From positions 122,001-186,000 of the forward strand of contig NC_088324.1 of NCBI RefSeq assembly GCF_910592395.1: a stretch of DNA of 64,000 nt, read 5' to 3'. The stretch comes from Lineus longissimus. Lineage: Eukaryota > Nemertea > Pilidiophora > Heteronemertea > Lineidae. The translations under genes and the position numbers were made by a program. Below the pieces are notes generated by a model. It did no database searches. It was not told where the DNA came from and saw only the letters and a list, made by a program, of their open reading frames with translations. Position 1 is the stretch's first letter, and every line of letters starts with the position of its first letter. Below, piece after piece: positions 1 to 64,000 of this stretch.

Positions 1-205
1 CGATTATTCAGTCAAATCCTAGTCAAACGATTATTCAGTCAAATCCTAGTCAAACAATTATTCAGTCAAATCCTAGTCAAACGATTATTCAGTCAAATCC
101 TAGTCAAACATTTATTCAGTCAAATCCTAGTCAAACATTTATTCAGTCAAATCCTAGTCAAACAATTATTCAGTCAAATCCTAGTCAAACAATTATTCAG
201 TCAAA
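1..205. repeat. 27 bp tandem repeat of E1 TIR
   Basis: About seven copies of a 27 bp unit built from the short words 'cagtcaaatcc' and 'tagtcaaac'. The right TIR holds about five copies (16138-16277), so copy number differs between the ends. No coding potential is supported. Confidence 0.9.
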
Positions 206-658
206 CACCAGTCAACACTTCACACATTTCCTTTCAGTCAAACACCAGTCAACACTTCACACAACTTCTCTCAATTCCTTTCAGTCAAACACCAGTTAAA
301 ACCGCTCCTCAATTTTGAGGAGCGGACTCACAGTCAAACAGTAGTCAAAACACAACTTCTTCAGTCAAACACCAGTTAAAACCGCTCCTCAATTTTGAGG
401 AGCGGACTCACAGTCAAACAGTAGTCAAAAACACAACTTCTTCAGTCAAACACCAGTTAAAACCGCTCCTCAATTTTGAGGAGCGGACTCACAGTCAAAC
501 AGTAGTCAAAACACAACTTCTTCAGTCAAACACCAGTCAAAACAACTCTCCAAAATTGGAGAACGGACTCACAGTCAAACACAGTCAAAACACAACTTCT
601 TCAGTCAAAACAACTCTCCAAAATTGGAGAACGGACTCACAGTCAAACAGTAGTCAAA
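206..658. repeat. Hairpin-bearing minisatellite of E1 TIR
   Basis: A roughly 80 bp unit is repeated. It alternates the words 'cagtcaaacaccagt' and 'agtagtcaaaacacaac' with a perfect hairpin (stem ccgctcctcaa, 2 base loop) in three copies at about 302-325, 381-404 and 462-485. A related hairpin (ctccaa/ttggag) occurs in two copies near 546 and 612. The same hairpins are present in the right TIR (15787-16036). A structural role at the termini is inference. Confidence 0.85.
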
Positions 659-805
659 CTTTTTTACAAACCGCTCGCTTCGCTCGCTGAACAACAATTC
701 TACAAACCGCTCGCTTCGCTCGCTGAACAACAATCCTACAAACCGCTCGCTTCGCTCGCGGCTGCGCTTTAAAAACGATATCTAATAGATTTTTTTGTAT
801 AGAAA

Positions 806-1252
806 ATGACTCATATCATCAGACACGTCGCTAGCGCTTCAAAAAAGAATAGAGATCCTAGATATTCAAAAAATAACAATCTAACAGACTATACCTCATC
901 CGAAGATGAACTTAGAGATATAACAGACTATTCCTCATCCGAAGAAGAGGACTATCTTTCGGAAAGCGAATTAGATGCCAAAATTATACCTCCAGAATCA
1001 GAGTTAATCACTTGGAAAGAAGAAGTTCCTTTAAACGTGTGGTATAAGATTGTAGGGAAAGAGCAGAAGATTACCAAACACGGAGAAGCGTTAATTCTAA
1101 CTCTAAAATATAGAAAGCTGCAGCCCTTGAAAACTTTTTCAACATCGTTGATCAAACGAGATTTAGAAGCGAATCCTAACTTGAACTATATAATATCGTT
1201 AGGAAAACCTAAAGGGAAAAAGTATTACGCGTTTAAATTAGTGCAAGGATAA
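806..1252 (+). CDS. TIR-borne OB-fold-like protein (left copy)
   Basis: 148 aa. The N-terminal half is Ser/Asp/Glu-rich and low complexity, with 'DYTSSEDE' and 'DYSSSEEE' repeats. The C-terminal ~80 residues ('VPLNVWYKIVGKEQKITK', 'HGEALILTLKYRKL') look like the compact beta-rich, possibly OB-fold ssDNA-binding-like, proteins of other Polintons and small DNA viruses; this is family resemblance judged by eye. It lies wholly in the TIR, so E1 carries two copies facing inward; the other is 15151-15594. It starts just downstream of 'tttttgtatagaaa'. Not found in E2. Confidence 0.7.
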   Translation: MTHIIRHVASASKKNRDPRYSKNNNLTDYTSSEDELRDITDYSSSEEEDYLSESELDAKIIPPESELITWKEEVPLNVWYKIVGKEQKITKHGEALILTLKYRKLQPLKTFSTSLIKRDLEANPNLNYIISLGKPKGKKYYAFKLVQG

Positions 1253-1534
1253 AATGGTATAATTTTATAAGAAGTGTTACGTTCTTATAAAGTTACACTA
1301 TTTAATGAATTTTTGAAAAAGAATAAATGATTGTTCTATCTATCGAGATCTATTACCTTACCTTTCTTTTGATATGCGGAGGAAACTTTTCACCCCTGAA
1401 CCAAAAATGACACCAAAAATTAAACCTCTTTTAACGTTTGATACATTAGAACAAATTCCAATCATCAACCTAATTAAACTTTATAAGAGATTTCCTATTA
1501 TAAAATTTAGTCATCCGTGACAGGTAAAACAGAT

Positions 1535-1937
1535 TCAGCAGTATTGGCTGCGATGGAACCTACAGCCAGAAGAGTTGGATTCATATAATAGCCCAATTGT
1601 TTTTTTTATTTCGCTGTTGATGATGATATTGTTATTTAATTTTTCGTGAAGTTTTTTCTGATCTAAATTTGGAAACATAACTCGTACAGTTTGCGTATAA
1701 GCGAATAATAAATTGGAGACCAGTTCATCTGCAATTTGCGTATTATAACGTGTTTGATATTCATTGTACATTTTTTTCAAGATTTTTCCCACTTGCTTTT
1801 TTAATAGTCGCTTCAGACACTTTCATGCCTAATTTTGTTAAAAGACCGCTTTGATAATGTGTTAAGAGTTCTGATCGCATCTCTGTCACAGAATCATCAG
1901 GATCTTGAACAAGTAAGTGCGTATGTTCCGTGTCCAT
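1535..1937 (-). pseudogene. Helical Polinton protein, frameshifted
   Basis: A start at 1937 opens a 58-codon frame (to 1761). Its sequence continues, one frame over, into the 85-codon ORF at 1535-1792. The shift falls in an A-rich stretch near 1770-1795. The C-terminal part ('KKMYNEYQTRYNTQIADEL', 'LHEKLNNNIIINSEIKK') aligns by eye with residues ~150-240 of the E2 protein at 49018-49869, including shared 'Y' and 'LP/FP' positions. This supports one broken gene rather than two. Function unknown. It is the last of the minus-strand capsid/ATPase cluster, 8 bp below the ATPase gene. Confidence 0.6.
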
Positions 1938-1945
1938 TTGTTATA

Positions 1946-2551
1946 TTACAAAATTTTATACTCAAACGGTTGTGTTCTGCGCAGTACAAGTCGTTTTCCG
2001 CTATCAATCTGCTCAAGAACTGCAGGTTTTTCGCCCATAGGGATGCAGCGGTTTTCTTTAAACACTTGATCGAGAGAACATTGATCATTCAACGTATGGA
2101 TCACCATATGCTTACAGTTGTCTCTAAAATCTTTGCAAATCGCATTATATTTTTGAGTTAAGAGCCAAACTGATAAACCAAAATGTCTTCCAGAGAAGGC
2201 TAATTCAGTTAGTTTGGTGGATTTATTTTTTGCATCCCAATGGTTCGCACAGTCGTCAATGATAAATAAAGTTTGTTCCTGTTCATCTTTAAACATGTCA
2301 ATGGCATGTTCTAAACATTGGTTTAAATTTTCTTGCACATGTTGAGGTGGGTAAATAAAAATATAGTCATCGTGTTCAATCCAAGATCTGACACGATAGG
2401 TTTTATTCATATCAATGGTAGGGCAAAAGATAAGGATGTAGTCAAATTTTTTCTGAAATTCTTTTTCAAGAAGATCTAGTATAAAATAGGTTTTCCCACA
2501 ATCAGTCATGCCGGACACTAGCATATTGAATGGAACATGACAATAATTCAT
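1946..2551 (-). CDS. A32/FtsK-like DNA packaging ATPase
   Basis: 201 aa. Walker A motif 'GMTDCGKT' lies near residue 14 and Walker B 'LFIIDDCA' near residue 95, followed by 'AFSGRHFGLSVWLLTQKY'. This is the pattern of the small genome-packaging ATPases of Polintons, virophages and large DNA viruses. It is the orthologue of E2 58659-59279 (shared 'MLVSGxTxCGKTYF', 'LAFSGRH'). The reading frame is intact and the start is embedded in 'aaaataaATG'. It sits directly downstream of the capsid gene, 12 bp away. By family it pumps element DNA into preformed capsids. Confidence 0.93.
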   Translation of the reverse strand: MNYCHVPFNMLVSGMTDCGKTYFILDLLEKEFQKKFDYILIFCPTIDMNKTYRVRSWIEHDDYIFIYPPQHVQENLNQCLEHAIDMFKDEQEQTLFIIDDCANHWDAKNKSTKLTELAFSGRHFGLSVWLLTQKYNAICKDFRDNCKHMVIHTLNDQCSLDQVFKENRCIPMGEKPAVLEQIDSGKRLVLRRTQPFEYKIL

Positions 2552-2563
2552 TTATTTTACACA

Positions 2564-3781
2564 TTAATGTACACTCCCCTTCACTTTCATATTCTCAAGT
2601 CCTACCAAACCATCTGCTACAATATAGACTAGCATATCATATTCTGTGTCAGAATTTCTGCTGAGTTCAAGTTGTAAACCATGTTTGATATTGCTCATGG
2701 CTGTTCCTGATCCATGCACAGTGTTATCTTGTGTACTTCTCAGATCAATATACAAGCCATATTTTTGTTTCTCGTAGAATTTTTCTACATCCAACATACA
2801 TTCCTCCGTTTGCTTAAGATCTTCCGTCATATAATGTCGTTTGATTTCATCAAACTGATTATAGGCTTTCAACCCTGACTTGAATATACAATGAGATATT
2901 CCTTCTGAAGTAATGGTCACATTAGTGATGTCAGGATTTTGAAAACTTGTTTTTTCAGAATCATAGTCACTAAATGTTTTTTGGAAAAATAATAGAATAC
3001 CTTTTGTTGAGGCACGATTAACATCTACATTGATATTCACCCGTTTATTCGTACCAATTTACTCTGTCTTCAAAAGATGGATGTCTTCAAACATCCATCT
3101 CATCTCAGAGTTATAGACAGATTCAATGGTTTCAGCCAGGACATCTGAGGTGACTGTTTCATATTCAAGCTGGATATCCGGCACAGCATATGTCTTTGAT
3201 GTTGCTGTTCCTGCGACAACATACTTTGCATCATTAAATTTGATGTTATACTCAATGGACTCCAAAATCGCTGAGGGATAAAAGGGGGTATGGGTATCAA
3301 ATAGTTCTGATTCAATGGGGATGCAGTAACGATCCTCAAAAGCTGTTTTAATGCCATCTTTTCGCTGGTCTTTCACAATTCCTTGTTGTACACGATTTTT
3401 TCGCTGTTTTTCGGTGAGCCAAAAATCCTTGAAGGTGTTGTAGATGAAGGCTTTATCCACCTCACTCATGGTTTTTCCACCCAATTTTGTGGTGATTCTT
3501 TCTACAATATTTCTACCCACATTAGCCACAAATGTAGCAGCTGCAGCATTTGCCGCATTGCTTACTTTTGATGTGGTAGAAAGTTTAAACGTGAGTTTCA
3601 TGCTTTCAGGGACAATCACTTGTCCTTTTTCAAGCTTGGGAATTTTCACATGAAGTGTTTCTCCTGGATTGACAGAATTAGGATTATGAGTGATCACCTC
3701 ATAATAGCGTTTGGCTTTTAAGCCTTTGGGGTACTTGTCTGATCTGTAAGGATCAAGATAACGTCCATAAGAAGTTTCCAT
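2564..3781 (-). pseudogene. Major capsid protein (double-jelly-roll type), one in-frame stop
   Basis: The start at 3781 ('METSYGRYLDPYRS') follows 'ttaaataaa'. The frame stays open to a single TAA at 3059-3061, then continues in the same frame to 2564, giving 405 codons in all. Both halves align with the intact 418 aa E2 protein (60936-62192): shared 'ITHNPxSxNPxETLxVxIP', 'YNTFKDFWLTE', 'HGSGxxxxNxK'. The 'N-G-R-L/I ... DLWL/DFWLT' region is typical of Polinton capsid proteins as I know them. The upstream extension to 3940 overlaps the divergent gene at 3815 and is rejected. The gene is probably inactivated by the stop; readthrough is a less likely alternative. Confidence 0.82.
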
Positions 3782-3814
3782 TTTATTTAAGGGAAAAAAA
3801 ATTTTTTTAAATAA

Positions 3815-4153
3815 ATGACTAACATGTGTACGATTAAGTTCAATGTTAAACAAGATGATCAAGCAGCAGCTATTGAGAATATAAAAGAAGACATCTTCAA
3901 GGTTAAAAACAGGTTTAATGTGCAAGATGTTGAAGTTCAAAATAAATTAGATCAGTTGGATGCTGGCTTTATGACAGTGACTAATGTCAATCTTAAAGTG
4001 GATCAACTTGAGACATCGGTGAATGACAGTTTCACCAAATTAGAAACATGGTGGGCTATTATTGGAACCTATTTAGACCATATGTTGACTCGTAGAAGAT
4101 GGCGAGATGTGCCAAAAGAAATGAAAAAAGCACCTTCATTGCAAATTGAGTAA
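3815..4153 (+). CDS. Small coiled-coil protein of unknown function
   Basis: 112 aa. Heptad-like, polar and low in Cys. Residues ~15-75 ('DQAAAIENIKEDIFKVK', 'NKLDQLD', 'VDQLETSVNDSFTKLE') predict a coiled coil, followed by a Trp-containing stretch and a basic tail 'TRRRWRDVPKEMKK'. The start is preceded by 'aaataa' (TAAATG). It is divergent from the capsid gene (starts 34 bp apart) and convergent with the integrase gene. It resembles small fibre-like or scaffold-like proteins only in general character. No E2 homologue seen. Confidence 0.6.
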   Translation: MTNMCTIKFNVKQDDQAAAIENIKEDIFKVKNRFNVQDVEVQNKLDQLDAGFMTVTNVNLKVDQLETSVNDSFTKLETWWAIIGTYLDHMLTRRRWRDVPKEMKKAPSLQIE

Positions 4154-4187
4154 CATCTTTATAATATGATTTTACATTATAAATATC

Positions 4188-5204
4188 TTACTTCTTTCTC
4201 AAGCGTGAGTCAATAATATTTTCAGGATCTAAGCCTTCTTTGTGTTGAACGATCTTTTTAATTTTTATGTCTTTATCCGCTTTATCCACACTATTTTCTC
4301 CCATGTCTTCAAAATCCTTTGTTATTTTTTGTAAGGCATCTAATCTGACTCTAGAATCATCATTCAATATTGCATGAACACCCTCAATATTTTTTACAGT
4401 GTAAGTTCTATTGGACCATATTTGTTTGTAACCTTTAGTAAATATAGGTCTTTTTAACTTCTTTCTAACACAATCACCTATTTTAAATTTGTGTTCAACT
4501 GGCATAGACTTTTCTAAATTGTGTTCAATCAACTCACTTTCATGATGCACAGCTTCATTAGGAGCATAGTTTAAAATTCCTCTATGTGATCTATTATTGT
4601 AAGCTGAAATGTACTCTTGCAAATGATCAACCCATTTAACTGAATTTTTCTCTGTAAAATCCTTGAATATCATCTCTTTAATGGTTCTACTCAATCTATC
4701 AATCAAGCCTAATGCATGATGATCATCTACCTCAACTGTATCGTGCTTGATGTTTAACTCTTTGAATAGGTCTTGTACTGGTCTGTTTAAAAATTCATTG
4801 CCTGAATCTGTAATAATTAATTTTATTGCCCCTGAATCTTTGTACATGTGTTCAAACCCATTTTTCACCTCAAATTTTGTCTTATTTTTTAAAGCTTCAG
4901 CATAGGCTTTTCTAGTAAATGTATCAATAGCAACAAGTATCCATTTGTAACCTTTATTTTGTCTTGAGTAATTTGACATGTCTAAAAGATCCATGAACCA
5001 TAGTGCATTTTCTTGATAAGCTATAATGTGGCCCTGAATTTTTTGTGTCTGTTTTTTATGTAGTTGATAACTTTTTTGCTGTTTTACAAATGCATCAATG
5101 TCATCAAATTTTATGTTAGGATCTTTCTTCTTCATGATCCTATAAAATTTTAAAGCAGATGGATAATAGTACTTCGCATATTCTTCTTGCATCACTGATG
5201 TCAT
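4188..5204 (-). CDS. Retroviral-type (rve) integrase with atypical DDD triad
   Basis: 338 aa from the start at 5204 ('MTSVMQEEY'). RNase H-fold integrase core: first Asp in 'FMDLLDM', second in 'ITDSGNEF'. The position of the usual catalytic Glu is Asp in 'LGLIDRLSRTIKE' (35 residues after the second Asp); E2 has Glu there ('VVERFNRTLKE'). The beta-barrel-like C-terminal region ('HKFKIGDCVRKKLK', 'IWSNRTYTVKNI') resembles the SH3-like DNA-binding domain. No chromodomain, unlike E2. By family it inserts the linear element ends and makes the 6 bp target duplication. The frame is intact, so whether the Asp is functional is open. Confidence 0.88.
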   Translation of the reverse strand: MTSVMQEEYAKYYYPSALKFYRIMKKKDPNIKFDDIDAFVKQQKSYQLHKKQTQKIQGHIIAYQENALWFMDLLDMSNYSRQNKGYKWILVAIDTFTRKAYAEALKNKTKFEVKNGFEHMYKDSGAIKLIITDSGNEFLNRPVQDLFKELNIKHDTVEVDDHHALGLIDRLSRTIKEMIFKDFTEKNSVKWVDHLQEYISAYNNRSHRGILNYAPNEAVHHESELIEHNLEKSMPVEHKFKIGDCVRKKLKRPIFTKGYKQIWSNRTYTVKNIEGVHAILNDDSRVRLDALQKITKDFEDMGENSVDKADKDIKIKKIVQHKEGLDPENIIDSRLRKK

Positions 5205-5211
5205 ATTTATT

Positions 5212-6390
5212 TTATAAAAAATACTGCAATAACAATGCAAGTGCTACTAAACTTGCTGTAAAATTTGTATGACTGCGCTCTCTGACGCTCGCGGCTGCGC
5301 TTGTTTCAGGTTGTTCGTTATTCAAATTTGAAGAACTAGTTTGTGGTTGTGGTGTTGGTGTTGATGTTGGTATGGGTGTTATAGTTGTTTGTGGTGTTGG
5401 TGCCACTTGTCGCTTTTTTCTAACATTGATATGCGTGTTGATACCAAAAGTTGTATTTTCCGTGGCAGTTAACAGAGAGTTATTATACCCTTCAATCGTA
5501 CCAATATGTAATCGCATATGACTCGGTACAAGTTGTAACCCTAAGCCTACAGCAAAATCTAGTCGTGAACCTACTTTTTCTAAGGCGTTCGCATACGATT
5601 GTTTAGATCGAATTAATATACTTGCCGACTGGAATGTTTTTATGGAATCGACTAACGTTTGACCTTGAATCGCATCCTCCACTAAAATTCCAAACTGTTT
5701 TTGTGCATCTAAGGAGTCTAAAATATCTTGCCTGATCATGGTTTGTGCACCCAGGATGCAATACACATACGTTCTAATCGATTCATTGATTCTACTCATG
5801 CCTGCTTTGGTCAATCCTTGACCATCTAAAGCAATGAAATTAGTCCAGTCATCTGAATAAATGAACGATAATGTATCAATGTAAAGTCGATGATGATCAG
5901 CATACACATACCCTTTTTTGTCATACGCTTGCTTATGATAGGGGTTCTTTTTTTAATTAAAGTCAGGGTTCCCTGGTAAATGGATTTTTAGCTGGTGTAA
6001 AATTTTTCGAAGGGTAAAGTACACATGAAATCTAAAGATACTTTGTACTAAAGGATCCTGATGATTAATAGGATTATGCCATGATACGCCACAGCCAGAT
6101 GTCGCACAACATAGTGCAAATTTAAATTGGTTTTCCCAGTTATCCACGGTAGCATTTTTTAAATAGTCTTGTACTTGTGCATAAGTTGAAAATATTCTTG
6201 GTGAGATCTTATCAGGAAAAATATCAATCGTATCGTAGTTGAAACTTTGACGATGGTCCACAGTAATCTGTTGATGGATAAAAGGATCTTTGGTTAAAGA
6301 ATTATTCTTATAGGTCAAAGGGTATTGTACATTTGACTTATATTTTAAAAACTCAGGGAAGTTCGCACTCGCTGCGCTCGTTGTCATCAC
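5212..6390 (-). pseudogene. C-terminally anchored Polinton structural protein, one in-frame stop
   Basis: The frame from 6390 is open to a TAA at 5953-5955 and then continues in the same frame to 5212. Both parts align with the single 489 aa E2 protein (44636-46105): 'FxxAxxxATxGCGxS', 'DPLxxSIxRFHVY' in the first part and 'IRTYVYCILGAQ' in the second. About 100 residues of the E2 middle region are absent around the stop, so a deletion accompanied it. The C-terminus has a Thr/Pro/Gln-rich stretch and a hydrophobic anchor 'ASLVALALLLQYFL'. The family seems to be a membrane-anchored virion protein; that role is inference. The E1 GC-rich motif contributes 'SAAS' near the N-terminus and 'ASVRERS' near the C-terminus. 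Confidence 0.78.
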
Positions 6391-6404
6391 TTTATTTTAA
6401 CATT

Positions 6405-9400
6405 TTATTTTTTAATTTTATAATGACCTAGAGCTAAGGTTGAAATACCATCAGCTTGAATCATCCTCTTATCATCCGCTGCATCTAGTGCTACTTTGGT
6501 TACTTTTTCTGTGAAAAGTCGATGATTTCGACTTCTGAATACAGTCATTTGTTTTTCAATAGGAATTTTTTCCAACAACACTTGTTTGTGTTCTTCGAAT
6601 GTAATATCCTTGTCAATCACATTCTTCTTGACACCTTTGCACTTCTTAATTTGTGTTTTATCAGTGACATAGGAATACAGCTTAGACCTTAAGCCTATAA
6701 ATTCACTGATGACATGTCCAGCTTCTTCATCCTTAAATTTTCCAATCACCTTTTTATTTGCTTCTGAAAACAGTGCATGATCTTTTGGCAAATTTGAAAA
6801 GTCAAATAATTCTGCATCTTCATGCAAGTCTTGATACAGATCTTGGGTTTCGATATGGTAGACTAAAGAATCTGTATCTGTGTAGAGTAATTTCGCTTTG
6901 TGCCCATACTTTTTCATCATATGATTGTAGTGAAAATTGTACATGTGTTGTTTGGATAGATCCAAGATCGCTTGACCAATATAAATAGGTTTACACAGAT
7001 AGATATCAGATTTTTGACGTTGGACCATCACCAGGTTTTCATTGAAAATTTTATGCGCACGATAGTTGTTTGAATTTACGCATTTCCTAAGTTGTTTAGC
7101 ATTAGTGGCTAACGTAATATTTTCACGTAACCTCACATTTTCTATGGTCTTGCCAAACACACTATTGTTCATCAGTTTGAAGAAGTCTTTTTCAAAGTCA
7201 TTTTTCGCTTTGGCCCTTAAGGTTGTGTTAAGGTTAATATATTGTTTTAGAAAATCAGTTTCTTCGTATGAAATACCTCTATGAATCTTAGTCAATTTGA
7301 GCCCTTGACTCAAGTAGAATTTCAAGGTCTTGTGATGCACAATGTAGTGTTCTTTATGCTGTAAATTAGGAATGAGCTTACCATTCAAATGCTCTGGTGC
7401 AAGTGGATAATCATTGTGAAGCTGGTGAAGATGGTCTGGATAGTTTAAATCAACCTCTAATGTGCAGGCGGTGTCTTGCCAATGGGAAAAGTCCTTCATC
7501 CATTTGAAATGTTGATATGGTAGTTTTTGATCCATAGCGACTCCATACAAGTTATTCGCATCCAAGTAGGAAATATAGCTTGTAGGTTGTTTTTCATCAT
7601 AGTCTTTCAGGGGTGGATTATTTGCTTTGGCATAGCGATGAGTAGCCATGCACATTCCCCCTCTAATGCCTTCTTCGAAAAACATGTACATGTCAGAGTC
7701 TGTTAAAAGTTCTAATTGAATGTTTGTCATTTTCAGCATCGCTTGCCATGATAATCCTGGTGAGGTATAAAACCAGGCAGGATCTAATTTATAATGATTT
7801 AAACAGGTCGTTCTGAAATTTTCCAATATGTCTGCGAGTAACAGAACATCTGTTTCAAGATAAATTTTATGATAATTTTCAAAGGTTTGACAGTTGAACA
7901 CCTTCCACACATGTTGTGCATGTGCATACTGTTGATCTGAAATTTTTGTATTGTTTAAGGCTGAATCAAATGCATGCTGTTTTGGAAGTTGAGTCTGTTG
8001 CAGTTTTTCAAAATCAGTTATAAACTCGTAGGGATAAAATCCCTTCTGATTCACCAAGTCAAATTTATCTTTAAAATGATGCTTCAAATTTATCTTGTCC
8101 TTATCTGGTAAATTTTTCCCAAGAACGTCTAAAGATGACTGCATGAGTCTATATGAATCTAGGAAGCGAATTTCAAGAGACTTTTCCCCTACATCAATAA
8201 ATTTACTGAAAGATATGTAATTTTCAGAGTTTGACGCGATGACATTCAGCCTGCCTTTTAGTTCTTTCACAAATAAATGTGCATCATATCCTGAGAGGTT
8301 GTGAAAATAAATGGGGATAAAATTTGGGTCATCTGGTGTATTTTTAAACATATAATTTGATGCAAGCATTGTACACAGCTCTTCAATTTTTTCTACAAAA
8401 TGTGCTGTAATATTTACAAGTTCATTTTCTTGGATATAGGTGTACATGCGATTTTTTTCTTGAATCTGTTTGGAACATGTTCATGCGATTGAATTGTTTT
8501 TTCTCCCAATTTTCTTTCCATAGGTTTTAAATATGATTCGAAATCTGCTATGATTATTATAGGATGTTTTACCATCGCATCAAATTTTTGAAATGCTAAT
8601 GTATTTTTACCTTTTTTGGTATGGAAATATTTGACAACTCATATTTTTTACAGTGTGCCACATGTTCTTGAAACCGTTTGTCACGAAGCTCCTTTGTACT
8701 TGCTGATACAACTTTCAAACATCTGTAACAAATTTTAACTGCTGCTTTTTGTTTTGAATGAGATGGACTATCAAGTCTTGAAAAATGTTTAATCCATGCA
8801 TAATGATAATTGGCATCATCAGAAATATCTTCTATTTTTTCACACTCGCTGCGCTCGTCGCTAGTGCTTTCTACCATGTCATCCTCCTGTTTGTAATAAA
8901 GCAGATTGATATATTTTTCATTCTCAACTATTTTATCTGAATTATAGACTGGTGTAATAACAAGAAAAGGTTTACTAGACCCCTCCTTTAAGATATAGCT
9001 AAATACATTGATTGCAATCTCTCGGTTATGCTTCTCAAACCTAGCTATATCTTTTATTTTGACAGGATAGTCAAGATCTTTGAACATGTGATCAAACTCA
9101 GGTCTGTTGTAATTTGAAACGTGTTCTGCTTTTTTCTCAAAGTTTAGAAGAGCAGATTCGACTGCATATCTAAAACACTTCTGATCTTGATTTTTAACAT
9201 TAATGACTGCTTTTTTAGCCTTGATTTGAGTTGGAAGTTGAATATAGCTCGAGCCTCCAAGCGGTTGGTACTTGACAGTGTGGACATCTAATTTTGTAAC
9301 CCCCACAAATTTCCAATTACTTCCTTTGTGAATGAGATTTTTCAACTCTTTTAACATATCTTCAATCATTTGTGGAAAATTGAGCTCTTCTTTGTAACCT

Positions 9401-9660
9401 ATGATATGTCGTGATCTTAATTCAAATTCTTGTACTTCACCTTTACGTTTCATTAAAATGTGTAAAATAATAGTAATTTTTAAACTGCTCTTCTGCGATT
9501 CTTCTTTAATTTTATCTTGTAAAGTGGCTTCAACTTTCTTAAGAAACGGTTCAATACCAATTTTAGGCAAACCCATCATTCTATAGTGGTTTGCAAAACC
9601 CTTAAAGGCTGACTTGTAATTTTTCAACTCTTTAAACCCTTCGTGTTGTTTAATGAGATG
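6405..9660 (-). pseudogene. Protein-primed family B DNA polymerase, frameshifted
   Basis: Two long ORFs, 8596-9627 (343 codons) and 6405-8447 (680 codons), are joined by a third-frame segment (~8450-8595) that contains the exonuclease I motif 'IIIIADFES'. So at least two frameshifts separate the N-terminal region, exonuclease and polymerase domains. The polymerase part keeps 'YLDANNLYG' (motif A), 'KLMNNSVFGKT' (motif B) and 'YTDTDSLV' (motif C). Compared with E2 it lacks the Cys/His 'endonuclease VII-like' insertion before 'FHNLSGYDAHLF'. The family replicates Polinton DNA from a terminal protein primer. This copy cannot make an uninterrupted enzyme as read. Confidence 0.88.
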
Positions 9661-9661
9661 T

Positions 9662-10159
9662 TCAAGGAAAGCTTTTTTTCATATTGGGTTGTACTTGGAT
9701 ACCAATTTCTTTCGCTTTTTGAATGAGGTCAGATTTTAAAATACGTTTAATTGGTGGTTTACTTAAAAGTTCTTTCAATTTTTCTATGGATAGATGATGG
9801 TAATTACGATACCCACCTGCTTTCGCTAGTGCTAGCAAAGGTTGTTTGATGGATAATTTCGGTTTAACTGGTTTAGGTGGAATTTGTTGAACATTTATGT
9901 TCCCTAATTGTTCTTGTAATTTTTTATCTAGCTCAAGCTTGGGAATTTTTCTGTTATTTCTAATTCCAACCCGTTGGGCCAACACCCTCTTTTCAATTTG
10001 TGAAAGTTGTGAGATAGTTTTTTCAATCTTCACTTCCTCAATTGTCTCAAGTTTTTCTAACAAAACAGCTCTTGATAATGAGCCATAATTTTTAACTTTC
10101 TGTCTAAAGGCTAGAACCTTTAGCTCATCTGTCGACAAATCAAAATTGTTAACAGGCAT
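9662..10159 (-). CDS. SAP-like helical protein, probably the detached N-terminus of the polymerase
   Basis: 165 aa, basic, with repeated short helical modules: 'STDELKVLAFRQKVKNYGSL' near the start, then 'LAKAGGYRNYHHLSIEKLKE' and 'LIQKAKEIGIQV'. These resemble SAP/Rho-N-like DNA-binding helices found at the N-terminus of many Polinton polymerases. It ends at 9662 inside a run of seven A. Skipping one base there enters the frame that leads straight into the 343-codon polymerase segment ('FKELKNYKSAF'). The ORF may therefore be part of one polymerase gene broken by a homopolymer indel. The start follows 'aaataaacacaATG'. Confidence 0.65.
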   Translation of the reverse strand: MPVNNFDLSTDELKVLAFRQKVKNYGSLSRAVLLEKLETIEEVKIEKTISQLSQIEKRVLAQRVGIRNNRKIPKLELDKKLQEQLGNINVQQIPPKPVKPKLSIKQPLLALAKAGGYRNYHHLSIEKLKELLSKPPIKRILKSDLIQKAKEIGIQVQPNMKKSFP

Positions 10160-10440
10160 TGTGTTTATTTAAAGGAAAAAACATTTTATTAGATCACATT
10201 TGTTTGGTTATTTTTCGCATAATTTATTTTAACTTTTATGCCTACAGAATAGGTATAAAAAATAAAAACATATGTTACCAGTTAACAATTCAAAGTTTTC
10301 AACAGATGAGCTGAAGGTTCTAGCCTTTAGAATGATACATTTTAGCTTCTAGCATAATCACCACTTGGTCGAAAATGATAGAAGCAGGGCTTATCACACC
10401 CATGAGAATTTTAAAATCATCATGGAGGTGATCATTTATT
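10160..10440. other. Spacer with an inverted fragment of the polymerase start
   Basis: A segment at about 10271-10335 on the plus strand begins 'MLPVNNSKFSTDELKVLAFR'. It is a diverged, inverted copy of the first ~20 codons of the gene at 9662-10159, which is on the minus strand. It stops after a few more codons. The rest is AT-rich. No other gene is supported. Confidence 0.7.
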
Positions 10441-11286
10441 TTAAATTTCTTCAAGAAACTCTGCTGCTAAAGATACATTTTGATAGTATAATTCATAGTC
10501 AATTTTATTCCCTTTCCTCATGTTTTCTTCTTTCGTAATAGGTTGTAAATTCCGCCAATTCCAACATAGCAAAAGTTCTTCTTCATTAAGATGATTGAAA
10601 TGTGATTTTGGAAGAATATGGTCAATATGCCAATAGTCACCATGGTTTTCCCATGTCATATTGTCATCAAATTGATATTCAATCCACTTGTACAAGCCAT
10701 CTAGAGAACAACCAATAACTTTTTCAAGTTTGGATTTTTGTTGATGGTTTCTAAGACATGTGGATAATAATAATGAAAGATTTTTTGATATTTTAAAAGA
10801 TTCATCGGTCGATCTTTTATCTTTGTCATATTTATTTTTACATTTGTTACAACACGTTTTACATCTGTATGCTCTTCCACATTTTACATTTTTCATCTTT
10901 TTCAAAATCGTCCAATAATTTTTCTTCGAAACATTTTTTATTTTTTTCAATAATAAATTAAGCCTATCAGACCAATAATCCTTTCTAATCACATCCAGCG
11001 CTTGTTTATTCTCTTTCATTTTTTCCATATAGGCAAGTTGCAGCATCATTTCTTTTGACTGTTTAACGCGAGGGTGTTCAAACACAATAGAAGACGTAAT
11101 CTGTTGTACAAATAGACGATGATCCTCTACCATTTCAAAAGGTATATTGTTGTAGAATAAATAAGGATGCTTTATTTTAACATGGGAAGGAATGTTCCCA
11201 AACGCTAATTGTTCAAAGAGGCTTTTCCATTTGAAATGTTGTGTATATTTACAACAAAATAAAAAATAATCATACATGATTATCAT
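10441..11286 (-). CDS. HNH endonuclease
   Basis: 281 aa. The C-terminal HNH core reads 'HIDHILPKSHFNHL' then 'CWNWRNLQPITKEENMRK', the His-Asn-His metal-binding arrangement. An upstream Cys cluster 'CKTCCNKCKNKYDKDKR' is a likely structural zinc site. The homologue in E2 is 56488-57468, which has more zinc knuckles. The start at 11286 or nine bases downstream (second Met) cannot be separated. Family role: DNA cleavage, possibly in replication, recombination or exclusion of competing elements; for Polintons this is inference. Minus strand, divergent from the small membrane gene at 11458. Confidence 0.85.
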   Translation of the reverse strand: MIIMYDYFLFCCKYTQHFKWKSLFEQLAFGNIPSHVKIKHPYLFYNNIPFEMVEDHRLFVQQITSSIVFEHPRVKQSKEMMLQLAYMEKMKENKQALDVIRKDYWSDRLNLLLKKIKNVSKKNYWTILKKMKNVKCGRAYRCKTCCNKCKNKYDKDKRSTDESFKISKNLSLLLSTCLRNHQQKSKLEKVIGCSLDGLYKWIEYQFDDNMTWENHGDYWHIDHILPKSHFNHLNEEELLLCWNWRNLQPITKEENMRKGNKIDYELYYQNVSLAAEFLEEI

Positions 11287-11317
11287 CTTTTATATTAATG
11301 ATAATTCATTAAATAAA

Positions 11318-11440
11318 GATAGTAATTATGACAATAATAATGACAATAATTTGACAATAATTATGACAATAATTATGACAATAATTATGACAATAATTTG
11401 ACAATAATTATGACAATAATTATGACAATAATTTGATAAT
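11318..11440. repeat. AT-rich tandem repeat
   Basis: Repeated words 'tgacaataat' and 'tatgacaataat' in irregular tandem between the divergent HNH gene and the plus-strand late-type cluster. It lies in the shared upstream region, so it may include promoter elements, but no specific site is evident. Confidence 0.8.
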
Positions 11441-11457
11441 TTATTTCTATAAAATAA

Positions 11458-11769
11458 ATGAGTGATGATAATGAAAAAGTAAAAGAAATTACAACTAAAG
11501 ATAAACCAAAAGATCCTAAAAAAGTAGCATGGGGGAAAAAATTGGGTGAAATGAACAGGAATCGTAAAAAAATTAAAGTGGAAGAAACATCACAAGAGAC
11601 ATCAACTCCTAGTCAAAATAATACAACCTATTATTTTACACTCCTTATTGGAGGACTTGGTTTAGCAACTTATGTATTGTATTTCACAAAAAATTCAAAA
11701 TCTGAGGTGACTGAACACGTGGAACAACCTGTGAAAGAAAAACAAACAAAATCTAAATTAGAAATTTAA
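11458..11769 (+). CDS. Small single-span membrane protein
   Basis: 103 aa. Highly charged basic N-terminus ('DPKKVAWGKKLGEMNRNRKK'), then one hydrophobic segment 'YYFTLLIGGLGLATYVLYF' (residues ~60-80) and a charged tail. It matches in layout and sequence the E2 protein at 49919-50425 ('KQLAWSRELGRRSKEFKRIK' then 'VLGLGAIILASFIMF'). Likely a virion or membrane-associated accessory protein (inference). Start in TAAATG; first gene of the plus-strand run 11458-15044. Confidence 0.72.
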   Translation: MSDDNEKVKEITTKDKPKDPKKVAWGKKLGEMNRNRKKIKVEETSQETSTPSQNNTTYYFTLLIGGLGLATYVLYFTKNSKSEVTEHVEQPVKEKQTKSKLEI

Positions 11770-11788
11770 TTTTTTTCTGTTTAAATAA

Positions 11789-12028
11789 ATGAGAACTGGT
11801 ATTGACACGAAAAATATTGGAAACACAATCTATCACGCTGCTGTTTTAACAGCTTTAACTGTTGGCTATGGATTAGCTGCAAAGAAACTACTGAAGTCAA
11901 ACATTGGAGATCCTAGTAAACCTGACCTTATGGAAGCTGTTAAGCTCACTGGTGCAGTGACACTTGCTATTATTACAAAAGGTTATCTTGAGAAAAATAT
12001 GAGTCTACCAAAGAACATCACTAATTAA
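11789..12028 (+). CDS. Small hydrophobic protein
   Basis: 79 aa, with two moderately hydrophobic helices around residues 13-32 ('IYHAAVLTALTVGYGLAAKK') and 50-65. It aligns over its length with the 78 aa E2 protein at 60620-60856 ('SNIGDPSKPDLMEAVKLTG' versus 'INIGPPSQADLEEILKLGG'). Conservation of such a short ORF in two diverged elements supports it as a real gene. Function unknown. Start in TAAATG, 19 bp after the previous stop. Confidence 0.75.
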   Translation: MRTGIDTKNIGNTIYHAAVLTALTVGYGLAAKKLLKSNIGDPSKPDLMEAVKLTGAVTLAIITKGYLEKNMSLPKNITN

Positions 12029-12054
12029 AAAAATTTAAATAAAATAAAACGAAT

Positions 12055-12450
12055 ATGGCAGGCATGATTTTAACAACGATTTTTGGTGCTGTGGCTAATG
12101 CAACTGCTTTCGTTGGAGGTTCTGCACTCTTTCATGCATTTGATAGACAGAATGCTGCAGATGAACGAAAGTGACATGATTTAGCATTAGAAAAATTACA
12201 AAAACAATCTGCGACGTGGTCCCAGAATAGGATAAAACACCTAGATTTCCTTGCAGAACAACGTCAGAAAAAACATCAAGCAAAATCAGACATGTTAGAT
12301 ATGGAAGATTCTATTCGCTATTACGACAGAATCCACCCTGAACCAACTTTAAACCACTTTTATACGCCAAGTGAGTCTCAGAAAAAGTATGAACAAATGT
12401 ACATTGCAGGCAGTGTGGTGGGATCTGCGGTGTTATCAAAATTTCTTTAA
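12055..12450 (+). pseudogene. Membrane protein homologous to E2 59324-59782, one nonsense codon
   Basis: 132 in-frame codons from 'MAGMILTTIFGAVANATAF' to a TAA at 12448-12450, with one TGA at 12172-12174. Flanks of that codon are 'DERK' and 'HDLALEKLQK'. The E2 homologue reads 'VKRHDLAQEQLQK', with Arg at the site, which fits a single CGA to TGA change. Shared later words: 'HPEPT' versus 'HPERT', 'YTPSE' versus 'YQPSD'. Hydrophobic N-terminal helix, charged middle, short hydrophobic end. Function unknown. Confidence 0.78.
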
Positions 12451-12455
12451 AATAA

Positions 12456-13871
12456 ATGGACAATGTCATTGAAAAGATTGACTGGGAAGCTGATATAGGA
12501 GATGAAGATGGTCTGGAATATAATTTAGATCAACAAGCAGCGAATGATGTTATTCTTACGAATGATTTGATTGGAGATATACCACGACCTCCAAGAGTTA
12601 GTGAAATGAACGCTCTGGCCATCATTGATGAAAAAGAAATATTTTTACATGACTTTATGGATAAAAATAAATTAAAATTAAAGGCGAATCGGACCATGAA
12701 CGAACTGCGTAACAGAGTGATAATTAGTGAAAACGGTGATATATTTTATAAATCATCAACAGGAGACATTAAACTATCGTATAATAAAAATAAAGAACCT
12801 TATATGAGGGGCTCTTTAAAAGGAGAAGGAAAAGCAGAATTTAAGAGTTTTTTTAGACCAAATAATGATGGAGAAACTCCAATGCTTGAAAATGTTGGAG
12901 AAAAAAAGCAAGTGAGAAAACAATTGTTTCCCGAAGAAGGGGCAGGTTCTAGCTCACCTTATCCTCTGGAACCTAAAGTTATTATTGCAAATAAAGACAC
13001 CAATCTTGTACAAGACACTAATCTTGATACAAATGAAACAAAGTTTGTTGATGTTGACCCTAATGATGTTGATGACATTCAAGAAACCACTTTGAATTCA
13101 AACGAACCAATGAAAACAAAGAATTCTAAATTAGATGAGATTAAAGACTATTTCAGAAGACAGTTTAAATCGATTAAAGAAAAATATAGTCAGTCACGTG
13201 ACAGAATAAAAGATAAAATAAACACATTGAGGCAAAGTGATGATATTGAAATGGAGCCTTTAATTGAGCATGAAGAACAAAATCTTAGAGAGATTGATGA
13301 GGCAGAATCAGATGAAGTGGCTAATTTGAATGAAAGAAGTAAAAAACATTTTAAACAATTAGCTAAAAAATTTCGTGATACAGTGAATGATGCAAAAGAA
13401 TCCTTAGGAGACCGATTAAAAGCTTTATTCAAATTGAAGGGCTTTAAACTTGCTACTATTGTTAGTGCAGTTATTTTTACTTTATCTGCCATTGGTGCAA
13501 GTCTCGCGTCTTTAGTAAAACCAAGTGCACCTTCTAAGCCTGGACCTGGACCTGGACCTGATACACCTAGTAAACCTATAGGACCTGGAAAACCAGATAC
13601 TCCTAGTACACCGAATAAAATTACACAAGGTCTGATAAAATTTAAAAATTGGTTACTTTCCTTAGGTTCAAAAGCTCTAGCAGCACTCCCTAGAATTTTA
13701 GGAACCGTTGTGTCCACTATCTTAAAAGCAGCTGCAGGTGTGATAGGATTTTTAGCAGAGCATTTGATTATCGCAGTGGCTGTCACTATTTTAGTTGTGA
13801 TTCAAGTTGTAGTGAATAATGCAGGAACAATTAAAAATAAAGCAAAAAAAAATTCTTCTAAAATAAAGTAA
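12456..13871 (+). CDS. Pro/Gly-rich membrane protein
   Basis: 471 aa. Acidic N-terminal half, a basic coiled segment (~220-320), a hydrophobic helix 'LATIVSAVIFTLSAIGASLA', a Gly-Pro-rich linker ('KPGPGPGPDTPSKPIGPGKP'), then an amphipathic region and a second membrane segment 'IGFLAEHLIIAVAVTILVV'. The E2 counterpart (46116-47715, broken) has the same order and the identical word 'GFLAEHLIIAV'. The layout suggests a membrane-active virion protein, perhaps for endosome or membrane passage; that is inference. Start in TAAATG; its stop overlaps the next start (TAATG). Confidence 0.72.
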   Translation: MDNVIEKIDWEADIGDEDGLEYNLDQQAANDVILTNDLIGDIPRPPRVSEMNALAIIDEKEIFLHDFMDKNKLKLKANRTMNELRNRVIISENGDIFYKSSTGDIKLSYNKNKEPYMRGSLKGEGKAEFKSFFRPNNDGETPMLENVGEKKQVRKQLFPEEGAGSSSPYPLEPKVIIANKDTNLVQDTNLDTNETKFVDVDPNDVDDIQETTLNSNEPMKTKNSKLDEIKDYFRRQFKSIKEKYSQSRDRIKDKINTLRQSDDIEMEPLIEHEEQNLREIDEAESDEVANLNERSKKHFKQLAKKFRDTVNDAKESLGDRLKALFKLKGFKLATIVSAVIFTLSAIGASLASLVKPSAPSKPGPGPGPDTPSKPIGPGKPDTPSTPNKITQGLIKFKNWLLSLGSKALAALPRILGTVVSTILKAAAGVIGFLAEHLIIAVAVTILVVIQVVVNNAGTIKNKAKKNSSKIK

Positions 13872-14581
13872 TGACGATGAGCGCAGCGAGTATGAATCTA
13901 CGCTTTCATAACACAAAGAGACAGTCCTTAAGGACAAATATTAATCAGTATAAAACTGTACGTGTCGCACATGCTATTATTCCTACAACTTATTTTAATA
14001 TTTCAAGATTTTCAAAAAATAACTATTTAAATTTTGCAGAATCGGCTCCAGCTGATACTTTTAGAAATCATGGTTCTGTCTATATCTCAGAAGGACTTTA
14101 TAGCATTGACTCTTATATCAAAGCGATACAACATGCGCTGGAGGAAGAAGGACATCAGAACAAGATGATGATCACTTATTTGGAAAGCGAAGGAAAAATT
14201 GTGATAAAAGTGAAGCCTCCTTTTATAGTATGGATCCATGAGGAATTACGTACCTTATTGGGAATTAAATTGGAAGATGCACATATTATCAATGAAGTGA
14301 AAGGAGAACAACCTTGTCAATTTTTACCCCATCAAGAATATCGTATTTGTTGTAATGTTGTGGATAACGGTAAAATTTTTTTAGATGGGGTTCATTCTGA
14401 TATTATTTCCACCTTTGTCGCGAAAGGAAAAAATTATGGGGATCTTGTGGAATATAGTTCATTACAAAAAGTCATGATTCAAGACCAGGATTTTTCCTAT
14501 GTCGAAATTGACATCAAAAATCAAAACAATGAACCCATTGAATTTAAAACCCCGTGTACCATAGATTTACTGTTAGAATAA
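13871..14581 (+). CDS. Penton-like minor capsid protein
   Basis: 236 aa, beta-rich, without hydrophobic anchors. Conserved with E2 59816-60562: early 'VAHAIIPTTYFNIS' (E2 'LTFAVIPCTFYNIS'), then 'GLYSIDSYIKAI', and the end 'VEIDIKNQNNEPIEF' which matches the usual last strands of single-jelly-roll penton proteins. I assign minor capsid/penton by this pattern and its presence in both elements, not by a database hit. The GC-rich E1 motif lies right at the start codon region (13879-13890, 'MSAASM'), so the true start may be either Met. Confidence 0.68.
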   Translation: MTMSAASMNLRFHNTKRQSLRTNINQYKTVRVAHAIIPTTYFNISRFSKNNYLNFAESAPADTFRNHGSVYISEGLYSIDSYIKAIQHALEEEGHQNKMMITYLESEGKIVIKVKPPFIVWIHEELRTLLGIKLEDAHIINEVKGEQPCQFLPHQEYRICCNVVDNGKIFLDGVHSDIISTFVAKGKNYGDLVEYSSLQKVMIQDQDFSYVEIDIKNQNNEPIEFKTPCTIDLLLE

Positions 14582-14585
14582 AAGA

Positions 14586-15044
14586 ATGGATGTTTTAGAT
14601 TCCATCCCCGAACAGGATGAATTTCGCTTTGAGCAGATTGAGCAGATCAAGTCAGACTTACAACAAAAAATTGGAAGACGACGTCAACTGTATAAAAATT
14701 ATAAAAAAATTTCAAATATCATTCATTGGTTAGAAACTAGCTTTTTTATAGCAATAGCAGGAATCGCTTCGATTGGCACAGGTGGTGTAATAACCAATAT
14801 TGTTACTTTACCTTTAGCTGTTGTTTGTACTATGTTAGGCACAGCAGGTAAAATTGTTGTTCCACAATTAAGGAAAAAAATGAAAAAACATAAAACAATC
14901 TGGATTCACACACAAGATCATTTAAACGATGTAAATAATTTACTCTCACGCGCGATTACGAATGAACATATTTCTGCGAGTGAGTTTGACCTTATTATTC
15001 AGACATATAAAAAATCCAATAAAGTTACAGAGAATCTGAAATAA
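14586..15044 (+). CDS. Membrane protein with two hydrophobic helices
   Basis: 152 aa. Charged helical N-terminus ('EQIEQIKSDLQQKIGRRRQL'), a hydrophobic pair at ~50-100 ('FFIAIAGIASIGTGGVI', 'LPLAVVCTMLGTAG'), then basic helices ending 'ISASEFDLIIQTYKK'. The E2 homologue at 55517-56176 has the same plan and the word 'HISTDEFTLIL'. Similar proteins are frequent in Polintons; function unknown. Last gene of the plus-strand run before the right TIR. Confidence 0.75.
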   Translation: MDVLDSIPEQDEFRFEQIEQIKSDLQQKIGRRRQLYKNYKKISNIIHWLETSFFIAIAGIASIGTGGVITNIVTLPLAVVCTMLGTAGKIVVPQLRKKMKKHKTIWIHTQDHLNDVNNLLSRAITNEHISASEFDLIIQTYKKSNKVTENLK

Positions 15045-15106
15045 CTTGACTTTCGTCGGTGATTAACTGTTTGGGCTATTTTAGCGAGTCAGACTAAAGT
15101 AATGAT

Positions 15107-16327
15107 GTAACTTTATAAGAACGTGACACTTCTTATAAAATTATACCATTTTATCCTTGCACTAATTTAAACGCGTAATACTTTTTCCCTTTAGGTTTTC
15201 CTAACGATATTATATAGTTCAAGTTAGGATTCGCTTCTAAATCTCGTTTGATCAACGATGTTGAAAAAGTTTTCAAGGGCTGCAGCTTTCTATATTTTAG
15301 AGTTAGAATTAACGCTTCTCCGTGTTTGGTAATCTTCTGCTCTTTCCCTACAATCTTATACCACACATTTAAAGGAACTTCTTTCCAAGTGATTAACTCT
15401 GATTCTGGAGGTATAATTTTGGCATCTAATTCGCTTTCCGAAAGATAGTCCTCTTCTTCGGATGATGAATAGTCTGTTATATCTCTAAGTTCATCTTCGG
15501 ATGAGGTATAGTCTGTTAGATTGTTATTTTTTGAATATCTAGGATCTCTATTCTTTTTTGAAGCGCTAGCGACGTGTCTGATGATATGAGTCATTTTCTA
15601 TACAAAAAAATCTATTAGATATCGTTTTTAAAGCGCAGCCGCGAGCGAAGCGCAGCCGCGAGCGAAGCGAGCGGTTTGTAGGATTGTTGTTCAGCGAGCG
15701 AAGCGAGCGGTTTGTAGAATTGTTGTTCAGCGAGCGAAGCGAGCGGTTTGTAAAAAAGTTTGACTACTGTTTGACTGTGAGTCCGTTCTCCAATTTTGGA
15801 GAGTTGTTTTGACTGAAGAAGTTGTGTTTTGACTGTGTTTGACTGTGAGTCCGTTCTCCAATTTTGGAGAGTTGTTTTGACTGGTGTTTGACTGAAGAAG
15901 TTGTGTTTTGACTACTGTTTGACTGTGAGTCCGCTCCTCAAAATTGAGGAGCGGTTTTAACTGGTGTTTGACTGAAGAAGTTGTGTTTTGACTACTGTTT
16001 GACTGTGAGTCCGCTCCTCAAAATTGAGGAGCGGTTTTAACTGGTGTTTGACTGAAAGGAATTGAGAGAAGTTGTGTGAAGTGTTGACTGGTGTTTGACT
16101 GAAAGGAAATGTGTGAAGTGTTGACTGGTGTTTGACTGAATAATTGTTTGACTAGGATTTGACTGAATAATCGTTTGACTAGGATTTGACTGAATAATTG
16201 TTTGACTAGGATTTGACTGAATAATTGTTTGACTAGGATTTGACTGAATAATTGTTTGACTAGGATTTGACTGAATAAAAACCTAGTCAAACCTAGGGTG
16301 AGTTAAAACCCCCACTTTTACACTACT
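15107..16327 (-). repeat. E1 right terminal inverted repeat
   Basis: Reverse complement of the left TIR, with the duplicated gene, the GC-rich motif (15632-15740), the hairpin minisatellite (15787-16036) and the 27 bp repeats (16138-16277). The last ~50 bp (from 'acctagtcaaacctaggg' to '...acactact') are unique and form the tip. The terminus reads AG inward, as in Polintons. Confidence 0.93.
15151..15594 (-). CDS. TIR-borne OB-fold-like protein (right copy)
   Basis: 147 aa, identical to the product of 806-1252 except for loss of one Glu codon ('WKEVPL' instead of 'WKEEVPL'). It lies in the right TIR and faces inward. Near-identity of the two copies shows that the TIRs are young or kept alike by replication or recombination, although other E1 genes have decayed. 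Confidence 0.72.
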   Translation of the reverse strand: MTHIIRHVASASKKNRDPRYSKNNNLTDYTSSEDELRDITDYSSSEEEDYLSESELDAKIIPPESELITWKEVPLNVWYKIVGKEQKITKHGEALILTLKYRKLQPLKTFSTSLIKRDLEANPNLNYIISLGKPKGKKYYAFKLVQG

Positions 16328-16333
16328 GTTATC
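16328..16333. other. Predicted 6 bp target-site duplication of E1 (GTTATC)
   Basis: Other host units read 'cttgatgttatcaagcat' at this place (29135, 34821, 40641). Here the E1 tip replaces everything up to 'gttatc'. Polintons duplicate 6 bp, so a second GTTATC should precede the left tip, outside the window. Confidence 0.75.
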
Positions 16334-16426
16334 AAGCATAGAACTTATTATTTTCAAGGTATACAACCGATTTCTTTTGTTTTATTTGATCATATTTCAA
16401 ACGGCTTGTTTGAAACATACACTTAC

Positions 16427-16770
16427 TTAACTAATGGCACATCCGAGTCATCGGGAACCTGATAATTATTGAAGCTAGTCAAGGCATCTGCCATTCCATC
16501 GCAGTCACCACACATTCCAGTAAGCTTTCCAGCACCTCCATACTGCCAGTGGCCAAGAGATGTCACAATACCTCCATATTGACCACCGAATGACAAAGCG
16601 AAGGAACAGGTTGGCACTGATATCTTAAAGTCGTTGGCTCCAGATTTTGTGGCACTGAGAGTATGTCCGCCTTTGAGTTTGAGGTTAAAGGGCATTCTTT
16701 GTGTGAGGCCACTGACCTGCAGAACAAAGTTGTGGTGACTTGTTAGAGAGTAATGCAATGTCCCATATAA
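16427..16770 (-). CDS. VWD domain, C-terminal exon (unit IV)
   Basis: 344 bp; acceptor 'ttagccag', donor GTAAGT. Encodes 'SLTSHHNFVLQVSGL' through 'TGMCGDCDGMADALTSFN' to 'DDSDVPLV'. 'GMCGDCDG' is the conserved end of a VWD domain. Starts in phase 0 and ends with two bases of the next codon. Confidence 0.85.
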
Positions 16771-19700
16771 CTGGCTAACATAAATTGTCAGATTAGTCGA
16801 TGGTTGTATCGCAACTTCTGTTTGTTGAAAAATGCCCATTTCCTTACAAGAAATGGCCATTTTGTGTCATTCAAACTTACCTATGGAACACTTTTGCATG
16901 TTACTCCATTTGGGCTCAAACACAAGAGTATCCCTTTAATTTTCTAAAGGGAGAACTGAGTTAACAGCTCGGCCGCCAGGCGGCGCCCTGACCGATCCCG
17001 CGAGATCGCGCCGATCTCATGCCGCCATATTTAGTCTTTACTCTTGAGCGTTAAAAAAGAGTATGTCCCGTTTGTGGGGACGGCGGGAGGGCCGTGTTCC
17101 ATAGGTAAGTATGAACTAACAAAATGGCCATTTCTTGTAAGGAAATGGGCATTTTGTGTCATTCAAACTTACCTATGGAACACTTTTGCATCGAATCCCA
17201 GCAACCTATTGGAGGTGGGAAATGAGGACTTACCTAATGCTGAGCTGTTGTTCCATCCAGGAGGCACCACCGGCATATTAGCTAAGGAGGACCGCCAGGG
17301 GAAAGAAATGGGGAGAACCGGAGGACCGGTATTTTGATCTCGGTATTACAATCATATTATAGAGAGTAATAGACCCATTCTCCGGAAAGCGCTAGAATTG
17401 CGTAATAAAACCATCTTCTTTCCGGCAACAGAGCTTAGAGCAAGTAAGGCATGTTGAAGGGTGTAGAATGAGTTATTGCTAAACAACAATAAGAAATTGC
17501 GTCCTTTCTAGTCTACTAGGGGTTGCCTGGATTGTTGAAGATAGGGCATATCAAAAATGGCGCAAGATGCGCGTTTGACTCTTCAATCGGGCTTCCCCCC
17601 TTTTTTTTGATCTAGCCAGGATCAAACAACATGCCCCGCAGACACAATCGGGCCGATTGTGTGCATGCCATCTACGAGGAAAGAAACGTCTCGTAGGTAG
17701 AAACGAGAGAATGTGGAGTGATTACTCCAACATGCAGCGGAAACGACTTCTTGAAGAGCAACTCCTCGGTAGTTAGCCCAGGAGGTGGCTAGTGCTCTAA
17801 CTTCGTGCGCTGAGATGTTAGCTAGCGCACGAAGATCAGAGGAAGTCTTCAAGGTGTTGTAGGAAAGACGAATAGTCTCCACAATCCACCTTGAAATAGT
17901 GGCGGCCGCTATCTCTCGTTTATTTCCCTCCTTATAGGACAAAAACAAACGCTCTCTCCCCTGGCGGATACCGGGAGGTTTTGTCCTATTTATGTAGAAC
18001 TTTAGGGCCCTGACGGGACATAAAGTTCTGTCAGGAAGATCATAAGAGATCGTTCCTGACAGAGAGGGAATAGTAACCGGGGGCCGAGAGGCGGCCGGTC
18101 CCTGGTTCTTCGCCAGAAATCCTGGTATGAAAGCCAGGATAACCTCCCCTCCCTCTCTAAAAGCCAGCTTCTTAAAAGAAAGTGCATGGAGCTCTGATCT
18201 CCGTTGGGCGGTAGCCAAGGCTACTAGAAAGACTGTTTTGAGTGTCAGATATTTCATGGATGAAATAGACATGGGTTCAAAAGGATGCCTCATGAGCACC
18301 TTAAGGACAACAGAAAGGTCCCATTTAGGGGTGTTGTGAACCGGTCTAGGACGCTCTAATAACATTCCTCTGAAAAGAGGGGTTATTTGGTCCTCCCAAC
18401 GAAGATCCCAGGTGCTTAAAACACGGAGGGTAGAAGCGATGGCGGACTTGTACCCTTTTATAGCCGTGACAGATATTTGTCTTTCCGTGAATAATTCAAT
18501 AAGGAAATCAACTAATCTGTATATAGAGGGAGAGATCGGATTAACTCCGTTCTCCCTGCACCAGGAAGTGAAGGTAGACCACTTTCCTTGATACACATCA
18601 AGGGTAGACCCCCTTTGAGGTGCGGACATGCGCTTGACAGCGATGTCCGAAAAGCCTCTCTGGTGGAGATGCAACTGGATAAGTTCCAGGCGTGAAACTT
18701 GAAAAATCCAGGGTTCTGGTGGTAGCATCTCCCCAGGGGGTGCCACAGGAGGTGCTTCCAAGTAGGAAGACTCCTGGGGTGGTCTATCAGGAGCTCCAGC
18801 AAGGCTGGGAACCAGGCCTGATTTGGCCAGCAAGGTGCGATGAGAGTTATTCTCACCGGGTGGCTGGTCAAGATCTTGTTCAGGACTGGTTGGATGAGAG
18901 GGAGGGGTGGAAACGCATATGCGTTCAGCCCGACCCAAGAGGCTGTAAGGCTGTCGACTTCCAGGGCCTCTTCGTCCGGAAGTGGAGAGTAATAGATGGG
19001 AAGGCGATTGTTCAGCCTGGTGGCGAACAGATCTACCTTCGGAGATTGCCAAAGGCGACAAAGGTCGTCTACAACCTCCTGATGGAGTGTCCACTCTGTC
19101 TGAACTAGTTTGTTCTGACGGGACAGGGCGTCGGCAAGGATGTTGCGTTTGCCCGGTATGTGTCTGGCACATATCGATACTCCAAGGTCGGCACAAAGAT
19201 GGTAAAGCTCCCAAGTTAGCTGGCAAAGAATGCCGGACTTTGTGCCTCCCTGTCTCCTGACATATGCTACTACTGTAGAATTGTCGGAGAACAGGGTTAC
19301 TCTCCGATTCTTCAGGTGAAGGGAAAGAGCCCTCACGGCAAGAAGGACAGCCTTCATTTCCAATATATTTATTGAAAGAATGGTCTCCTCCCTTGTCCAT
19401 AGACCCCTTATGGACATGTCCCCGTTGTTCAGATGTGCTCCCCACCCTAGTAGAGAAGCATCTGTGAACAGGGACACTTCTGGGGGCGGTGGAGCAAGAT
19501 CTACACCGCTTTGGAGACGAGTCTCCGACTCCCAGAAGTTCCAGACGTTCTTGAGTAGGTATTGAGGTATCAATACCAACTTGTCTAATGGGTCCCTGTG
19601 GGGTTTCCATAGAGACATTAGAAACATCTGGATGGGACGCATATATAGACGGCCAAGGGGGATTTGGTCTGCTGCCGAATTCAGAAGTCCCAAAAGGCTC

Positions 19701-22700
19701 AAGCATCGCCTTGCGGGAGCTTGAGTCCTTCCTCTGAATTCTGCGACGAGATGAAGAATTTTCTTTATCCTGTCTAGGGGGGGCAGCATTTTCCCTATGG
19801 CCGTAAGGAACCGAACTCCAACGTAAACGAAGTCTTGGGATGGTATGAATTCTGACTTTGTTTCGTTGATAATCCAACCTGCGGAAAATACTTTTTGCTT
19901 TAGAACCTGAAGTTGTTGCAGTAGTAGTTCCCGCGATTTGCAACGGAGTAGCCAATCGTCTAGGTAGTGATGGAGCTTGAACCCCATCACGTGAAAGGGA
20001 GCGACGAAGGCTGTGACTATCATCGTAAAAATTAGGGGTGCCGATGCCAGACCGAACGGCAGGGCCCTGAATTGATACGTCTTTCCTTCGTAATGGAATC
20101 GAAGGAAGTGTTGATAGTCTGGATGGATCGGTACATGTAAGTACGCATCCATTAAATCCATCGATATCGCCCAATCGTTGGGCTGTATCGCCGTTGCTAT
20201 AGACCTGGTGGTTTCCATCTTGAAATGAGGAACATGCAAGAAGGTGTTTAACCTGGAAAGGTCTATGATCAGCCTCCATGTCCCTGCTTTCTTGGGAACC
20301 AAGAAAACGTGGCTGTAAAAGCCGGGGGAGCATGGATCTTGAAGGACCTGGATAGCTTGCTTCTCCAGTAATGTCGCGACCTCTGCTTGGAGGGCAGAGG
20401 CCTTGACTGGGTCCTTCGGTGGCTGAACTGGGGTTGGATATATGGTAGTCGGGGGGTACGGTTGAAATCTAGTTTCACTCCGTACCTCAACATGTTTGGG
20501 ACTGGGGACCCCTTTGGGCACCAATCGTCCCAAATGTCTGCAAATTTTTGCAGACGGCCCCCGACTACCGGAGTCGGCTCCTTTTTGCGTCCGGGAGGAG
20601 AAAGGAGGGGGGAATCACCTCTTCCGGCCAGCACCCCTTGGGCGAAAGGAGTGCTTAGTCGGACCGGATCCACCCTGGTTAGAGGAAGTATTTTTCCTCT
20701 TTCCAGTCCGGCGACCCTCCGCTTCCCGTCGGAAGGATCCAGCAGGAGCAGGCTGACTAGGCGGGGTAGGCCTAGGCAGGACCTGCCTGGCGTACGGGAT
20801 TGAACCCGATGCCTGCTGGGGCCTCTCTATCTTTCTAGCGTTAGGTAGAGAGGTCTTGGCCCTCTGTGTCGCAGTGGGGGCATATAATTTGTCCCAATCT
20901 TTCTGTGCTTGAGCCGCCTCTTGTACAGAATCTGCGAACAGGAAAGAACCGTCCATAGGAGCGGTTCTTAAGGCCCCTTCCAGCTGGAGGGATCTGATGA
21001 CATTGAGAGAGCCCAGTGCGGCGTCTCTACGGAGTGGGAAGCTATTTGCTGCGGTCTTGGCGGACAGAGCAATAGCGTGCCTAATCGAATGTGACAAGGA
21101 TGTCACAAGCGATTTTGTGTCATCAGATAGTGACTCATTATCTTTTAGGGATCTGGCTACGCCAGGTTAGTGTGCTCTGCGTAGGAGAGCACCGCTAACG
21201 TGTTTTTGGCCAGACCCTCTTGTGCTCTAAGGTCTCGGTAAGCCGAGGAGGAGGTCACCCTAGGCACGAGTTTTTTCCAGCTGTACATCGTCCTTTAATA
21301 TGGAAGTCGATGCTGCAGCTGGACAGCCGGCCGAGCTGACTCGATAATAGTCAGCGCGGTACTGCCTAACGGGAGGAAGTTGTGCCGTGAACAACTTCCC
21401 CGGTTTACACCAAGCTTCCGGTCCGACTGCCGGAAGGACAGGGATGGAAGTACGTTGGTGGGCGCCTTGTGAGTCTCTGATTGTACGCTCCAAAAGTTCA
21501 GAGACTGCTACCACCGACGGGGAGGGAGGAAGGAATTCAAGTGCCCGAGTGGAGCCTTGAGAAACCTGTGGATTGGGATCCACTTCCTGTCCCCAGAGTG
21601 AAAAGGTCGGTGTTGACAAGGCTGGCAGTTCCGGCGGGGTAGGGCACAGATCCTGCGGGAGGTACGCTCTGATCAAGGATCTGAGTGTCCTCATATCCGA
21701 CAAGATACTGGCCTCCTCTGGTGACAGCTCCTCCTGATTGGGGGAGCGGTAGCCTGGCTGAGAACTCTCGTTCTCAGAAAATTCCTCTAAAATAGAGGAG
21801 TCGGATGGTGGGTATCCGATGGGACCAGGCGCACCAGAGGAACCGGAACCCTGCTCCAGATGGCTGAGTCTATCAGTAAGACCTGCTACCATCTGGATGA
21901 GCTGGGACAGTTGCTGTCCCGACTCGGGTTCCGGACCCGACGTGCGGCTTCTCTCAACGACGGGCGGTTGAGGCGAGGGTGAGCGCATAAGCGAACCCTG
22001 GAAGCCGTATGTACGGGCGAATGGGTCTTCCGGAAGCGGAAGATGCCCATATTCTGAACCAGAGTTCAGATGTCCTCTCTGCGTAGCTCGTTCCATGGGA
22101 ACGACGCCTCTGCTACGAGGAGGGGGTGGCACTTCCGGTTGGTTCCACCCAAGAGGTTGGCCAACGTAGGAAGGTGCCTGCATTTCCGGTAGGACGAAGT
22201 CCGAAACCGGAAATGCCCGTAACTCCTTCGCCGGTATGGAGCTACCGGATGCCCTTTTAGAAGGAGGTACGGAGGGCGGAAACGCTGTTACCGAAGACGC
22301 ATGGCGTTTCGGAGGTGGCGTTATAAAGTCCGGCCCTACTCTACTGTGTCCTTGAGGACTGGGGTTATTTCGCAGTAAAGACTGAGAAAAACCCCCAGTA
22401 GAGTCTTCGGTTACTGAAAAACGGGAACCCGCGTCAGTAACCGGAACTGCAATCGGCGGACCGGAAGCAGGGTGCTCCCGCGGGTACAAAGGGCTTGTAC
22501 TCGGGGGAGCGGACGACAGAGGAACCGGAAGGTTCCCCGAGGTCCGGGGTATATTAAACCCTTGGAGACTTATTGGATGTAAGTCTCCCTTGGGACCACA
22601 GACATTAATAATGTCAGATCCCGCATCCTTCGCAGCCGCGGCCGGAACCGGAATTCGGCTGACGGAAGGGGTGGTGGCGGGAGGTTTGCTAGACCTCCGG

Positions 22701-25700
22701 GTTATATGCCCGGAAACGGAACAATAGAGCGGAGAATAGCCTACTTAACTCTACCCTACCAAGATCAAGATAATGGAGCCGGGTCGACTAAGCTAGCTAA
22801 GAAAATGTCTATAATTAAATAGACTGGACAATACTAATGCCAAGATTAGTTGGGCGGTCTACTCCGTAGGTGAATGAACCCAAAAATCGTCTAGACTTGG
22901 CTGGTTGAATTTGGTTTTAAATCGAATTCACGGCAGCTTTGAAAAAACGATGTGCTTCATAGAAGCACAAGAGTAAAGACTGAATATGGCGGCATGAGAT
23001 CGGCGCGATCTCGCGGGATCGGTCAGGGCGCCGCCTGGCGGCCGAGCTGTTAACTCAGTTCTCCCTTTAGAAAATTAAAGGGATACTCTTGTGTTTGAGC
23101 CCAAATGGAGTAACATGCAAAAGTGTTCCATAGGTAAGTTTGAATGACACAAAATGGCTTATTATAAACCGCGAGATGAGAAATCGCAAAATCGCGAGAT
23201 AAGTAATCATCATTTTCTACTTCCCTCGATCACGACAATCACCATTTCTAACGCTGCTGTCCACTTCTCAATTCGATGAGAGTAGGGCCGAATACAATAC
23301 AAAGGCTACATGCACCTGCATGTTCATCTTGACCACAAGGGTTTTTGCAACTTATCAAGATATACTGTGAGTGTAATATCGCGAGGTTCAGTATGCAGTA
23401 TGAATCAAGATTATTTCCCTGTTACGCCTGGCGGCACAAGTCACCATACACATGATTGACCGATAACACAGGGCATGTACCTGGTGAACGTCTGGTCATC
23501 GCTAAAAATAGCACGGGATAGTCTGACCATCGAAAGTAGGCTATAAGTTAGGTTAAATTCCACACATCGCAGAGCGGAGTCTATTTTAATGCCGGGCAAA
23601 TCAAAACAAGGATAACTCCAGACTACAGCCTCGGTCTCATAAATGTTCGCCTTTTCAGGTTCCATAATTGCAATACATCCTCTGGCGCATGTTACTCTCA
23701 CAGAGGTTGGCATCTCGCGATTTCGCATTCCACATCTCGCGGTTTATAATTAGCCGGTAAAAATACCATTACACTTCAGTATATTGACTGAACATTGCTT
23801 GTGTTTTGATTTCGCCTATCACATGCAAACAACGCGAAAAAACCCCAATGAGAAACAAGTGAGATGTAAACGCTCTTGGATCCAAACATCTTATTAGAGT
23901 GTGCAGATCGAGATTCTGTCTTGATGAAAGAACAATGAACCACCACAACAATATGACAGTTCTAGCAATTTATCAAACAGCTCAAATTCATCAAAAAAGG
24001 GTGGAGCATATACTAGTATATGAGAACGTACCCTAGTCCATCCGTCCTTGTGAAGTCTGACAACGAAACCTCCCATCTTCAGGTCCATCATCCTACCGAA
24101 AGACACAATTGTGTTGCCTCGATATTCGTTCTTCACCTCAATGGAGAAGGAACACGCGACGTCAGAGTTGGTCGTCTTGGAGAAGACATATTTGCAGACA
24201 CCCATGAAGTCGATCATTCTGTTAAAATCGTCGTAACGATGGTAATGGGGATCTCCCCAAGCCTTGCAGGTGCAGATTTCTAGTGGATAAAACAGACGGA
24301 GAGCTACACTTAGTATACATCAAACATCAATAATCTACATGCATCAATTTGTGCTGGGAGACACTCAACTTCGCTACATAGTTTGGAATCAAATGAGTCT
24401 AAACACGCCTGATATACAATTTGACTTACCGTTATGATGCACCGATAATTGAATACATGTCGTTTGGATGAACAACTTTCAAGAGCAACACTTCGAGAAC
24501 CAAGATAAAGTTTTAACGCGTTGTATCATTTCTACAGAGGCATTTTTATCGGTGTATTCCTGTTTCGCCTATTCCTGTTCCGCCTATTCCTGTTTCGCCT
24601 ATTCCTGTTTCGCCTAATTCCTGTTTCGCCTATTCAAATGTATTGCTAACCTCCCCACAGACGTAGGAATATGAACCGTCCCTTACTGACCGACCAAACC
24701 CGAGGAGAGCCACATATGTACGCATTGAAACAATACGTCAATGGAGAGAGGGACATAATGAGTTACGTTGATGCCATCAGTTACCTTGTCTGACATAATA
24801 TCATGATATGTATTTTCCACCTTGTTTGACTTTATATGTGCTGTACCTACATGTATATTATGACATGGGTTTTACAGCTGATTTTGATCAAATAATTATG
24901 AGAATGTACAATATTATGTATTTTTATCAAAAACTCATGAATTCAGTTTTCATAAAATAAACGACTGCTTTACTCTACTTAATCTATTAGTTTTTACTGT
25001 GTGTCAGTATGGTCCTATGGTCCTATGGTCAAATAAGTCCCGGACTGTCCCCGCTTTCAAGGTGACTCTTTCAAAACGGTCATGGCATAACAAAGTTGAT
25101 GGCATTTGATTAGTCAAATTGTGATCACATCGTTAACATCATCCAATTGTCCCCTCACATTTTCCCCATAAAATGGACATGCATCCCTAAGGTTCCCCGT
25201 GGGAGAGTCGATTTATTGTAGGGGTACTGGAAAGTAGGCGAAACAGGAATAGGCGAAACAGGAATAGGCGAAACAGGAATTTTGTAGGCGAAACAGGAAT
25301 AGGCGAAACAGGAATAGGCGAAACAGGCATAAACCTTTTTATCACTAATCAATTAGTTCGTTATTGGTTATTCAAACTCAATTCCAAAGACGGACTTACT
25401 TTCTGTACAACTCTTCAATCTGAGATCCCATGATTTCGGTGGAGTACAACCTGAAGTGAAGGAAAACAAGAAAATGTGTATTTAGCCTCGAGGTTAAGAA
25501 CGAACACCTCTTGATGAGTGATCGAAATTAGAATGTCATGTAACATCTCCAAGCAAAGCTGAATGTAGATAGACAGTAGTGACTACGTGGCTTCGGTAAT
25601 GTTAACAACTGCTTGCCTTGAACCAGACTTTTCCCTTCAGTGTTTTGTCTATTCTATCATCGTCTCTGAACAGCGTACAGGCTACACTACATCTGACAAA

Positions 25701-26716
25701 CTATTTAATGTATCAACAAATCATTTGATGTACGAGCACTTTTTCAGATTGAACATCTTGGAATCCATAATTTGAAATTTAAGGATTCGGAATTAAGGCT
25801 TCGGTGAATTATATCTTTTTACATTGAATATCCTCCAATATAATGAACTATACTTACGAGCAACACAGTCTCCTTTCTTCAACATGTCAGAAGGTTTACA
25901 CCCTGAAGGTAAAATTTGAACGGAATAACTTTTATACTCTGGCTTTTCCAAATATATCTCCAAAAGGATATATGAACTTCATTAATATAATTATCAGGTC
26001 GGAGTATACATTCTAACATTAAAACCTAACCATCATCACATTCACAACCACGAAAATCTTAATGACTGCCACCAACGGTCCTTGGATGTCGAGGCCAAGG
26101 ACCACGGCACTAGTATCTCCCAGGCTTCATCATCAGTAATCGTAATCGTGCGTTTGTTATTATACAGTTATTGAGATAAGACATACATACTGTCCACACA
26201 TCGTTTGGTCGGGATGTTCCATAACTGAGACTCGGTGCACCCTAGAGAAAAAGGTAAAGCATTAAACGACAATTAATGGTTACGAAACTTCATTCAGCTT
26301 AGAATGGATTCAATTTAGAATCCACCCAGTGATTGTGTATTAATGTACAAACTCATGGCTTAAGGAATTCACACCGCACTTGCGCGTCACTCTATCATGA
26401 ATGAGATCGCGATGGTTGAGTAGCTTTGGCAAAGCCTTTGGTGAGGTCGCATCCAAAAAGCGAGTGCAGATAATGAAAACGAGTTGCAACGCATTTAAAA
26501 TACAACACTGTTTTACCACAGTCGAGCTGCCTCAAGAGGATAAACTACAGAAAGACAGATATATTTAAAAGGATAAGTGCTATGTTGTAGGCTAATCCTG
26601 TGATGTCTCATACTAACTCGGTGTGCAGATTTTCTTGGTGTTATCCCAGATCTCCTCTGGAGCGCAGCGGTTGACACATTTATCCCCCGTCCATCTCTTT
26701 GCAACATTTGTGCATT
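16427..26716 (-). CDS. Host VWD-repeat gene, unit IV (incomplete, 6 exons)
   Basis: The most downstream unit of the minus-strand host gene. Exons in transcription order: 26618-26716, 26191-26241, 25858-25902, 25400-25450, 24032-24279 and 16427-16770. The intron before the last exon holds the 6.3 kb DIRS insertion. The intron between 25400 and 24279 holds a 785 bp DNA transposon. After 16427 the next intron is cut at 16327 by E1, so the C8, TIL and EGF-like exons of this unit would lie beyond E1's left end, if they exist. Exon sequences are open and splice sites are retained. It encodes Cys-rich loops followed by a VWD domain of a secreted mucin-like or zonadhesin/Fcgbp-like protein. Confidence 0.8.
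16857..17048 (+). repeat. DIRS inverted terminal repeat (downstream end)
   Basis: Nearly identical to the reverse complement of 22967-23157. A 22 bp asymmetric extension (16835-16856) containing 'aagaaatgg' lies outside it, as expected for the unequal ends of DIRS elements. Confidence 0.93.
17094..17191. repeat. DIRS internal complementary region
   Basis: The first part is the reverse complement (with a few mismatches) of the left end including its extension. The second part, from about 17150 ('cattttgtgtcattcaaac'), matches the reverse complement of the right end. The two are joined head to tail. In the DIRS replication model this region templates the junction of the circular intermediate. 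Confidence 0.9.
17192..17621. other. DIRS non-coding stretch downstream of the recombinase ORF
   Basis: No conserved ORF or domain seen. It lies between the internal complementary region and the recombinase stop, so it is probably 3' untranslated sequence of the element. Confidence 0.6.
17622..20333 (-). CDS. DIRS tyrosine recombinase (functional part ~17622-18720)
   Basis: 903-codon open frame, but only the last ~365 residues look like a protein domain; the upstream part overlaps the RT/RNase H gene in another frame. Catalytic pattern: Arg in 'ATAQRRSELHAL', His-x-x-Arg in 'SAHEVRALATSW', and nucleophile Tyr in 'FSRFYLRD'. The N-terminal core-binding part begins about 'LDVYQGKWSTFTSWC'. By family it integrates the circular DNA form by site-specific-type recombination, without target duplication. 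All key residues are present and the frame is open to its stop, so this gene may be intact. Expression probably uses overlap or internal initiation. Confidence 0.9.
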   Translation of the reverse strand: MLPRLLQPRFLGSQESRDMEADHRPFQVKHLLACSSFQDGNHQVYSNGDTAQRLGDIDGFNGCVLTCTDPSRLSTLPSIPLRRKDVSIQGPAVRSGIGTPNFYDDSHSLRRSLSRDGVQAPSLPRRLATPLQIAGTTTATTSGSKAKSIFRRLDYQRNKVRIHTIPRLRLRWSSVPYGHRENAAPPRQDKENSSSRRRIQRKDSSSRKAMLEPFGTSEFGSRPNPPWPSIYASHPDVSNVSMETPQGPIRQVGIDTSIPTQERLELLGVGDSSPKRCRSCSTAPRSVPVHRCFSTRVGSTSEQRGHVHKGSMDKGGDHSFNKYIGNEGCPSCREGSFPSPEESESNPVLRQFYSSSICQETGRHKVRHSLPANLGALPSLCRPWSIDMCQTHTGQTQHPCRRPVPSEQTSSDRVDTPSGGCRRPLSPLAISEGRSVRHQAEQSPSHLLLSTSGRRGPGSRQPYSLLGRAERICVSTPPSHPTSPEQDLDQPPGENNSHRTLLAKSGLVPSLAGAPDRPPQESSYLEAPPVAPPGEMLPPEPWIFQVSRLELIQLHLHQRGFSDIAVKRMSAPQRGSTLDVYQGKWSTFTSWCRENGVNPISPSIYRLVDFLIELFTERQISVTAIKGYKSAIASTLRVLSTWDLRWEDQITPLFRGMLLERPRPVHNTPKWDLSVVLKVLMRHPFEPMSISSMKYLTLKTVFLVALATAQRRSELHALSFKKLAFREGGEVILAFIPGFLAKNQGPAASRPPVTIPSLSGTISYDLPDRTLCPVRALKFYINRTKPPGIRQGRERLFLSYKEGNKREIAAATISRWIVETIRLSYNTLKTSSDLRALANISAHEVRALATSWANYRGVALQEVVSAACWSNHSTFSRFYLRDVSFLVDGMHTIGPIVSAGHVV
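18512..20533 (-). CDS. DIRS reverse transcriptase / RNase H / methylase-like region
   Basis: 673 aa. RT motifs: 'WRLIIDLSRLN', 'AISMDLMDAYLHVPI', 'FRALPFGLASAPLIFT', and catalytic 'HHYLDDWLLRC' (YxDD type). RNase H follows, beginning 'VSLFTDASLLGWGAHL', with 'LEMKAVLLAVRAL' and 'LFSDNSTVVAYV'. The segment 'FPPLPLIQPVLNKI' to 'APCWPNQAWFPALLELL' corresponds to the region that DIRS literature describes as methyltransferase-like; I am less sure of that label. The C-terminal third overlaps the recombinase frame. No internal stop, so it may be functional. Confidence 0.92.
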   Translation of the reverse strand: MGRLVPKGVPSPKHVEVRSETRFQPYPPTTIYPTPVQPPKDPVKASALQAEVATLLEKQAIQVLQDPCSPGFYSHVFLVPKKAGTWRLIIDLSRLNTFLHVPHFKMETTRSIATAIQPNDWAISMDLMDAYLHVPIHPDYQHFLRFHYEGKTYQFRALPFGLASAPLIFTMIVTAFVAPFHVMGFKLHHYLDDWLLRCKSRELLLQQLQVLKQKVFSAGWIINETKSEFIPSQDFVYVGVRFLTAIGKMLPPLDRIKKILHLVAEFRGRTQAPARRCLSLLGLLNSAADQIPLGRLYMRPIQMFLMSLWKPHRDPLDKLVLIPQYLLKNVWNFWESETRLQSGVDLAPPPPEVSLFTDASLLGWGAHLNNGDMSIRGLWTREETILSINILEMKAVLLAVRALSLHLKNRRVTLFSDNSTVVAYVRRQGGTKSGILCQLTWELYHLCADLGVSICARHIPGKRNILADALSRQNKLVQTEWTLHQEVVDDLCRLWQSPKVDLFATRLNNRLPIYYSPLPDEEALEVDSLTASWVGLNAYAFPPLPLIQPVLNKILTSHPVRITLIAPCWPNQAWFPALLELLIDHPRSLPTWKHLLWHPLGRCYHQNPGFFKFHAWNLSSCISTREAFRTSLSSACPHLKGGLPLMCIKESGLPSLPGAGRTELIRSLPLYTD
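20615..22489 (-). pseudogene. DIRS gag-like region, frameshifted
   Basis: The 409-codon ORF 21260-22489 is Pro/Ser/Gly-rich, with a predicted coiled coil 'LSQLIQMVAGLTDRLSHLEQ'. It ends 'LEKTRA'. Coding-like sequence continues in a second frame through ~21150 (region 'SSSAYRDLRAQEGLAKN') and then, after stops, in a third frame at 20615-21106 ('LRTAPMDGSFLFADSVQEA', a motif I associate with DIRS gag). So at least two frameshifts separate parts of one protein. By family it would package element RNA. Confidence 0.7.
22490..22966. other. DIRS 5' non-coding region
   Basis: Lies between the upstream inverted terminal repeat and the gag-like ORF. GC-rich near the ORF, AT-richer toward the repeat. 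No additional gene or clear promoter motif seen. Confidence 0.55.
22967..23157 (-). repeat. DIRS inverted terminal repeat (upstream end)
   Basis: Reverse complement of 16857-17048 over ~190 bp, including the GC-rich palindromic part 'gatcggcgcgatc'. It abuts host sequence 'cttattataaacc' at 23158. Confidence 0.93.
23158..23753. mobile_element. Old MITE-like inverted-repeat element (unit IV copy)
   Basis: The ends form a ~42 bp imperfect inverted repeat: start 'cttattataaaccgcgag', end complementary 'ctcgcggtttataattag'. The same element occupies the same intron in unit III, and left-truncated copies occupy units I and II, so it predates the unit duplications. The ~95-codon minus ORF inside (23441-23728) is not supported as an exon. 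Confidence 0.7.
24032..24279 (-). CDS. VWD domain, N-terminal exon (unit IV)
   Basis: 248 bp; acceptor 'ccactag', donor GTACGT. Encodes 'ICTCKAWGDPHYHRYDDF' (the canonical GDPHY start of VWD), 'RMIDFMGVCKYVFSK' and ends 'HKDGWTR'. Phase joins to exon 16427-16770 across the DIRS-containing intron. Confidence 0.88.
24551..25335. mobile_element. 785 bp non-autonomous DNA transposon with 8 bp target duplication
   Basis: Absent from the same intron in units I-III, which read 'catttttatcactaatc'. Here TTTTTATC occurs on both sides (24543-24550 and 25336-25343). The termini are inverted repeats beginning GGTxxATxCCTGTTTCGCC, with several tandem ~15 bp copies of 'ttcctgtttcgcc' at each end. No transposase ORF. 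An 8 bp duplication fits hAT- or P-like superfamilies; the family is not determined. Confidence 0.88.
25400..26716 (-). CDS. Four small Cys-rich exons (unit IV)
   Basis: Exons 26618-26716, 26191-26241, 25858-25902 and 25400-25450 encode short loops of the form C-x-W-x-C: 'CTNVAKRWTGDKC', 'CTESQLWNIPTKRC', 'CKPSDMLKKGDC', 'CTPPKSWDLRLKSC'. Each begins with two bases and ends with one base of split codons, so any one could be skipped or duplicated in frame. Together they form a TIL/EGF-like spacer before the VWD domain. Confidence 0.75.
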
Positions 26717-27259
26717 CTTGAAGAAAAAGGAAGTTAATTACTGGCAGTGAAAACCTCTTCCTCTCCCTAGTTAATGTTTAATCTTTCAACAGAAAAACAC
26801 TTGAAACTTATAAACTTTAGTGCACCCTTTCGGTCGTGTGGATGGAGATCCGTTTGCAATATCGTTTATGAAGGAAAATGATAACCGGTTAAGAAGACAC
26901 GCAAAGGGATGGCAAATTTGGCAAAAATATTGGCCTTTGTAGGGATGAACCAAAGGACGTTCCGATGCTTGTATAGATAACTGCAGCATATGAAAGATGC
27001 TAAGGTACGCACTTCGTGGAAACAGAGTTTTGTAAAGAAAACTAATGGTATCATTTGGATGGGATGTATAGGGGCCAGGAAAACATATTACAGATACTCT
27101 AAACATGTTGACATAACCATGGAAAGCACATGACTGATGGTCCCAGACGACCTTCGTGGCGTCTGCTGGCGAGTTTATACTAGTCACGAGGTGATATATC
27201 AAGCTCGTTTCCACAGGTGAGGTGTCATTTATAACGGCACCCATACTTGCTGCACTTAC

Positions 27260-27452
27260 GTTTCGTGCATTTGAATCCATCTCCTTGGTATCTTTTCTTG
27301 CAGACACAGGTATATACCCCTTTGTCTCCAGGTCTGCATACAGCATCCTTGCCACAAGGTTTAAGCTCACTGGACCCTAGCTTGGCGACTGATCCTACTT
27401 TGATACACTTGTAGAGTGTCGTGCAGTCGGAGCTTATGCGCTCATCACCAAT
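27260..27452 (-). CDS. EGF-like exon (unit III)
   Basis: 193 bp; acceptor 'ctatcag', donor GTAAGT. Encodes 'IGDERISSDCTTLYKC' and the Cys-rich 'CGKDAVCRPGDKGVYTC', 'CKKRYQGDGFKC', the spacing of an EGF-like module. This copy has Val for Gly after 'YTC' compared with units I and II. Confidence 0.8.
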
Positions 27453-30400
27453 CTGATAGGTAAAAAGAATTGTTGACAATATCAGCATATGCAGAACAAT
27501 GAAAAGCCCCACTACATGCTCTGGTCTCTTTAATCCTGATGAGCTTACGTCATACCGAAAAAGAGACGAAGCAAAGTCCATATAGTCTTTTCCTCATAAG
27601 AGTAGCAATATAAGCAGAAGTACTTATCAAATGGTTGATGAAGGTAACATTGTCTTAGACGGCGAGGGGGGCGATTTCTTCGTTTATGCAGTTTAGGGTG
27701 AAGAGTTAGACACGATCTGACTCAGTAAGGTTCTACTCATTACCCACCGTGTAATAGTTTTTGTCTGCATCCCAACAGCCACATGACTGCTCGGGGACAC
27801 ACGAATCACCATCTCGGATGAAGCCTTTACTACACTTGCAGCCTTCCATCAACTCATCCTCACAGAAGATTGGTTCGGGCTTGATACACGTCGGTTGGCA
27901 CGGACGCATCTTTGATTCATATACGCTGTTAGCAGGGCACTTCATTGCTGGAAAATGACATTGATATTAATCGTATATTAACAGTAAAAAGAGAACAAGG
28001 TAGAGACCATTCGATAATGAAGTGAAAACTGTGATGATAGTTTTAACGTCTTCATGCTTGTTTTAAGGATGTCAGGAAAGGTCTCATCATTTACAATGGC
28101 CTCACATCAGAGCCACTGCCCAAACACCAGAATCACACAACACGAGTCAATGGACGCAGGCGCTGACCAAACACAAGATCCCCAAGAGCCAATTTACTCG
28201 GGTTGAAGTCAGACGCTCTTGGCATTTACCAGATCCTAGAGCCAATGGACCCACTCCAGATGCACTGGAACAACGCTAGCACCACTTGCTCCACACCGAA
28301 GCCAAATGGTTCTTGATTTTCGAACTTCTGTGACCAGTTGCTGTAGGCATAGCGTGACCTCAGGAATATTCCCCAATCAAATTGAGGGTTACAAGGCTAG
28401 AACTTCATTGGTTCCATTTTGATATTCGACAAGCAATCGGAAGGCCATTATTGTAGATTTGCAGCCAAAGCATCTTTTTGAAAAGCAGAATCAGTCAAAC
28501 TTACGACAGAATGTGGTTGTTCTCCAAACCTTCGAAGGTTGGTAACCATTCAACTGACATTCGCTGGCGAATTCTCCCACATCAGCGCATATCACTTCTT
28601 TAATGGACTCGGGTTTGTCCACAAAAGCGCAAGCATCTATCTTGCAAGCAGCAAAGGCTGACTTCCAGTCTACCTTTCCGCTCTTGATGCACTCTGCGAA
28701 TGGTCCAGTGGTTGACTTGATGTAACCGCAGTACGTGTCTGATGCAATGAGGGCATTGTTCTTATCCGAACATTTGATGACAGGATCCTCGCTCTTCTTA
28801 CAGCTAAAGGATCAACACTATTAAATTCGACTTCTATTTAGAATGAATGCAAAAATCTGCTATATGGTAAGACTTCCAAATTCATCTTACCTCTCTGGAC
28901 GAACTATTCGAAAGGATATCACGAATAAGCTGTCGCCCACCTGTCTTATTTGAATGTGACGGTACTCATGACCGCAAGTAAAGGCTATCTGTTTGTATTC
29001 AACAAAGGGCGAATACTATTCTAAACCTTTCGATGTAATTCTGACATCGGTTGAATATTGCAGGATCCGGATTCAGATAAGACATAGTGTGGTTTGTTAT
29101 GTATGTTATCAAGTTTTTATAAAGACCTACTTGATGTTATCAAGCATAGAACTTATTATTTTCAAGGTAAACAACCGATTTCTTTTGTTTTATTTGATCA
29201 TATTTCGAACGGCTTGTTTGAAACATACACTTACGTAACTAATGGCACATCCGAGTCATCGGGAACCTGATAATTATTGAAGCTAGTCAAGGCATCTGCC
29301 ATTCCATCGCAGTCACCACACATTCCAGTAAGCTTTCCAGCACCTCCATACTGCCAGTGGCCAAGAGATGTCACAATACCTCCATATTGACCACCGAATG
29401 ACAAAGCGAAGGAACAGGTTGGCACTGATATCTTAAAGTCGTTGGCTCCAGATTTTGTGGCACTGAGAGTATGTCCGCCTTTGAGTTTGAGGTTAAAGGG
29501 CATTCTTTGTGTGAGGCCACTGACCTGCAGAACAAAGTTGTGCTGACTTGTTAGAGAGTGATGCAATGCCCCATATAACTGGCTAACATAAATTGTTAGA
29601 TTAGTCGATGGTTGTATCGCAACTTCTGTTTGTTCAAAAATGGCTTATTATAAACCGCGAGATGAGAAATCGCGAAATCGCGAGATAAGCAATCATCATT
29701 TTCTACTTCCCTCGATCATGACAATCACCATTTCTAACGCTGCTGTCCTCTTCTCAATTCGATGAGAGTAGGGCCAAATACAATACAAAGGCTACATGCA
29801 ACTGCACGTTCATCTTGACCACAAGGGTTTTTGCAACTTATCAAGATATACTGTGATATAATATCGCGAGGTTCAGTATGCAGTATGAATCAGGATTATT
29901 TTCCCGTTAGGCCTGGCGGCACAAGTCACCATACACATGATTGACCGATAACACAGGGCATGTACCTGGTGAACGTTTGGTCATCGCCAAAAATAGCGCA
30001 GGATAGTCTGACCATCGAAAGTAGGCTATAAGTTAGGTTAAATTCCACACATCGCAGAGCGGAGTCTATTTCATTTGGCCAATCAAAACAGGGATAACTC
30101 CAGACTACAGCCTCGGTCTCATAAATGTTCGCCTTTTCAGGTTCCATATTTGCAATACATCCTCTGGCGCATGTTACTCTCACAGAGGTTGGCATCTCAA
30201 GATTTCGCATTCCGCATCTCGCAGTTTATAATTAGCCGGTAAAAATACCATTACACTTCAGTATATTGACTGAACATTGCTTGTATTTTGATTTCGCCTA
30301 TCACATTCAAATAACGCGAAAAAACCCCAATGAGAAACAAGTGAGATGTTAACGCTCTTGGATCCAAACATCTTATTAGAGTGTGCAGATCGAGATTCTG

Positions 30401-32407
30401 TCTTGATGAAAGAAAAATGAACCACCACAACAATATGACAGTTCTAGCAATTTATCAAACAGCTCAAATTCATCAAAAAAAGGGTGGAGCATATACTAGT
30501 ATATGAGAACGTACCCTAGTCCATCCGTCCTTGTGAAGTCTGACAACGAAACCTCCCATCTTCAGGTCCATCATCCTACCGAAAGACACAATTGTGTTGC
30601 CTCGATATTCGTTCTTCACCTCAATGGAGAAGGAACACGCGACGTCAGAGTTGGTCGTCTTGGAGAAGACGTATTTACAGATACCCATGAAGTCGATCAT
30701 TCTGGTAAAATCGTCGTAACGATGGTAATGGGGATCTCCCCAAGCCTTGCAGGTGCAGATTTCTAGTGGATAAAACAGACGGAGAGCTACACTTAGTATA
30801 CATCAAACATCAATAATCTACATGCATCAATTTGTGCTGAGGAGACAATCAACTTCGCCACATAGTTTGGAATCAAATGAGTCTAAACACGCCTGATATA
30901 CAATTTGACTTACCGTTATGATGCACCGATAATTGAATACATGTCGTTTGGATAAACGACTTTCAAGAGCAACACTTTGAGAACCAAGACAAAGTTTTAA
31001 CGCGTTGTATCATTTCTACAGAGGCATTTTTATCACTAATCAATTAGTTCGTTATTGGTTATTCAAACTCAATTCCAAAGACGGACTTACTTTCTGTACA
31101 ACTCTTCAATCTGAGATCCCATGATTTCGGTGGAGTACAACCTGAAGTGAAGGAAAACAAGAAAATGTGTATTTAGCCTCGAGGTTAAGAACGAACACCT
31201 CTTGATGAGTGATCGAAATTAAAATGTCATGTAACATCTCCAAGCAAAGCTGAATGTAGATAGACAGTAGTGACTACGTGGCTTCGGTAATGTTAACAAC
31301 TGCTTGCCTTGAACCAGACTTTTCCCTTCAGTGTTTTGTCTATTCTATCATCGTCTCTGAACAGCGTACAGGCTACACTACATCTGACAAACTATTTAAT
31401 GTATCAACAAATCATTTGATGTACGAGCACTTTTTCAGATTGAACATCTTGGAATCCATAATTTGAAATTTAAGGATTCGGAATTAAGGCTTCGGTGAAT
31501 TATATCTTTTTACATTGAATATCCTCTAATATAATGAACTATACTTACGAGCAACACAGTCTCCTTTCTTCAACATGTCAGAAGGTTTACACCCTGAAGG
31601 TAAAATTTGAACGGAATAACTTTTATACTCTGGCTTTTCCAAATATATCTCCAAAAGGATATATGAACTTCATTAATATAATTATCAGGTCGGAGTATAC
31701 ATTCTAACATTAAAACCTAACCATCATCACATTCACAATCACGAAAATCTTAATGACTGCCACCAACGGTCCTTGGATGTCGAGGCCAAGGACCACGGCA
31801 CTAGTATCTCCCAGGCTTCATCATCAGTAATCGTTATCGTGCGTTTGTTATTATACAGTTATTAAGATAAGACATACATACTGTCTACACATCGTTTGGT
31901 CGGGATGTTCCATAACTGAGACTCGGTGCACCCTAGAGAAAAAGGTAAAGCATTAAACGACAATTAATGGTTACGAAACTTCATTCAGCTTAGAATGGAT
32001 TCAATTTAGAATCCACCCAGTGATTGTGTATTAATGTACAAACTCATGGCTTAAGGAATTCACACCGCACTTGCGCGTCACTCTATCATGAATGAGATCG
32101 CGATGGTTAAGTAGCTTTGGCAAAGCCTTTGGTGAGGTCGCATCCAAAAAGCGAGTGCAAATAATGAAAACGAGTTGCAACGCATTTAAAATACAACACT
32201 GTTTTACCACAGTCGAGCTGCCTCAAGAGGATAAACTACAGAAAGACAGACATATTTAAAAGGATAAGTGCTATGTTGTAGGCTAATCCTGTGATGTCTC
32301 ATACTAACTCGGTGTGCAGATTTTCTTGGTGTCATCCCAGATCTCCTCTGGAGCACAGCGGTTGACACATTTATCCCCCGTCCATCTCTTTGCAACATTT
32401 GTGCATT
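27260..32407 (-). CDS. Host VWD-repeat gene, unit III (9 exons)
   Basis: Exons in transcription order: 32309-32407, 31882-31932, 31549-31593, 31091-31141, 30515-30762, 29235-29578, 28505-28803, 27748-27947, 27260-27452. They total 1530 bp, i.e. 510 codons, and all junction phases agree, so a unit can be duplicated without changing frame. Domain order: four small Cys-rich exons, VWD (two exons), C8, TIL, EGF-like. This is the repeat plan of zonadhesin, Fcgbp and related secreted mucus or adhesive proteins. It serves as the uninserted reference for the DIRS and 785 bp insertions. Confidence 0.87.
27748..27947 (-). CDS. TIL domain exon (unit III)
   Basis: 200 bp; encodes 'MKCPANSVYESKMRPCQPTC', 'EDELMEGCKCSKGF', 'CVPEQSCGC': trypsin-inhibitor-like Cys-rich pattern. 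The donor is placed at GTGGGT because only that choice keeps phase with the EGF-like exon; a GTAATG site four bases later is the alternative. Confidence 0.85.
28505..28803 (-). CDS. C8 domain exon (unit III)
   Basis: 299 bp; acceptor 'tccttttag'-type (ctttag), donor GTAAGT. Encodes 'CKKSEDPVIKCSDKNNAL', 'DTYCGYIKSTTGPFAEC', 'AACQIDACAF', 'ICADVGEFASEC', the eight-cysteine domain that follows VWD in zonadhesin- and mucin-type proteins. Confidence 0.86.
29235..29578 (-). CDS. VWD domain, C-terminal exon (unit III)
   Basis: 344 bp; same boundaries as the other units. It contains 'GMCGDCDG' and ends 'DDSDVPLV' plus a split codon that becomes Thr rather than Asn here. Confidence 0.86.
29644..30235. 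mobile_element. Old MITE-like inverted-repeat element (unit III copy)
   Basis: Complete copy with both inverted ends; its left edge 'aaaaatggcttattataaa' is the empty site for the DIRS insertion in unit IV. Confidence 0.68.
30515..30762 (-). CDS. VWD domain, N-terminal exon (unit III)
   Basis: 248 bp; 'WGDPHYHRYDDF' start, 'MIDFMGICKYVFSK' (Ile for Val relative to other units), open throughout, donor GTACGT. Confidence 0.87.
31091..32407 (-). CDS. Four small Cys-rich exons (unit III)
   Basis: Exons 32309-32407, 31882-31932, 31549-31593, 31091-31141; same phases and motifs as in unit IV. Nothing else is seen in the intervening introns. Confidence 0.75.
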
Positions 32408-32950
32408 CTTGAAAAAAAGGAAGTTAATTACTGGCAGTGAAAACTTCTTCTTCTCCCTGCTTATTGTTTAATCCTTTAACAGAAAAACACTTAAAACTTT
32501 TAAACTTTAGTGCACCCTTTCGGTCGTGTGGATGGAGATCCGTTAGCAATATCGTTTATGAAGGAAAATGATAACCGGTTTACGAAGACACGCAAAGGGA
32601 TGGCAAATTTGGCCAAAATATTGGCTTTTGTTCGGATGAACCAAAGGACGTTCCGATGCTTGTATGGATAACTGCAGCATATGAAAGATGCTAAGGTACG
32701 CACTTCGTGGAAACAGAGTTTTGTAAAGAAAAATGACAGTATCATTTGGATGGGATGTATAGGGGCAAGGAAAACATATTACAGATACTCTAAACATGTT
32801 GACATAACCATGGAAAGCACATGACTGATGGTCCCAGACGACCTTCGTGGCGTGTGCTAGCGAGTTTATACTAGTCAGGAGGTGATATATCAAGCTCGTT
32901 TCCACAGGTGAGGTGTCATTTATAACGGCACCCATACTTGCTGCACTTAC

Positions 32951-33143
32951 GTTTCGTGCATTTGAATCCATCTCCTTGGTATCTTTTCTTGCAGCCACAA
33001 GTATATACCCCTTTGTCTCCAGGTCTGCATACAGCATCCTGGCCACAAGGTTTAAGCTCACTGGACCCTAGCTTGGCGACTGATCCTACTTTGATACACT
33101 TATAAAGTGTCGTGCAGTCGGAGCTTATGCGCTCATCACCAAT
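32951..33143 (-). CDS. EGF-like exon (unit II)
   Basis: 193 bp, open; 'CGQDAVCRPGDKGVYTC' with Gln for Lys relative to other units. Confidence 0.8.
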
Positions 33144-36100
33144 CTGATAGGTAAAAAGAATTGTTGACAATATCAGCATATGCAGAACAATGAAAAGCCC
33201 CACTACATGCTCTGGTCTCTGCAATCCTGATGAGATTACGTAATACCGAAAAAGAGACGAAGCAAAGTCCATATAGTCTTTTCCTCATAAGAGTAGCAAT
33301 ATAAGCAGAACTACTTATGAAATGGTTGATGAAGGTAACATTGTCTTAGACGGCGAGGGGGGCGATTTCTTCGTTCATGCAGTTTAGGGTGAAGAGTTAG
33401 ACACGATCTGACTCAGTAAGGTTCTACTCATTACCCACCGTGTAATAGTTTTTGTCTGCATCCCAACAGCCACATGACTGCTCGGGGACACACGAATCAC
33501 CATCTCGGATGAAGCCTTTATTACACTTGCAGCCTTCCATCAACTCATCCTCACAGAAGATTGGTTCGGGCTTGATACACGTCGGTTGGCATGGACGCAT
33601 CTTGGATTCATATACGCTGTTAGCAGGGCACTTCATTGCTGGAAAATGACATTGATATTAATCGTATATTAACAGTAAAAAGAGAACAAGGTAGAGACCA
33701 TTCGATAATGAAGTGAAAACTGTGATGATGGTTTTAACGTCTACATGCTTGTTTTAAGGATGTCAGGAAAGGTCTCATCATTTACAATGGCCTCACATCA
33801 GAGCCACTGCCCCAACACCAGAATCACACAACACGAGTCAATGGATGCTGGCGCTGACCAAACACAAGATCCACAAGAGCCAATTTACTCGGGTTGAAAC
33901 CAGACGCTCTTGGCATTTTCCAGATCCTGGAGCCAATGGACCCACTCCAGATGCACTGGAACAACGCTTGCACCACTTGCTCCACACCGAAGCCAAATGG
34001 TTCTTGATTTTCGAACTTCTGTGACCAGTTGCCTAAGGCATAGCGTGACCTCAGGAATATTCCCCAATCAAATTGAGGGTTACAAGGCTAGAACTTCATT
34101 GGTTCCATTTTGATATTCGACAAGCAATCGGAAGGCCATTATTGTAGATTTGAAGCCAAAGCATCTTTTGGAAAAGCAGAATGAGTCAAACTTACGACAG
34201 AATGTGGTTGTTCTCCAAACCTTCGAAGGTTGGTAACCATTCAGCTGACATTCGCTGGCGAATTCTCCCACATCAGCGCATATCACTTCTTTAATGGACT
34301 CGGGTTTGTCCACAAAAGCGCAAGCATCTATCTGGCAAGCAGCAAAGGCTGACTTCCAATCTACCTTTCCGCTCTTGATGCACTCTGCGAATGGTCCAGT
34401 GGTTGACTTGATGTAACCGCAGTACGTGTCTGATGCAATGAGGGCATTGTTCTTATCCGAACATTTGATGACTGGATCCTCGCTCTTCTTACAGCTAAAG
34501 TATCAACACTATTAAATTCGACTTCTATTTGGAATGAATACAAAAATCTGCTGTATGGTAAGACTTCCAAAGTCATCCTACCTCTCTGGACGAACTATTC
34601 TAAAGGATATCACGAATAAGCTGTCGCCCACCTGTCTTATTTGAATGTGACGGTACTCATGACCGCAAGTAAAGGCTGTCTGTTCGTATTCAACAAAGGG
34701 CGAATACTATTCTAAACCTTTCGATGTATTTCTGACATCGGTTGAATATTGCAGGATCCGGATTCAGATAAGACATAGTGTGGTTTGTTATATATGTTAT
34801 CAAGTATGTATAAAGACCTACTTGATGTTATCAAGCATAGAACTTATTATTTTCAAGGTATACAACCGATTTCTTTTGTTTTATTTGATCATATTTCAAA
34901 CGGCTTGTTTGAAACATACACTTACTTAACTAATGGCACATCCGAGTCATCGGGAACCTGATAATTATTGAAGCTAGTCAAGGCATCTGCCATTCCATCG
35001 CAGTCACCACACATTCCAGTAAGCTTTCCAGCACCTCCATACTGCCAGTGGCCAAGAGATGTCACAATACCTCCATATTGACCACCGAATGACAAAGCGA
35101 AGGAACAGGTTGGCACTGATATCTTAAAGTCGTTGGCTCCAGATTTTGTGGCACTGAGAGTATGTCCGCCTTTGAGTTTGAGGTTAAAGGGCATTCTTTG
35201 TGTGAGGCCACTGACCTGCAGAACAAAGTTGTGGTGACTTGTTAGAGTGTAATGCAATGTCCCGTATAACTTGATAACATAAGTTTTTAGATTAGTCGAT
35301 GGGTGTATCGAAATCGCGAGATAAGTAATCATTATTTTCTACTTCCCTCGATCATGACAATCACCATTTCCAACGCTGCTGTTTACTTCTTAATTCAATG
35401 AGAGTACGGCCGAATATGATACAAAGGCTACATGCAACTGCACGTTCATCTTGACCACTAGGGTTTTTGCAACTTATCAAGATATGCTGTGAGTATAATA
35501 CCGCGAGGTTCAGTATGCAGTATGTGTCAAGATTATTTTCCCGTTGCGCCTGGCGGCACAAGTCACCATACACATGATTGACCGATAACACAGGGCATGT
35601 ACCTGGTGAACGTCTGGTCATCGCTAAAAATAGCACGGGATAGTCTGACCATCGAAAGTAGGCTATAAATTAGGTTAAATTCCACACATCGCAGAGCGGA
35701 GTCTATTTCAATGCCGGTGTAATGTTTTTGAGTGTTTCTGTTTTTGAGTGTTTCCCCTCATTGTTTGGGAACGCTCAAAAATAGATTGACGAGTTTTTCT
35801 GTGTGTCCCCCCTATTGAAAAGTCATGGTCTCTCTAGCTGCCTATTGTTTGGAAACACTGAAACATGGGGAACAACCACAGATGTTACACCGGGCAAATC
35901 AAAACAAGGATAACTCCAGACTACAGCCTCGGTCTCATAAATGTTCGCCTTTTCAGGTTCCATAATTGCAATACATCCTCTGGCGCATGTTACTCTCACA
36001 GAGGTTGGCATCTCGCGATTTCGTATTCCGTATCTCGCGGTTTATAATCAGCCGGTAAAAATACCACTACACTTCAGTATACTGACTGAACATTGCTTGT

Positions 36101-38225
36101 ATTTTGATTTCGCCTATCACATGCACATAACGCGAAAAAACCCCAATGAGAAACAAGTGAGATGTAAAAGCTCTTGGGTCCAAACATCTTATTAGAGTGT
36201 GCAGATCGAGATTCTGTCTTGATGAAAGAACAATGAACCACCACAACAATATGACAGTTCTAGCAATTTATCAAACAGCTCAAATTCATCAAAAAAAGGG
36301 TGGAGCATATACTAGTATATGAGAACGTACCCTAGTCCATCCGTCCTTGTGAAGTCTGACAACGAAACCTCCCATCTTCAGGTCCATCATCCTACCGAAA
36401 GACACAATTGTGTTGCCTCGATATTCATTCTTCACCTCAATGGAGAAGGAACACGCGACGTCAGAGTTGGTCGTCTTGGAAAAGACGTATTTACAGACAC
36501 CCATGAAGTCGATCATTCTGTTAAAATCGTCGTAACGATGGTAATGGGGATCTCCCCAAGCCTTGCAGGTGCAGATTTCTAGTGGATAAAACAGACGGAG
36601 AGCTACACTTAGTATACATCAAACATCAATAATCTACATGCACCAATTTGTGCTGGGAGACACTCAACTTCGCTACTTAGGTTGGAATCAAATGAATCTA
36701 AACACGCCTGATATACAATTTGACTTACCGTTATGATGCACCGATAATTGAATACATGTAGTTTGGATAAACGACTTTCAAGAGCAACACTTTGAGAACC
36801 AAGACAAAGTTTTAACGCGTTGTATCATTTCTACAGAGGCATTTTTATCACTAATCAATTAGTTCGTTATTGGTTATTCAAACTCAATTCTAAAGACGGA
36901 CTTACTTTCTGTACAACTCTTCAATCTGAGATCCCATGATTTCGGTGGAGTACAACCTGAAGTGAAGGAAAACAAGAAAATGTGTATTTAGCATCGAAGA
37001 TTAGAACGAACACCTCTTGATGTCGAGTGATCGAAATTAGAATGTCATGTAACATCTCCAAGCAAAGGTGAATGTAGATAGACAGTAGTGACTACGTGGC
37101 TTCGGTAATGTTAACAACTGCTTGCCTTGAACCAGACTTTTCCCTTCAGTGTTTTGTCTATTCTATCATCGTCTCTGAACAGCGTACAGGCTACACTACA
37201 TCTGACAAACTATTTAATGTATCAACAAATCATTTGATGTACGAGCACTTTTTCAGATTGAACATCTTGGATTCCATAGTTTGAAATTTAAGGATTCGGA
37301 ATTAAGGCTTCGGTGAATTATATCTTTTCACATTGAATATCCTCCAATATAATGAACTATACTTACGAACAACACAGTCTCCTTTCTTCAACATGTCAGA
37401 AGGTTTACACCCTGAAGGTAAAATTTGAACGGAATAACTTTTATACTCTGGCTTTTCCAAATATATCTCCAAAAGGATATATGAACTTCATTAATATAAT
37501 TATCAGGTCGGAGTATACATTCTAACATTAAAACCTAACCATCATCACATTCACAATCACGAAAATCTTAATGACTGCCACCAACGGTCCTTGGATGTCG
37601 AGGCCAAGGACCACGGCACTAGTATCTCCCAGGCTTCATCATCAGTAATCGTAATCGTGCGTTTGTTATTATACAGTTATTGAGATAAGACATACATACT
37701 GTCCACACATCGTTTGGTCGGGATGTTCCATAACTGAGACTCGGTGCACCCTAGAGAAAAAGGTAAACCATTGAACGACAGTTAATGGTTACGAAACTTC
37801 ATTCAGCTTGGAATGGATTCTATTTTGAATCCACCTAGTGTTTGCGTATTAATGTACAAACTCATGGCTTAAGGAATTCACACCGCACTTGCGCGTCACT
37901 CTATCATGAATGAGATCGCGATGGTTAAGTAGCTTTGGCAAAGCCTTTGGTGAGGTCGCATCCAAAAAGCGAGTGCAGATAATGAAAACGAGTTGCAACG
38001 CATTTAACATACAACACTGTTTTACCACAGTCGAGCTGCCTCAAGAGGATAAACTACAGAAAGACAGATATATTTAAAAGGATAAGTGCTATGTTGTAGG
38101 CTAATCCTGTAATGTCTCATACTCACTCGGTGTGCAGATCTTCTTGGTGTCATCCCAGATCTCCTCTGGAGCGCAGCGGTTGACACATTTATCCCCCGTC
38201 CATCTCTTTGCAACATTTGTGCATT
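32951..38225 (-). CDS. Host VWD-repeat gene, unit II (9 exons)
   Basis: Exons: 38127-38225, 37700-37750, 37367-37411, 36906-36956, 36331-36578, 34926-35269, 34196-34494, 33439-33638, 32951-33143; 1530 bp in total, in phase. The VWD intron carries a left-truncated copy of the old inverted-repeat element with a 172 bp insert inside it. The same left truncation in unit I groups units I and II as closest relatives, apart from III and IV. Confidence 0.87.
33439..33638 (-). CDS. TIL domain exon (unit II)
   Basis: 200 bp; all cysteines of the unit III exon retained, 'EGCKCNKGF' variant. Confidence 0.85.
34196..34494 (-). CDS. C8 domain exon (unit II)
   Basis: 299 bp; same cysteine pattern; 'DKPESIKEVICADVG' variant. 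Splice sites ctttag/GTAAGT retained. Confidence 0.86.
34926..35269 (-). CDS. VWD domain, C-terminal exon (unit II)
   Basis: 344 bp; open, 'GMCGDCDG' present. The acceptor is 'atcaag' rather than 'atccag', a weaker but usable AG. Confidence 0.83.
35311..36051. mobile_element. Old MITE-like element (unit II copy, left-truncated, with nested insert)
   Basis: Lacks the left ~30 bp including the 'cttattataaacc' tip, as in unit I. Interrupted by the 172 bp insert at 35718-35889. Confidence 0.65.
35718..35889. mobile_element. 172 bp MITE-like insert flanked by CCGG
   Basis: Present only in unit II. Flanked by CCGG at 35714-35717 and 35890-35893; unit IV has a single 'tgccgggcaaatc' here. The ends are short inverted repeats (TGTAAyrT...). 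It contains repeated 'tttttgagtgttt' words and no ORF. Confidence 0.75.
36331..36578 (-). CDS. VWD domain, N-terminal exon (unit II)
   Basis: 248 bp; identical plan to other units, open, donor GTACGT. Confidence 0.87.
36906..38225 (-). CDS. Four small Cys-rich exons (unit II)
   Basis: Exons 38127-38225, 37700-37750, 37367-37411, 36906-36956; the first uses a strong GTGAGT donor where units III and IV have GTTAGT. Confidence 0.75.
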
Positions 38226-38768
38226 CTTGAAGAAAAAGGAAGTTAATTACTGGCAGTGAAAACTTCTTCTTTTCCCTGCTTAATGTTTAATCCTTCAACA
38301 GAAAAACACTTGAAACTTGTAAACTTTAGTGCACCCTTTCGGTCGTGTGGATGGAGATCCGTTTGCAATATCGTTTATGAAGGAAAATGATAACCGGTTA
38401 AGAAGACACGCAAAGGGATGGCAAATTTGGCAAAAATATTGGCCTTTGTATGGATGAACCAAAGGACGTTCCGATGCTTGTATAGATAACTGCAGCATAT
38501 GAAAGATGCTAAGGTACGCACTTCGTGGAAACAGAGTTTTGTAAAGAAAACTAATGGTATCATTTGGTTGGGATGTATAGGGGCAAGGAAAACCCATTAC
38601 GGATACTCTAAACATGTTGACATAACCATGGAAAGCACATAACTGATGGTCCCAGACGACCTTCGTGGCGTGTGCTAGCGAGTTTATACTAGTCACGAGG
38701 TGATATATCAAGCTCGTTTCAACAGGTGAGGTGTCATTTATAACGGTACCCATACTTGCTGCACTTAC

Positions 38769-38961
38769 GTTTCGTGCATTTGAATCCATCTCCTTGGTAT
38801 CTTTTCTTGCAGCCACAGGTATATATCCCTTTGTCTCCAGGTCTGCATACAGCATCCTTGCCACAAGGTTTAAGCTCACTGGACCCTAGCTTGGCGACTG
38901 ATCCTACTTTGATACACTTGTAAAGTGTCGTGCAGTCGGAGCTTATGCGCTCATCACCAAT
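38769..38961 (-). CDS. EGF-like exon (unit I)
   Basis: 193 bp, open; 'CRPGDKGIYTCGCKKR' variant. Confidence 0.8.
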
Positions 38962-41900
38962 CTGATAGGTAAAAAGAATTGTTGACAATATCAGCAGATG
39001 AAGTACAATGAAAAGCCCCACTACATGCTCTGGTCTCTTCAATCCTGGTGAGATTACGTCATACCGGAAAAGAGAAGAAGCAAAGACCGTATAGTTCTTT
39101 CCTCATAAGAGTAGCTATATAAGCAGAACTACTTATGAAATGGTTGATAAATGTAACATTGTCTTAGACGGCGAGGGGGCGATTTCTTCGTTTATGCAGT
39201 TAAGGGTGAAGAGTTAGACACGATCTGACTCAGTAAGGTTCTACTCATTACCCACCGTGTAATAGTTTTTGTCTGCATCCCAACAGCCACATGACTGCTC
39301 GGGGACACACGAATCACCATCTCGGATGAAGCCTTTATTACACTTGCAGCCTTCCATCAACTCATCCTCACAGAAGATTGGTTCGGGCTTGATACACGTC
39401 GGTTGGCATGGACGCATCTTGGACTCATATACGCTGTTAGCAGGGCACTTCATTGCTGGAAAATGGCATTGATATTAATCGTATATTAACAGTAAAAAGA
39501 GAACAAGGTAGAGACCATTCGATAATGAAGTGAAAACTGTGATGATAGTTTTAACGTCTACATGCTTGTTTTAAGGATGTCAGGAAAGGTCTCATCATTT
39601 ACAATGGACTCACATCAGAGCCACTGCCCAAACACCAGAATCACACAACACGAGTCAATGGACGCAGGCGCTGACCAAACACAAGATCCCCAAGAGCCAA
39701 TTTACTCGGGTTGAAGTCAGACGCTCTTGGCATTTACCAGATCCTAGAGCCAATGGACCCACTCCAGATGCACTGGAACAACGCCAGCACCACTGGCTCC
39801 ACACCGAAGCCAAATGGTTCTTGATTTTCGAACTTCTGTGACCAGTTGCCTTAGGCATAGCGTGACCTCAGGAATATTCCCCAATCAAATTGAGGGTTAC
39901 AAGGCTAGAACTGCATTGGTTCCGTTTTGATATTCGACAAGCAATCGGAAGGCCATTATTGTAGATTTGCAGCCAAAGCCTCTTTTTGAAAAGCAGAATC
40001 AGTCAAACTTACGACAGAATGTGGTTGTTCTCCAAACCTTCGAAGGTTGGTTACCATTCAACTGACATTCGCTGGCGAATTCTCCCACATCAGCGCATAT
40101 CACTTCTTTCATGGACTCGGGTTTGTCCACAAAAGCGCAAGCATCTATCTGGCAAGCAGCATAGGCTGACTTCCAATCTACCTTTCCGCTCTTGATGCAC
40201 TCTGCGAATGGTCCAGTGGTTGACTTGATGTAACCGCAGTACGTGTCTGATGCAATGAGGGCATTGTTCTTATCCGAACATTTGATGACTGGATCCTCGC
40301 TCTTCTTACAGCTAAAGTATCAACACTATTAAATTCGACTTCTATTTAGAATGAATACAAAAATCTGCTATATGGTAAGACTTCCAAATTCATCTTACCT
40401 CTCTGGACGAACTATTCTAAAGGATATCACGAATAAGCTGTCGCCCACCTGTCTTATTTGAATGTGACGGTACTCATGACCGAAGTAAAGGCTATCTGTT
40501 CGTATTCAACAAAGGGCGAATACTATTCTAAACCTTTCGATGTATTTCTGACATCGGTTGAATATTGCAGGATCCGGATTCAGATAAGACATAGTGTGGT
40601 TTGTTATATATGTTATCAAGTATGTATAAAGACCTACTTGATGTTATCAAGCATAGAACTTATTATTTTCAAGGTATACAACCGATTTCTTTTGTTTTAT
40701 TTGATCATATTTCAAACGGCTTGTTTGAAACATACACTTACTTAACTAATGGCACATCCGAGTCATCGGGAACCTGATAATTATTGAAGCTAGTCAAGGC
40801 ATCTGCCATTCCATCGCAGTCACCACACATTCCAGTAAGCTTTCCAGCACCTCCATACTGCCAGTGGCCAAGAGATGTCACAATACCTCCATATTGACCA
40901 CCGAATGACAAAGCGAAGGAACAGGTTGGCACTGATATCTTAAAGTCGTTGGCTCCAGATTTTGTGGCACTGAGAGTATGTCCGCCTTTGAGTTTGAGGT
41001 TAAAGGGCATTCTTTGTGTGAGGCCACTGACCTGCAGAACAAAGTTGTGGTGACTTGTTAGAGAGTAATGCAATGTCCCGTATAACTGGATAACATAAGT
41101 TTTTAGATTAGTCGATGGGTGTATCGAAATCGCGAGATAAGTAATCATTATTTTCTACTTCCCTCGATCATGACAATCACCATTTCCAACGCTGCTGTTT
41201 ACTTCTCAATTCAATGAGAGTACGGCCGAATATGATACAAAGGCTACATGCAACTGCACGTTCATCTTGACCACTAGGGTTTTTGCAACTTATCAAGATA
41301 TGCTGTGAGTATAATACCGCGAGGTTCAGTATGCAGTATGTGTCAAGATTATTTTCCCGTTAGGCCTGGCGGCACAAGTCACCATACACATGATTGACCG
41401 ATAACACAGGGCATGTACCTGGTGAACGTCTGGTCATCGCTAAAAATAGCACGGGATAGTCTGACCATCGAAAGTAGGCTATAAGTTAGGTTAAATTCCA
41501 CACATCGCAGAGCGGAGTCTGTTTCAATGGGCAAATCAAAACATGGATAACTCCAGACTACAGCCTCGGTCTCATAAATGTTCGCCTTTTCAGTTTCCAT
41601 AATTGCAATACATCCTCTGGCGCATGTTACTCTCACAGAGGTTGGCATCTCGCGATTTCGCATTCCGTATCTCGCGGTTTATAATAAGTCGGTAAAAATA
41701 CCATTACACTTCAGTATATTGACTGAACATTGCTTGTATTTTGATTTCGCCTATCACATGCAAACAACGCGAAAAAAACCCAATGAGAAATAAGTGAGAT
41801 GTAAACGCTCTTGGATCCAAACATCTTATTAGAGTGTGCAGATCGAGATTCTGTCTTGATGAAAGAAAATGAACCACCACACCAATATGACAGTTCTAGC

Positions 41901-44349
41901 AATTTATCAAACAGCTCAAATTCATCAAAAAAAGGGTGGAGCATATACTAGTATATGAGAACGTACCCTAGTCCATCCGTCCTTGTGAAGTCTGACAACG
42001 AAACCTCCCATCTTCAGGTCCATCATCCTACCGAAAGACACAATTGTGTTGCCTCGATATTCATTCTTCACCTCAATGGAGAAAGAACACGCGACGTCAG
42101 AGTTGGTCGTCTTGGAGAAGACATATTTGCAGACACCCATGAAGTCGATCATTCTGTTAAAATCGTCGTAACGATGGTAATGGGGATCTCCCCAAGCCTT
42201 GCAGGTGCAGATTTCTAGTGGATAAAACAGACGGAGAGCTACACTTAGTATACATCAAACATCAATAATCTACATGCATCAATTTGTGCTGAGGAGACAC
42301 TCAACTTCGCTACATAGTTTGGAATCAAATGAGTCTAAACACGCCTGATAAACAATTTGACTTACCGTTATGATGCACCGATAACTGAATACATGTTGTT
42401 CAGAATTCATTAAGTAATATTTAAATTTCCTTTCCTCCAAATTTCTAGGCCTAGATTCTGTGTCAACCTTGGCCTCTATTGATCTCCTGATTATTAAGTC
42501 CGTGGCCACGGTATGAAGTTCTTGATCAATGGGGACTAGGGTTGACACGGTTGTTACATCATTTTCTGGGCCGACTATAAATTCGGCAACGCTTCCCCGC
42601 CATGTTAGTTGGCATTTTTGTTCTTTCACTCCGGGTGTTCCCACGTTGCACTGGTGCGGGCAAATTCGGTAGGTAATTTTCTTATCTTTAAATTTGTCAT
42701 TTATTGCCCAATTTGTCATTTATTGCCGTTTTAACCGTAGGTATTTTTATACTCCCTGATGCAAAGCTTATGTATGTTTCTTTGTATATTTTAGTTCACT
42801 TGTTGCGTTGTCCTTGTTGACCCCGTCGTCGCGGAATAAACGTTAATGTATCGTAAACTTCCGACTCTCTCAATCCTTAACACATGTCGTTTGGATAAAC
42901 GACTTTCAAGAGCAACATTTTGAGAACCAAGATAAAGTTTTAATGCGTTGTATCATCTACAGAGGCATTTTTATCACTAATCAACTAGTTCGTTATTGGT
43001 TATTCAAACTCAATTCCAAAGACGGACTTACTTTCTGTACAACTCTTCAATCTGAGATCCCATGATTTCGGTGGAGTACAACCTGAAGTGAAGGAAAACA
43101 AGAAAATGTGTATTTAGCCTCGAGGTTAAGAACGAACACCTCTTGATGAGTGATCGAAATTAGAATGTCATGTGACATCTCCAAGCAAAGCTGAATGTAG
43201 ATAGACAGTAGTGACTACGTGGCTTCGGTAATGTTAACAACTGCTTGCCTTGAACCAGACTTTTCCCTTCAGTGTTTTGTCTATTCTATCATCGTCTCTG
43301 AACAGCGTACAGGCTACACTACATCTGACAAAGTATTTAATGTATCAACAAATCATTTGATGTACGAGCACTTTTTCAGATTGAACATCTTGGAATCCAT
43401 AATTTGAAATTTAAGGATTCGGAATTAAGGCTTCGGTGTATCATATCTTTTTACATTGAATATCCTCCAATATAATGAACTATACTTACGAGCAACACAG
43501 TCTCCTTTCTTCAACATGTCAGAAGGTTTACACCCTGAAGGTAAAATTTGAACGGAATAACTTTTATACTCTGGCTTTTCCAAATATATCTCCAATAGGA
43601 TATATGAACTTCATTAATATAATTATCAGGTCGGAGTATACATTCTAACATTAAAACCTAACCATCATCACATTCACAATCACGAAAATCTTAATGACTG
43701 CCACCAACGGTCCTTGGATGTCGAGGCCAAGGACCACGGCACTAGTATCTCCCAGGCTTCATCATCAGTAATCGTTATCGTGCGTTTGTTATTATACAGT
43801 TACAGAGAGAAGAAATACATACTGTCTACACATCGTTTGGTCGGGATGTTCCATAACTGAGACGCGGTGCACCCTAGAGAAAAAGGTAAAGCATTAAACG
43901 ACAATTAATGGTTACGAAACTTCATTCAGCTTAGAATGGATTCTATTTTGAATCCACCTCGTGATTGTGTATTAATGTACAAACTCATGGCTTAAGGAAT
44001 TCACACCGCACTTGCGCCACTCTATCATGAATGAGATCGCGATGGTTAAGTAGCTTTGGCAAAGCCTTTGGTGAGGTCGCATCCAAAAAGCGAGTGCAGA
44101 TAATGAAAACGAGTTGCAACGCATTTAAAATACAACACTCTTTTACCACAGTCGAGCTGCATCAAGAGGATAAACTACAGAAAGACAGATATATTTAAAT
44201 GGATAAGTGCTATGTTATAGGCTAATCCTGTGATGTCTCATACTCACTCGGTGTGCAGATCTTCTTGGTGTTATCCCAGATCTCCTCTGGAGCACAACGG
44301 TTGACACATTTATCCCCTATCCATCTCTTTGCAACATCATCTGTGCATT
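38769..44349 (-). CDS. Host VWD-repeat gene, unit I (9 exons)
   Basis: Exons: 44248-44349, 43823-43873, 43490-43534, 43032-43082, 41967-42214, 40742-41085, 40013-40311, 39256-39455, 38769-38961. The first exon is 3 bp longer than in other units ('VAKR' region), so the unit has 511 codons, still in frame. E2 sits immediately upstream in the preceding intron (44398 on) and a solo LTR lies in the intron between the last small exon and VWD. More upstream exons are expected beyond E2, outside the window. Confidence 0.87.
39256..39455 (-). CDS. TIL domain exon (unit I)
   Basis: 200 bp, open, cysteines conserved. Confidence 0.85.
40013..40311 (-). CDS. C8 domain exon (unit I)
   Basis: 299 bp; 'KSAYAACQIDACAF' and 'DKPESMKEVICADVG' variants; splice sites retained. 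Confidence 0.86.
40742..41085 (-). CDS. VWD domain, C-terminal exon (unit I)
   Basis: 344 bp, open; acceptor 'atccag'; 'GMCGDCDG' present. Confidence 0.86.
41127..41688. mobile_element. Old MITE-like element (unit I copy, left-truncated)
   Basis: Same left truncation as the unit II copy; the right inverted end '...ctcgcggtttataataag' is retained. Confidence 0.65.
41967..42214 (-). CDS. VWD domain, N-terminal exon (unit I)
   Basis: 248 bp, open, 'WGDPHYHRYDDF' start; same splice sites as other units. Confidence 0.87.
42397..42882 (+). mobile_element. Solo LTR with 5 bp target duplication (CATGT)
   Basis: Absent from units II-IV ('aatacatgtcgtttgg' or near variants). Starts TGTTCAG, ends CCTTAACA (TG...CA), flanked by CATGT at 42392-42396 and 42883-42887. 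'tttttatactcc' could be the TATA box and 'ggaataaacg' the polyadenylation signal, which puts it on the plus strand. The minus-strand open frame over it is not a gene. Family not determined. Confidence 0.88.
43032..44349 (-). CDS. Four small Cys-rich exons (unit I)
   Basis: Exons 44248-44349 (3 bp longer), 43823-43873, 43490-43534, 43032-43082, same phases as in other units. Confidence 0.74.
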
Positions 44350-44391
44350 CTTGAAGAAAAAGGAAGTTAATTACTGGCAGTGAAAACCTCT

Positions 44392-44397
44392 TCCTCT
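44392..44397. other. Predicted 6 bp target-site duplication of E2 (TCCTCT)
   Basis: Unit IV reads 'cctcttcctctccctag' at this point (~26754); here homology ends after 'cctcttcctct'. A matching TCCTCT should follow E2's right tip, outside the window. Confidence 0.72.
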
Positions 44398-44620
44398 AGA
44401 ATATATGTATTGTGGTGGTAGGAATCTAGGTAATTCTAAGCTATTTTAACAAAAGCCCTTACAGGCCTTTTTGTCTCAAATTAGCTTAGAAACCCCTAAG
44501 AACCAGACACCACAATACATATATTCTATCATTCATGAAATGGTCAGTGAAGCGTTGCAATGAAATGGTCAGTGAAGCGTTGCAGTGAAATGGTGAGGGA
44601 ATACTAGAGCTCAATGGGTT
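44398..44620 (+). repeat. E2 left terminal inverted repeat with terminal hairpin
   Basis: 44398-44527 is an imperfect palindrome with 20 bp perfect arms (44398-44417 and 44508-44527, 'agaatatatgtattgtggtg'). 44532-44620 matches the reverse complement of 63937-64000. A 25 bp unit ('gtgaagcgttgcaatg' core) is doubled on the left but single in the visible right copy. Confidence 0.85.
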
Positions 44621-44635
44621 ATTCCATTAAAATAA

Positions 44636-46105
44636 ATGGCCTTTTTACTGTCTTCATTATCCAAAACTGAAGTTAAAACCAAACATAATTATTCATCAGC
44701 TTCTGGAGTAATAAAGTATTATCCAATAGCAAATCAACATAAAAGTAAATTCACCTATGACTTCTTTAATTTAGAAGTAACTCTTAATACTAATAACTTC
44801 TTCAGACTACAAGAAACTAAGATAACACCTGGGTTTTTGAGCCTGAAAAATAAGAAAGACTGTCTGCGACTGGAAAAGAATCCATTATCGTTTTACCAGA
44901 ACCAATTTAACATGGCTGTTTGGTTTGCTACAACAGGTTGTGGTATTTCAATAGACGATCACTTGAATCACAGTGACCCATTGTTAAGGTCAATTTACAG
45001 GTTTCATGTTTACTATCAAATATTGAAGATCATGAAGAATCTAGAGATACCAATTCCAGGTGAAAGTGATTTTAATGAGACAAACAATAACATTAACCGT
45101 AGGAAACTAGGAGGGTTATTGAGTGAATTTGGTTTAAAAGACGAGTACGATTTCTCGGTGTTTGAAAACAACGGTGGTTGGAGGTCATGGAATGTACCGG
45201 ATTACAACCCGAACATAACTGATCCCGGATATTACATCAATGATTCTAAAATCAATTTCTTCCTCATGCAAGTTCATGAAAATAGAATGCCACCGATGTT
45301 CAGTAAAGACTGGGATGCTGGAATGGCTAATTTCAAATATCCAGATATTTTCATCAAGGATCATGTCAGGAGACACAAGAATGTATTTGATGTAATTACA
45401 CAAAATGAATGTCAAACCTATCAACAATTCATGATATTTAAATCAAATGGTTTCTCTAATCCTGGAATAGAGAGGTTGAATGATACAATAAGAACATATG
45501 TTTACTGTATTCTGGGTGCTCAGGCGTTGACCAGAACACCAATAATTGGAGTACCGGGTACAGAATTGGATGCACAGAAGGAATTTAACAAACTATTAAA
45601 GGATTCGATTAATCAACATCCTGATATTCCCACTTCAATTCAAAGATATCAAAAAGCAGTGAGTGACACTCATACAAGACTAGATTATGTAATAGCACCA
45701 GGATTGTATGTCATAGGATCAAATATGGTACTCGTTATTGGTAAGCTGGATAACTACAATAATAACATTTTAATAGCACCAAAAAATGCTAAACCCGGTA
45801 AGAATGACATTAACCACAAAAAGACCTTACCACCACCACTGATGGAAGGAAATAGTTCTAAGAAAATAAGAGTTAAGAGTAGCGTTGGTACATCAATGAC
45901 GGACTTCGTCCTGAGAGCAAAGCTCGAGACCAGTCATAAACCAAATAGTAATGTTGATACACCAAAAACAACTGAAACCTCAAAGAATACTCCTACTACT
46001 ACTAAACTTGACACCAAAGTTGAGAAGGTGGATGATACTCATGAAACAATTAAATTCATTCTTTACTCAGTTGTTGGTACATTGATTGTTTTTATGGTTA
46101 GATAA
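44636..46105 (+). CDS. C-terminally anchored Polinton structural protein
   Basis: 489 aa, intact. Conserved blocks shared with E1 5212-6390: 'FNMAVWFATTGCGIS', 'DPLLRSIYRFHVYY', 'TIRTYVYCILGAQAL', 'YNNNILIAP'. The C-terminus is a Thr/Lys-rich stalk and membrane anchor 'KFILYSVVGTLIVFMV'. One in-frame twin-hairpin repeat encodes 'TDFVLRAKLET' (45901-45928) in the stalk. Probable virion surface or membrane protein (inference). Start in TAAATG; first gene from the left TIR. Confidence 0.8.
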   Translation: MAFLLSSLSKTEVKTKHNYSSASGVIKYYPIANQHKSKFTYDFFNLEVTLNTNNFFRLQETKITPGFLSLKNKKDCLRLEKNPLSFYQNQFNMAVWFATTGCGISIDDHLNHSDPLLRSIYRFHVYYQILKIMKNLEIPIPGESDFNETNNNINRRKLGGLLSEFGLKDEYDFSVFENNGGWRSWNVPDYNPNITDPGYYINDSKINFFLMQVHENRMPPMFSKDWDAGMANFKYPDIFIKDHVRRHKNVFDVITQNECQTYQQFMIFKSNGFSNPGIERLNDTIRTYVYCILGAQALTRTPIIGVPGTELDAQKEFNKLLKDSINQHPDIPTSIQRYQKAVSDTHTRLDYVIAPGLYVIGSNMVLVIGKLDNYNNNILIAPKNAKPGKNDINHKKTLPPPLMEGNSSKKIRVKSSVGTSMTDFVLRAKLETSHKPNSNVDTPKTTETSKNTPTTTKLDTKVEKVDDTHETIKFILYSVVGTLIVFMVR

Positions 46106-46115
46106 ATAAGTAATT

Positions 46116-47715
46116 ATGGCTGAAGGAGGTGAAAATTATGAAATGGATGATTACGATCCACAATCATCATCATCATCAGGATCTGATGAAATGATTCTTG
46201 ATTGGAGAAAGTATAACCTTTATCCAGATTATCGCGCAAGATACGACATTATGGCTGAAGGAGGTGAAGATATCCAAATGGATGCGATAGATAATTATCG
46301 CATTAGTAATTTGAATGATCCTAATACAGTTGAAACCAATAGAACTTTTCAAGATGACGGCACAACATACAACACAGGAGGTGGAAATCTTACTACTGAA
46401 ACTTCATTCAGTACACCAGAAAGAGTAAGAGGTATTGTCCCTGAATTGATGGAAAAGGAGTTAAGTTACGATACAATAGAGGATAAACTTGATACAGCAT
46501 TGGGAGGATCAAACTGGAATTATGACAAGAAAAAATTGAGTAATCTTGCACCACACATTAGTTACAATGGAAACAAACTTTAATACGATCCGAAAACAAA
46601 GTATGAAGTTGATTTGATAAAAGGTAAACTTGAAAACGAAAATTTATTTGACTGGCGTAATAAGGATAAAACCATTATTATCAAGTTAATTCCTTTAACT
46701 AAGGATAATGGAAGCTTCTATGCTGAAGGCACATTAAAGACTAAGTTTGGTACTAGATTTGCTGACATGATTAGAGGTATGATTGCACCTGACCCACCAG
46801 TAAGTCAACCTACATTAGTAACCCCTGAAACACAGGCAGTAATTAATGGTAAACAGTTCAAACAAACCAATAGATAAACTGATAGATTCTAATGATGATG
46901 AACTTAAATCACTGGGTTTTACTGAATATGCCTTGAGAGAACTTAGAGGGTTAAAACAGGCTGGTGATAAACTAGCTGCAGTAAAGAGGGATAAGGACAT
47001 GCAAATACAAGAACTAGAAAATCAACTTCATAATTTAACAAGAGACTATGTAAAGTCTGTAGAAGAAGATTCTAAAGACACGGGGGAGTTGAAAAAGCAA
47101 ATAGATGAACTAAATGACAAATTGCATGAGGAACAGTCAAAGGTATGGAGGTTAGACAATGACAGGGAGTCACAAACTAGAAGAATTAAACGTTTAATTG
47201 TTGATGTTCTAAAGAAACCAGATTCAACTATTCCTCTGAAGGACAGAATAAAGTTACTTTTTAAGACATATGGTGTAACCATTAGCGCCATAATAACAGC
47301 TGTTGTAATGACATTTACAACTCTAGGTCTTAGTATCAGTAGTGCTTTAAGTGGTGCCACTAAATCTGTAAAACCAACTCCAGGACCAGGACCATCTCCA
47401 GGACCAGACCCAACTCCAGGACCTACACCAGAACCAGGACCAAAACCATCAATACCAGATAAAGTAAAAGAAGGTCTCAAGAAGTTTGCTGAATGGCTAA
47501 AAGAACTAGCCAAGAAATCAGCTGCGGCTTTACCGGGAATCATCGGTTCTATCGTATCATTTCTCCTGAAAACAATTGGTGCAGTTGTTGGCTTTCTAGC
47601 CGAACATCTGATCATAGCAGTTATTGCTATTGTGAGCTCCATAATTTATGGTTTAATTGGGGGTGTTAAAGCCTTAAAATCACGTAAAACAGTAAAATCA
47701 CGTAAAAGGTCTTAG
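46116..47715 (+). pseudogene. Pro/Gly-rich membrane protein, one stop and one frameshift
   Basis: Frame 1 from 46116 is open to TAA 46581-46583 and continues in the same frame to 46877. The rest (46846-47715) is one frame over. The parts line up in order with the intact 471 aa E1 protein (12456-13871): coiled middle, hydrophobic 'TISAIITAVVMTFTTLGLS', Pro/Gly linker 'PGPGPSPGPDPTPGPTPE' and 'GFLAEHLIIAVIAIV'. Two near-identical 'MAEGGE' starts (46116 and 46251) hint at an internal duplication. The distal ORF has its own ATG, so a separate functional half is possible. Confidence 0.65.
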
Positions 47716-47763
47716 GTGACCTTCTATCAAAACAATGTTTAAAAAAATAATTATCATGTAAAT

Positions 47764-48966
47764 ATGAATAAATACATCTCATTAAAAGACTATTATTCTA
47801 GTGAGTCGGACTTCGTCCTGAGAGCAGAGCTCGAGTGGAACAATGAGAATCTTAAAGGATACATTCGTCCTAGGGTTATGGATCGAGCAGAGCTCTCAGG
47901 ACTGCGTCCGACTAGAAATTTTAGTGAAGAAAATGTCAGCAAGAATTATGACAGTGGGAAATTTGATAAGCCTACTCGAGCTATGCTCTCAAGACGAAGT
48001 CTGACTGAGACAATCAAAGTAGTCCTGCCAAGAATGAAAGAATATGACGTCAGTACCAACACTAATGCTCAATTCTGCCGTAATTGTAAAAGGTGGACCC
48101 TTTTTGAGTATCAAAAAAACTTGAATTCAGCAAGGTACGCAGCTAAAACTGTGAAGTATCAATTCTGCACCAATTGCAATTCGACTACTTACGACGATGA
48201 TTTTAAAACTCTTGAGATCAATATTGACAACAAGACACGTTACTTTGACAGTATTCTAAGGAAACTTGGATGGAGTCGGCTGTCCGAATCGGCAGTTAAG
48301 TATTTAAAGGACTTTGTGGAAGGGTATTTACATTGCTACTTTTCAAGTCACAGAAAATGTCTTAGTAAGCAGAGATATGAAAGTACTCTTCAGTCAGCCC
48401 TAAAAATGGGTATTAACACTCTCCCCTCTAAGTTTTGTAACCAAGGGTTACATGGTGAAGCCATGCTTTTTAAATTTCACTGTGGGGAATATGATTGGTT
48501 TCTTGCCATTGAATTTATTAACAGGGCAATTGGTAAACCTCAATTAACCGATGAGAATATCACTGACCTTAGACTAGTGTACTATGCTTTCCTTAGATTT
48601 CTGCATTACTGTGGTGTGAAGGTCACCATTAACTACAAGGTATTTTTACACCAAGCCTTTAAAACGCTGAAAATTGATTATGTAATATTTACACCTTTTT
48701 TAACCAACAAGGAGCGAGTAAATGATTTGGAGAGATTATGGTATGATTTCACTCAAAGTATTTTCTTCCAGAATTACAAGGTTGAGAAGGAATATGACCA
48801 GGATATTGACAAGCAGTTTGACGTTTTGCTGAGTGCCAGTGCAGGTCGAGACATTAACTGCATCAGTAATATTAAGTTTACACCAGCCGGACTTCGTCCT
48901 GAGAGCATAGCTCGAGCCGGACTTCGTCCTGAGAGCATAGCTCGAGCTAGTGTTAAGATGCAATAA
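47764..48966 (+). CDS. Zinc-ribbon-like protein of unknown function
   Basis: 400 aa. Two CxxC pairs, 'CRNCKRW' and 'CTNCNSTT', ~35 residues apart form a probable zinc ribbon near residue 100. The rest is mixed alpha/beta with many aromatic residues ('YLHCYFSSHRKC', 'FHCGEYDWFLAIEF'). Twin-hairpin repeats contribute 'SDFVLRAELE', 'DRAELSGLRPT', 'TRAMLSRRSLT' near the N-terminus and two tandem copies of a 10-residue word 'AGLRPESIAR' at the C-terminus (48886-48945). No E1 homologue. Family not recognised; a transcription or replication role is a guess. Confidence 0.65.
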   Translation: MNKYISLKDYYSSESDFVLRAELEWNNENLKGYIRPRVMDRAELSGLRPTRNFSEENVSKNYDSGKFDKPTRAMLSRRSLTETIKVVLPRMKEYDVSTNTNAQFCRNCKRWTLFEYQKNLNSARYAAKTVKYQFCTNCNSTTYDDDFKTLEINIDNKTRYFDSILRKLGWSRLSESAVKYLKDFVEGYLHCYFSSHRKCLSKQRYESTLQSALKMGINTLPSKFCNQGLHGEAMLFKFHCGEYDWFLAIEFINRAIGKPQLTDENITDLRLVYYAFLRFLHYCGVKVTINYKVFLHQAFKTLKIDYVIFTPFLTNKERVNDLERLWYDFTQSIFFQNYKVEKEYDQDIDKQFDVLLSASAGRDINCISNIKFTPAGLRPESIARAGLRPESIARASVKMQ

Positions 48967-49017
48967 AGTTGTGAAAACAGCATTTTGCACTTAACAGTCA
49001 TTTTTCCATAATTTTAA

Positions 49018-49869
49018 ATGAATAATCAGCAAATGAATAGTCAGACATCTGCAGTGATTGAACAACAGATGAAACAGATTGGTGTTATGAGTCCTGAGAG
49101 CTTAGCTCGAGTTGGGGCTTCTAACCAACAGAATACTGGTAGTTACCAACAAAACAGAACTAACTTTCAACAGAACTGCTCTACAAATCAACAAGTTTCA
49201 AACAAGCAGTTGAATAGTTCAAATTTTGTTAATCCTAGTCAAGGAATAGTTAATCCCAGTCAAGGAATAGTCAATTCTAGTTGCCAACTAGGCTCAACTC
49301 GAGCTACGCTCTCAGGACAAAGTCCGACCAGCAATCAACAAAATTTGAACTATTTGACTGATAGTGGCCTTAAAGCCAAACAAGACTTAGAGATTCTAGT
49401 TGCAACTGGTAAAAGCAAGGATTTCCTTAATAAACAAATAACTTTTAATGACTTAGATAATATGACTGAAAAAGAAATCTTAAAACACCATAGAATGTAT
49501 GAAACAAAGATGGCTGCCAGACTTAATGATTCTTTGGGTAAGACAGTAATTAAAGCTTACACTAAATTATCAAGGTGGTTATTACCAATAGATGATGAAG
49601 ATAATCTTTACCATGATCTTAGAAATGATTATTTGATAACTAACGAGTTGGATAAATGGCTTGGATGGTTGAGTTTGAGAATGGGTGCATTAACTGCACT
49701 TGCCTCAACAACACTTATTACTTTAGGTCATTGTCATGAGGAATCATCTATGAATACATCGAGTATGACTGCATCAAATATGAATACACCAAATATGACT
49801 GTCTCTGAATGTGACAAATCAATAGATGAAAGTCTAGATATCACAGGTAGTGATGATAAAGAAGACTAA
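49018..49869 (+). CDS. Gln/Asn-rich helical Polinton protein
   Basis: 283 aa. The first ~110 residues are Gln/Asn/Ser-rich and contain two twin-hairpin repeats ('MSPESLARVG', 'TRATLSGQSPT'). Residues ~110-245 are helical ('KEILKHHRMYETKMAARLND', 'LYHDLRNDYLITNELDKW') and match the broken E1 gene at 1535-1937. A Met/Ser/Asn/Thr repeat tail follows ('SSMNTSSMTASNMNTPNM'). Function unknown. Start in TAAATG. Confidence 0.7.
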   Translation: MNNQQMNSQTSAVIEQQMKQIGVMSPESLARVGASNQQNTGSYQQNRTNFQQNCSTNQQVSNKQLNSSNFVNPSQGIVNPSQGIVNSSCQLGSTRATLSGQSPTSNQQNLNYLTDSGLKAKQDLEILVATGKSKDFLNKQITFNDLDNMTEKEILKHHRMYETKMAARLNDSLGKTVIKAYTKLSRWLLPIDDEDNLYHDLRNDYLITNELDKWLGWLSLRMGALTALASTTLITLGHCHEESSMNTSSMTASNMNTPNMTVSECDKSIDESLDITGSDDKED

Positions 49870-49918
49870 ATTAACCTGGTTATGAGAACATAGTTCGAAT
49901 TAAATTCGGCCAAGATAA

Positions 49919-50425
49919 ATGGAACTTGAAACTGTAACTGATACTACTCGAGCTATGCTCTCAGGACAAAGTCCGACTAAAGTTTCAGTGTCTAAGAAAC
50001 CTCGATCAGAGAAACAATTAGCATGGTCTAGAGAACTGGGTAGAAGATCTAAGGAATTTAAGAGGATAAAAAAGGATAAGACGACATTTAAAGTACAGGA
50101 CTCCTCACCAAACAACAGAGTTGTGGAAAAGGAGGAAGAAGAATTAGAGGAAGAAGAACCACAATCTCAAAATACTGATGTATCACTGCGTGAATCTAGT
50201 AGTAATACTTATGTCTATGTACTAGGTTTAGGTGCAATTATTTTAGCATCATTTATCATGTTTAAGAAACTTCCTAAAAAAGTAAGTAAAGAGCAGCGAT
50301 CAGGCTTGAATCGAACTTTGTTCTCTGGACAAAGTCCGAATGAAGCAGTCATGAAGGGATCAATTAACCCTCTTGTTAAACCTGTAGTTAAAGAGAAGAA
50401 ATGTACTATTCCTTTAATGGAATGA
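49919..50425 (+). CDS. Small single-span membrane protein
   Basis: 168 aa; homologue of E1 11458-11769. Basic N-terminal region 'KQLAWSRELGRRSKEFKRIK', acidic 'KEEEELEEEEPQ', one membrane span 'YVLGLGAIILASFIMF', basic tail. It carries two in-frame twin-hairpin repeats, 'TRAMLSGQSPT' (49948-49976) and a GAAC-type variant 'NRTLFSGQSPN' (50311-50339). Start in TAAATG. Confidence 0.72.
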   Translation: MELETVTDTTRAMLSGQSPTKVSVSKKPRSEKQLAWSRELGRRSKEFKRIKKDKTTFKVQDSSPNNRVVEKEEEELEEEEPQSQNTDVSLRESSSNTYVYVLGLGAIILASFIMFKKLPKKVSKEQRSGLNRTLFSGQSPNEAVMKGSINPLVKPVVKEKKCTIPLME

Positions 50426-50438
50426 TCTCATCAGGTGG

Positions 50439-50557
50439 TCAAGCTTTGCTCTCGGGACTTTGTCCTAGTCCGACTTCGTCTTGAGAGCTCTGCTCGAGTC
50501 GAACTTTGTTCTCTGGACCTTGTCTCAGTCAGACTTCGTCTTGAGAGCAAAGCTCGA
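50439..50557. repeat. Cluster of four twin-hairpin repeats
   Basis: Back-to-back units in both orientations between convergent genes. The outermost unit encodes the last residues ('CSQDEV') of the minus-strand protein that ends at 50529. GAGC/GCTC and GAAC/GTTC stem variants occur side by side. Confidence 0.85.
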
Positions 50558-51209
50558 TTCTTAACTCTAAAGAAACCTCTGTTCCTCTGAAATTAACTAG
50601 CTTACCATTCTCATCAGTGATTTCGAATTTTATGTGATTAGTACACTTATTTATCGTTTTCTTACAATTCTGTTCGTATCGCTGCATTTTTATTTGGTCA
50701 CCATCTTCTACAGGTATGATGCAGAAAATGTTAGATGGTTTATTGTTGTAGAGGGTCTTAGCTTTGTCAACCAAATTAGCTTGCAGGAATAGATATTTCC
50801 TGTAAAAGTTGAGTGGTCTTGTGGAGTAGTATTTTCCTTTCTTGGTGAATTTAGTTTGCTTAAAGCCAAACCACTCATTCACCACTGTGAGCTGTTTTTC
50901 TATCACCTCTCTTATGGTTTTGCTTATTTGAAAACCTTCTGTGTTTCTCTCAATCTTGATTTTTTCATTTTTATCTAACTTGTCTACTTTCAGAGGGTAC
51001 TCTTTATCCTCTGTAAGTTCAAGGGTTATGTAATTATTGTTATCACAGTAAATTTTCACATGGCTTATTCCAATTTCTTTTATGTATTTTTGCCATACCT
51101 CACAAAACTCACTTAAACTAAAATGTCGAGAGTATGGAAATGTGTATTGAGTAATGGTGTCTTTAGTTGTGGTAGAATCATTTTCCAAATGCCGTTCGCA
51201 AATTTTCAT
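50529..51209 (-). CDS. Penton-like protein, distal ORF
   Basis: 226 aa. It ends 'IKFEITDENGKLVNFRGTE' then 'SLELRIE', the strand pattern seen at the C-terminus of Polinton penton proteins and of E2 59816-60562. The middle has 'STRPLNFYRKYLFLQANLV'. Its start overlaps the stop of 51206-51478 (TCATGA). The two together look like one penton-sized protein or a translationally coupled pair. If one gene was split, a frameshift near 51206 is the break. Role assigned by pattern only. Confidence 0.6.
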   Translation of the reverse strand: MKICERHLENDSTTTKDTITQYTFPYSRHFSLSEFCEVWQKYIKEIGISHVKIYCDNNNYITLELTEDKEYPLKVDKLDKNEKIKIERNTEGFQISKTIREVIEKQLTVVNEWFGFKQTKFTKKGKYYSTRPLNFYRKYLFLQANLVDKAKTLYNNKPSNIFCIIPVEDGDQIKMQRYEQNCKKTINKCTNHIKFEITDENGKLVNFRGTEVSLELRIELCSQDEV

Positions 51210-51478
51210 GACTTCCTTTCAAGTGTATCTGTTTCAAGTCCAGGAGCAAATAATGTCCTACACCATAATTTTTTATCTAAGGGCTCATGTTTTGTAATTC
51301 TGGTTATTTCGACTAGAAATGAGAAAATCCTTACTCCCTCTGGTAGAAAATCACCTGTCCACCATGAATTGTAAAAGGTTATCGATTTCAAAGTAATGGA
51401 TTTTATGTCTAATTGGTCTGTTAAGTAGTACTCAAATTTGGCTTCATTACATTCTTGTTCATTGATTATGAAGTCCAT
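51206..51478 (-). CDS. Penton-like protein, proximal ORF
   Basis: 90 aa. 'IKSITLKSITFYNSWWTGDF' resembles the N-terminal strand of penton-like proteins (E1 'VAHAIIPTTYFNIS' is the paralogous site). The start lies downstream of 'ttaaatagaa'. Divergent from the polymerase gene, whose ATG is at 51535. Confidence 0.58.
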   Translation of the reverse strand: MDFIINEQECNEAKFEYYLTDQLDIKSITLKSITFYNSWWTGDFLPEGVRIFSFLVEITRITKHEPLDKKLWCRTLFAPGLETDTLERKS

Positions 51479-51534
51479 TTCTATTTAATTCAAGAGATTT
51501 ATTGAATTTAATAAATTTTAATCTAATAAATAGA

Positions 51535-54500
51535 ATGACTGATAAGAATCAGAAAATACTTTGCACTACATGTGACAAGTACATATCCTACAATAATATG
51601 GCTATTCACAGGAGAACCAAAGGTCACTTAAGTAAATTAAATCCGGATTATGTCCCTATTGCTCAACCCCGAGCCCCATCACTGATCCCTAAAACTATGG
51701 ATAAGAAACTTGCATTTGAGGAAAATGAGCTAGATGGCATAAAGAAAGTGAGTGGAATAGAAATAGTAAAACAATTTGGAAAGCCTGTAGTCACCATTAG
51801 TTTGAAGATTGACAGAGAAGCTAAACAAGTGTATGAATACAGAGATAAATTAGAGGAGGTATTATTTCAACTCAATGATTACCATCACAAAATTAGCATA
51901 TCAGTATTTGCTCAGTTTGATCGTCAGGGTGAAAGTGTAACACACCCCATACAGTCTCCAATGGAAAGCATAATTTCAAGGAACCAGGCAATTTATGCCA
52001 TAACCAACCAGTTAAACTACATTAAGACACAGATTGAGGAAAGGTACTTTCAAGGTTCTGGACTTACTTTAAATAAAATAGAGTCTTGTAACATGACCAT
52101 CTGTTCTTACAAGAGGTGTAAAGGTGGTCATTACACTAAATTACCATTTAAAACAAAAGCAGTAATAAATGTGGAATCAAATGACAATAAATGTTTTCTC
52201 TGGTCTTTATTGGCCGCTAAATATCTGAAAGAAAATCCAGAGACGGACTTTGTCCTGAGAGCAGAGCTCGAGAGTACATTCAATATCACTACCGATATGC
52301 TACAAATGACTTCGTCACGAGAACAGAGTTCGAAAACTACTGATATCAAAATCAAATCATTTCCTGTATGTATTCAAAAGGATATCCCTAAGATAGAGAG
52401 TGATAATAATCTCAAGATTAATGTGTTCAAGTTAGAGAACGAATGGGCTAAGAGCACCTGTGAGGCAAAACTAGAACCTCTCTACCTGTCCAAGAATTAT
52501 GATGATGATGATGTCATCGATCTGTTGTATTTCAAGGACCATTTCATGTACATAAGAGACATCAATCTTTTCTTCAGGACACTAGCTCATAGAGTGTATC
52601 TTTGCAGGAGATGCATGAATTACTTTTACAGGAAGTCAACACTAGATAAACATAAAAAGAAATGTGGAGAACACGATTACTGTAAGATTACTTTGCCTCC
52701 ACCTAACAGTAAATGGTCACAAATTAAATTTGAAAAACACTCATTCAAAAATAGAGTTCCGTTTGTTATCTATGCTGATTTCGAAGCGATAAGCGAACCT
52801 TGTTCTTCTGCCGAAGGCAACATACCAGTAGTATCAGTAGAGCCACCTATGATGAAAGAACCGAGATCAAAGAAACTTTTTAAACAAAATGCATCAGCTG
52901 TTGGTGTTTATGTTCACTCAGACTACACACACCTTTACAGTAGCCAGTATGTGTCTCACAGGGGTGCTGATGTTGTAGATGTGTTCTGTAATTGGTTAAT
53001 CAGGATGGAAGAACAATTCTCTAATTTATTGAACTGTAACTTTCCTCTAACAATGACAGATGAAGACTGGCATAAATATCAATTAGAAACACATTGTTAC
53101 TATTGTAATCAACCTTTGGGTTATGACAAGGTCAAGGATCATGATCACTACTGTGGTAGATATCGAGGTGCTGCTCACAACTCGTGTAATTTGAATGAAA
53201 AGAAAGCTATGTTTGTTCCAGTGTTTTTTCACAATCTCAGTAATTACGATTCTCACTTATTTATTAAAGAATTAATGAATAAGCTACCGAAGTACAAGAA
53301 ACTGAAAATACTTGCCAAAACAACAGAGGAATACATTTCATTTCAGTTCGGTTGTTTCAGGTTTTTGGACTCGTACAGATTCCTGCAGTCCAGTTTAGAC
53401 AACATAACCAAATCAATGTTGGATGATGATTTTAAAATTACCAGACAGCTGTTCCCAAATACCACTGACTTTAAGCTATTGAGGAAGAAGGGTTCAGTAC
53501 CTTACTCTTTTTACACATCACATGAAAGCTACAATGTTACTTACCTAGAAAAGTCTATGTTTTTTGACGAATTGAAAAATGAAATGGCACCTGATTCTGC
53601 CTATGATGAAGCTAAGGTAATATGGGATCATTTCAAGATCAGGAATCACGGTGAGTTCATTGACCTCTACCTCAAAACTGATGTGATCCTTTTAGCTGAT
53701 TTATTTGAGAAATTCAGGGATGTCAATTTGAACTACTTTCAGATAGATCCATGTCACTGTTACTCGGCACCAGGCCTAACCTGGCAAGCTGGTTTGAAGT
53801 ACACAGGAATAAACCTAGAACTACTGACTGATACCAACATCTTACTTACTTTTGAGAAAGCAATACGAGGTGGAATTTCGGGTGTTATGGGAACAAGACA
53901 TGTCAAGGCAGATGAACACCACAAACTACTCTACATAGACGCAAATAATCTCTACGGCTGGTCCATGATGGAACCTCAACCCTATGGTAGTTTTGAAATG
54001 ATAGATATTGATCCACTTAACATGAATGTTATCAGTAAAGAGCAGATTATGGCAATTCCAAGTGATAGTGAAGTAGGCTACTTCTTAGAGGTTGATTTGG
54101 AGTATCCAGGAAATATTAAATTTAAGTCAAGGAACTTTCCATTCTGTCCCGAATCTCTCTTTATTGAAGATGATGAATTAAGTCCTTACCAGAGAGAGTT
54201 ACTGGGTGATGATAAAAGATCAAATGTAGAGAAACTAATACTAACACAAAAGGATAAAACTAATTACATAGTGCATTACAGAATGCTACAATTTTACCTA
54301 AAGCACGGAATGGTACTTAAGAGGGTTCATTCAGTGATAAGCTTTAAACAATCAAAGTGGTTAGCACCATACATTGATTTTAACACTAAAAGACGTATGG
54401 ATTCTAAGACTGATTTTGAGAAAGACTATTTTAAACTGATGAACAATGCGTTCTATGGAAAAACTTGTGAGAATGTAAGGAACAGGGTTGAAATTGAATT

Positions 54501-55265
54501 TGTATCGGACGGGGAGAGAGCCAGGAATGTAATGGCCAATCCCAGGTTTTCATCGATATGCGTATTTGACGAACATAATGCTGCTATTAGCATGAGGAAA
54601 ACATCAATGAAATTCAACAAACCAATCTACATAGGAGCTTCAGTACTTGAATTGTCTAAATTATTAATGTATGAATTCTATTATGAAGTTCTTCAACCGT
54701 ACTTTGGTGAGAAAAATATTGAACTGCTGTATCTAGATACAGATTCCTTTGTACTTAACATTAATACTGATGACTTAACTAAAGACTTAAAGGAGTTGAA
54801 ACACTATTTTGACTTCAGTAATTATCCAAAAGATCATCCACTCTATGATACCAGTAAGAAGAAGGTACCAGGCTACTTTAAGGATGAGCTAGGAGGAGTA
54901 GAGATGATGAATTCATTGCCCTGAGAAGTAAGATGTACGCTTACAGGACCAAGACTATGTCTGGAGAGCAAGGCTCGACAAAAGATTACGATTCTAAGAA
55001 ATTGAAGGGTATTGCCAAGAATGTAGTAAGGAGAAATATCTCATTTGATGACGATGTTGATTGTCTTGAAAAGAGTAGGTCATTTTACCACAAGATGAGA
55101 CACTTAAGATCAGATAAACACCAAATCTATTTGGAAGAAGTTGACAAAAAAAGCCTCAGTCCTTTTGATGACAAGAGGTTCATACTTGAAGATGGAATAA
55201 GAACCTTACCATTTGGAATGTATTATGAAGGCTACATAGATTACAGCGATTCAAACTTCGCTTGA
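51535..55265 (+). pseudogene. Protein-primed family B DNA polymerase, one frameshift near the 3' end
   Basis: 1129 codons from ATG 51535 (the upstream TTG at 51502 is rejected) to TGA at 54922-54924; the sequence goes on one frame over to 55265. N-terminal C2H2-like finger 'CTTCDKYISYNNMAIHRRTK', exonuclease 'FVIYADFEA', Cys/His insert 'CYYCNQPLG' with 'KDHDHYCGRYRGAAHNSC' (endonuclease VII-like), then 'YIDANNLYGWS', 'KLMNNAFYGKT' and 'LYLDTDSFVL'. Two twin-hairpin repeats sit in frame before the exonuclease domain ('TDFVLRAELES', 'TSSREQSSK'). The break removes the C-terminal end corresponding to 'IGLRSKLYSY' in E1. All catalytic motifs lie before it. Could also be a sequencing indel. Confidence 0.87.
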
Positions 55266-55510
55266 GTACGACTACGTCCAGAGAACAAAGTTCGATTAGG
55301 ACTTCGTCTTGAGAGCAGAGCTCGATTAAACTAATGAATAGGGTGGTGCTGATGGTAGTGTTACTTGGTGAAATTCATCCCTAACACCGAAGTCATGATA
55401 ATAGTGATAGTGATACACCACATTAGGATTAGGACGTAGTCCGGGTCCGACTTCGTCTTGAGAGCATAGCTCGAGTCGAACTTTGTTCTCTGGACGTAGT
55501 CCGGGTCCTG
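55264..55510. repeat. Intergenic twin-hairpin repeats between convergent genes
   Basis: At least five units or half-units at 55264-55327 and 55434-55508 lie in the space between the polymerase end and the convergent membrane-protein gene. The DNA between is AT-rich with no gene. Confidence 0.82.
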
Positions 55511-55516
55511 TTTGAT

Positions 55517-56176
55517 TTACTGAACTTTTAGTTTTTCTAGCATCTCTGTCTGTGCTAGTTTTTTTCCTTCTTCTAAAAAAGTCTTCTTTAAAGACTCTAC
55601 ATCAACAGCTGAACTTGCCTCCCTTTGTTTTTTCCTAATGGCATTTTTCATCGAAATGTATTTCTCCTTCTCCTTGAGAATCAAAGTAAACTCATCTGTA
55701 GATATGTGAGAATCGGTTAAGGCTTTACTAACCAAATCATTGATTGTGTTCAGTTTTGAAATTGCCAACATTCTGATATTCTCATGCTTTTCAATTTTCT
55801 TAAGAATATTCTTTTTCTCCCAGCCTAAGGCTGATGAAATAATGGCACTACCTATTGTTACGCCACCCAAAGCTAAGCCTATCGGTGCCGTGATGACACC
55901 AGCTAGAGCGGAAACACCAACAGATCCGGCTGCTACGCTAGTTAAATTAAGGAAATGGCTAATGCCAGTAATTACGCTAAATGCTTTTTTGTACTTTGAA
56001 AATATCTTTCTTCTAAATTCAATCTCGCTTTCTAAGAAACTCTTAACCTCACATATTTGTTGTAGTCTGAAAGCCTGAGGGTTACTTTCTGTATGCTTTT
56101 CAGACCTTTCATAGTTCAATTGACTTTCAGAATTTAAATTACTTAAATCTGGATAAACCTTATTGTCTCCATCCAT
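55517..56176 (-). CDS. Membrane protein with two hydrophobic helices
   Basis: 219 aa; homologue of E1 14586-15044. Long helical N-terminus ('EVKSFLESEIEFRRKIFSKY'), hydrophobic block 'VAAGSVGVSALAGVITAPIG' and 'LALGGVTIGSAIISSALG', conserved 'HISTDEFTLIL', then a longer charged coiled tail than in E1. Start in TAAATG. Confidence 0.76.
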   Translation of the reverse strand: MDGDNKVYPDLSNLNSESQLNYERSEKHTESNPQAFRLQQICEVKSFLESEIEFRRKIFSKYKKAFSVITGISHFLNLTSVAAGSVGVSALAGVITAPIGLALGGVTIGSAIISSALGWEKKNILKKIEKHENIRMLAISKLNTINDLVSKALTDSHISTDEFTLILKEKEKYISMKNAIRKKQREASSAVDVESLKKTFLEEGKKLAQTEMLEKLKVQ

Positions 56177-56180
56177 TTAA

Positions 56181-56468
56181 TTAGTGGGAAAAACTAGAAT
56201 CAGTTGTTCTGTCATTTCTAGTGTTTAGTGTTGATCCTACAGACACTACAGGTTTTTGAAGTACATTAAATTTTAAAGGTTTTTCTGACCCAACAGGTTT
56301 TTCTGACCCAACAGGTTTTTCTGACCCAGCAGGCCCAGCAGGTTTTAAAGGTTTTTCGGGACCAGACTCCAACTTTGACTCTACTTCTGCCTCTAATTCT
56401 CTATGAAATCGTTCTAATCTTTCTTTCCAATTACGTGGTCGTTTTGTGTAACCCCAAGTTCTATTCAT
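56181..56468 (-). CDS. Small basic repeat-containing protein
   Basis: 95 aa. Basic Trp-containing N-terminus 'WGYTKRPRNWKERLERF', then tandem 'GSEKPV' words and a Ser/Thr-rich end. Start in TAAATG ('cttaattaaATG'), 12 bp upstream of the next start in the same strand run. Not recognised; could be a DNA-condensing core protein, but that is speculation. Confidence 0.5.
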   Translation of the reverse strand: MNRTWGYTKRPRNWKERLERFHRELEAEVESKLESGPEKPLKPAGPAGSEKPVGSEKPVGSEKPLKFNVLQKPVVSVGSTLNTRNDRTTDSSFSH

Positions 56469-56487
56469 TTAATTAAGTAAAATAAAA

Positions 56488-57468
56488 TCAATTCACTGCA
56501 AAGAGTAAATTTCTTTCAAGTCTATTATTAAACTTAATCATCTCGTTTATGATTTCTGTCTGACTACATATGTTAATGTTCTGGTTCATTCTCATGTTAT
56601 TATTTAAATTCGATAATCTATCAAGCAGAATCATATTTTCATCACGAAGATAATCCCCGAAATGCTGTGATATCACTATTTTCCAATTTGGTATTACATC
56701 CTGGTCTCGAAAGACAAACCAGTTTTCACTTCTCATTTTTACCATGAAATCCATTGACCTATCCAATTGATCCTTAAATAGTGTGTAGTCTACTTTAGCA
56801 CTCTTCTGTCTGTTTTGTGTTTTAGACATTGGTCTAATGTTAAACCAAGCAAAGCACAGTTCAGGTTTATCTTTGAATTCCTTGATTGGTAAGACATGAT
56901 CCAACTCTTCTTCTACTATTCGAACTCTGTTCTCGGGACTTTGTCCTATTGGAGATAGACTCCTCTGGTACTCTAACCACTGTGAGAAGAAACTGTCTGT
57001 ACATCCTAGATTGAATGATGAATTACCGGTACACTCTCCCTTAGAAATGCGGTTTAGACCAACTCTAATTTTGTGTCTGTCTCTATTACCATTTTGGTCA
57101 AGGTAATCCTTTTTGTAATATGAATTAAAACATGATCTGCAGTTACCTCTATTTCCGTCTTTACCAAATTCACCATCACTTAGTAATTTATTTTCATAAC
57201 ATTTATTACATCCCTTGATTTTACTTGAACCACATTCTTTACAGTAATCAAGTAGTTTATTACGCCTGTTCTTTTCAAAATTAATTTCAGGTTTCTTTTC
57301 ACAGCACTTAACACAATAAATTGTAGGTCCTGAAATTACTGGTTGTTGCTGATACATAGGTTGCTGCTGAAACATAGGTTGCTGCTGATACATAGGTTGT
57401 TGCTGATACACATTGACAGTAGCATTAAATATTGCTCCATCCATTTCTTTCTTTATTAAGTAGGACAT
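56488..57468 (-). CDS. HNH endonuclease with zinc knuckles
   Basis: 326 aa. N-terminal Gln/Pro repeats ('YQQQPMFQQQPMYQQQP'), three CxxC-type knuckles ('CVKCCEKK', 'CKECGSSKIKGCNKC', 'CRSCFNSYY'), then the HNH core 'EELDHVLPIKEFKDKP' with 'CFAWFNIRPMSKTQNRQK'. Homologue of E1 10441-11286. One in-frame twin-hairpin repeat encodes 'SPIGQSPENRVRI' (56925-56947) directly before the HNH core. Start after a poly-A run. Confidence 0.83.
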   Translation of the reverse strand: MSYLIKKEMDGAIFNATVNVYQQQPMYQQQPMFQQQPMYQQQPVISGPTIYCVKCCEKKPEINFEKNRRNKLLDYCKECGSSKIKGCNKCYENKLLSDGEFGKDGNRGNCRSCFNSYYKKDYLDQNGNRDRHKIRVGLNRISKGECTGNSSFNLGCTDSFFSQWLEYQRSLSPIGQSPENRVRIVEEELDHVLPIKEFKDKPELCFAWFNIRPMSKTQNRQKSAKVDYTLFKDQLDRSMDFMVKMRSENWFVFRDQDVIPNWKIVISQHFGDYLRDENMILLDRLSNLNNNMRMNQNINICSQTEIINEMIKFNNRLERNLLFAVN

Positions 57469-57532
57469 TTTTTTTTTAAATTACGTTTTTCGAACTTGTT
57501 CTTGTGACTTAAGTCACTTTAGAGACTTTATT

Positions 57533-58654
57533 TCATTTCAATGATTTGATATCAGAAACTGGTAACCATTCATTGAACTTATCACTGTAACCCTTCCACT
57601 TCACTAATCCGTATTTCTTGCCTTTACTGGTCTTGTACCTTAGGATTTTCTCGATCTTGTACTCTAGCTGGTCAGGATTAGGAACATAGCTCAATTCCTC
57701 TTCATAGAAATATCCTTGAATTTCTTCTTTGTGGTAATCCTCAAGCTGGTAGACGATAGGGTGAGTAAATATGATCTGTTTGATTTGGAACACCTCCTCA
57801 GTGTAGTTGGGCATGTAACCTTTACCGAAAATGGACTTGTACTTTGAAATTCTTACACTGTCACCTACTTTGTACTTTGGATCACCAAATGTCTCTTTGA
57901 GGTGAAGACCGTAAAGATTGTACCACACTGTTCCTTCGTTTTCCATCTTTCTGGCGTCTACAGGTTTCATACCTATTGATGAGTGAAATGTGTTATTGTA
58001 GCCGCTGACCAGGTCATCCAGAACGTCAATCCACTTGTCAGTCTCCTTAGCGGTGAAATAACGCCACATTTTTTCTTTAAGGGTTCTATTGAATCTCTCT
58101 ACTACTGCTGCCTTCTTATCAGATTTTGTGGAGAACCATTCTATGTCATTTTCTGTTAAGAGTTCCTTGAAGTGTTTGTTGTAAAATTCTTTACCGTCAT
58201 CAAACTGGATTTTCGTTGGTTTTGCTTCCTCAAATATCACTTTAAATGCATCTCTGATTTCTTCTCCCCTCTTACTCTTAACTGCTAGAGCCCAAGAAAA
58301 ACGACTAAATAGATCTATGACTGTTAAAATGAATCTGAAACCCTTATTCTGTTTCTCAAATTTTTGCATGTCCACCAGATCTGCTTGCCATTGTTGATCG
58401 ATGTACGATACCATTGTCTTCCTGAAGGTGAATTTCTTAATGGCCGGTTTGTGTAGTTGGTGAGTTGGTAGTGTTTCTAGAAATTCTTTCACTTCTTTTT
58501 GTTTAATAAGTTTTCCTGAGCTCTGCTCTCGTGACGAAGTCATATCTTCCTTGACCTGTTTCCAGATTTTACTCAAAGAACTGTAAGCCACGGGACTCTC
58601 GGGGTTGTAGTACAAATCCCTTAGATACTGCTGTGTGTCATCCTTTACATCCAT
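57533..58654 (-). CDS. Retroviral-type integrase with C-terminal chromodomain
   Basis: 373 aa. Core triad: Asp in 'WQADLVDM', Asp in 'QFDDGKEF', Glu in 'VVERFNRTLKE'. An SH3-like segment 'YKVGDSVRISKYK' follows, then a chromodomain at ~325-370 ('EKILRYKTSKGKKYGLVKWK', 'FNEWLPVSDI'). A chromodomain may bias insertion toward modified chromatin (known from chromoviruses; inference here). A twin-hairpin repeat encodes 'MTSSREQSSGK' near residue 40. Appears intact. Confidence 0.93.
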   Translation of the reverse strand: MDVKDDTQQYLRDLYYNPESPVAYSSLSKIWKQVKEDMTSSREQSSGKLIKQKEVKEFLETLPTHQLHKPAIKKFTFRKTMVSYIDQQWQADLVDMQKFEKQNKGFRFILTVIDLFSRFSWALAVKSKRGEEIRDAFKVIFEEAKPTKIQFDDGKEFYNKHFKELLTENDIEWFSTKSDKKAAVVERFNRTLKEKMWRYFTAKETDKWIDVLDDLVSGYNNTFHSSIGMKPVDARKMENEGTVWYNLYGLHLKETFGDPKYKVGDSVRISKYKSIFGKGYMPNYTEEVFQIKQIIFTHPIVYQLEDYHKEEIQGYFYEEELSYVPNPDQLEYKIEKILRYKTSKGKKYGLVKWKGYSDKFNEWLPVSDIKSLK

Positions 58655-58661
58655 TTAAATG
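58652..58661. promoter_or_regulatory. Palindromic divergent start CATTTAAATG
   Basis: A perfect 10 bp palindrome holds the start codons of both the integrase (minus) and the ATPase (plus), four bases (TTAA) apart. Both starts are TAAATG. Any promoter must overlap the opposite gene. Confidence 0.7.
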
Positions 58662-59279
58662 AGTGAAGTATTTATTTACGAGCCACACAATATGTTAATT
58701 TCTGGTGTTACCAATTGTGGTAAGACATATTTTGCCCTTGACCTCTTAGAAAAGGAGTATCGGCACAAGTTCCAGAACATAGTCATTTTCTGTCCAACAT
58801 ATTTCAACAATAAGACATATGAAAGGAAATGGATTTACCAAGACAAGAACGTCTACATAGTTAATCCCGAAGCTGTGGCCAGTAATTTGGACCTTGTGCT
58901 TCAGTTTGCTACTCTGACCTTTGCTGGTTCTAACACATTATTCCTCATTGATGACTGTGCTAATTTGAGAGACACAAAAAAGAAGGTGTCCGAGTTATGT
59001 AATCTTGCCTTTTCCGGCAGGCACTACAATCTCACTGTTTGGTTACTAGTTCAGAAGTACGATTCAGTTGTTAAGGACTACAGAGAGAACATAAGAATTT
59101 TAGTATTATTTTTTAATAAGGATGAATCAGCCATGAAAGATGCCTTAGAAGAAAACAGTGTTATTCCTAAGGAGAAAAGACAGTACTACATAGAAGAACT
59201 TAAGATGAAAAAAGGATCAAAACTGATCATTAGACTACAACATCCATTTGGATTTACTCTTTCACATCAAAAATCTTAG
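58659..59279 (+). CDS. A32/FtsK-like DNA packaging ATPase
   Basis: 206 aa, intact. Walker A 'GVTNCGKT', Walker B 'LFLIDDCANL', then 'LAFSGRHYNLTVWLLVQKY'. Orthologue of E1 1946-2551. By family it drives genome packaging into the capsid encoded at 60936-62192. It is followed by two and a half twin-hairpin repeat units at 59290-59340. Confidence 0.94.
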   Translation: MSEVFIYEPHNMLISGVTNCGKTYFALDLLEKEYRHKFQNIVIFCPTYFNNKTYERKWIYQDKNVYIVNPEAVASNLDLVLQFATLTFAGSNTLFLIDDCANLRDTKKKVSELCNLAFSGRHYNLTVWLLVQKYDSVVKDYRENIRILVLFFNKDESAMKDALEENSVIPKEKRQYYIEELKMKKGSKLIIRLQHPFGFTLSHQKS

Positions 59280-59323
59280 TCCCGCTTCTCATCGAGCTAT
59301 GCTCTCAGGACTGTGTCCGATCA

Positions 59324-59782
59324 TCAGGACTGTGTCCGATCAGTGGTCTTAGTCTTTCTAACCCTAGTAAAATAATAAATTATTAACCCTAAACCACTAA
59401 GTCCTAGGATAATCCATAGGTACTCGTATTTCTTCATTTCATCACTAGGTTGGTAGTAATCACTTAATTGTGGTCGCTGAGGTAGTACAATAGTTCTTTC
59501 TGGATGTAAATGATTGTAAACAGTAAGTGCTGCATCAGTATTGTTAAAATCAATAGAAGCGTCTCTTTCTCTCTTTAATTCAAGATTAACGAAGTCAATG
59601 GTACTTTTCCTATGCTCCTCCCATTCGGTTGAAGCTTTTTGTAATTGCTCCTGAGCCAAATCATGTCTTTTCACTTCAGTCTCATAGCCATTCTTGTCTA
59701 GTTTTTTAAAAAGGTAACCGGATCCAGTGAATGCTAATCCATTGATTATTGCAGATCCAAATAACATGCCAATGCCAGCCAT
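59324..59782 (-). CDS. Membrane protein homologous to E1 12055-12450
   Basis: 152 aa. Hydrophobic N-terminus 'MLFGSAIINGLAFTGSGYLF', charged helical middle 'KRHDLAQEQLQKASTEWEEH', 'HPERT' word, and a C-terminal span 'YLWIILGLSGLGLIIYYF'. Its 3' end overlaps a twin-hairpin half-unit ('TDRTQS'). Start in TAAATG. Function unknown; the membrane topology suggests a virion membrane or entry role, unproven. Confidence 0.72.
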   Translation of the reverse strand: MAGIGMLFGSAIINGLAFTGSGYLFKKLDKNGYETEVKRHDLAQEQLQKASTEWEEHRKSTIDFVNLELKRERDASIDFNNTDAALTVYNHLHPERTIVLPQRPQLSDYYQPSDEMKKYEYLWIILGLSGLGLIIYYFTRVRKTKTTDRTQS

Positions 59783-59815
59783 TTAATTCCAATGAAAATG
59801 TTAATTCCAGTGAAT

Positions 59816-60562
59816 TTAATGATGTGTTAATACCAATTGGTACTGTACATTATGACCATTAAGATCGATGATTTCACCTTTTTCATCAGTTAAGCGAATA
59901 TTCAGCTTATTGAATCTTGGTTTACAGGGAATTGCTATTGGTTTCTCAAATGTGTATGCTATTAAATCCCCAAAATTAGCTTCCTTTATTGGTCTTGTGG
60001 TTAGCACATCAGATGCTTCACCATTACTTAATACACTATTAGATTCGATTATGTCACAGTGAAAAACAAAATGGTTAATTGGTCTAAAATTGATGGGTTT
60101 CTCGCTTACAACATCATCCTTACTTTTATTGTCTAAAGGGTAAGGCCATTCTGATTTCATGCCAAATAATTCATTACTTTTACCAATAAAATAGATCTGA
60201 TAATGCGCCTCATTTTTTCTCTTTAGGAAGTGTAAGATGGCCTTACCTGTTGGTTCTTCAAGGTCAAATCTGACAGCACCTCTACTCATACTATTTTCTT
60301 TCAACTTATCCGCAAATACTTTTGAAAAGCTCTGTAGGTCATAGAGACCATCTGGTAGTGTAATCTCTGCCACATCAAACCCCTTAACTTTGATTCGGTT
60401 GTTCTCCCTGGCTGCACTTATGTTGTAGAATGTACAAGGTATTACTGCAAAAGTTAAAGTGATGCTACATGCATCCTGAATTTCAGTCTTGAGATTGACT
60501 GTTAAATCACTTGAACTCTGATCTGGATAGTCACTTGAATCTATGTTCATTACAGTAACCAT
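59816..60562 (-). CDS. Penton-like minor capsid protein
   Basis: 248 aa, homologue of E1 13871-14581. 'ACSITLTFAVIPCTFYNIS' near the N-terminus; 'TLPDGLYDLQSFSKVFADKL'; C-terminus 'NIRLTDEKGEIIDLNGHNVQ' then 'YQLVLTHH', the usual last strands of a penton-type jelly roll. Intact, start in TAAATG, in the same strand run as the capsid gene. Confidence 0.7.
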   Translation of the reverse strand: MVTVMNIDSSDYPDQSSSDLTVNLKTEIQDACSITLTFAVIPCTFYNISAARENNRIKVKGFDVAEITLPDGLYDLQSFSKVFADKLKENSMSRGAVRFDLEEPTGKAILHFLKRKNEAHYQIYFIGKSNELFGMKSEWPYPLDNKSKDDVVSEKPINFRPINHFVFHCDIIESNSVLSNGEASDVLTTRPIKEANFGDLIAYTFEKPIAIPCKPRFNKLNIRLTDEKGEIIDLNGHNVQYQLVLTHH

Positions 60563-60619
60563 TTACTTAAGCAAATTTTCGTTTTCAAATTTACCTTTTA
60601 TCAAATAAGTAAATTATTC

Positions 60620-60856
60620 TTACTTCATAATATTTCTGGGTAGGATTCCTTGATCGTAAAGGTACTCTAATGTTCCATTACTAATAGCTACAGTTCCTCC
60701 CAGTTTAAGAATTTCCTCTAGGTCGGCCTGACTTGGGGGACCAATATTGATTCTCAAGAACCTTTTCAGTAACATAGAGTAACCAATTGTTGTTGATGCC
60801 AACAGTAAACTTTGATACAGTGTATTTATGATATCTTTCTTTCCTGGTGTATCCAT
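60620..60856 (-). CDS. Small hydrophobic protein
   Basis: 78 aa, homologue of E1 11789-12028. Helix 'TLYQSLLLASTTIGYSMLLK', then 'INIGPPSQADLEEILKLGG'. Start in TAAATG. Confidence 0.74.
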   Translation of the reverse strand: MDTPGKKDIINTLYQSLLLASTTIGYSMLLKRFLRINIGPPSQADLEEILKLGGTVAISNGTLEYLYDQGILPRNIMK

Positions 60857-60935
60857 TTAATTACTTAGAAAATCACTAGTAAAACTCATTTATCTAGTAT
60901 TCAGTGCTGGAGCGAACTTTTGTTCTTGCAGCATC

Positions 60936-62192
60936 TCAGTGCTGGAGTGAAGCAATCTGAGAATTCTGGATGTTTACCTGGGCGTCAGAAACCACGAATA
61001 TGTGCATTTTGTATGGTCCCTTTCCAGATTTCTTTGTAATAGATAATTGAATACCATCTTTTGTGTTCTGGAGCTTCTTTCCTGATCCGTGAAGGCGATT
61101 ATCCTCAGAAGTTCTCAGGTCCAACCATAAACCATAGTGATTAGAATCACCATAGTATTTCTCCATGGTCATGTTACAGTCATGAGTTTTCTTCAAATCT
61201 TCAGACATAAAATGTTTCTTGATCTCCTCCCATTGATCCATCATTCTCATTCCTTCTGGGAACACCTGATTGGCAACACCCTCTATTGTGATCTGCACTT
61301 TACTTATGTTAGGGTTTTCAAACTTCTCTGAATCTCTAGCTCCATCTACATAGTCAGACACAAATAGTAATAATAATCCTTTAATAGACATTCTTGGAAA
61401 GTTGATGTTCTCATTAATTAGTGTTTCATTAGCAGTAACATTGACTGTCTTAAAATGGTCTACCCAATCATAAAATATTGAGAATCCAGAATTGTACTTG
61501 TTACTCAATTGACTAGCAATCATTTTGTTGGTTACGGTATCATATTCAAAACAAATATTCTCTAGTTTGTAGCCCATGCTAGCTGTGTTTGTGGTGACTA
61601 TGATTTCCTCCTTTGGTGCTAAAGTTATTTCAATAATCACATCTTCTTGAATTGGAAACTTGTAAAATGGAGCATGATGATGGAATAGTTCAAAATCTAA
61701 TGGTATTTTGTACTTCTTGTCAAACACTTTCTTTAAAGTCTTTTCATTAGCTGTTTCTCCAGTGACATCAGCTTCAGCGACTCCTGATCTTAATTCTCTA
61801 AGATTTTTTGACTGAATACCCTGAAAAACTCTATCATTTCTTTCTTCTTCTGTAAACCACAGATCTTTAAATGTAGAATAATGACTGTATTCGTCAAGGT
61901 CAAATATCTGCTCTGTTCCCCACTTAACCACCATCTTTGAAATCAGGTTTCTACCAAGATTATTTACAACACTATTTTTAGAATCACCAGAAATGGTTAC
62001 ATCAGCAGACAGATAAAGAGATTTAGGTACAAAGAATGTATTCTCTCGCAATGCCGGTATTCTAACATACAGTGTTTCTTTGGGGTTAGCAGATGATGGG
62101 TTGTGAGTAATGATATGATGCTGCCTTTCAGCTTTTAAACCAAGTGGAATCTTATGTGCCCTTTCGGTATTTAATAAATATCCTGTTGCCAT
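60936..62192 (-). CDS. Major capsid protein (double-jelly-roll type), intact
   Basis: 418 aa, uninterrupted. 'HHIITHNPSSANPKETLYVR' near the start, 'VVNNLGRNLISKMVVKWG', 'YSTFKDLWFTEEERNDRV', later 'MSIKGLLLLFVSDYVD', 'RLHGSGKKLQNTKDGIQL'. It matches E1 2564-3781 along its whole length. Shorter than many Polinton capsid proteins. It is next to the penton-like and small membrane genes on the same strand, a virion-structure cluster. Start preceded by 'taaataaatagaaaATG'. Fold assigned from family resemblance, not from a structure. Confidence 0.86.
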   Translation of the reverse strand: MATGYLLNTERAHKIPLGLKAERQHHIITHNPSSANPKETLYVRIPALRENTFFVPKSLYLSADVTISGDSKNSVVNNLGRNLISKMVVKWGTEQIFDLDEYSHYSTFKDLWFTEEERNDRVFQGIQSKNLRELRSGVAEADVTGETANEKTLKKVFDKKYKIPLDFELFHHHAPFYKFPIQEDVIIEITLAPKEEIIVTTNTASMGYKLENICFEYDTVTNKMIASQLSNKYNSGFSIFYDWVDHFKTVNVTANETLINENINFPRMSIKGLLLLFVSDYVDGARDSEKFENPNISKVQITIEGVANQVFPEGMRMMDQWEEIKKHFMSEDLKKTHDCNMTMEKYYGDSNHYGLWLDLRTSEDNRLHGSGKKLQNTKDGIQLSITKKSGKGPYKMHIFVVSDAQVNIQNSQIASLQH

Positions 62193-62923
62193 TTTCTATT
62201 TATTTACTAGTAAAATTATGTTACATTTTCCAGGCAAAATTAAGACCTCTAAAAACCACTTGGTTCCACAGTAAATAGAAATACTACAGGTGGCGCCACA
62301 TGGTGTCAAACTGGTACATCATTCCCCTTACTACACAGATAAACCACCGCATCTAATCCCTTTAAGCAGAATTACATATATCTTTGACTACCGGTAGTTC
62401 AAAAATTCCCGCCCATGACGTCATCACCTAGCTCATGAAGAACTGAACAACACACAACACACTTCTTTACTAGAGGACTGTTTTATTCTAGACTAAAAGA
62501 TTTTGAAAGATATCCTCATGTCATCCTATCAATTTACATGAAATCTATTTTCAAATGTTGGTTTAAAGAGAGTTATCCGCAAAGATAATCAGTAGGGTCC
62601 ACTCCTGAATGTAATTGGCATTCCCATCACGGCTGTGGTCTGTCAAAATCAGTGTCACCAGGGCACACCAGGGTACATGTGAATGGACACAGTCGTCGTC
62701 AACTGGGGCCTACCAGTGGTTGTCTGCAAGATGAATGAAGATTTCAGTTACGCACAATCTCACCAGATGGAGGAAGTGTGACGTTAACATCATGTCTCCA
62801 TGGAATCAATAACAGCATTGTGCAAGAATAATACCAGGAGGCTTACATCTGTGGTTACGGTTGTACAATTGCGGAGCATACATGAATCTACAAATAAAAG
62901 ATTGGAAAAAGCACTAACCTGTG
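62193..62923. other. Non-coding stretch between capsid gene and terminal gene
   Basis: No ORF supported. It contains a perfect CRE-like octamer 'tgacgtca' at ~62415 and AT-rich capsid-gene upstream sequence at its left end. The right half (62550-62900) has higher GC and a host-like composition. Confidence 0.5.
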
Positions 62924-63385
62924 TTAAAAGTCTTCCTTCATGATTTCTGATTTCCTCAAATCGATCTCTTTCTCAATCGATTGAAGTTCCTGATGGTCTT
63001 TGAGAATTTTAAAGGAGAGTTTTTCCATACGTTCTTTTTTCTTTTTAATCTTGTCTAGCAATCGATTTCTGTCCTTCCTGAGATCCCTCAAAATGTCGTT
63101 TGAGTTGCCTGGAAGCTTTCGAATCGAAAGTAAACTTTCATAAAAGTGTGCCAATGTTTGTGATCTATCGGTCACGGGCAGAACTTGCGAATTGGACGTT
63201 TCCATTGGTGATTGTTGCTGCATTTGCGGCTGAACATGTTGTTGAAACTGTTGTTGCTGCATTTGCGGCTGAACATGTTGTTGAAACTGTTGTTGCTGCA
63301 TTTGCGGCTGAAACTGTTGTTGCTGGGATGTGCCAGGATTTGAAAAATTGGATCCTTCCATTATTAGAGACTTATGATGTGTCAC
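62924..63385 (-). CDS. Gln-rich coiled-coil protein of unknown origin
   Basis: 153 aa from 63385, or 145 aa from the second Met at 63361 ('MEGSNFSNPGTSQQQQF', the likelier start). Tandem 'QPQMQQQQFQQHV' words, then 'LAHFYESLLSIRKLPGNSND', then a strongly charged coiled coil to the end ('DKIKKKKERMEKLSFKILK', 'SIEKEIDLRKSEIMKEDF'). A GT splice-donor-like 'caggttagt' lies just after the stop, so an intron-bearing host-derived transcript is possible. No E1 homologue. Confidence 0.5.
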   Translation of the reverse strand: MTHHKSLIMEGSNFSNPGTSQQQQFQPQMQQQQFQQHVQPQMQQQQFQQHVQPQMQQQSPMETSNSQVLPVTDRSQTLAHFYESLLSIRKLPGNSNDILRDLRKDRNRLLDKIKKKKERMEKLSFKILKDHQELQSIEKEIDLRKSEIMKEDF

Positions 63386-63520
63386 ACAGCGCTTAAATCT
63401 GGTGAGAGATATTTCATCAGAATAACATTTGCCTTTAAACCATAGTGATATTCAGTTGTACAATGGCCATATCAGATGTTGCAATCATTAATTATTTTTG
63501 CTTGTCAAAGACATGAAAAG

Positions 63521-63650
63521 GCCTATTGTGTCTTAATGCGTTTATCCGACAGAATTTTCGAAAAATATTTTCAGCGCTGAAAATTATTTTTGCGTCGTTA
63601 AAATAATGTCTCGAAATTCTGTCGGATAAACGCATTAACGAACAATAGAC
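63521..63650. repeat. 130 bp near-perfect palindrome inside E2
   Basis: Arms 63521-63561 and 63610-63650 pair over ~41 bp ('taatgcgtttatccgacaga' within), and the centre holds another palindrome 'ttttcagcgctgaaaa'. It could be a nested MITE or a structural element near the terminus. Confidence 0.82.
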
Positions 63651-63936
63651 CATTGTAATACTTTGGGACGTGAGTATTGTTTGGTAACATATGTTACCAT
63701 GTACATGCAGACACTGTCAACATTATTTTCAATAGATTCAAGCAACAATGATTAATCACTGTAACAGCTGTCTTGTAGGCCTACAGCATTTATTGGAATA
63801 CGCTGGGACTGTCAAGATGTGCGAACTTCAAGGGTTCATTTCTCTGCCATTTCTCAATGGATATTTGCAATGATGTATCCTTGGAAAGCTATTGACGTGT
63901 ACTTTCTGTTGGAATACAGTAAGTCATGATTACATT
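63651..63936. other. Subterminal non-coding region of E2
   Basis: No gene, repeat or regulatory motif recognised between the palindrome and the terminal inverted repeat. Confidence 0.5.
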
Positions 63937-64000
63937 AACCCATTGAACTCTAGTATTCCCTTACCATTTCATTGCAACGCTTCACTGGGAATCTCATGAA
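63937..64000 (-). repeat. E2 right terminal inverted repeat (partial)
   Basis: Reverse complement of the inner part of the left TIR (44532-44620): shared 'actagag.tcaatgggtt' and 'gtgaagcgttgcaatgaaat'. One copy of the 25 bp unit is visible instead of two. It continues beyond the window. Confidence 0.88.

Follow-up and report, generated by a model that had tools for sequence, protein, structure and literature searches.

The window analysed here, 64,000 nucleotides of the Lineus longissimus contig NC_088324.1, contains two Polintons, designated E1 and E2. E2 (44,532-64,000) is recognised by its TIR pair, with arms at approximately 44,532-44,621 and 63,936-64,000 (the right arm is truncated by the end of the window), and by DNA_pol_B_2, rve plus chromo and Pox_A32 domains, while Capsid_N gives a sub-threshold match only, at 60,936-62,192. 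It also encodes an endonuclease VII-like HNH protein (56,488-57,468, minus strand; phrog_1035, E 7.4e-8), for which there was no Pfam match above cut-off and no PDB match. The short repeats described below thus belong to a Polinton, recognisable by its TIRs, PolB and integrase, and not to mitochondrial DNA.

A twin-hairpin unit present in one of two Polintons

The unit has the form GGAC-nnn-GTCC-nGA-GAGC-nnn-GCTC and comprises two triloop hairpins with 4-bp stems in 26-27 bp; each half is an 11-bp dyad, and the unit ends, CGGAC and CGAGC, share their bases in part. E2 holds 24 full copies, one loop-length variant and some halves, amounting to about 25 copies in about 20 places. Scanning with the pattern GGACNNNGTCCTGAGAGCNNNGCTC at up to three mismatches returned 21 matches, all within 45,901-59,318, where none is expected in shuffles. 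A covariance model built from the 24 copies recovered all of them, a match by construction, and added a half copy at 49,086-49,111 (E 8e-5) and the loop-length variant at 57,489-57,518 (E 0.015). Elsewhere in the window the model gave one weak 21-nt match (22,184-22,204, E 0.005), which is probably due to chance, and neither scan found the unit in E1. Twin hairpins that recur in E1 were considered as units and rejected, since each is a copy of the 80-bp tandem repeat of its TIR. Rfam gave no match at gathering score in the window. The first-pass annotation of this DNA had placed the repeats in E2 alone, at about 45.9-59.3 kb; both scans of the window agree, and its coordinates are correct to within a few bases. 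Its list of copies is accurate in position but had overlooked three: one in coding sequence (54,950-54,979), one that has diverged (49,870-49,899, stem TAAC/GTTA) and the variant at 57,489. The last 4.6 kb of E2, its capsid end, is free of units; with 20 evenly placed loci this has P 0.004, although the stretch was picked after looking.

Copies within genes and at gene junctions

Fifteen of the 24 copies lie wholly within ORFs. The first is read in sense in ORF 44,636-46,105 (45,899-45,928, plus strand; flanks TGAC/AGAC). ORF 47,764-48,966, for which a protein search found no relatives, carries five units: one in sense at 47,806-47,835 (plus; AGTC/AGTG), two in antisense at 47,882-47,911 (minus; hairpin-2 loop TCT, flanks AGTC/ATCC) and 47,975-48,004 (minus; stem AGAC/GTCT, flanks AGTC/AGTA), and two identical tandem units with a 30-bp period at 48,887-48,946 (plus; flanks AGC-AGC-AGC). 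Within ORF 49,018-49,869 lie the half unit at 49,086-49,111 (plus), with hairpin 2 intact and, by eye, AGT on both sides, and an antisense copy at 49,298-49,327 (minus; GGTC/AGTT); the diverged copy (plus; stems TAAC/GTTA and GAAC/GTTC) follows immediately 3′ of the stop codon. Two antisense copies occupy ORF 49,919-50,425, at 49,947-49,976 (minus; AGTC/AGTA) and 50,310-50,339 (minus; stem GAAC/GTTC), the latter flanked by a perfect 4-bp repeat, ATTC. PolB contains a unit at 52,243-52,272 (plus), read as TDFVLRAELE, a peptide that its relatives lack, and another at 52,305-52,334 (plus; stems TGAC/GTCA and GAAC/GTTC), read as MTSSREQSS, whose spacer is CGA, so that a stop is avoided. A third (54,950-54,979, plus; spacer GGA) lies in the C-terminal PolB piece, ORF 54,933-55,265. 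The endonuclease VII-like gene holds a copy at 56,919-56,948 (minus) with a perfect 4-bp repeat, AATA, and the integrase gene one at 58,515-58,544 (minus; flanks GATA/GGAA), again read as MTSSREQSS. In the loop-length variant (minus; flanks AAAG/AAAA) both stems, TGAC/GTCA and GAAC/GTTC, are intact. Some unit-bearing ORFs contain other short repeats.

The same unit DNA is found between genes and within genes that are unrelated, where it is read in antisense and in each of the three sense frames; the 15 coding copies comprise five reading modes, in keeping with the earlier statement that the repeats are read in several frames and on both strands. These findings, together with the absence of the peptides from comparable orthologues, already contradict an origin as ancestral sequence or by tandem repeat growth in repetitive proteins; the other short repeats would fit such growth, but that origin is scarcely credible. 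All but one of the coding copies are open throughout and the fifteenth provides the stop of its ORF, although this count is partly circular, the ORFs having been defined as open frames. All three copies that lie in the frame in which a TGA spacer would be a stop carry a different spacer, versus six of the 21 others (Fisher 0.04). These observations bear on a possible relation to translational bypassing elements, such as the byps known from mitochondria of Magnusiomyces, where the ribosome skips an insert between matching codons. Like byps (PMC5009743, PMC6649704), the units are short hairpin inserts with short flanking repeats in many genes, but byps disrupt frames (PMC5009743), whereas coding copies of the unit lack stops, with the exception and the circularity just given, and are read in the stop-prone frame only where the spacer is altered. 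We consider this relation very improbable.

Further sites include an array of four units in alternating orientation (minus, plus, minus, plus) with an exact 30-bp period at a convergent-gene junction (50,438-50,558), the last of which provides the stop codon of ORF 50,529-51,209; two tandem units with a 30-bp period downstream of PolB (55,267-55,326, plus); a half unit, identified by eye, followed by a plus and a minus unit at a convergent-gene junction (55,431-55,504); and, at another convergent junction, a unit with a 19-bp tandem duplicate of its half (59,291-59,342, minus). All three convergent-gene junctions (50,426-50,528, 55,266-55,516 and 59,280-59,323) hold units and neither of the two divergent junctions does. 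This distribution is what would be expected of a functional signal, either a bidirectional terminator or 3′-end signal or a double dyad for a dimeric protein, with the coding copies as tolerated strays. The dyad in each half of the unit would suit such a role, transcription-regulating hairpins of giant viruses are mentioned in PMC5799277, and two arrays folded as RNA are stable (z -5.2 and -3.9). A functional signal is nevertheless improbable, since most copies lie within ORFs, where a terminator would harm, relatives of the polymerase and the integrase lack the copies compared, and the duplications that flank the units are left unexplained.

Paired changes, flanking repeats and comparison with relatives

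Variation among 23 distinct copies was compared with 500 shuffles. Cells changed on both sides of a stem number 14 against a shuffle mean of 3.8, and 97.8% of cells are paired against 91.3% (none of the 500 shuffles was as high on either measure), the double-change counts being inflated by relatedness among the copies. Less favourably, only three of the eight pairs show any double change versus 1.9 in shuffles, 20 of which reach three, and further pair types are no commoner than in shuffles (6 vs 6.1). Differences per site are 0.54 and 0.41 in the two loops and 0.147 in the stems, so that loops vary approximately three to four times as much. The paired stem variation and the free variation of the loops claimed in the first-pass annotation are both borne out, and covariation, the refutation test set beforehand, lies above shuffles on most measures. 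The stronger reading of that annotation, selection on, or copying through, DNA or RNA structure, is possible. Two single units folded as RNA do not exceed shuffled sequences in stability (z +0.57, +0.02 and +0.65; three strands), which also counts against the units as mobile hairpins. Alternative sources of the paired changes could be arm-to-arm correction by template switching or a dimeric protein that reads the two dyads.

Most isolated copies are flanked by direct repeats of 3-4 bp, which had been overlooked in the earlier annotation. Across four flank positions of 15 isolated copies, 41 of 60 comparisons match (permutation mean 25.1; none of 200,000 permutations as high); 14 copies match at two or more positions, two at all four and one at none. 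Among the weaker cases, the copies at 47,882, 49,298 and 58,515 each match at two of four positions and that at 59,291 at none. With all 24 copies, 55 of 72 flank comparisons match (permutation mean 36.0, maximum 46 in 2000), and the 11 copies without an AGT flank retain 23 matches of 33 against 13.8 (p 1e-4). Random position sets in E2 reached a flank count of 24 at the highest in 20,000 draws, compared with 30 for 14 isolated copies. In these 14 copies the register used gives 38 of 56 matches (mean 23.5) and an alternative register (left -7 to -4 against right +3 to +6) gives 28 of 56 (mean 15.8, p 5e-5); in the 24-copy comparison other registers likewise lie above permutations, by less, so the chosen register is the strongest but not the sole one. 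The direct repeats beside the copies suggest insertion at staggered cuts. Unit plus direct repeat measures 30 bp, or ten codons, and insertion would therefore be frame-neutral; the arrays keep exactly this 30-bp period in mixed orientation.

Replication errors could generate similar structures without a transposition enzyme, through template switching, templated insertion at breaks and quasipalindrome correction, with the flanking repeats arising from repair fill-in or microhomology. Arm-to-arm correction by template switching is known for short inverted repeats (PMC6649704), and the imperfection of the flanking repeats, few of which match at all four positions, the excess in other registers, the half copies and the 19-bp tandem duplicate are all consistent with such errors. 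The constancy of the unit and of the array step at some 20 places in both orientations appears too regular for them, and we regard this origin as possible but unlikely.

Comparison with relatives covers four of the 15 coding copies, three in PolB and one in the integrase. Among 11 PolB relatives aligned of 116 matches, the unit peptides are absent at the first two sites from all ten relatives that cover them, and at the third from all eight aligned. Relative to P0121, E2 PolB is longer by 10 residues at the third site and by 22 at the first two together, of which units explain 20 (by eye). For the integrase, 39 of 120 listed matches were aligned; one is truncated at the site and the other 38 all lack the E2 peptide. 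The net insert here is 9 rather than 10 aa and lies in a coil of the predicted structure (residues 42-51, block mean pLDDT 57). A 94% identical integrase, P0001, was rejected as an empty site, as its contig is 1226 bp long and the protein begins exactly at the site. In relatives, then, the corresponding codons do not carry any of the four copies, a check that had also been set beforehand. The mobility proposed in the first-pass annotation is supported by this absence, by the flanking duplications and by the reading in several frames and on both strands; its analogy with Rickettsia is likewise supported by in-frame insertion in unrelated genes, shown by comparison for these four coding copies.

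The exact unit pattern gave no match in collections of viral contigs and genome contigs. A looser pattern matched eight viral loci once each; seven share a similar score and the same layout, one differs, none of the loci has a second good match, and we judged these matches to be chance. Searches of viral contigs with the E2 polymerase and integrase yielded no confirmed relative. Polymerase alignment in genome contigs identified four distant MAG contigs (L001-L004, 31-35% identity), in which there was no recurring twin hairpin save A-rich runs in one and no model match below E 0.29. A tblastn search with the integrase found nothing in phages and, in four plasmid records, 26% IS3-like matches only. 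An integrase of Lineus longissimus has GHRPDGHSPESIA at the E2 insert site, which is compatible with the unit read in another frame, although it failed a strict twin-hairpin test. When 238 proteins were scanned for unit peptides, 31 matches were obtained, three of the best being from E2 itself, and five shuffles gave 21-30; there was no excess, and shuffles outscored the Lineus longissimus match, so that the scan alone supports nothing. Two integrases that are 99% identical, P0032 and P0026, differ by exactly 10 residues. Among rule-chosen inserts between related integrases, 10 of 19 can be back-translated to a perfect twin hairpin versus 4.0 from shuffled inserts, in a set where P0100 is counted twice and at least one entry (P0036) barely qualifies as an insert.

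A candidate mobile element and its known counterparts

Taken together, we consider it probable that the units are copies of a tiny non-autonomous mobile DNA element, 26-27 bp with two triloop hairpins, multiplied within one Polinton. We infer that the unit would be pasted into double-strand cuts staggered by 3-4 nt, fill-in creating the flanking repeat, and that the 30-bp step would preserve the frame, allowing insertions to survive in protein loops and between convergent genes. More speculatively, the unit might fold as a cruciform or on the strand that protein-primed replication displaces, and a nuclease selective for structure might free it or cut its targets; the endonuclease VII-like HNH protein of E2 is a candidate for this processing enzyme. 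A wider proposal is that the units represent a new minimal, frame-neutral class of DNA element dispersed among animal Polintons, which a structure-specific nuclease activity encoded by Polintons would move in the course of protein-primed replication and which would keep supplying viral proteins with ten-residue insertions. The Lineus longissimus insert, the P0032 and P0026 pair and the back-translated integrase inserts are hints of units beyond E2, but the proposal is tentative and rather unlikely.

Yeast mitochondria already provide examples of hairpin micro-elements with flanking duplications, as intracellular bacteria do of in-frame palindromes. If the preferred reading as a mobile element is true, the same kind of element, very small and with a built-in frame-neutral step, occurs in a transposon that is virus-like and resides in a genome of animal type; the literature searched contained no report of a hairpin element of this kind in a Polinton. 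The unit would then parasitise a mobile element, offer a route for ten-residue insertions into viral proteins, and provide a clean system for asking which enzyme moves such units, a question shared with GC clusters.

On the best reading, the nearest known systems are these GC clusters of yeast mitochondria and the Rickettsia palindromic elements (RPE). GC clusters of Saccharomyces mitochondrial DNA are classed with hairpin-forming elements (PMC2800124), and a 1989 paper cited by PMC4478555 names 'single elements and tandem arrays' in its title; like the E2 unit, they are dispersed, near-identical hairpin units with short flanking direct repeats. For GC42, cut-and-paste alone is held unlikely and an RNA route is considered (PMC4478555). 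GC clusters are mitochondrial, and GC42 has 42 nt, whereas the twin-triloop E2 unit resides in a Polinton of a presumed nuclear genome, inside conserved protein genes, with a 30-bp frame-neutral step. The DHEs of Allomyces and Schizosaccharomyces mitochondria resemble the unit in that each element has two hairpins, the loops vary to some extent and mobility is presumed, and in three fission yeasts are described between genes or in rRNA genes (PMC10085805). For those of Allomyces, the account in PMC2800124 gives no flanking duplications and hence proposes an RNA route, in contrast to the flanking repeats found here. RPE and their kin in Wolbachia and Methanocaldococcus are, like the unit, palindromes in frame in unrelated protein genes (PMC10969869, PMC2996958, PMC6649704), but they are bacterial or archaeal, and those of Rickettsia are approximately 150 bp with one conserved peptide each (PMC10969869), unlike the several frames in which the E2 unit is read. 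The coding palindromes of nematomorph mitochondria are inverted repeats with perfect arms, gained and lost in protein genes, but reach up to 284 bp, and the relevant portion of PMC6649704 describes neither a common repeated unit nor a flanking duplication such as those of E2. The Submariner MITEs of Pandoravirus are small inverted-repeat elements in the genome of a eukaryotic virus, 10 of 29 lying inside protein genes (PMC5799277); they belong to a named transposon family, whereas the E2 unit has no family that can be named.

Twin-hairpin units in the E2 Polinton

The window contains two Polintons: E1 (about 1-16.3 kb), with TIRs of about 1.2 kb and matches to integrase and Capsid_N, and E2 (44.5-64 kb), with short TIRs, a type B polymerase (PolB), a chromo-integrase, an A32 ATPase and a sub-threshold capsid match. 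Alignment of the 24 full copies of the twin-hairpin unit gave the consensus GGAC-nnn-GTCC-nGA-GAGC-nnn-GCTC, bordered by C on the 5' side in 14 of 24 copies and by G on the 3' side in 23 of 24. Twenty-one copies have at most three mismatches to this unit, where none is expected, and a covariance model adds one half copy and one loop-length variant. Except for a single weak match of 21 nt at 22.2 kb, no unit is present in E1 or in the 28 kb between the elements, in agreement with the first-pass annotation, which had placed more than 20 copies in E2 only. The units are a real, well-marked family of insertions, and this family is most likely mobile.

The same annotation held that the loops vary freely and that the stems change in a paired manner. 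The former is borne out by per-site differences of 0.54 and 0.41 in the two loops versus 0.147 in the stems. As for the latter, both-sided pair changes among 23 distinct copies, which are related to one another, occupy 14 cells versus 3.8 in shuffles, and the covariation score is 0.234 versus 0.106, with 0/500 shuffles as high in either case. Double changes fall to zero when the partner is shifted by 1-3 columns, a control that favours the structure, since the structure was derived from the same sequences. Compensatory change is upheld as an excess over shuffles, but it is confined to three of the eight pairs (20/500 shuffles get that far) and the number of further pair types is not above shuffles. 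Comparison of nearest neighbours supports paired change independently: the two bases that differ in the 25-bp core of copies 52,305 and 58,515 form one compensatory pair. When folded as RNA, two single units were not more stable than shuffles, and two arrays were.

The window also has repeats of other kinds. The TIRs of E1 (280-759 and 15631-16056) are tandem repeats with an 80-bp period and their own hairpins, CTCAATTTTGAG; they also contain GCTCGCTTCGCTCGC-type motifs, and their GAGCGCAGCGAG recurs near the start of the ORF at 13871-14581. In E2, a 34-bp sequence at 46612-46645 is found inverted 14 kb away at 60573-60606 (97%). Between the elements, 23.2-44.5 kb is occupied by three to four tandem copies of a repeat of ~5.7-5.8 kb, with steps of 5.6-6.5 kb, an EGF-domain fragment at 27225-27581 and 15-bp tandem arrays; Rfam and ARAGORN scans of this region gave no match. 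A 903-aa ORF (17622-20333) with a weak, sub-threshold Phage_integrase match lies between E1 and this tandem repeat; the sequence around the ORF is about 50% GC.

Flanking direct repeats and reading frame

To compare the flanks, all copies were put in one orientation and the left flank was set against the right, with flanks permuted among copies. In a register picked after many were scanned, the 3-mer flanks of the 24 copies match at 55 of 72 positions (permutation mean 36, maximum 46 in 2000), and the 4-mer flanks of the 15 isolated copies match at 41 of 60 versus 25.1 when permuted (0/200,000 as high). Fourteen of these 15 match at two or more of the four positions and one, copy 59,291, at none. 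The outermost of the four matches in 11/15 copies and is weak alone (p 0.20) because A dominates there, while the remaining three give p values of 0.00015, 0.03 and 0.014; the next position outwards (left -5 versus right +1) matches in 4/15, not above chance (p 0.20). The duplication may be 3 or 4 bp long. Some other registers also exceed their own permutations, by a smaller margin, an effect that could arise from short repeats within the targets. The repeats are more than conserved unit ends, because copies lacking AGT flanks still match at 23 of 33 positions versus 13.8 (p 1e-4).

A unit of 26 or 27 bp plus a duplication of 4 or 3 bp makes 30 bp, which is exactly the step of the arrays; orientation alternates in the four-unit array. 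Fifteen of the 24 full copies lie wholly within ORFs of at least 100 aa and, as the first-pass annotation had stated, they are read in several frames and on both strands: by codon position of the core, three sense copies each are in positions 3, 1 and 2, and the antisense copies are in position 2 (five) and position 1 (one, supplying a stop codon). The TGA spacer would be a stop in the sense position-2 frame, where the three copies have CGA, CGA and GGA; the spacer is changed in 3/3 of these versus 6/21 others (Fisher 0.04). Units are present at all three convergent-gene junctions of E2 (50426-50528, 55266-55516 and 59280-59323) and at neither divergent junction.

Insertion sites in relatives of the E2 proteins

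The proposed check for presence or absence at the same codons in relatives covers four of the 15 coding copies, and all four are absent. For PolB (116 matches, 11 aligned), inspection by eye showed that the unit peptides at sites one and two are missing from 10/10 covering relatives and that at the third site from 8/8 alignable relatives, P0129 being left out as not alignable there. Compared with the relative P0121, E2 is 22 residues longer over the first two sites together and has 25 residues versus 15 at the third. The E2 polymerase (51502-55265) has a frame broken near 54.9 kb, its conserved C-terminal part forming a separate ORF; this may mean that E2 is decaying or that the assembly is in error at that point.

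For the integrase, 3496 matches were obtained, 120 were listed and 39 aligned; one of these, P0001, is broken off at the site, and the E2 peptide is absent from the other 38/38. The net insert is 9 residues, not 10, and forms a low-confidence coil between two helices in the predicted model (mean pLDDT 78). Several integrases have other inserts in that loop, as judged by eye, which indicates a tolerant spot. The E1 integrase is 32% identical to that of E2, and the match begins past the unit site. Among the matches listed, the nearest animal-named relative is from the ribbon worm Lineus longissimus (77% identity over 92%), which makes an invertebrate the probable host. P0001, 94% identical to the E2 integrase, comes from a contig of 1226 bp assigned to Bartonella sp. 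CL29QHWL; its probable origin is animal DNA that contaminated a bacterial assembly. The start of this protein coincides exactly with the unit site, and a repeat may have broken the assembly at this point.

There is a hint, read from back-translated protein sequences, of twin-hairpin inserts in other Polinton integrases. In a rule-chosen set of inserts of 8-30 residues, from relatives at 70% identity or above, 10/19 are back-translatable into a perfect twin hairpin versus 4.0 for shuffled inserts, and the 99% identical integrases P0026 and P0032 differ in length by exactly 10 residues. A Lineus protein carries GHRPDGHSPESIA at the E2 integrase insert site, readable after back-translation as a half unit plus a full unit in another frame. 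A general scan for unit peptides was not significant and this protein fails the strict test for two perfect hairpins, so its likeness to the unit is one of position and repetition alone. P0126, a Polinton polymerase relative, combines a long intein-like insertion with the tandem peptide GETSALLN, and this peptide is perhaps another coding hairpin repeat; P0126 failed the strict twin-hairpin test.

Possible mechanism and comparison with known elements

The direct repeats are short and nearly constant in length, which points to staggered cutting and fill-in: units would insert at staggered cuts, and fill-in would create the flanking repeats. Polinton integrases produce duplications of 5-6 bp, longer than the repeats that flank the units. 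T4 endonuclease VII cleaves cruciforms and branched DNA. E2 encodes an endonuclease VII-like protein (phrog_1035, 7.4e-8) and its polymerase ORF contains a sub-threshold Endonuclease_7 stretch; a link between the endonuclease VII-like protein and the units is our guess.

No report of hairpin elements inserted in Polintons was found among the listed open-access papers, which were surveyed by title and abstract opening. Excerpts from PMC10085805, PMC10969869, PMC2800124, PMC5910586, PMC5799277, PMC6649704, PMC5009743, PMC4478555 and PMC2996958 served for comparison. This kind of insertion is already known from other genomes; what is new in the E2 units is their home, their smaller size and their frame-neutral step.
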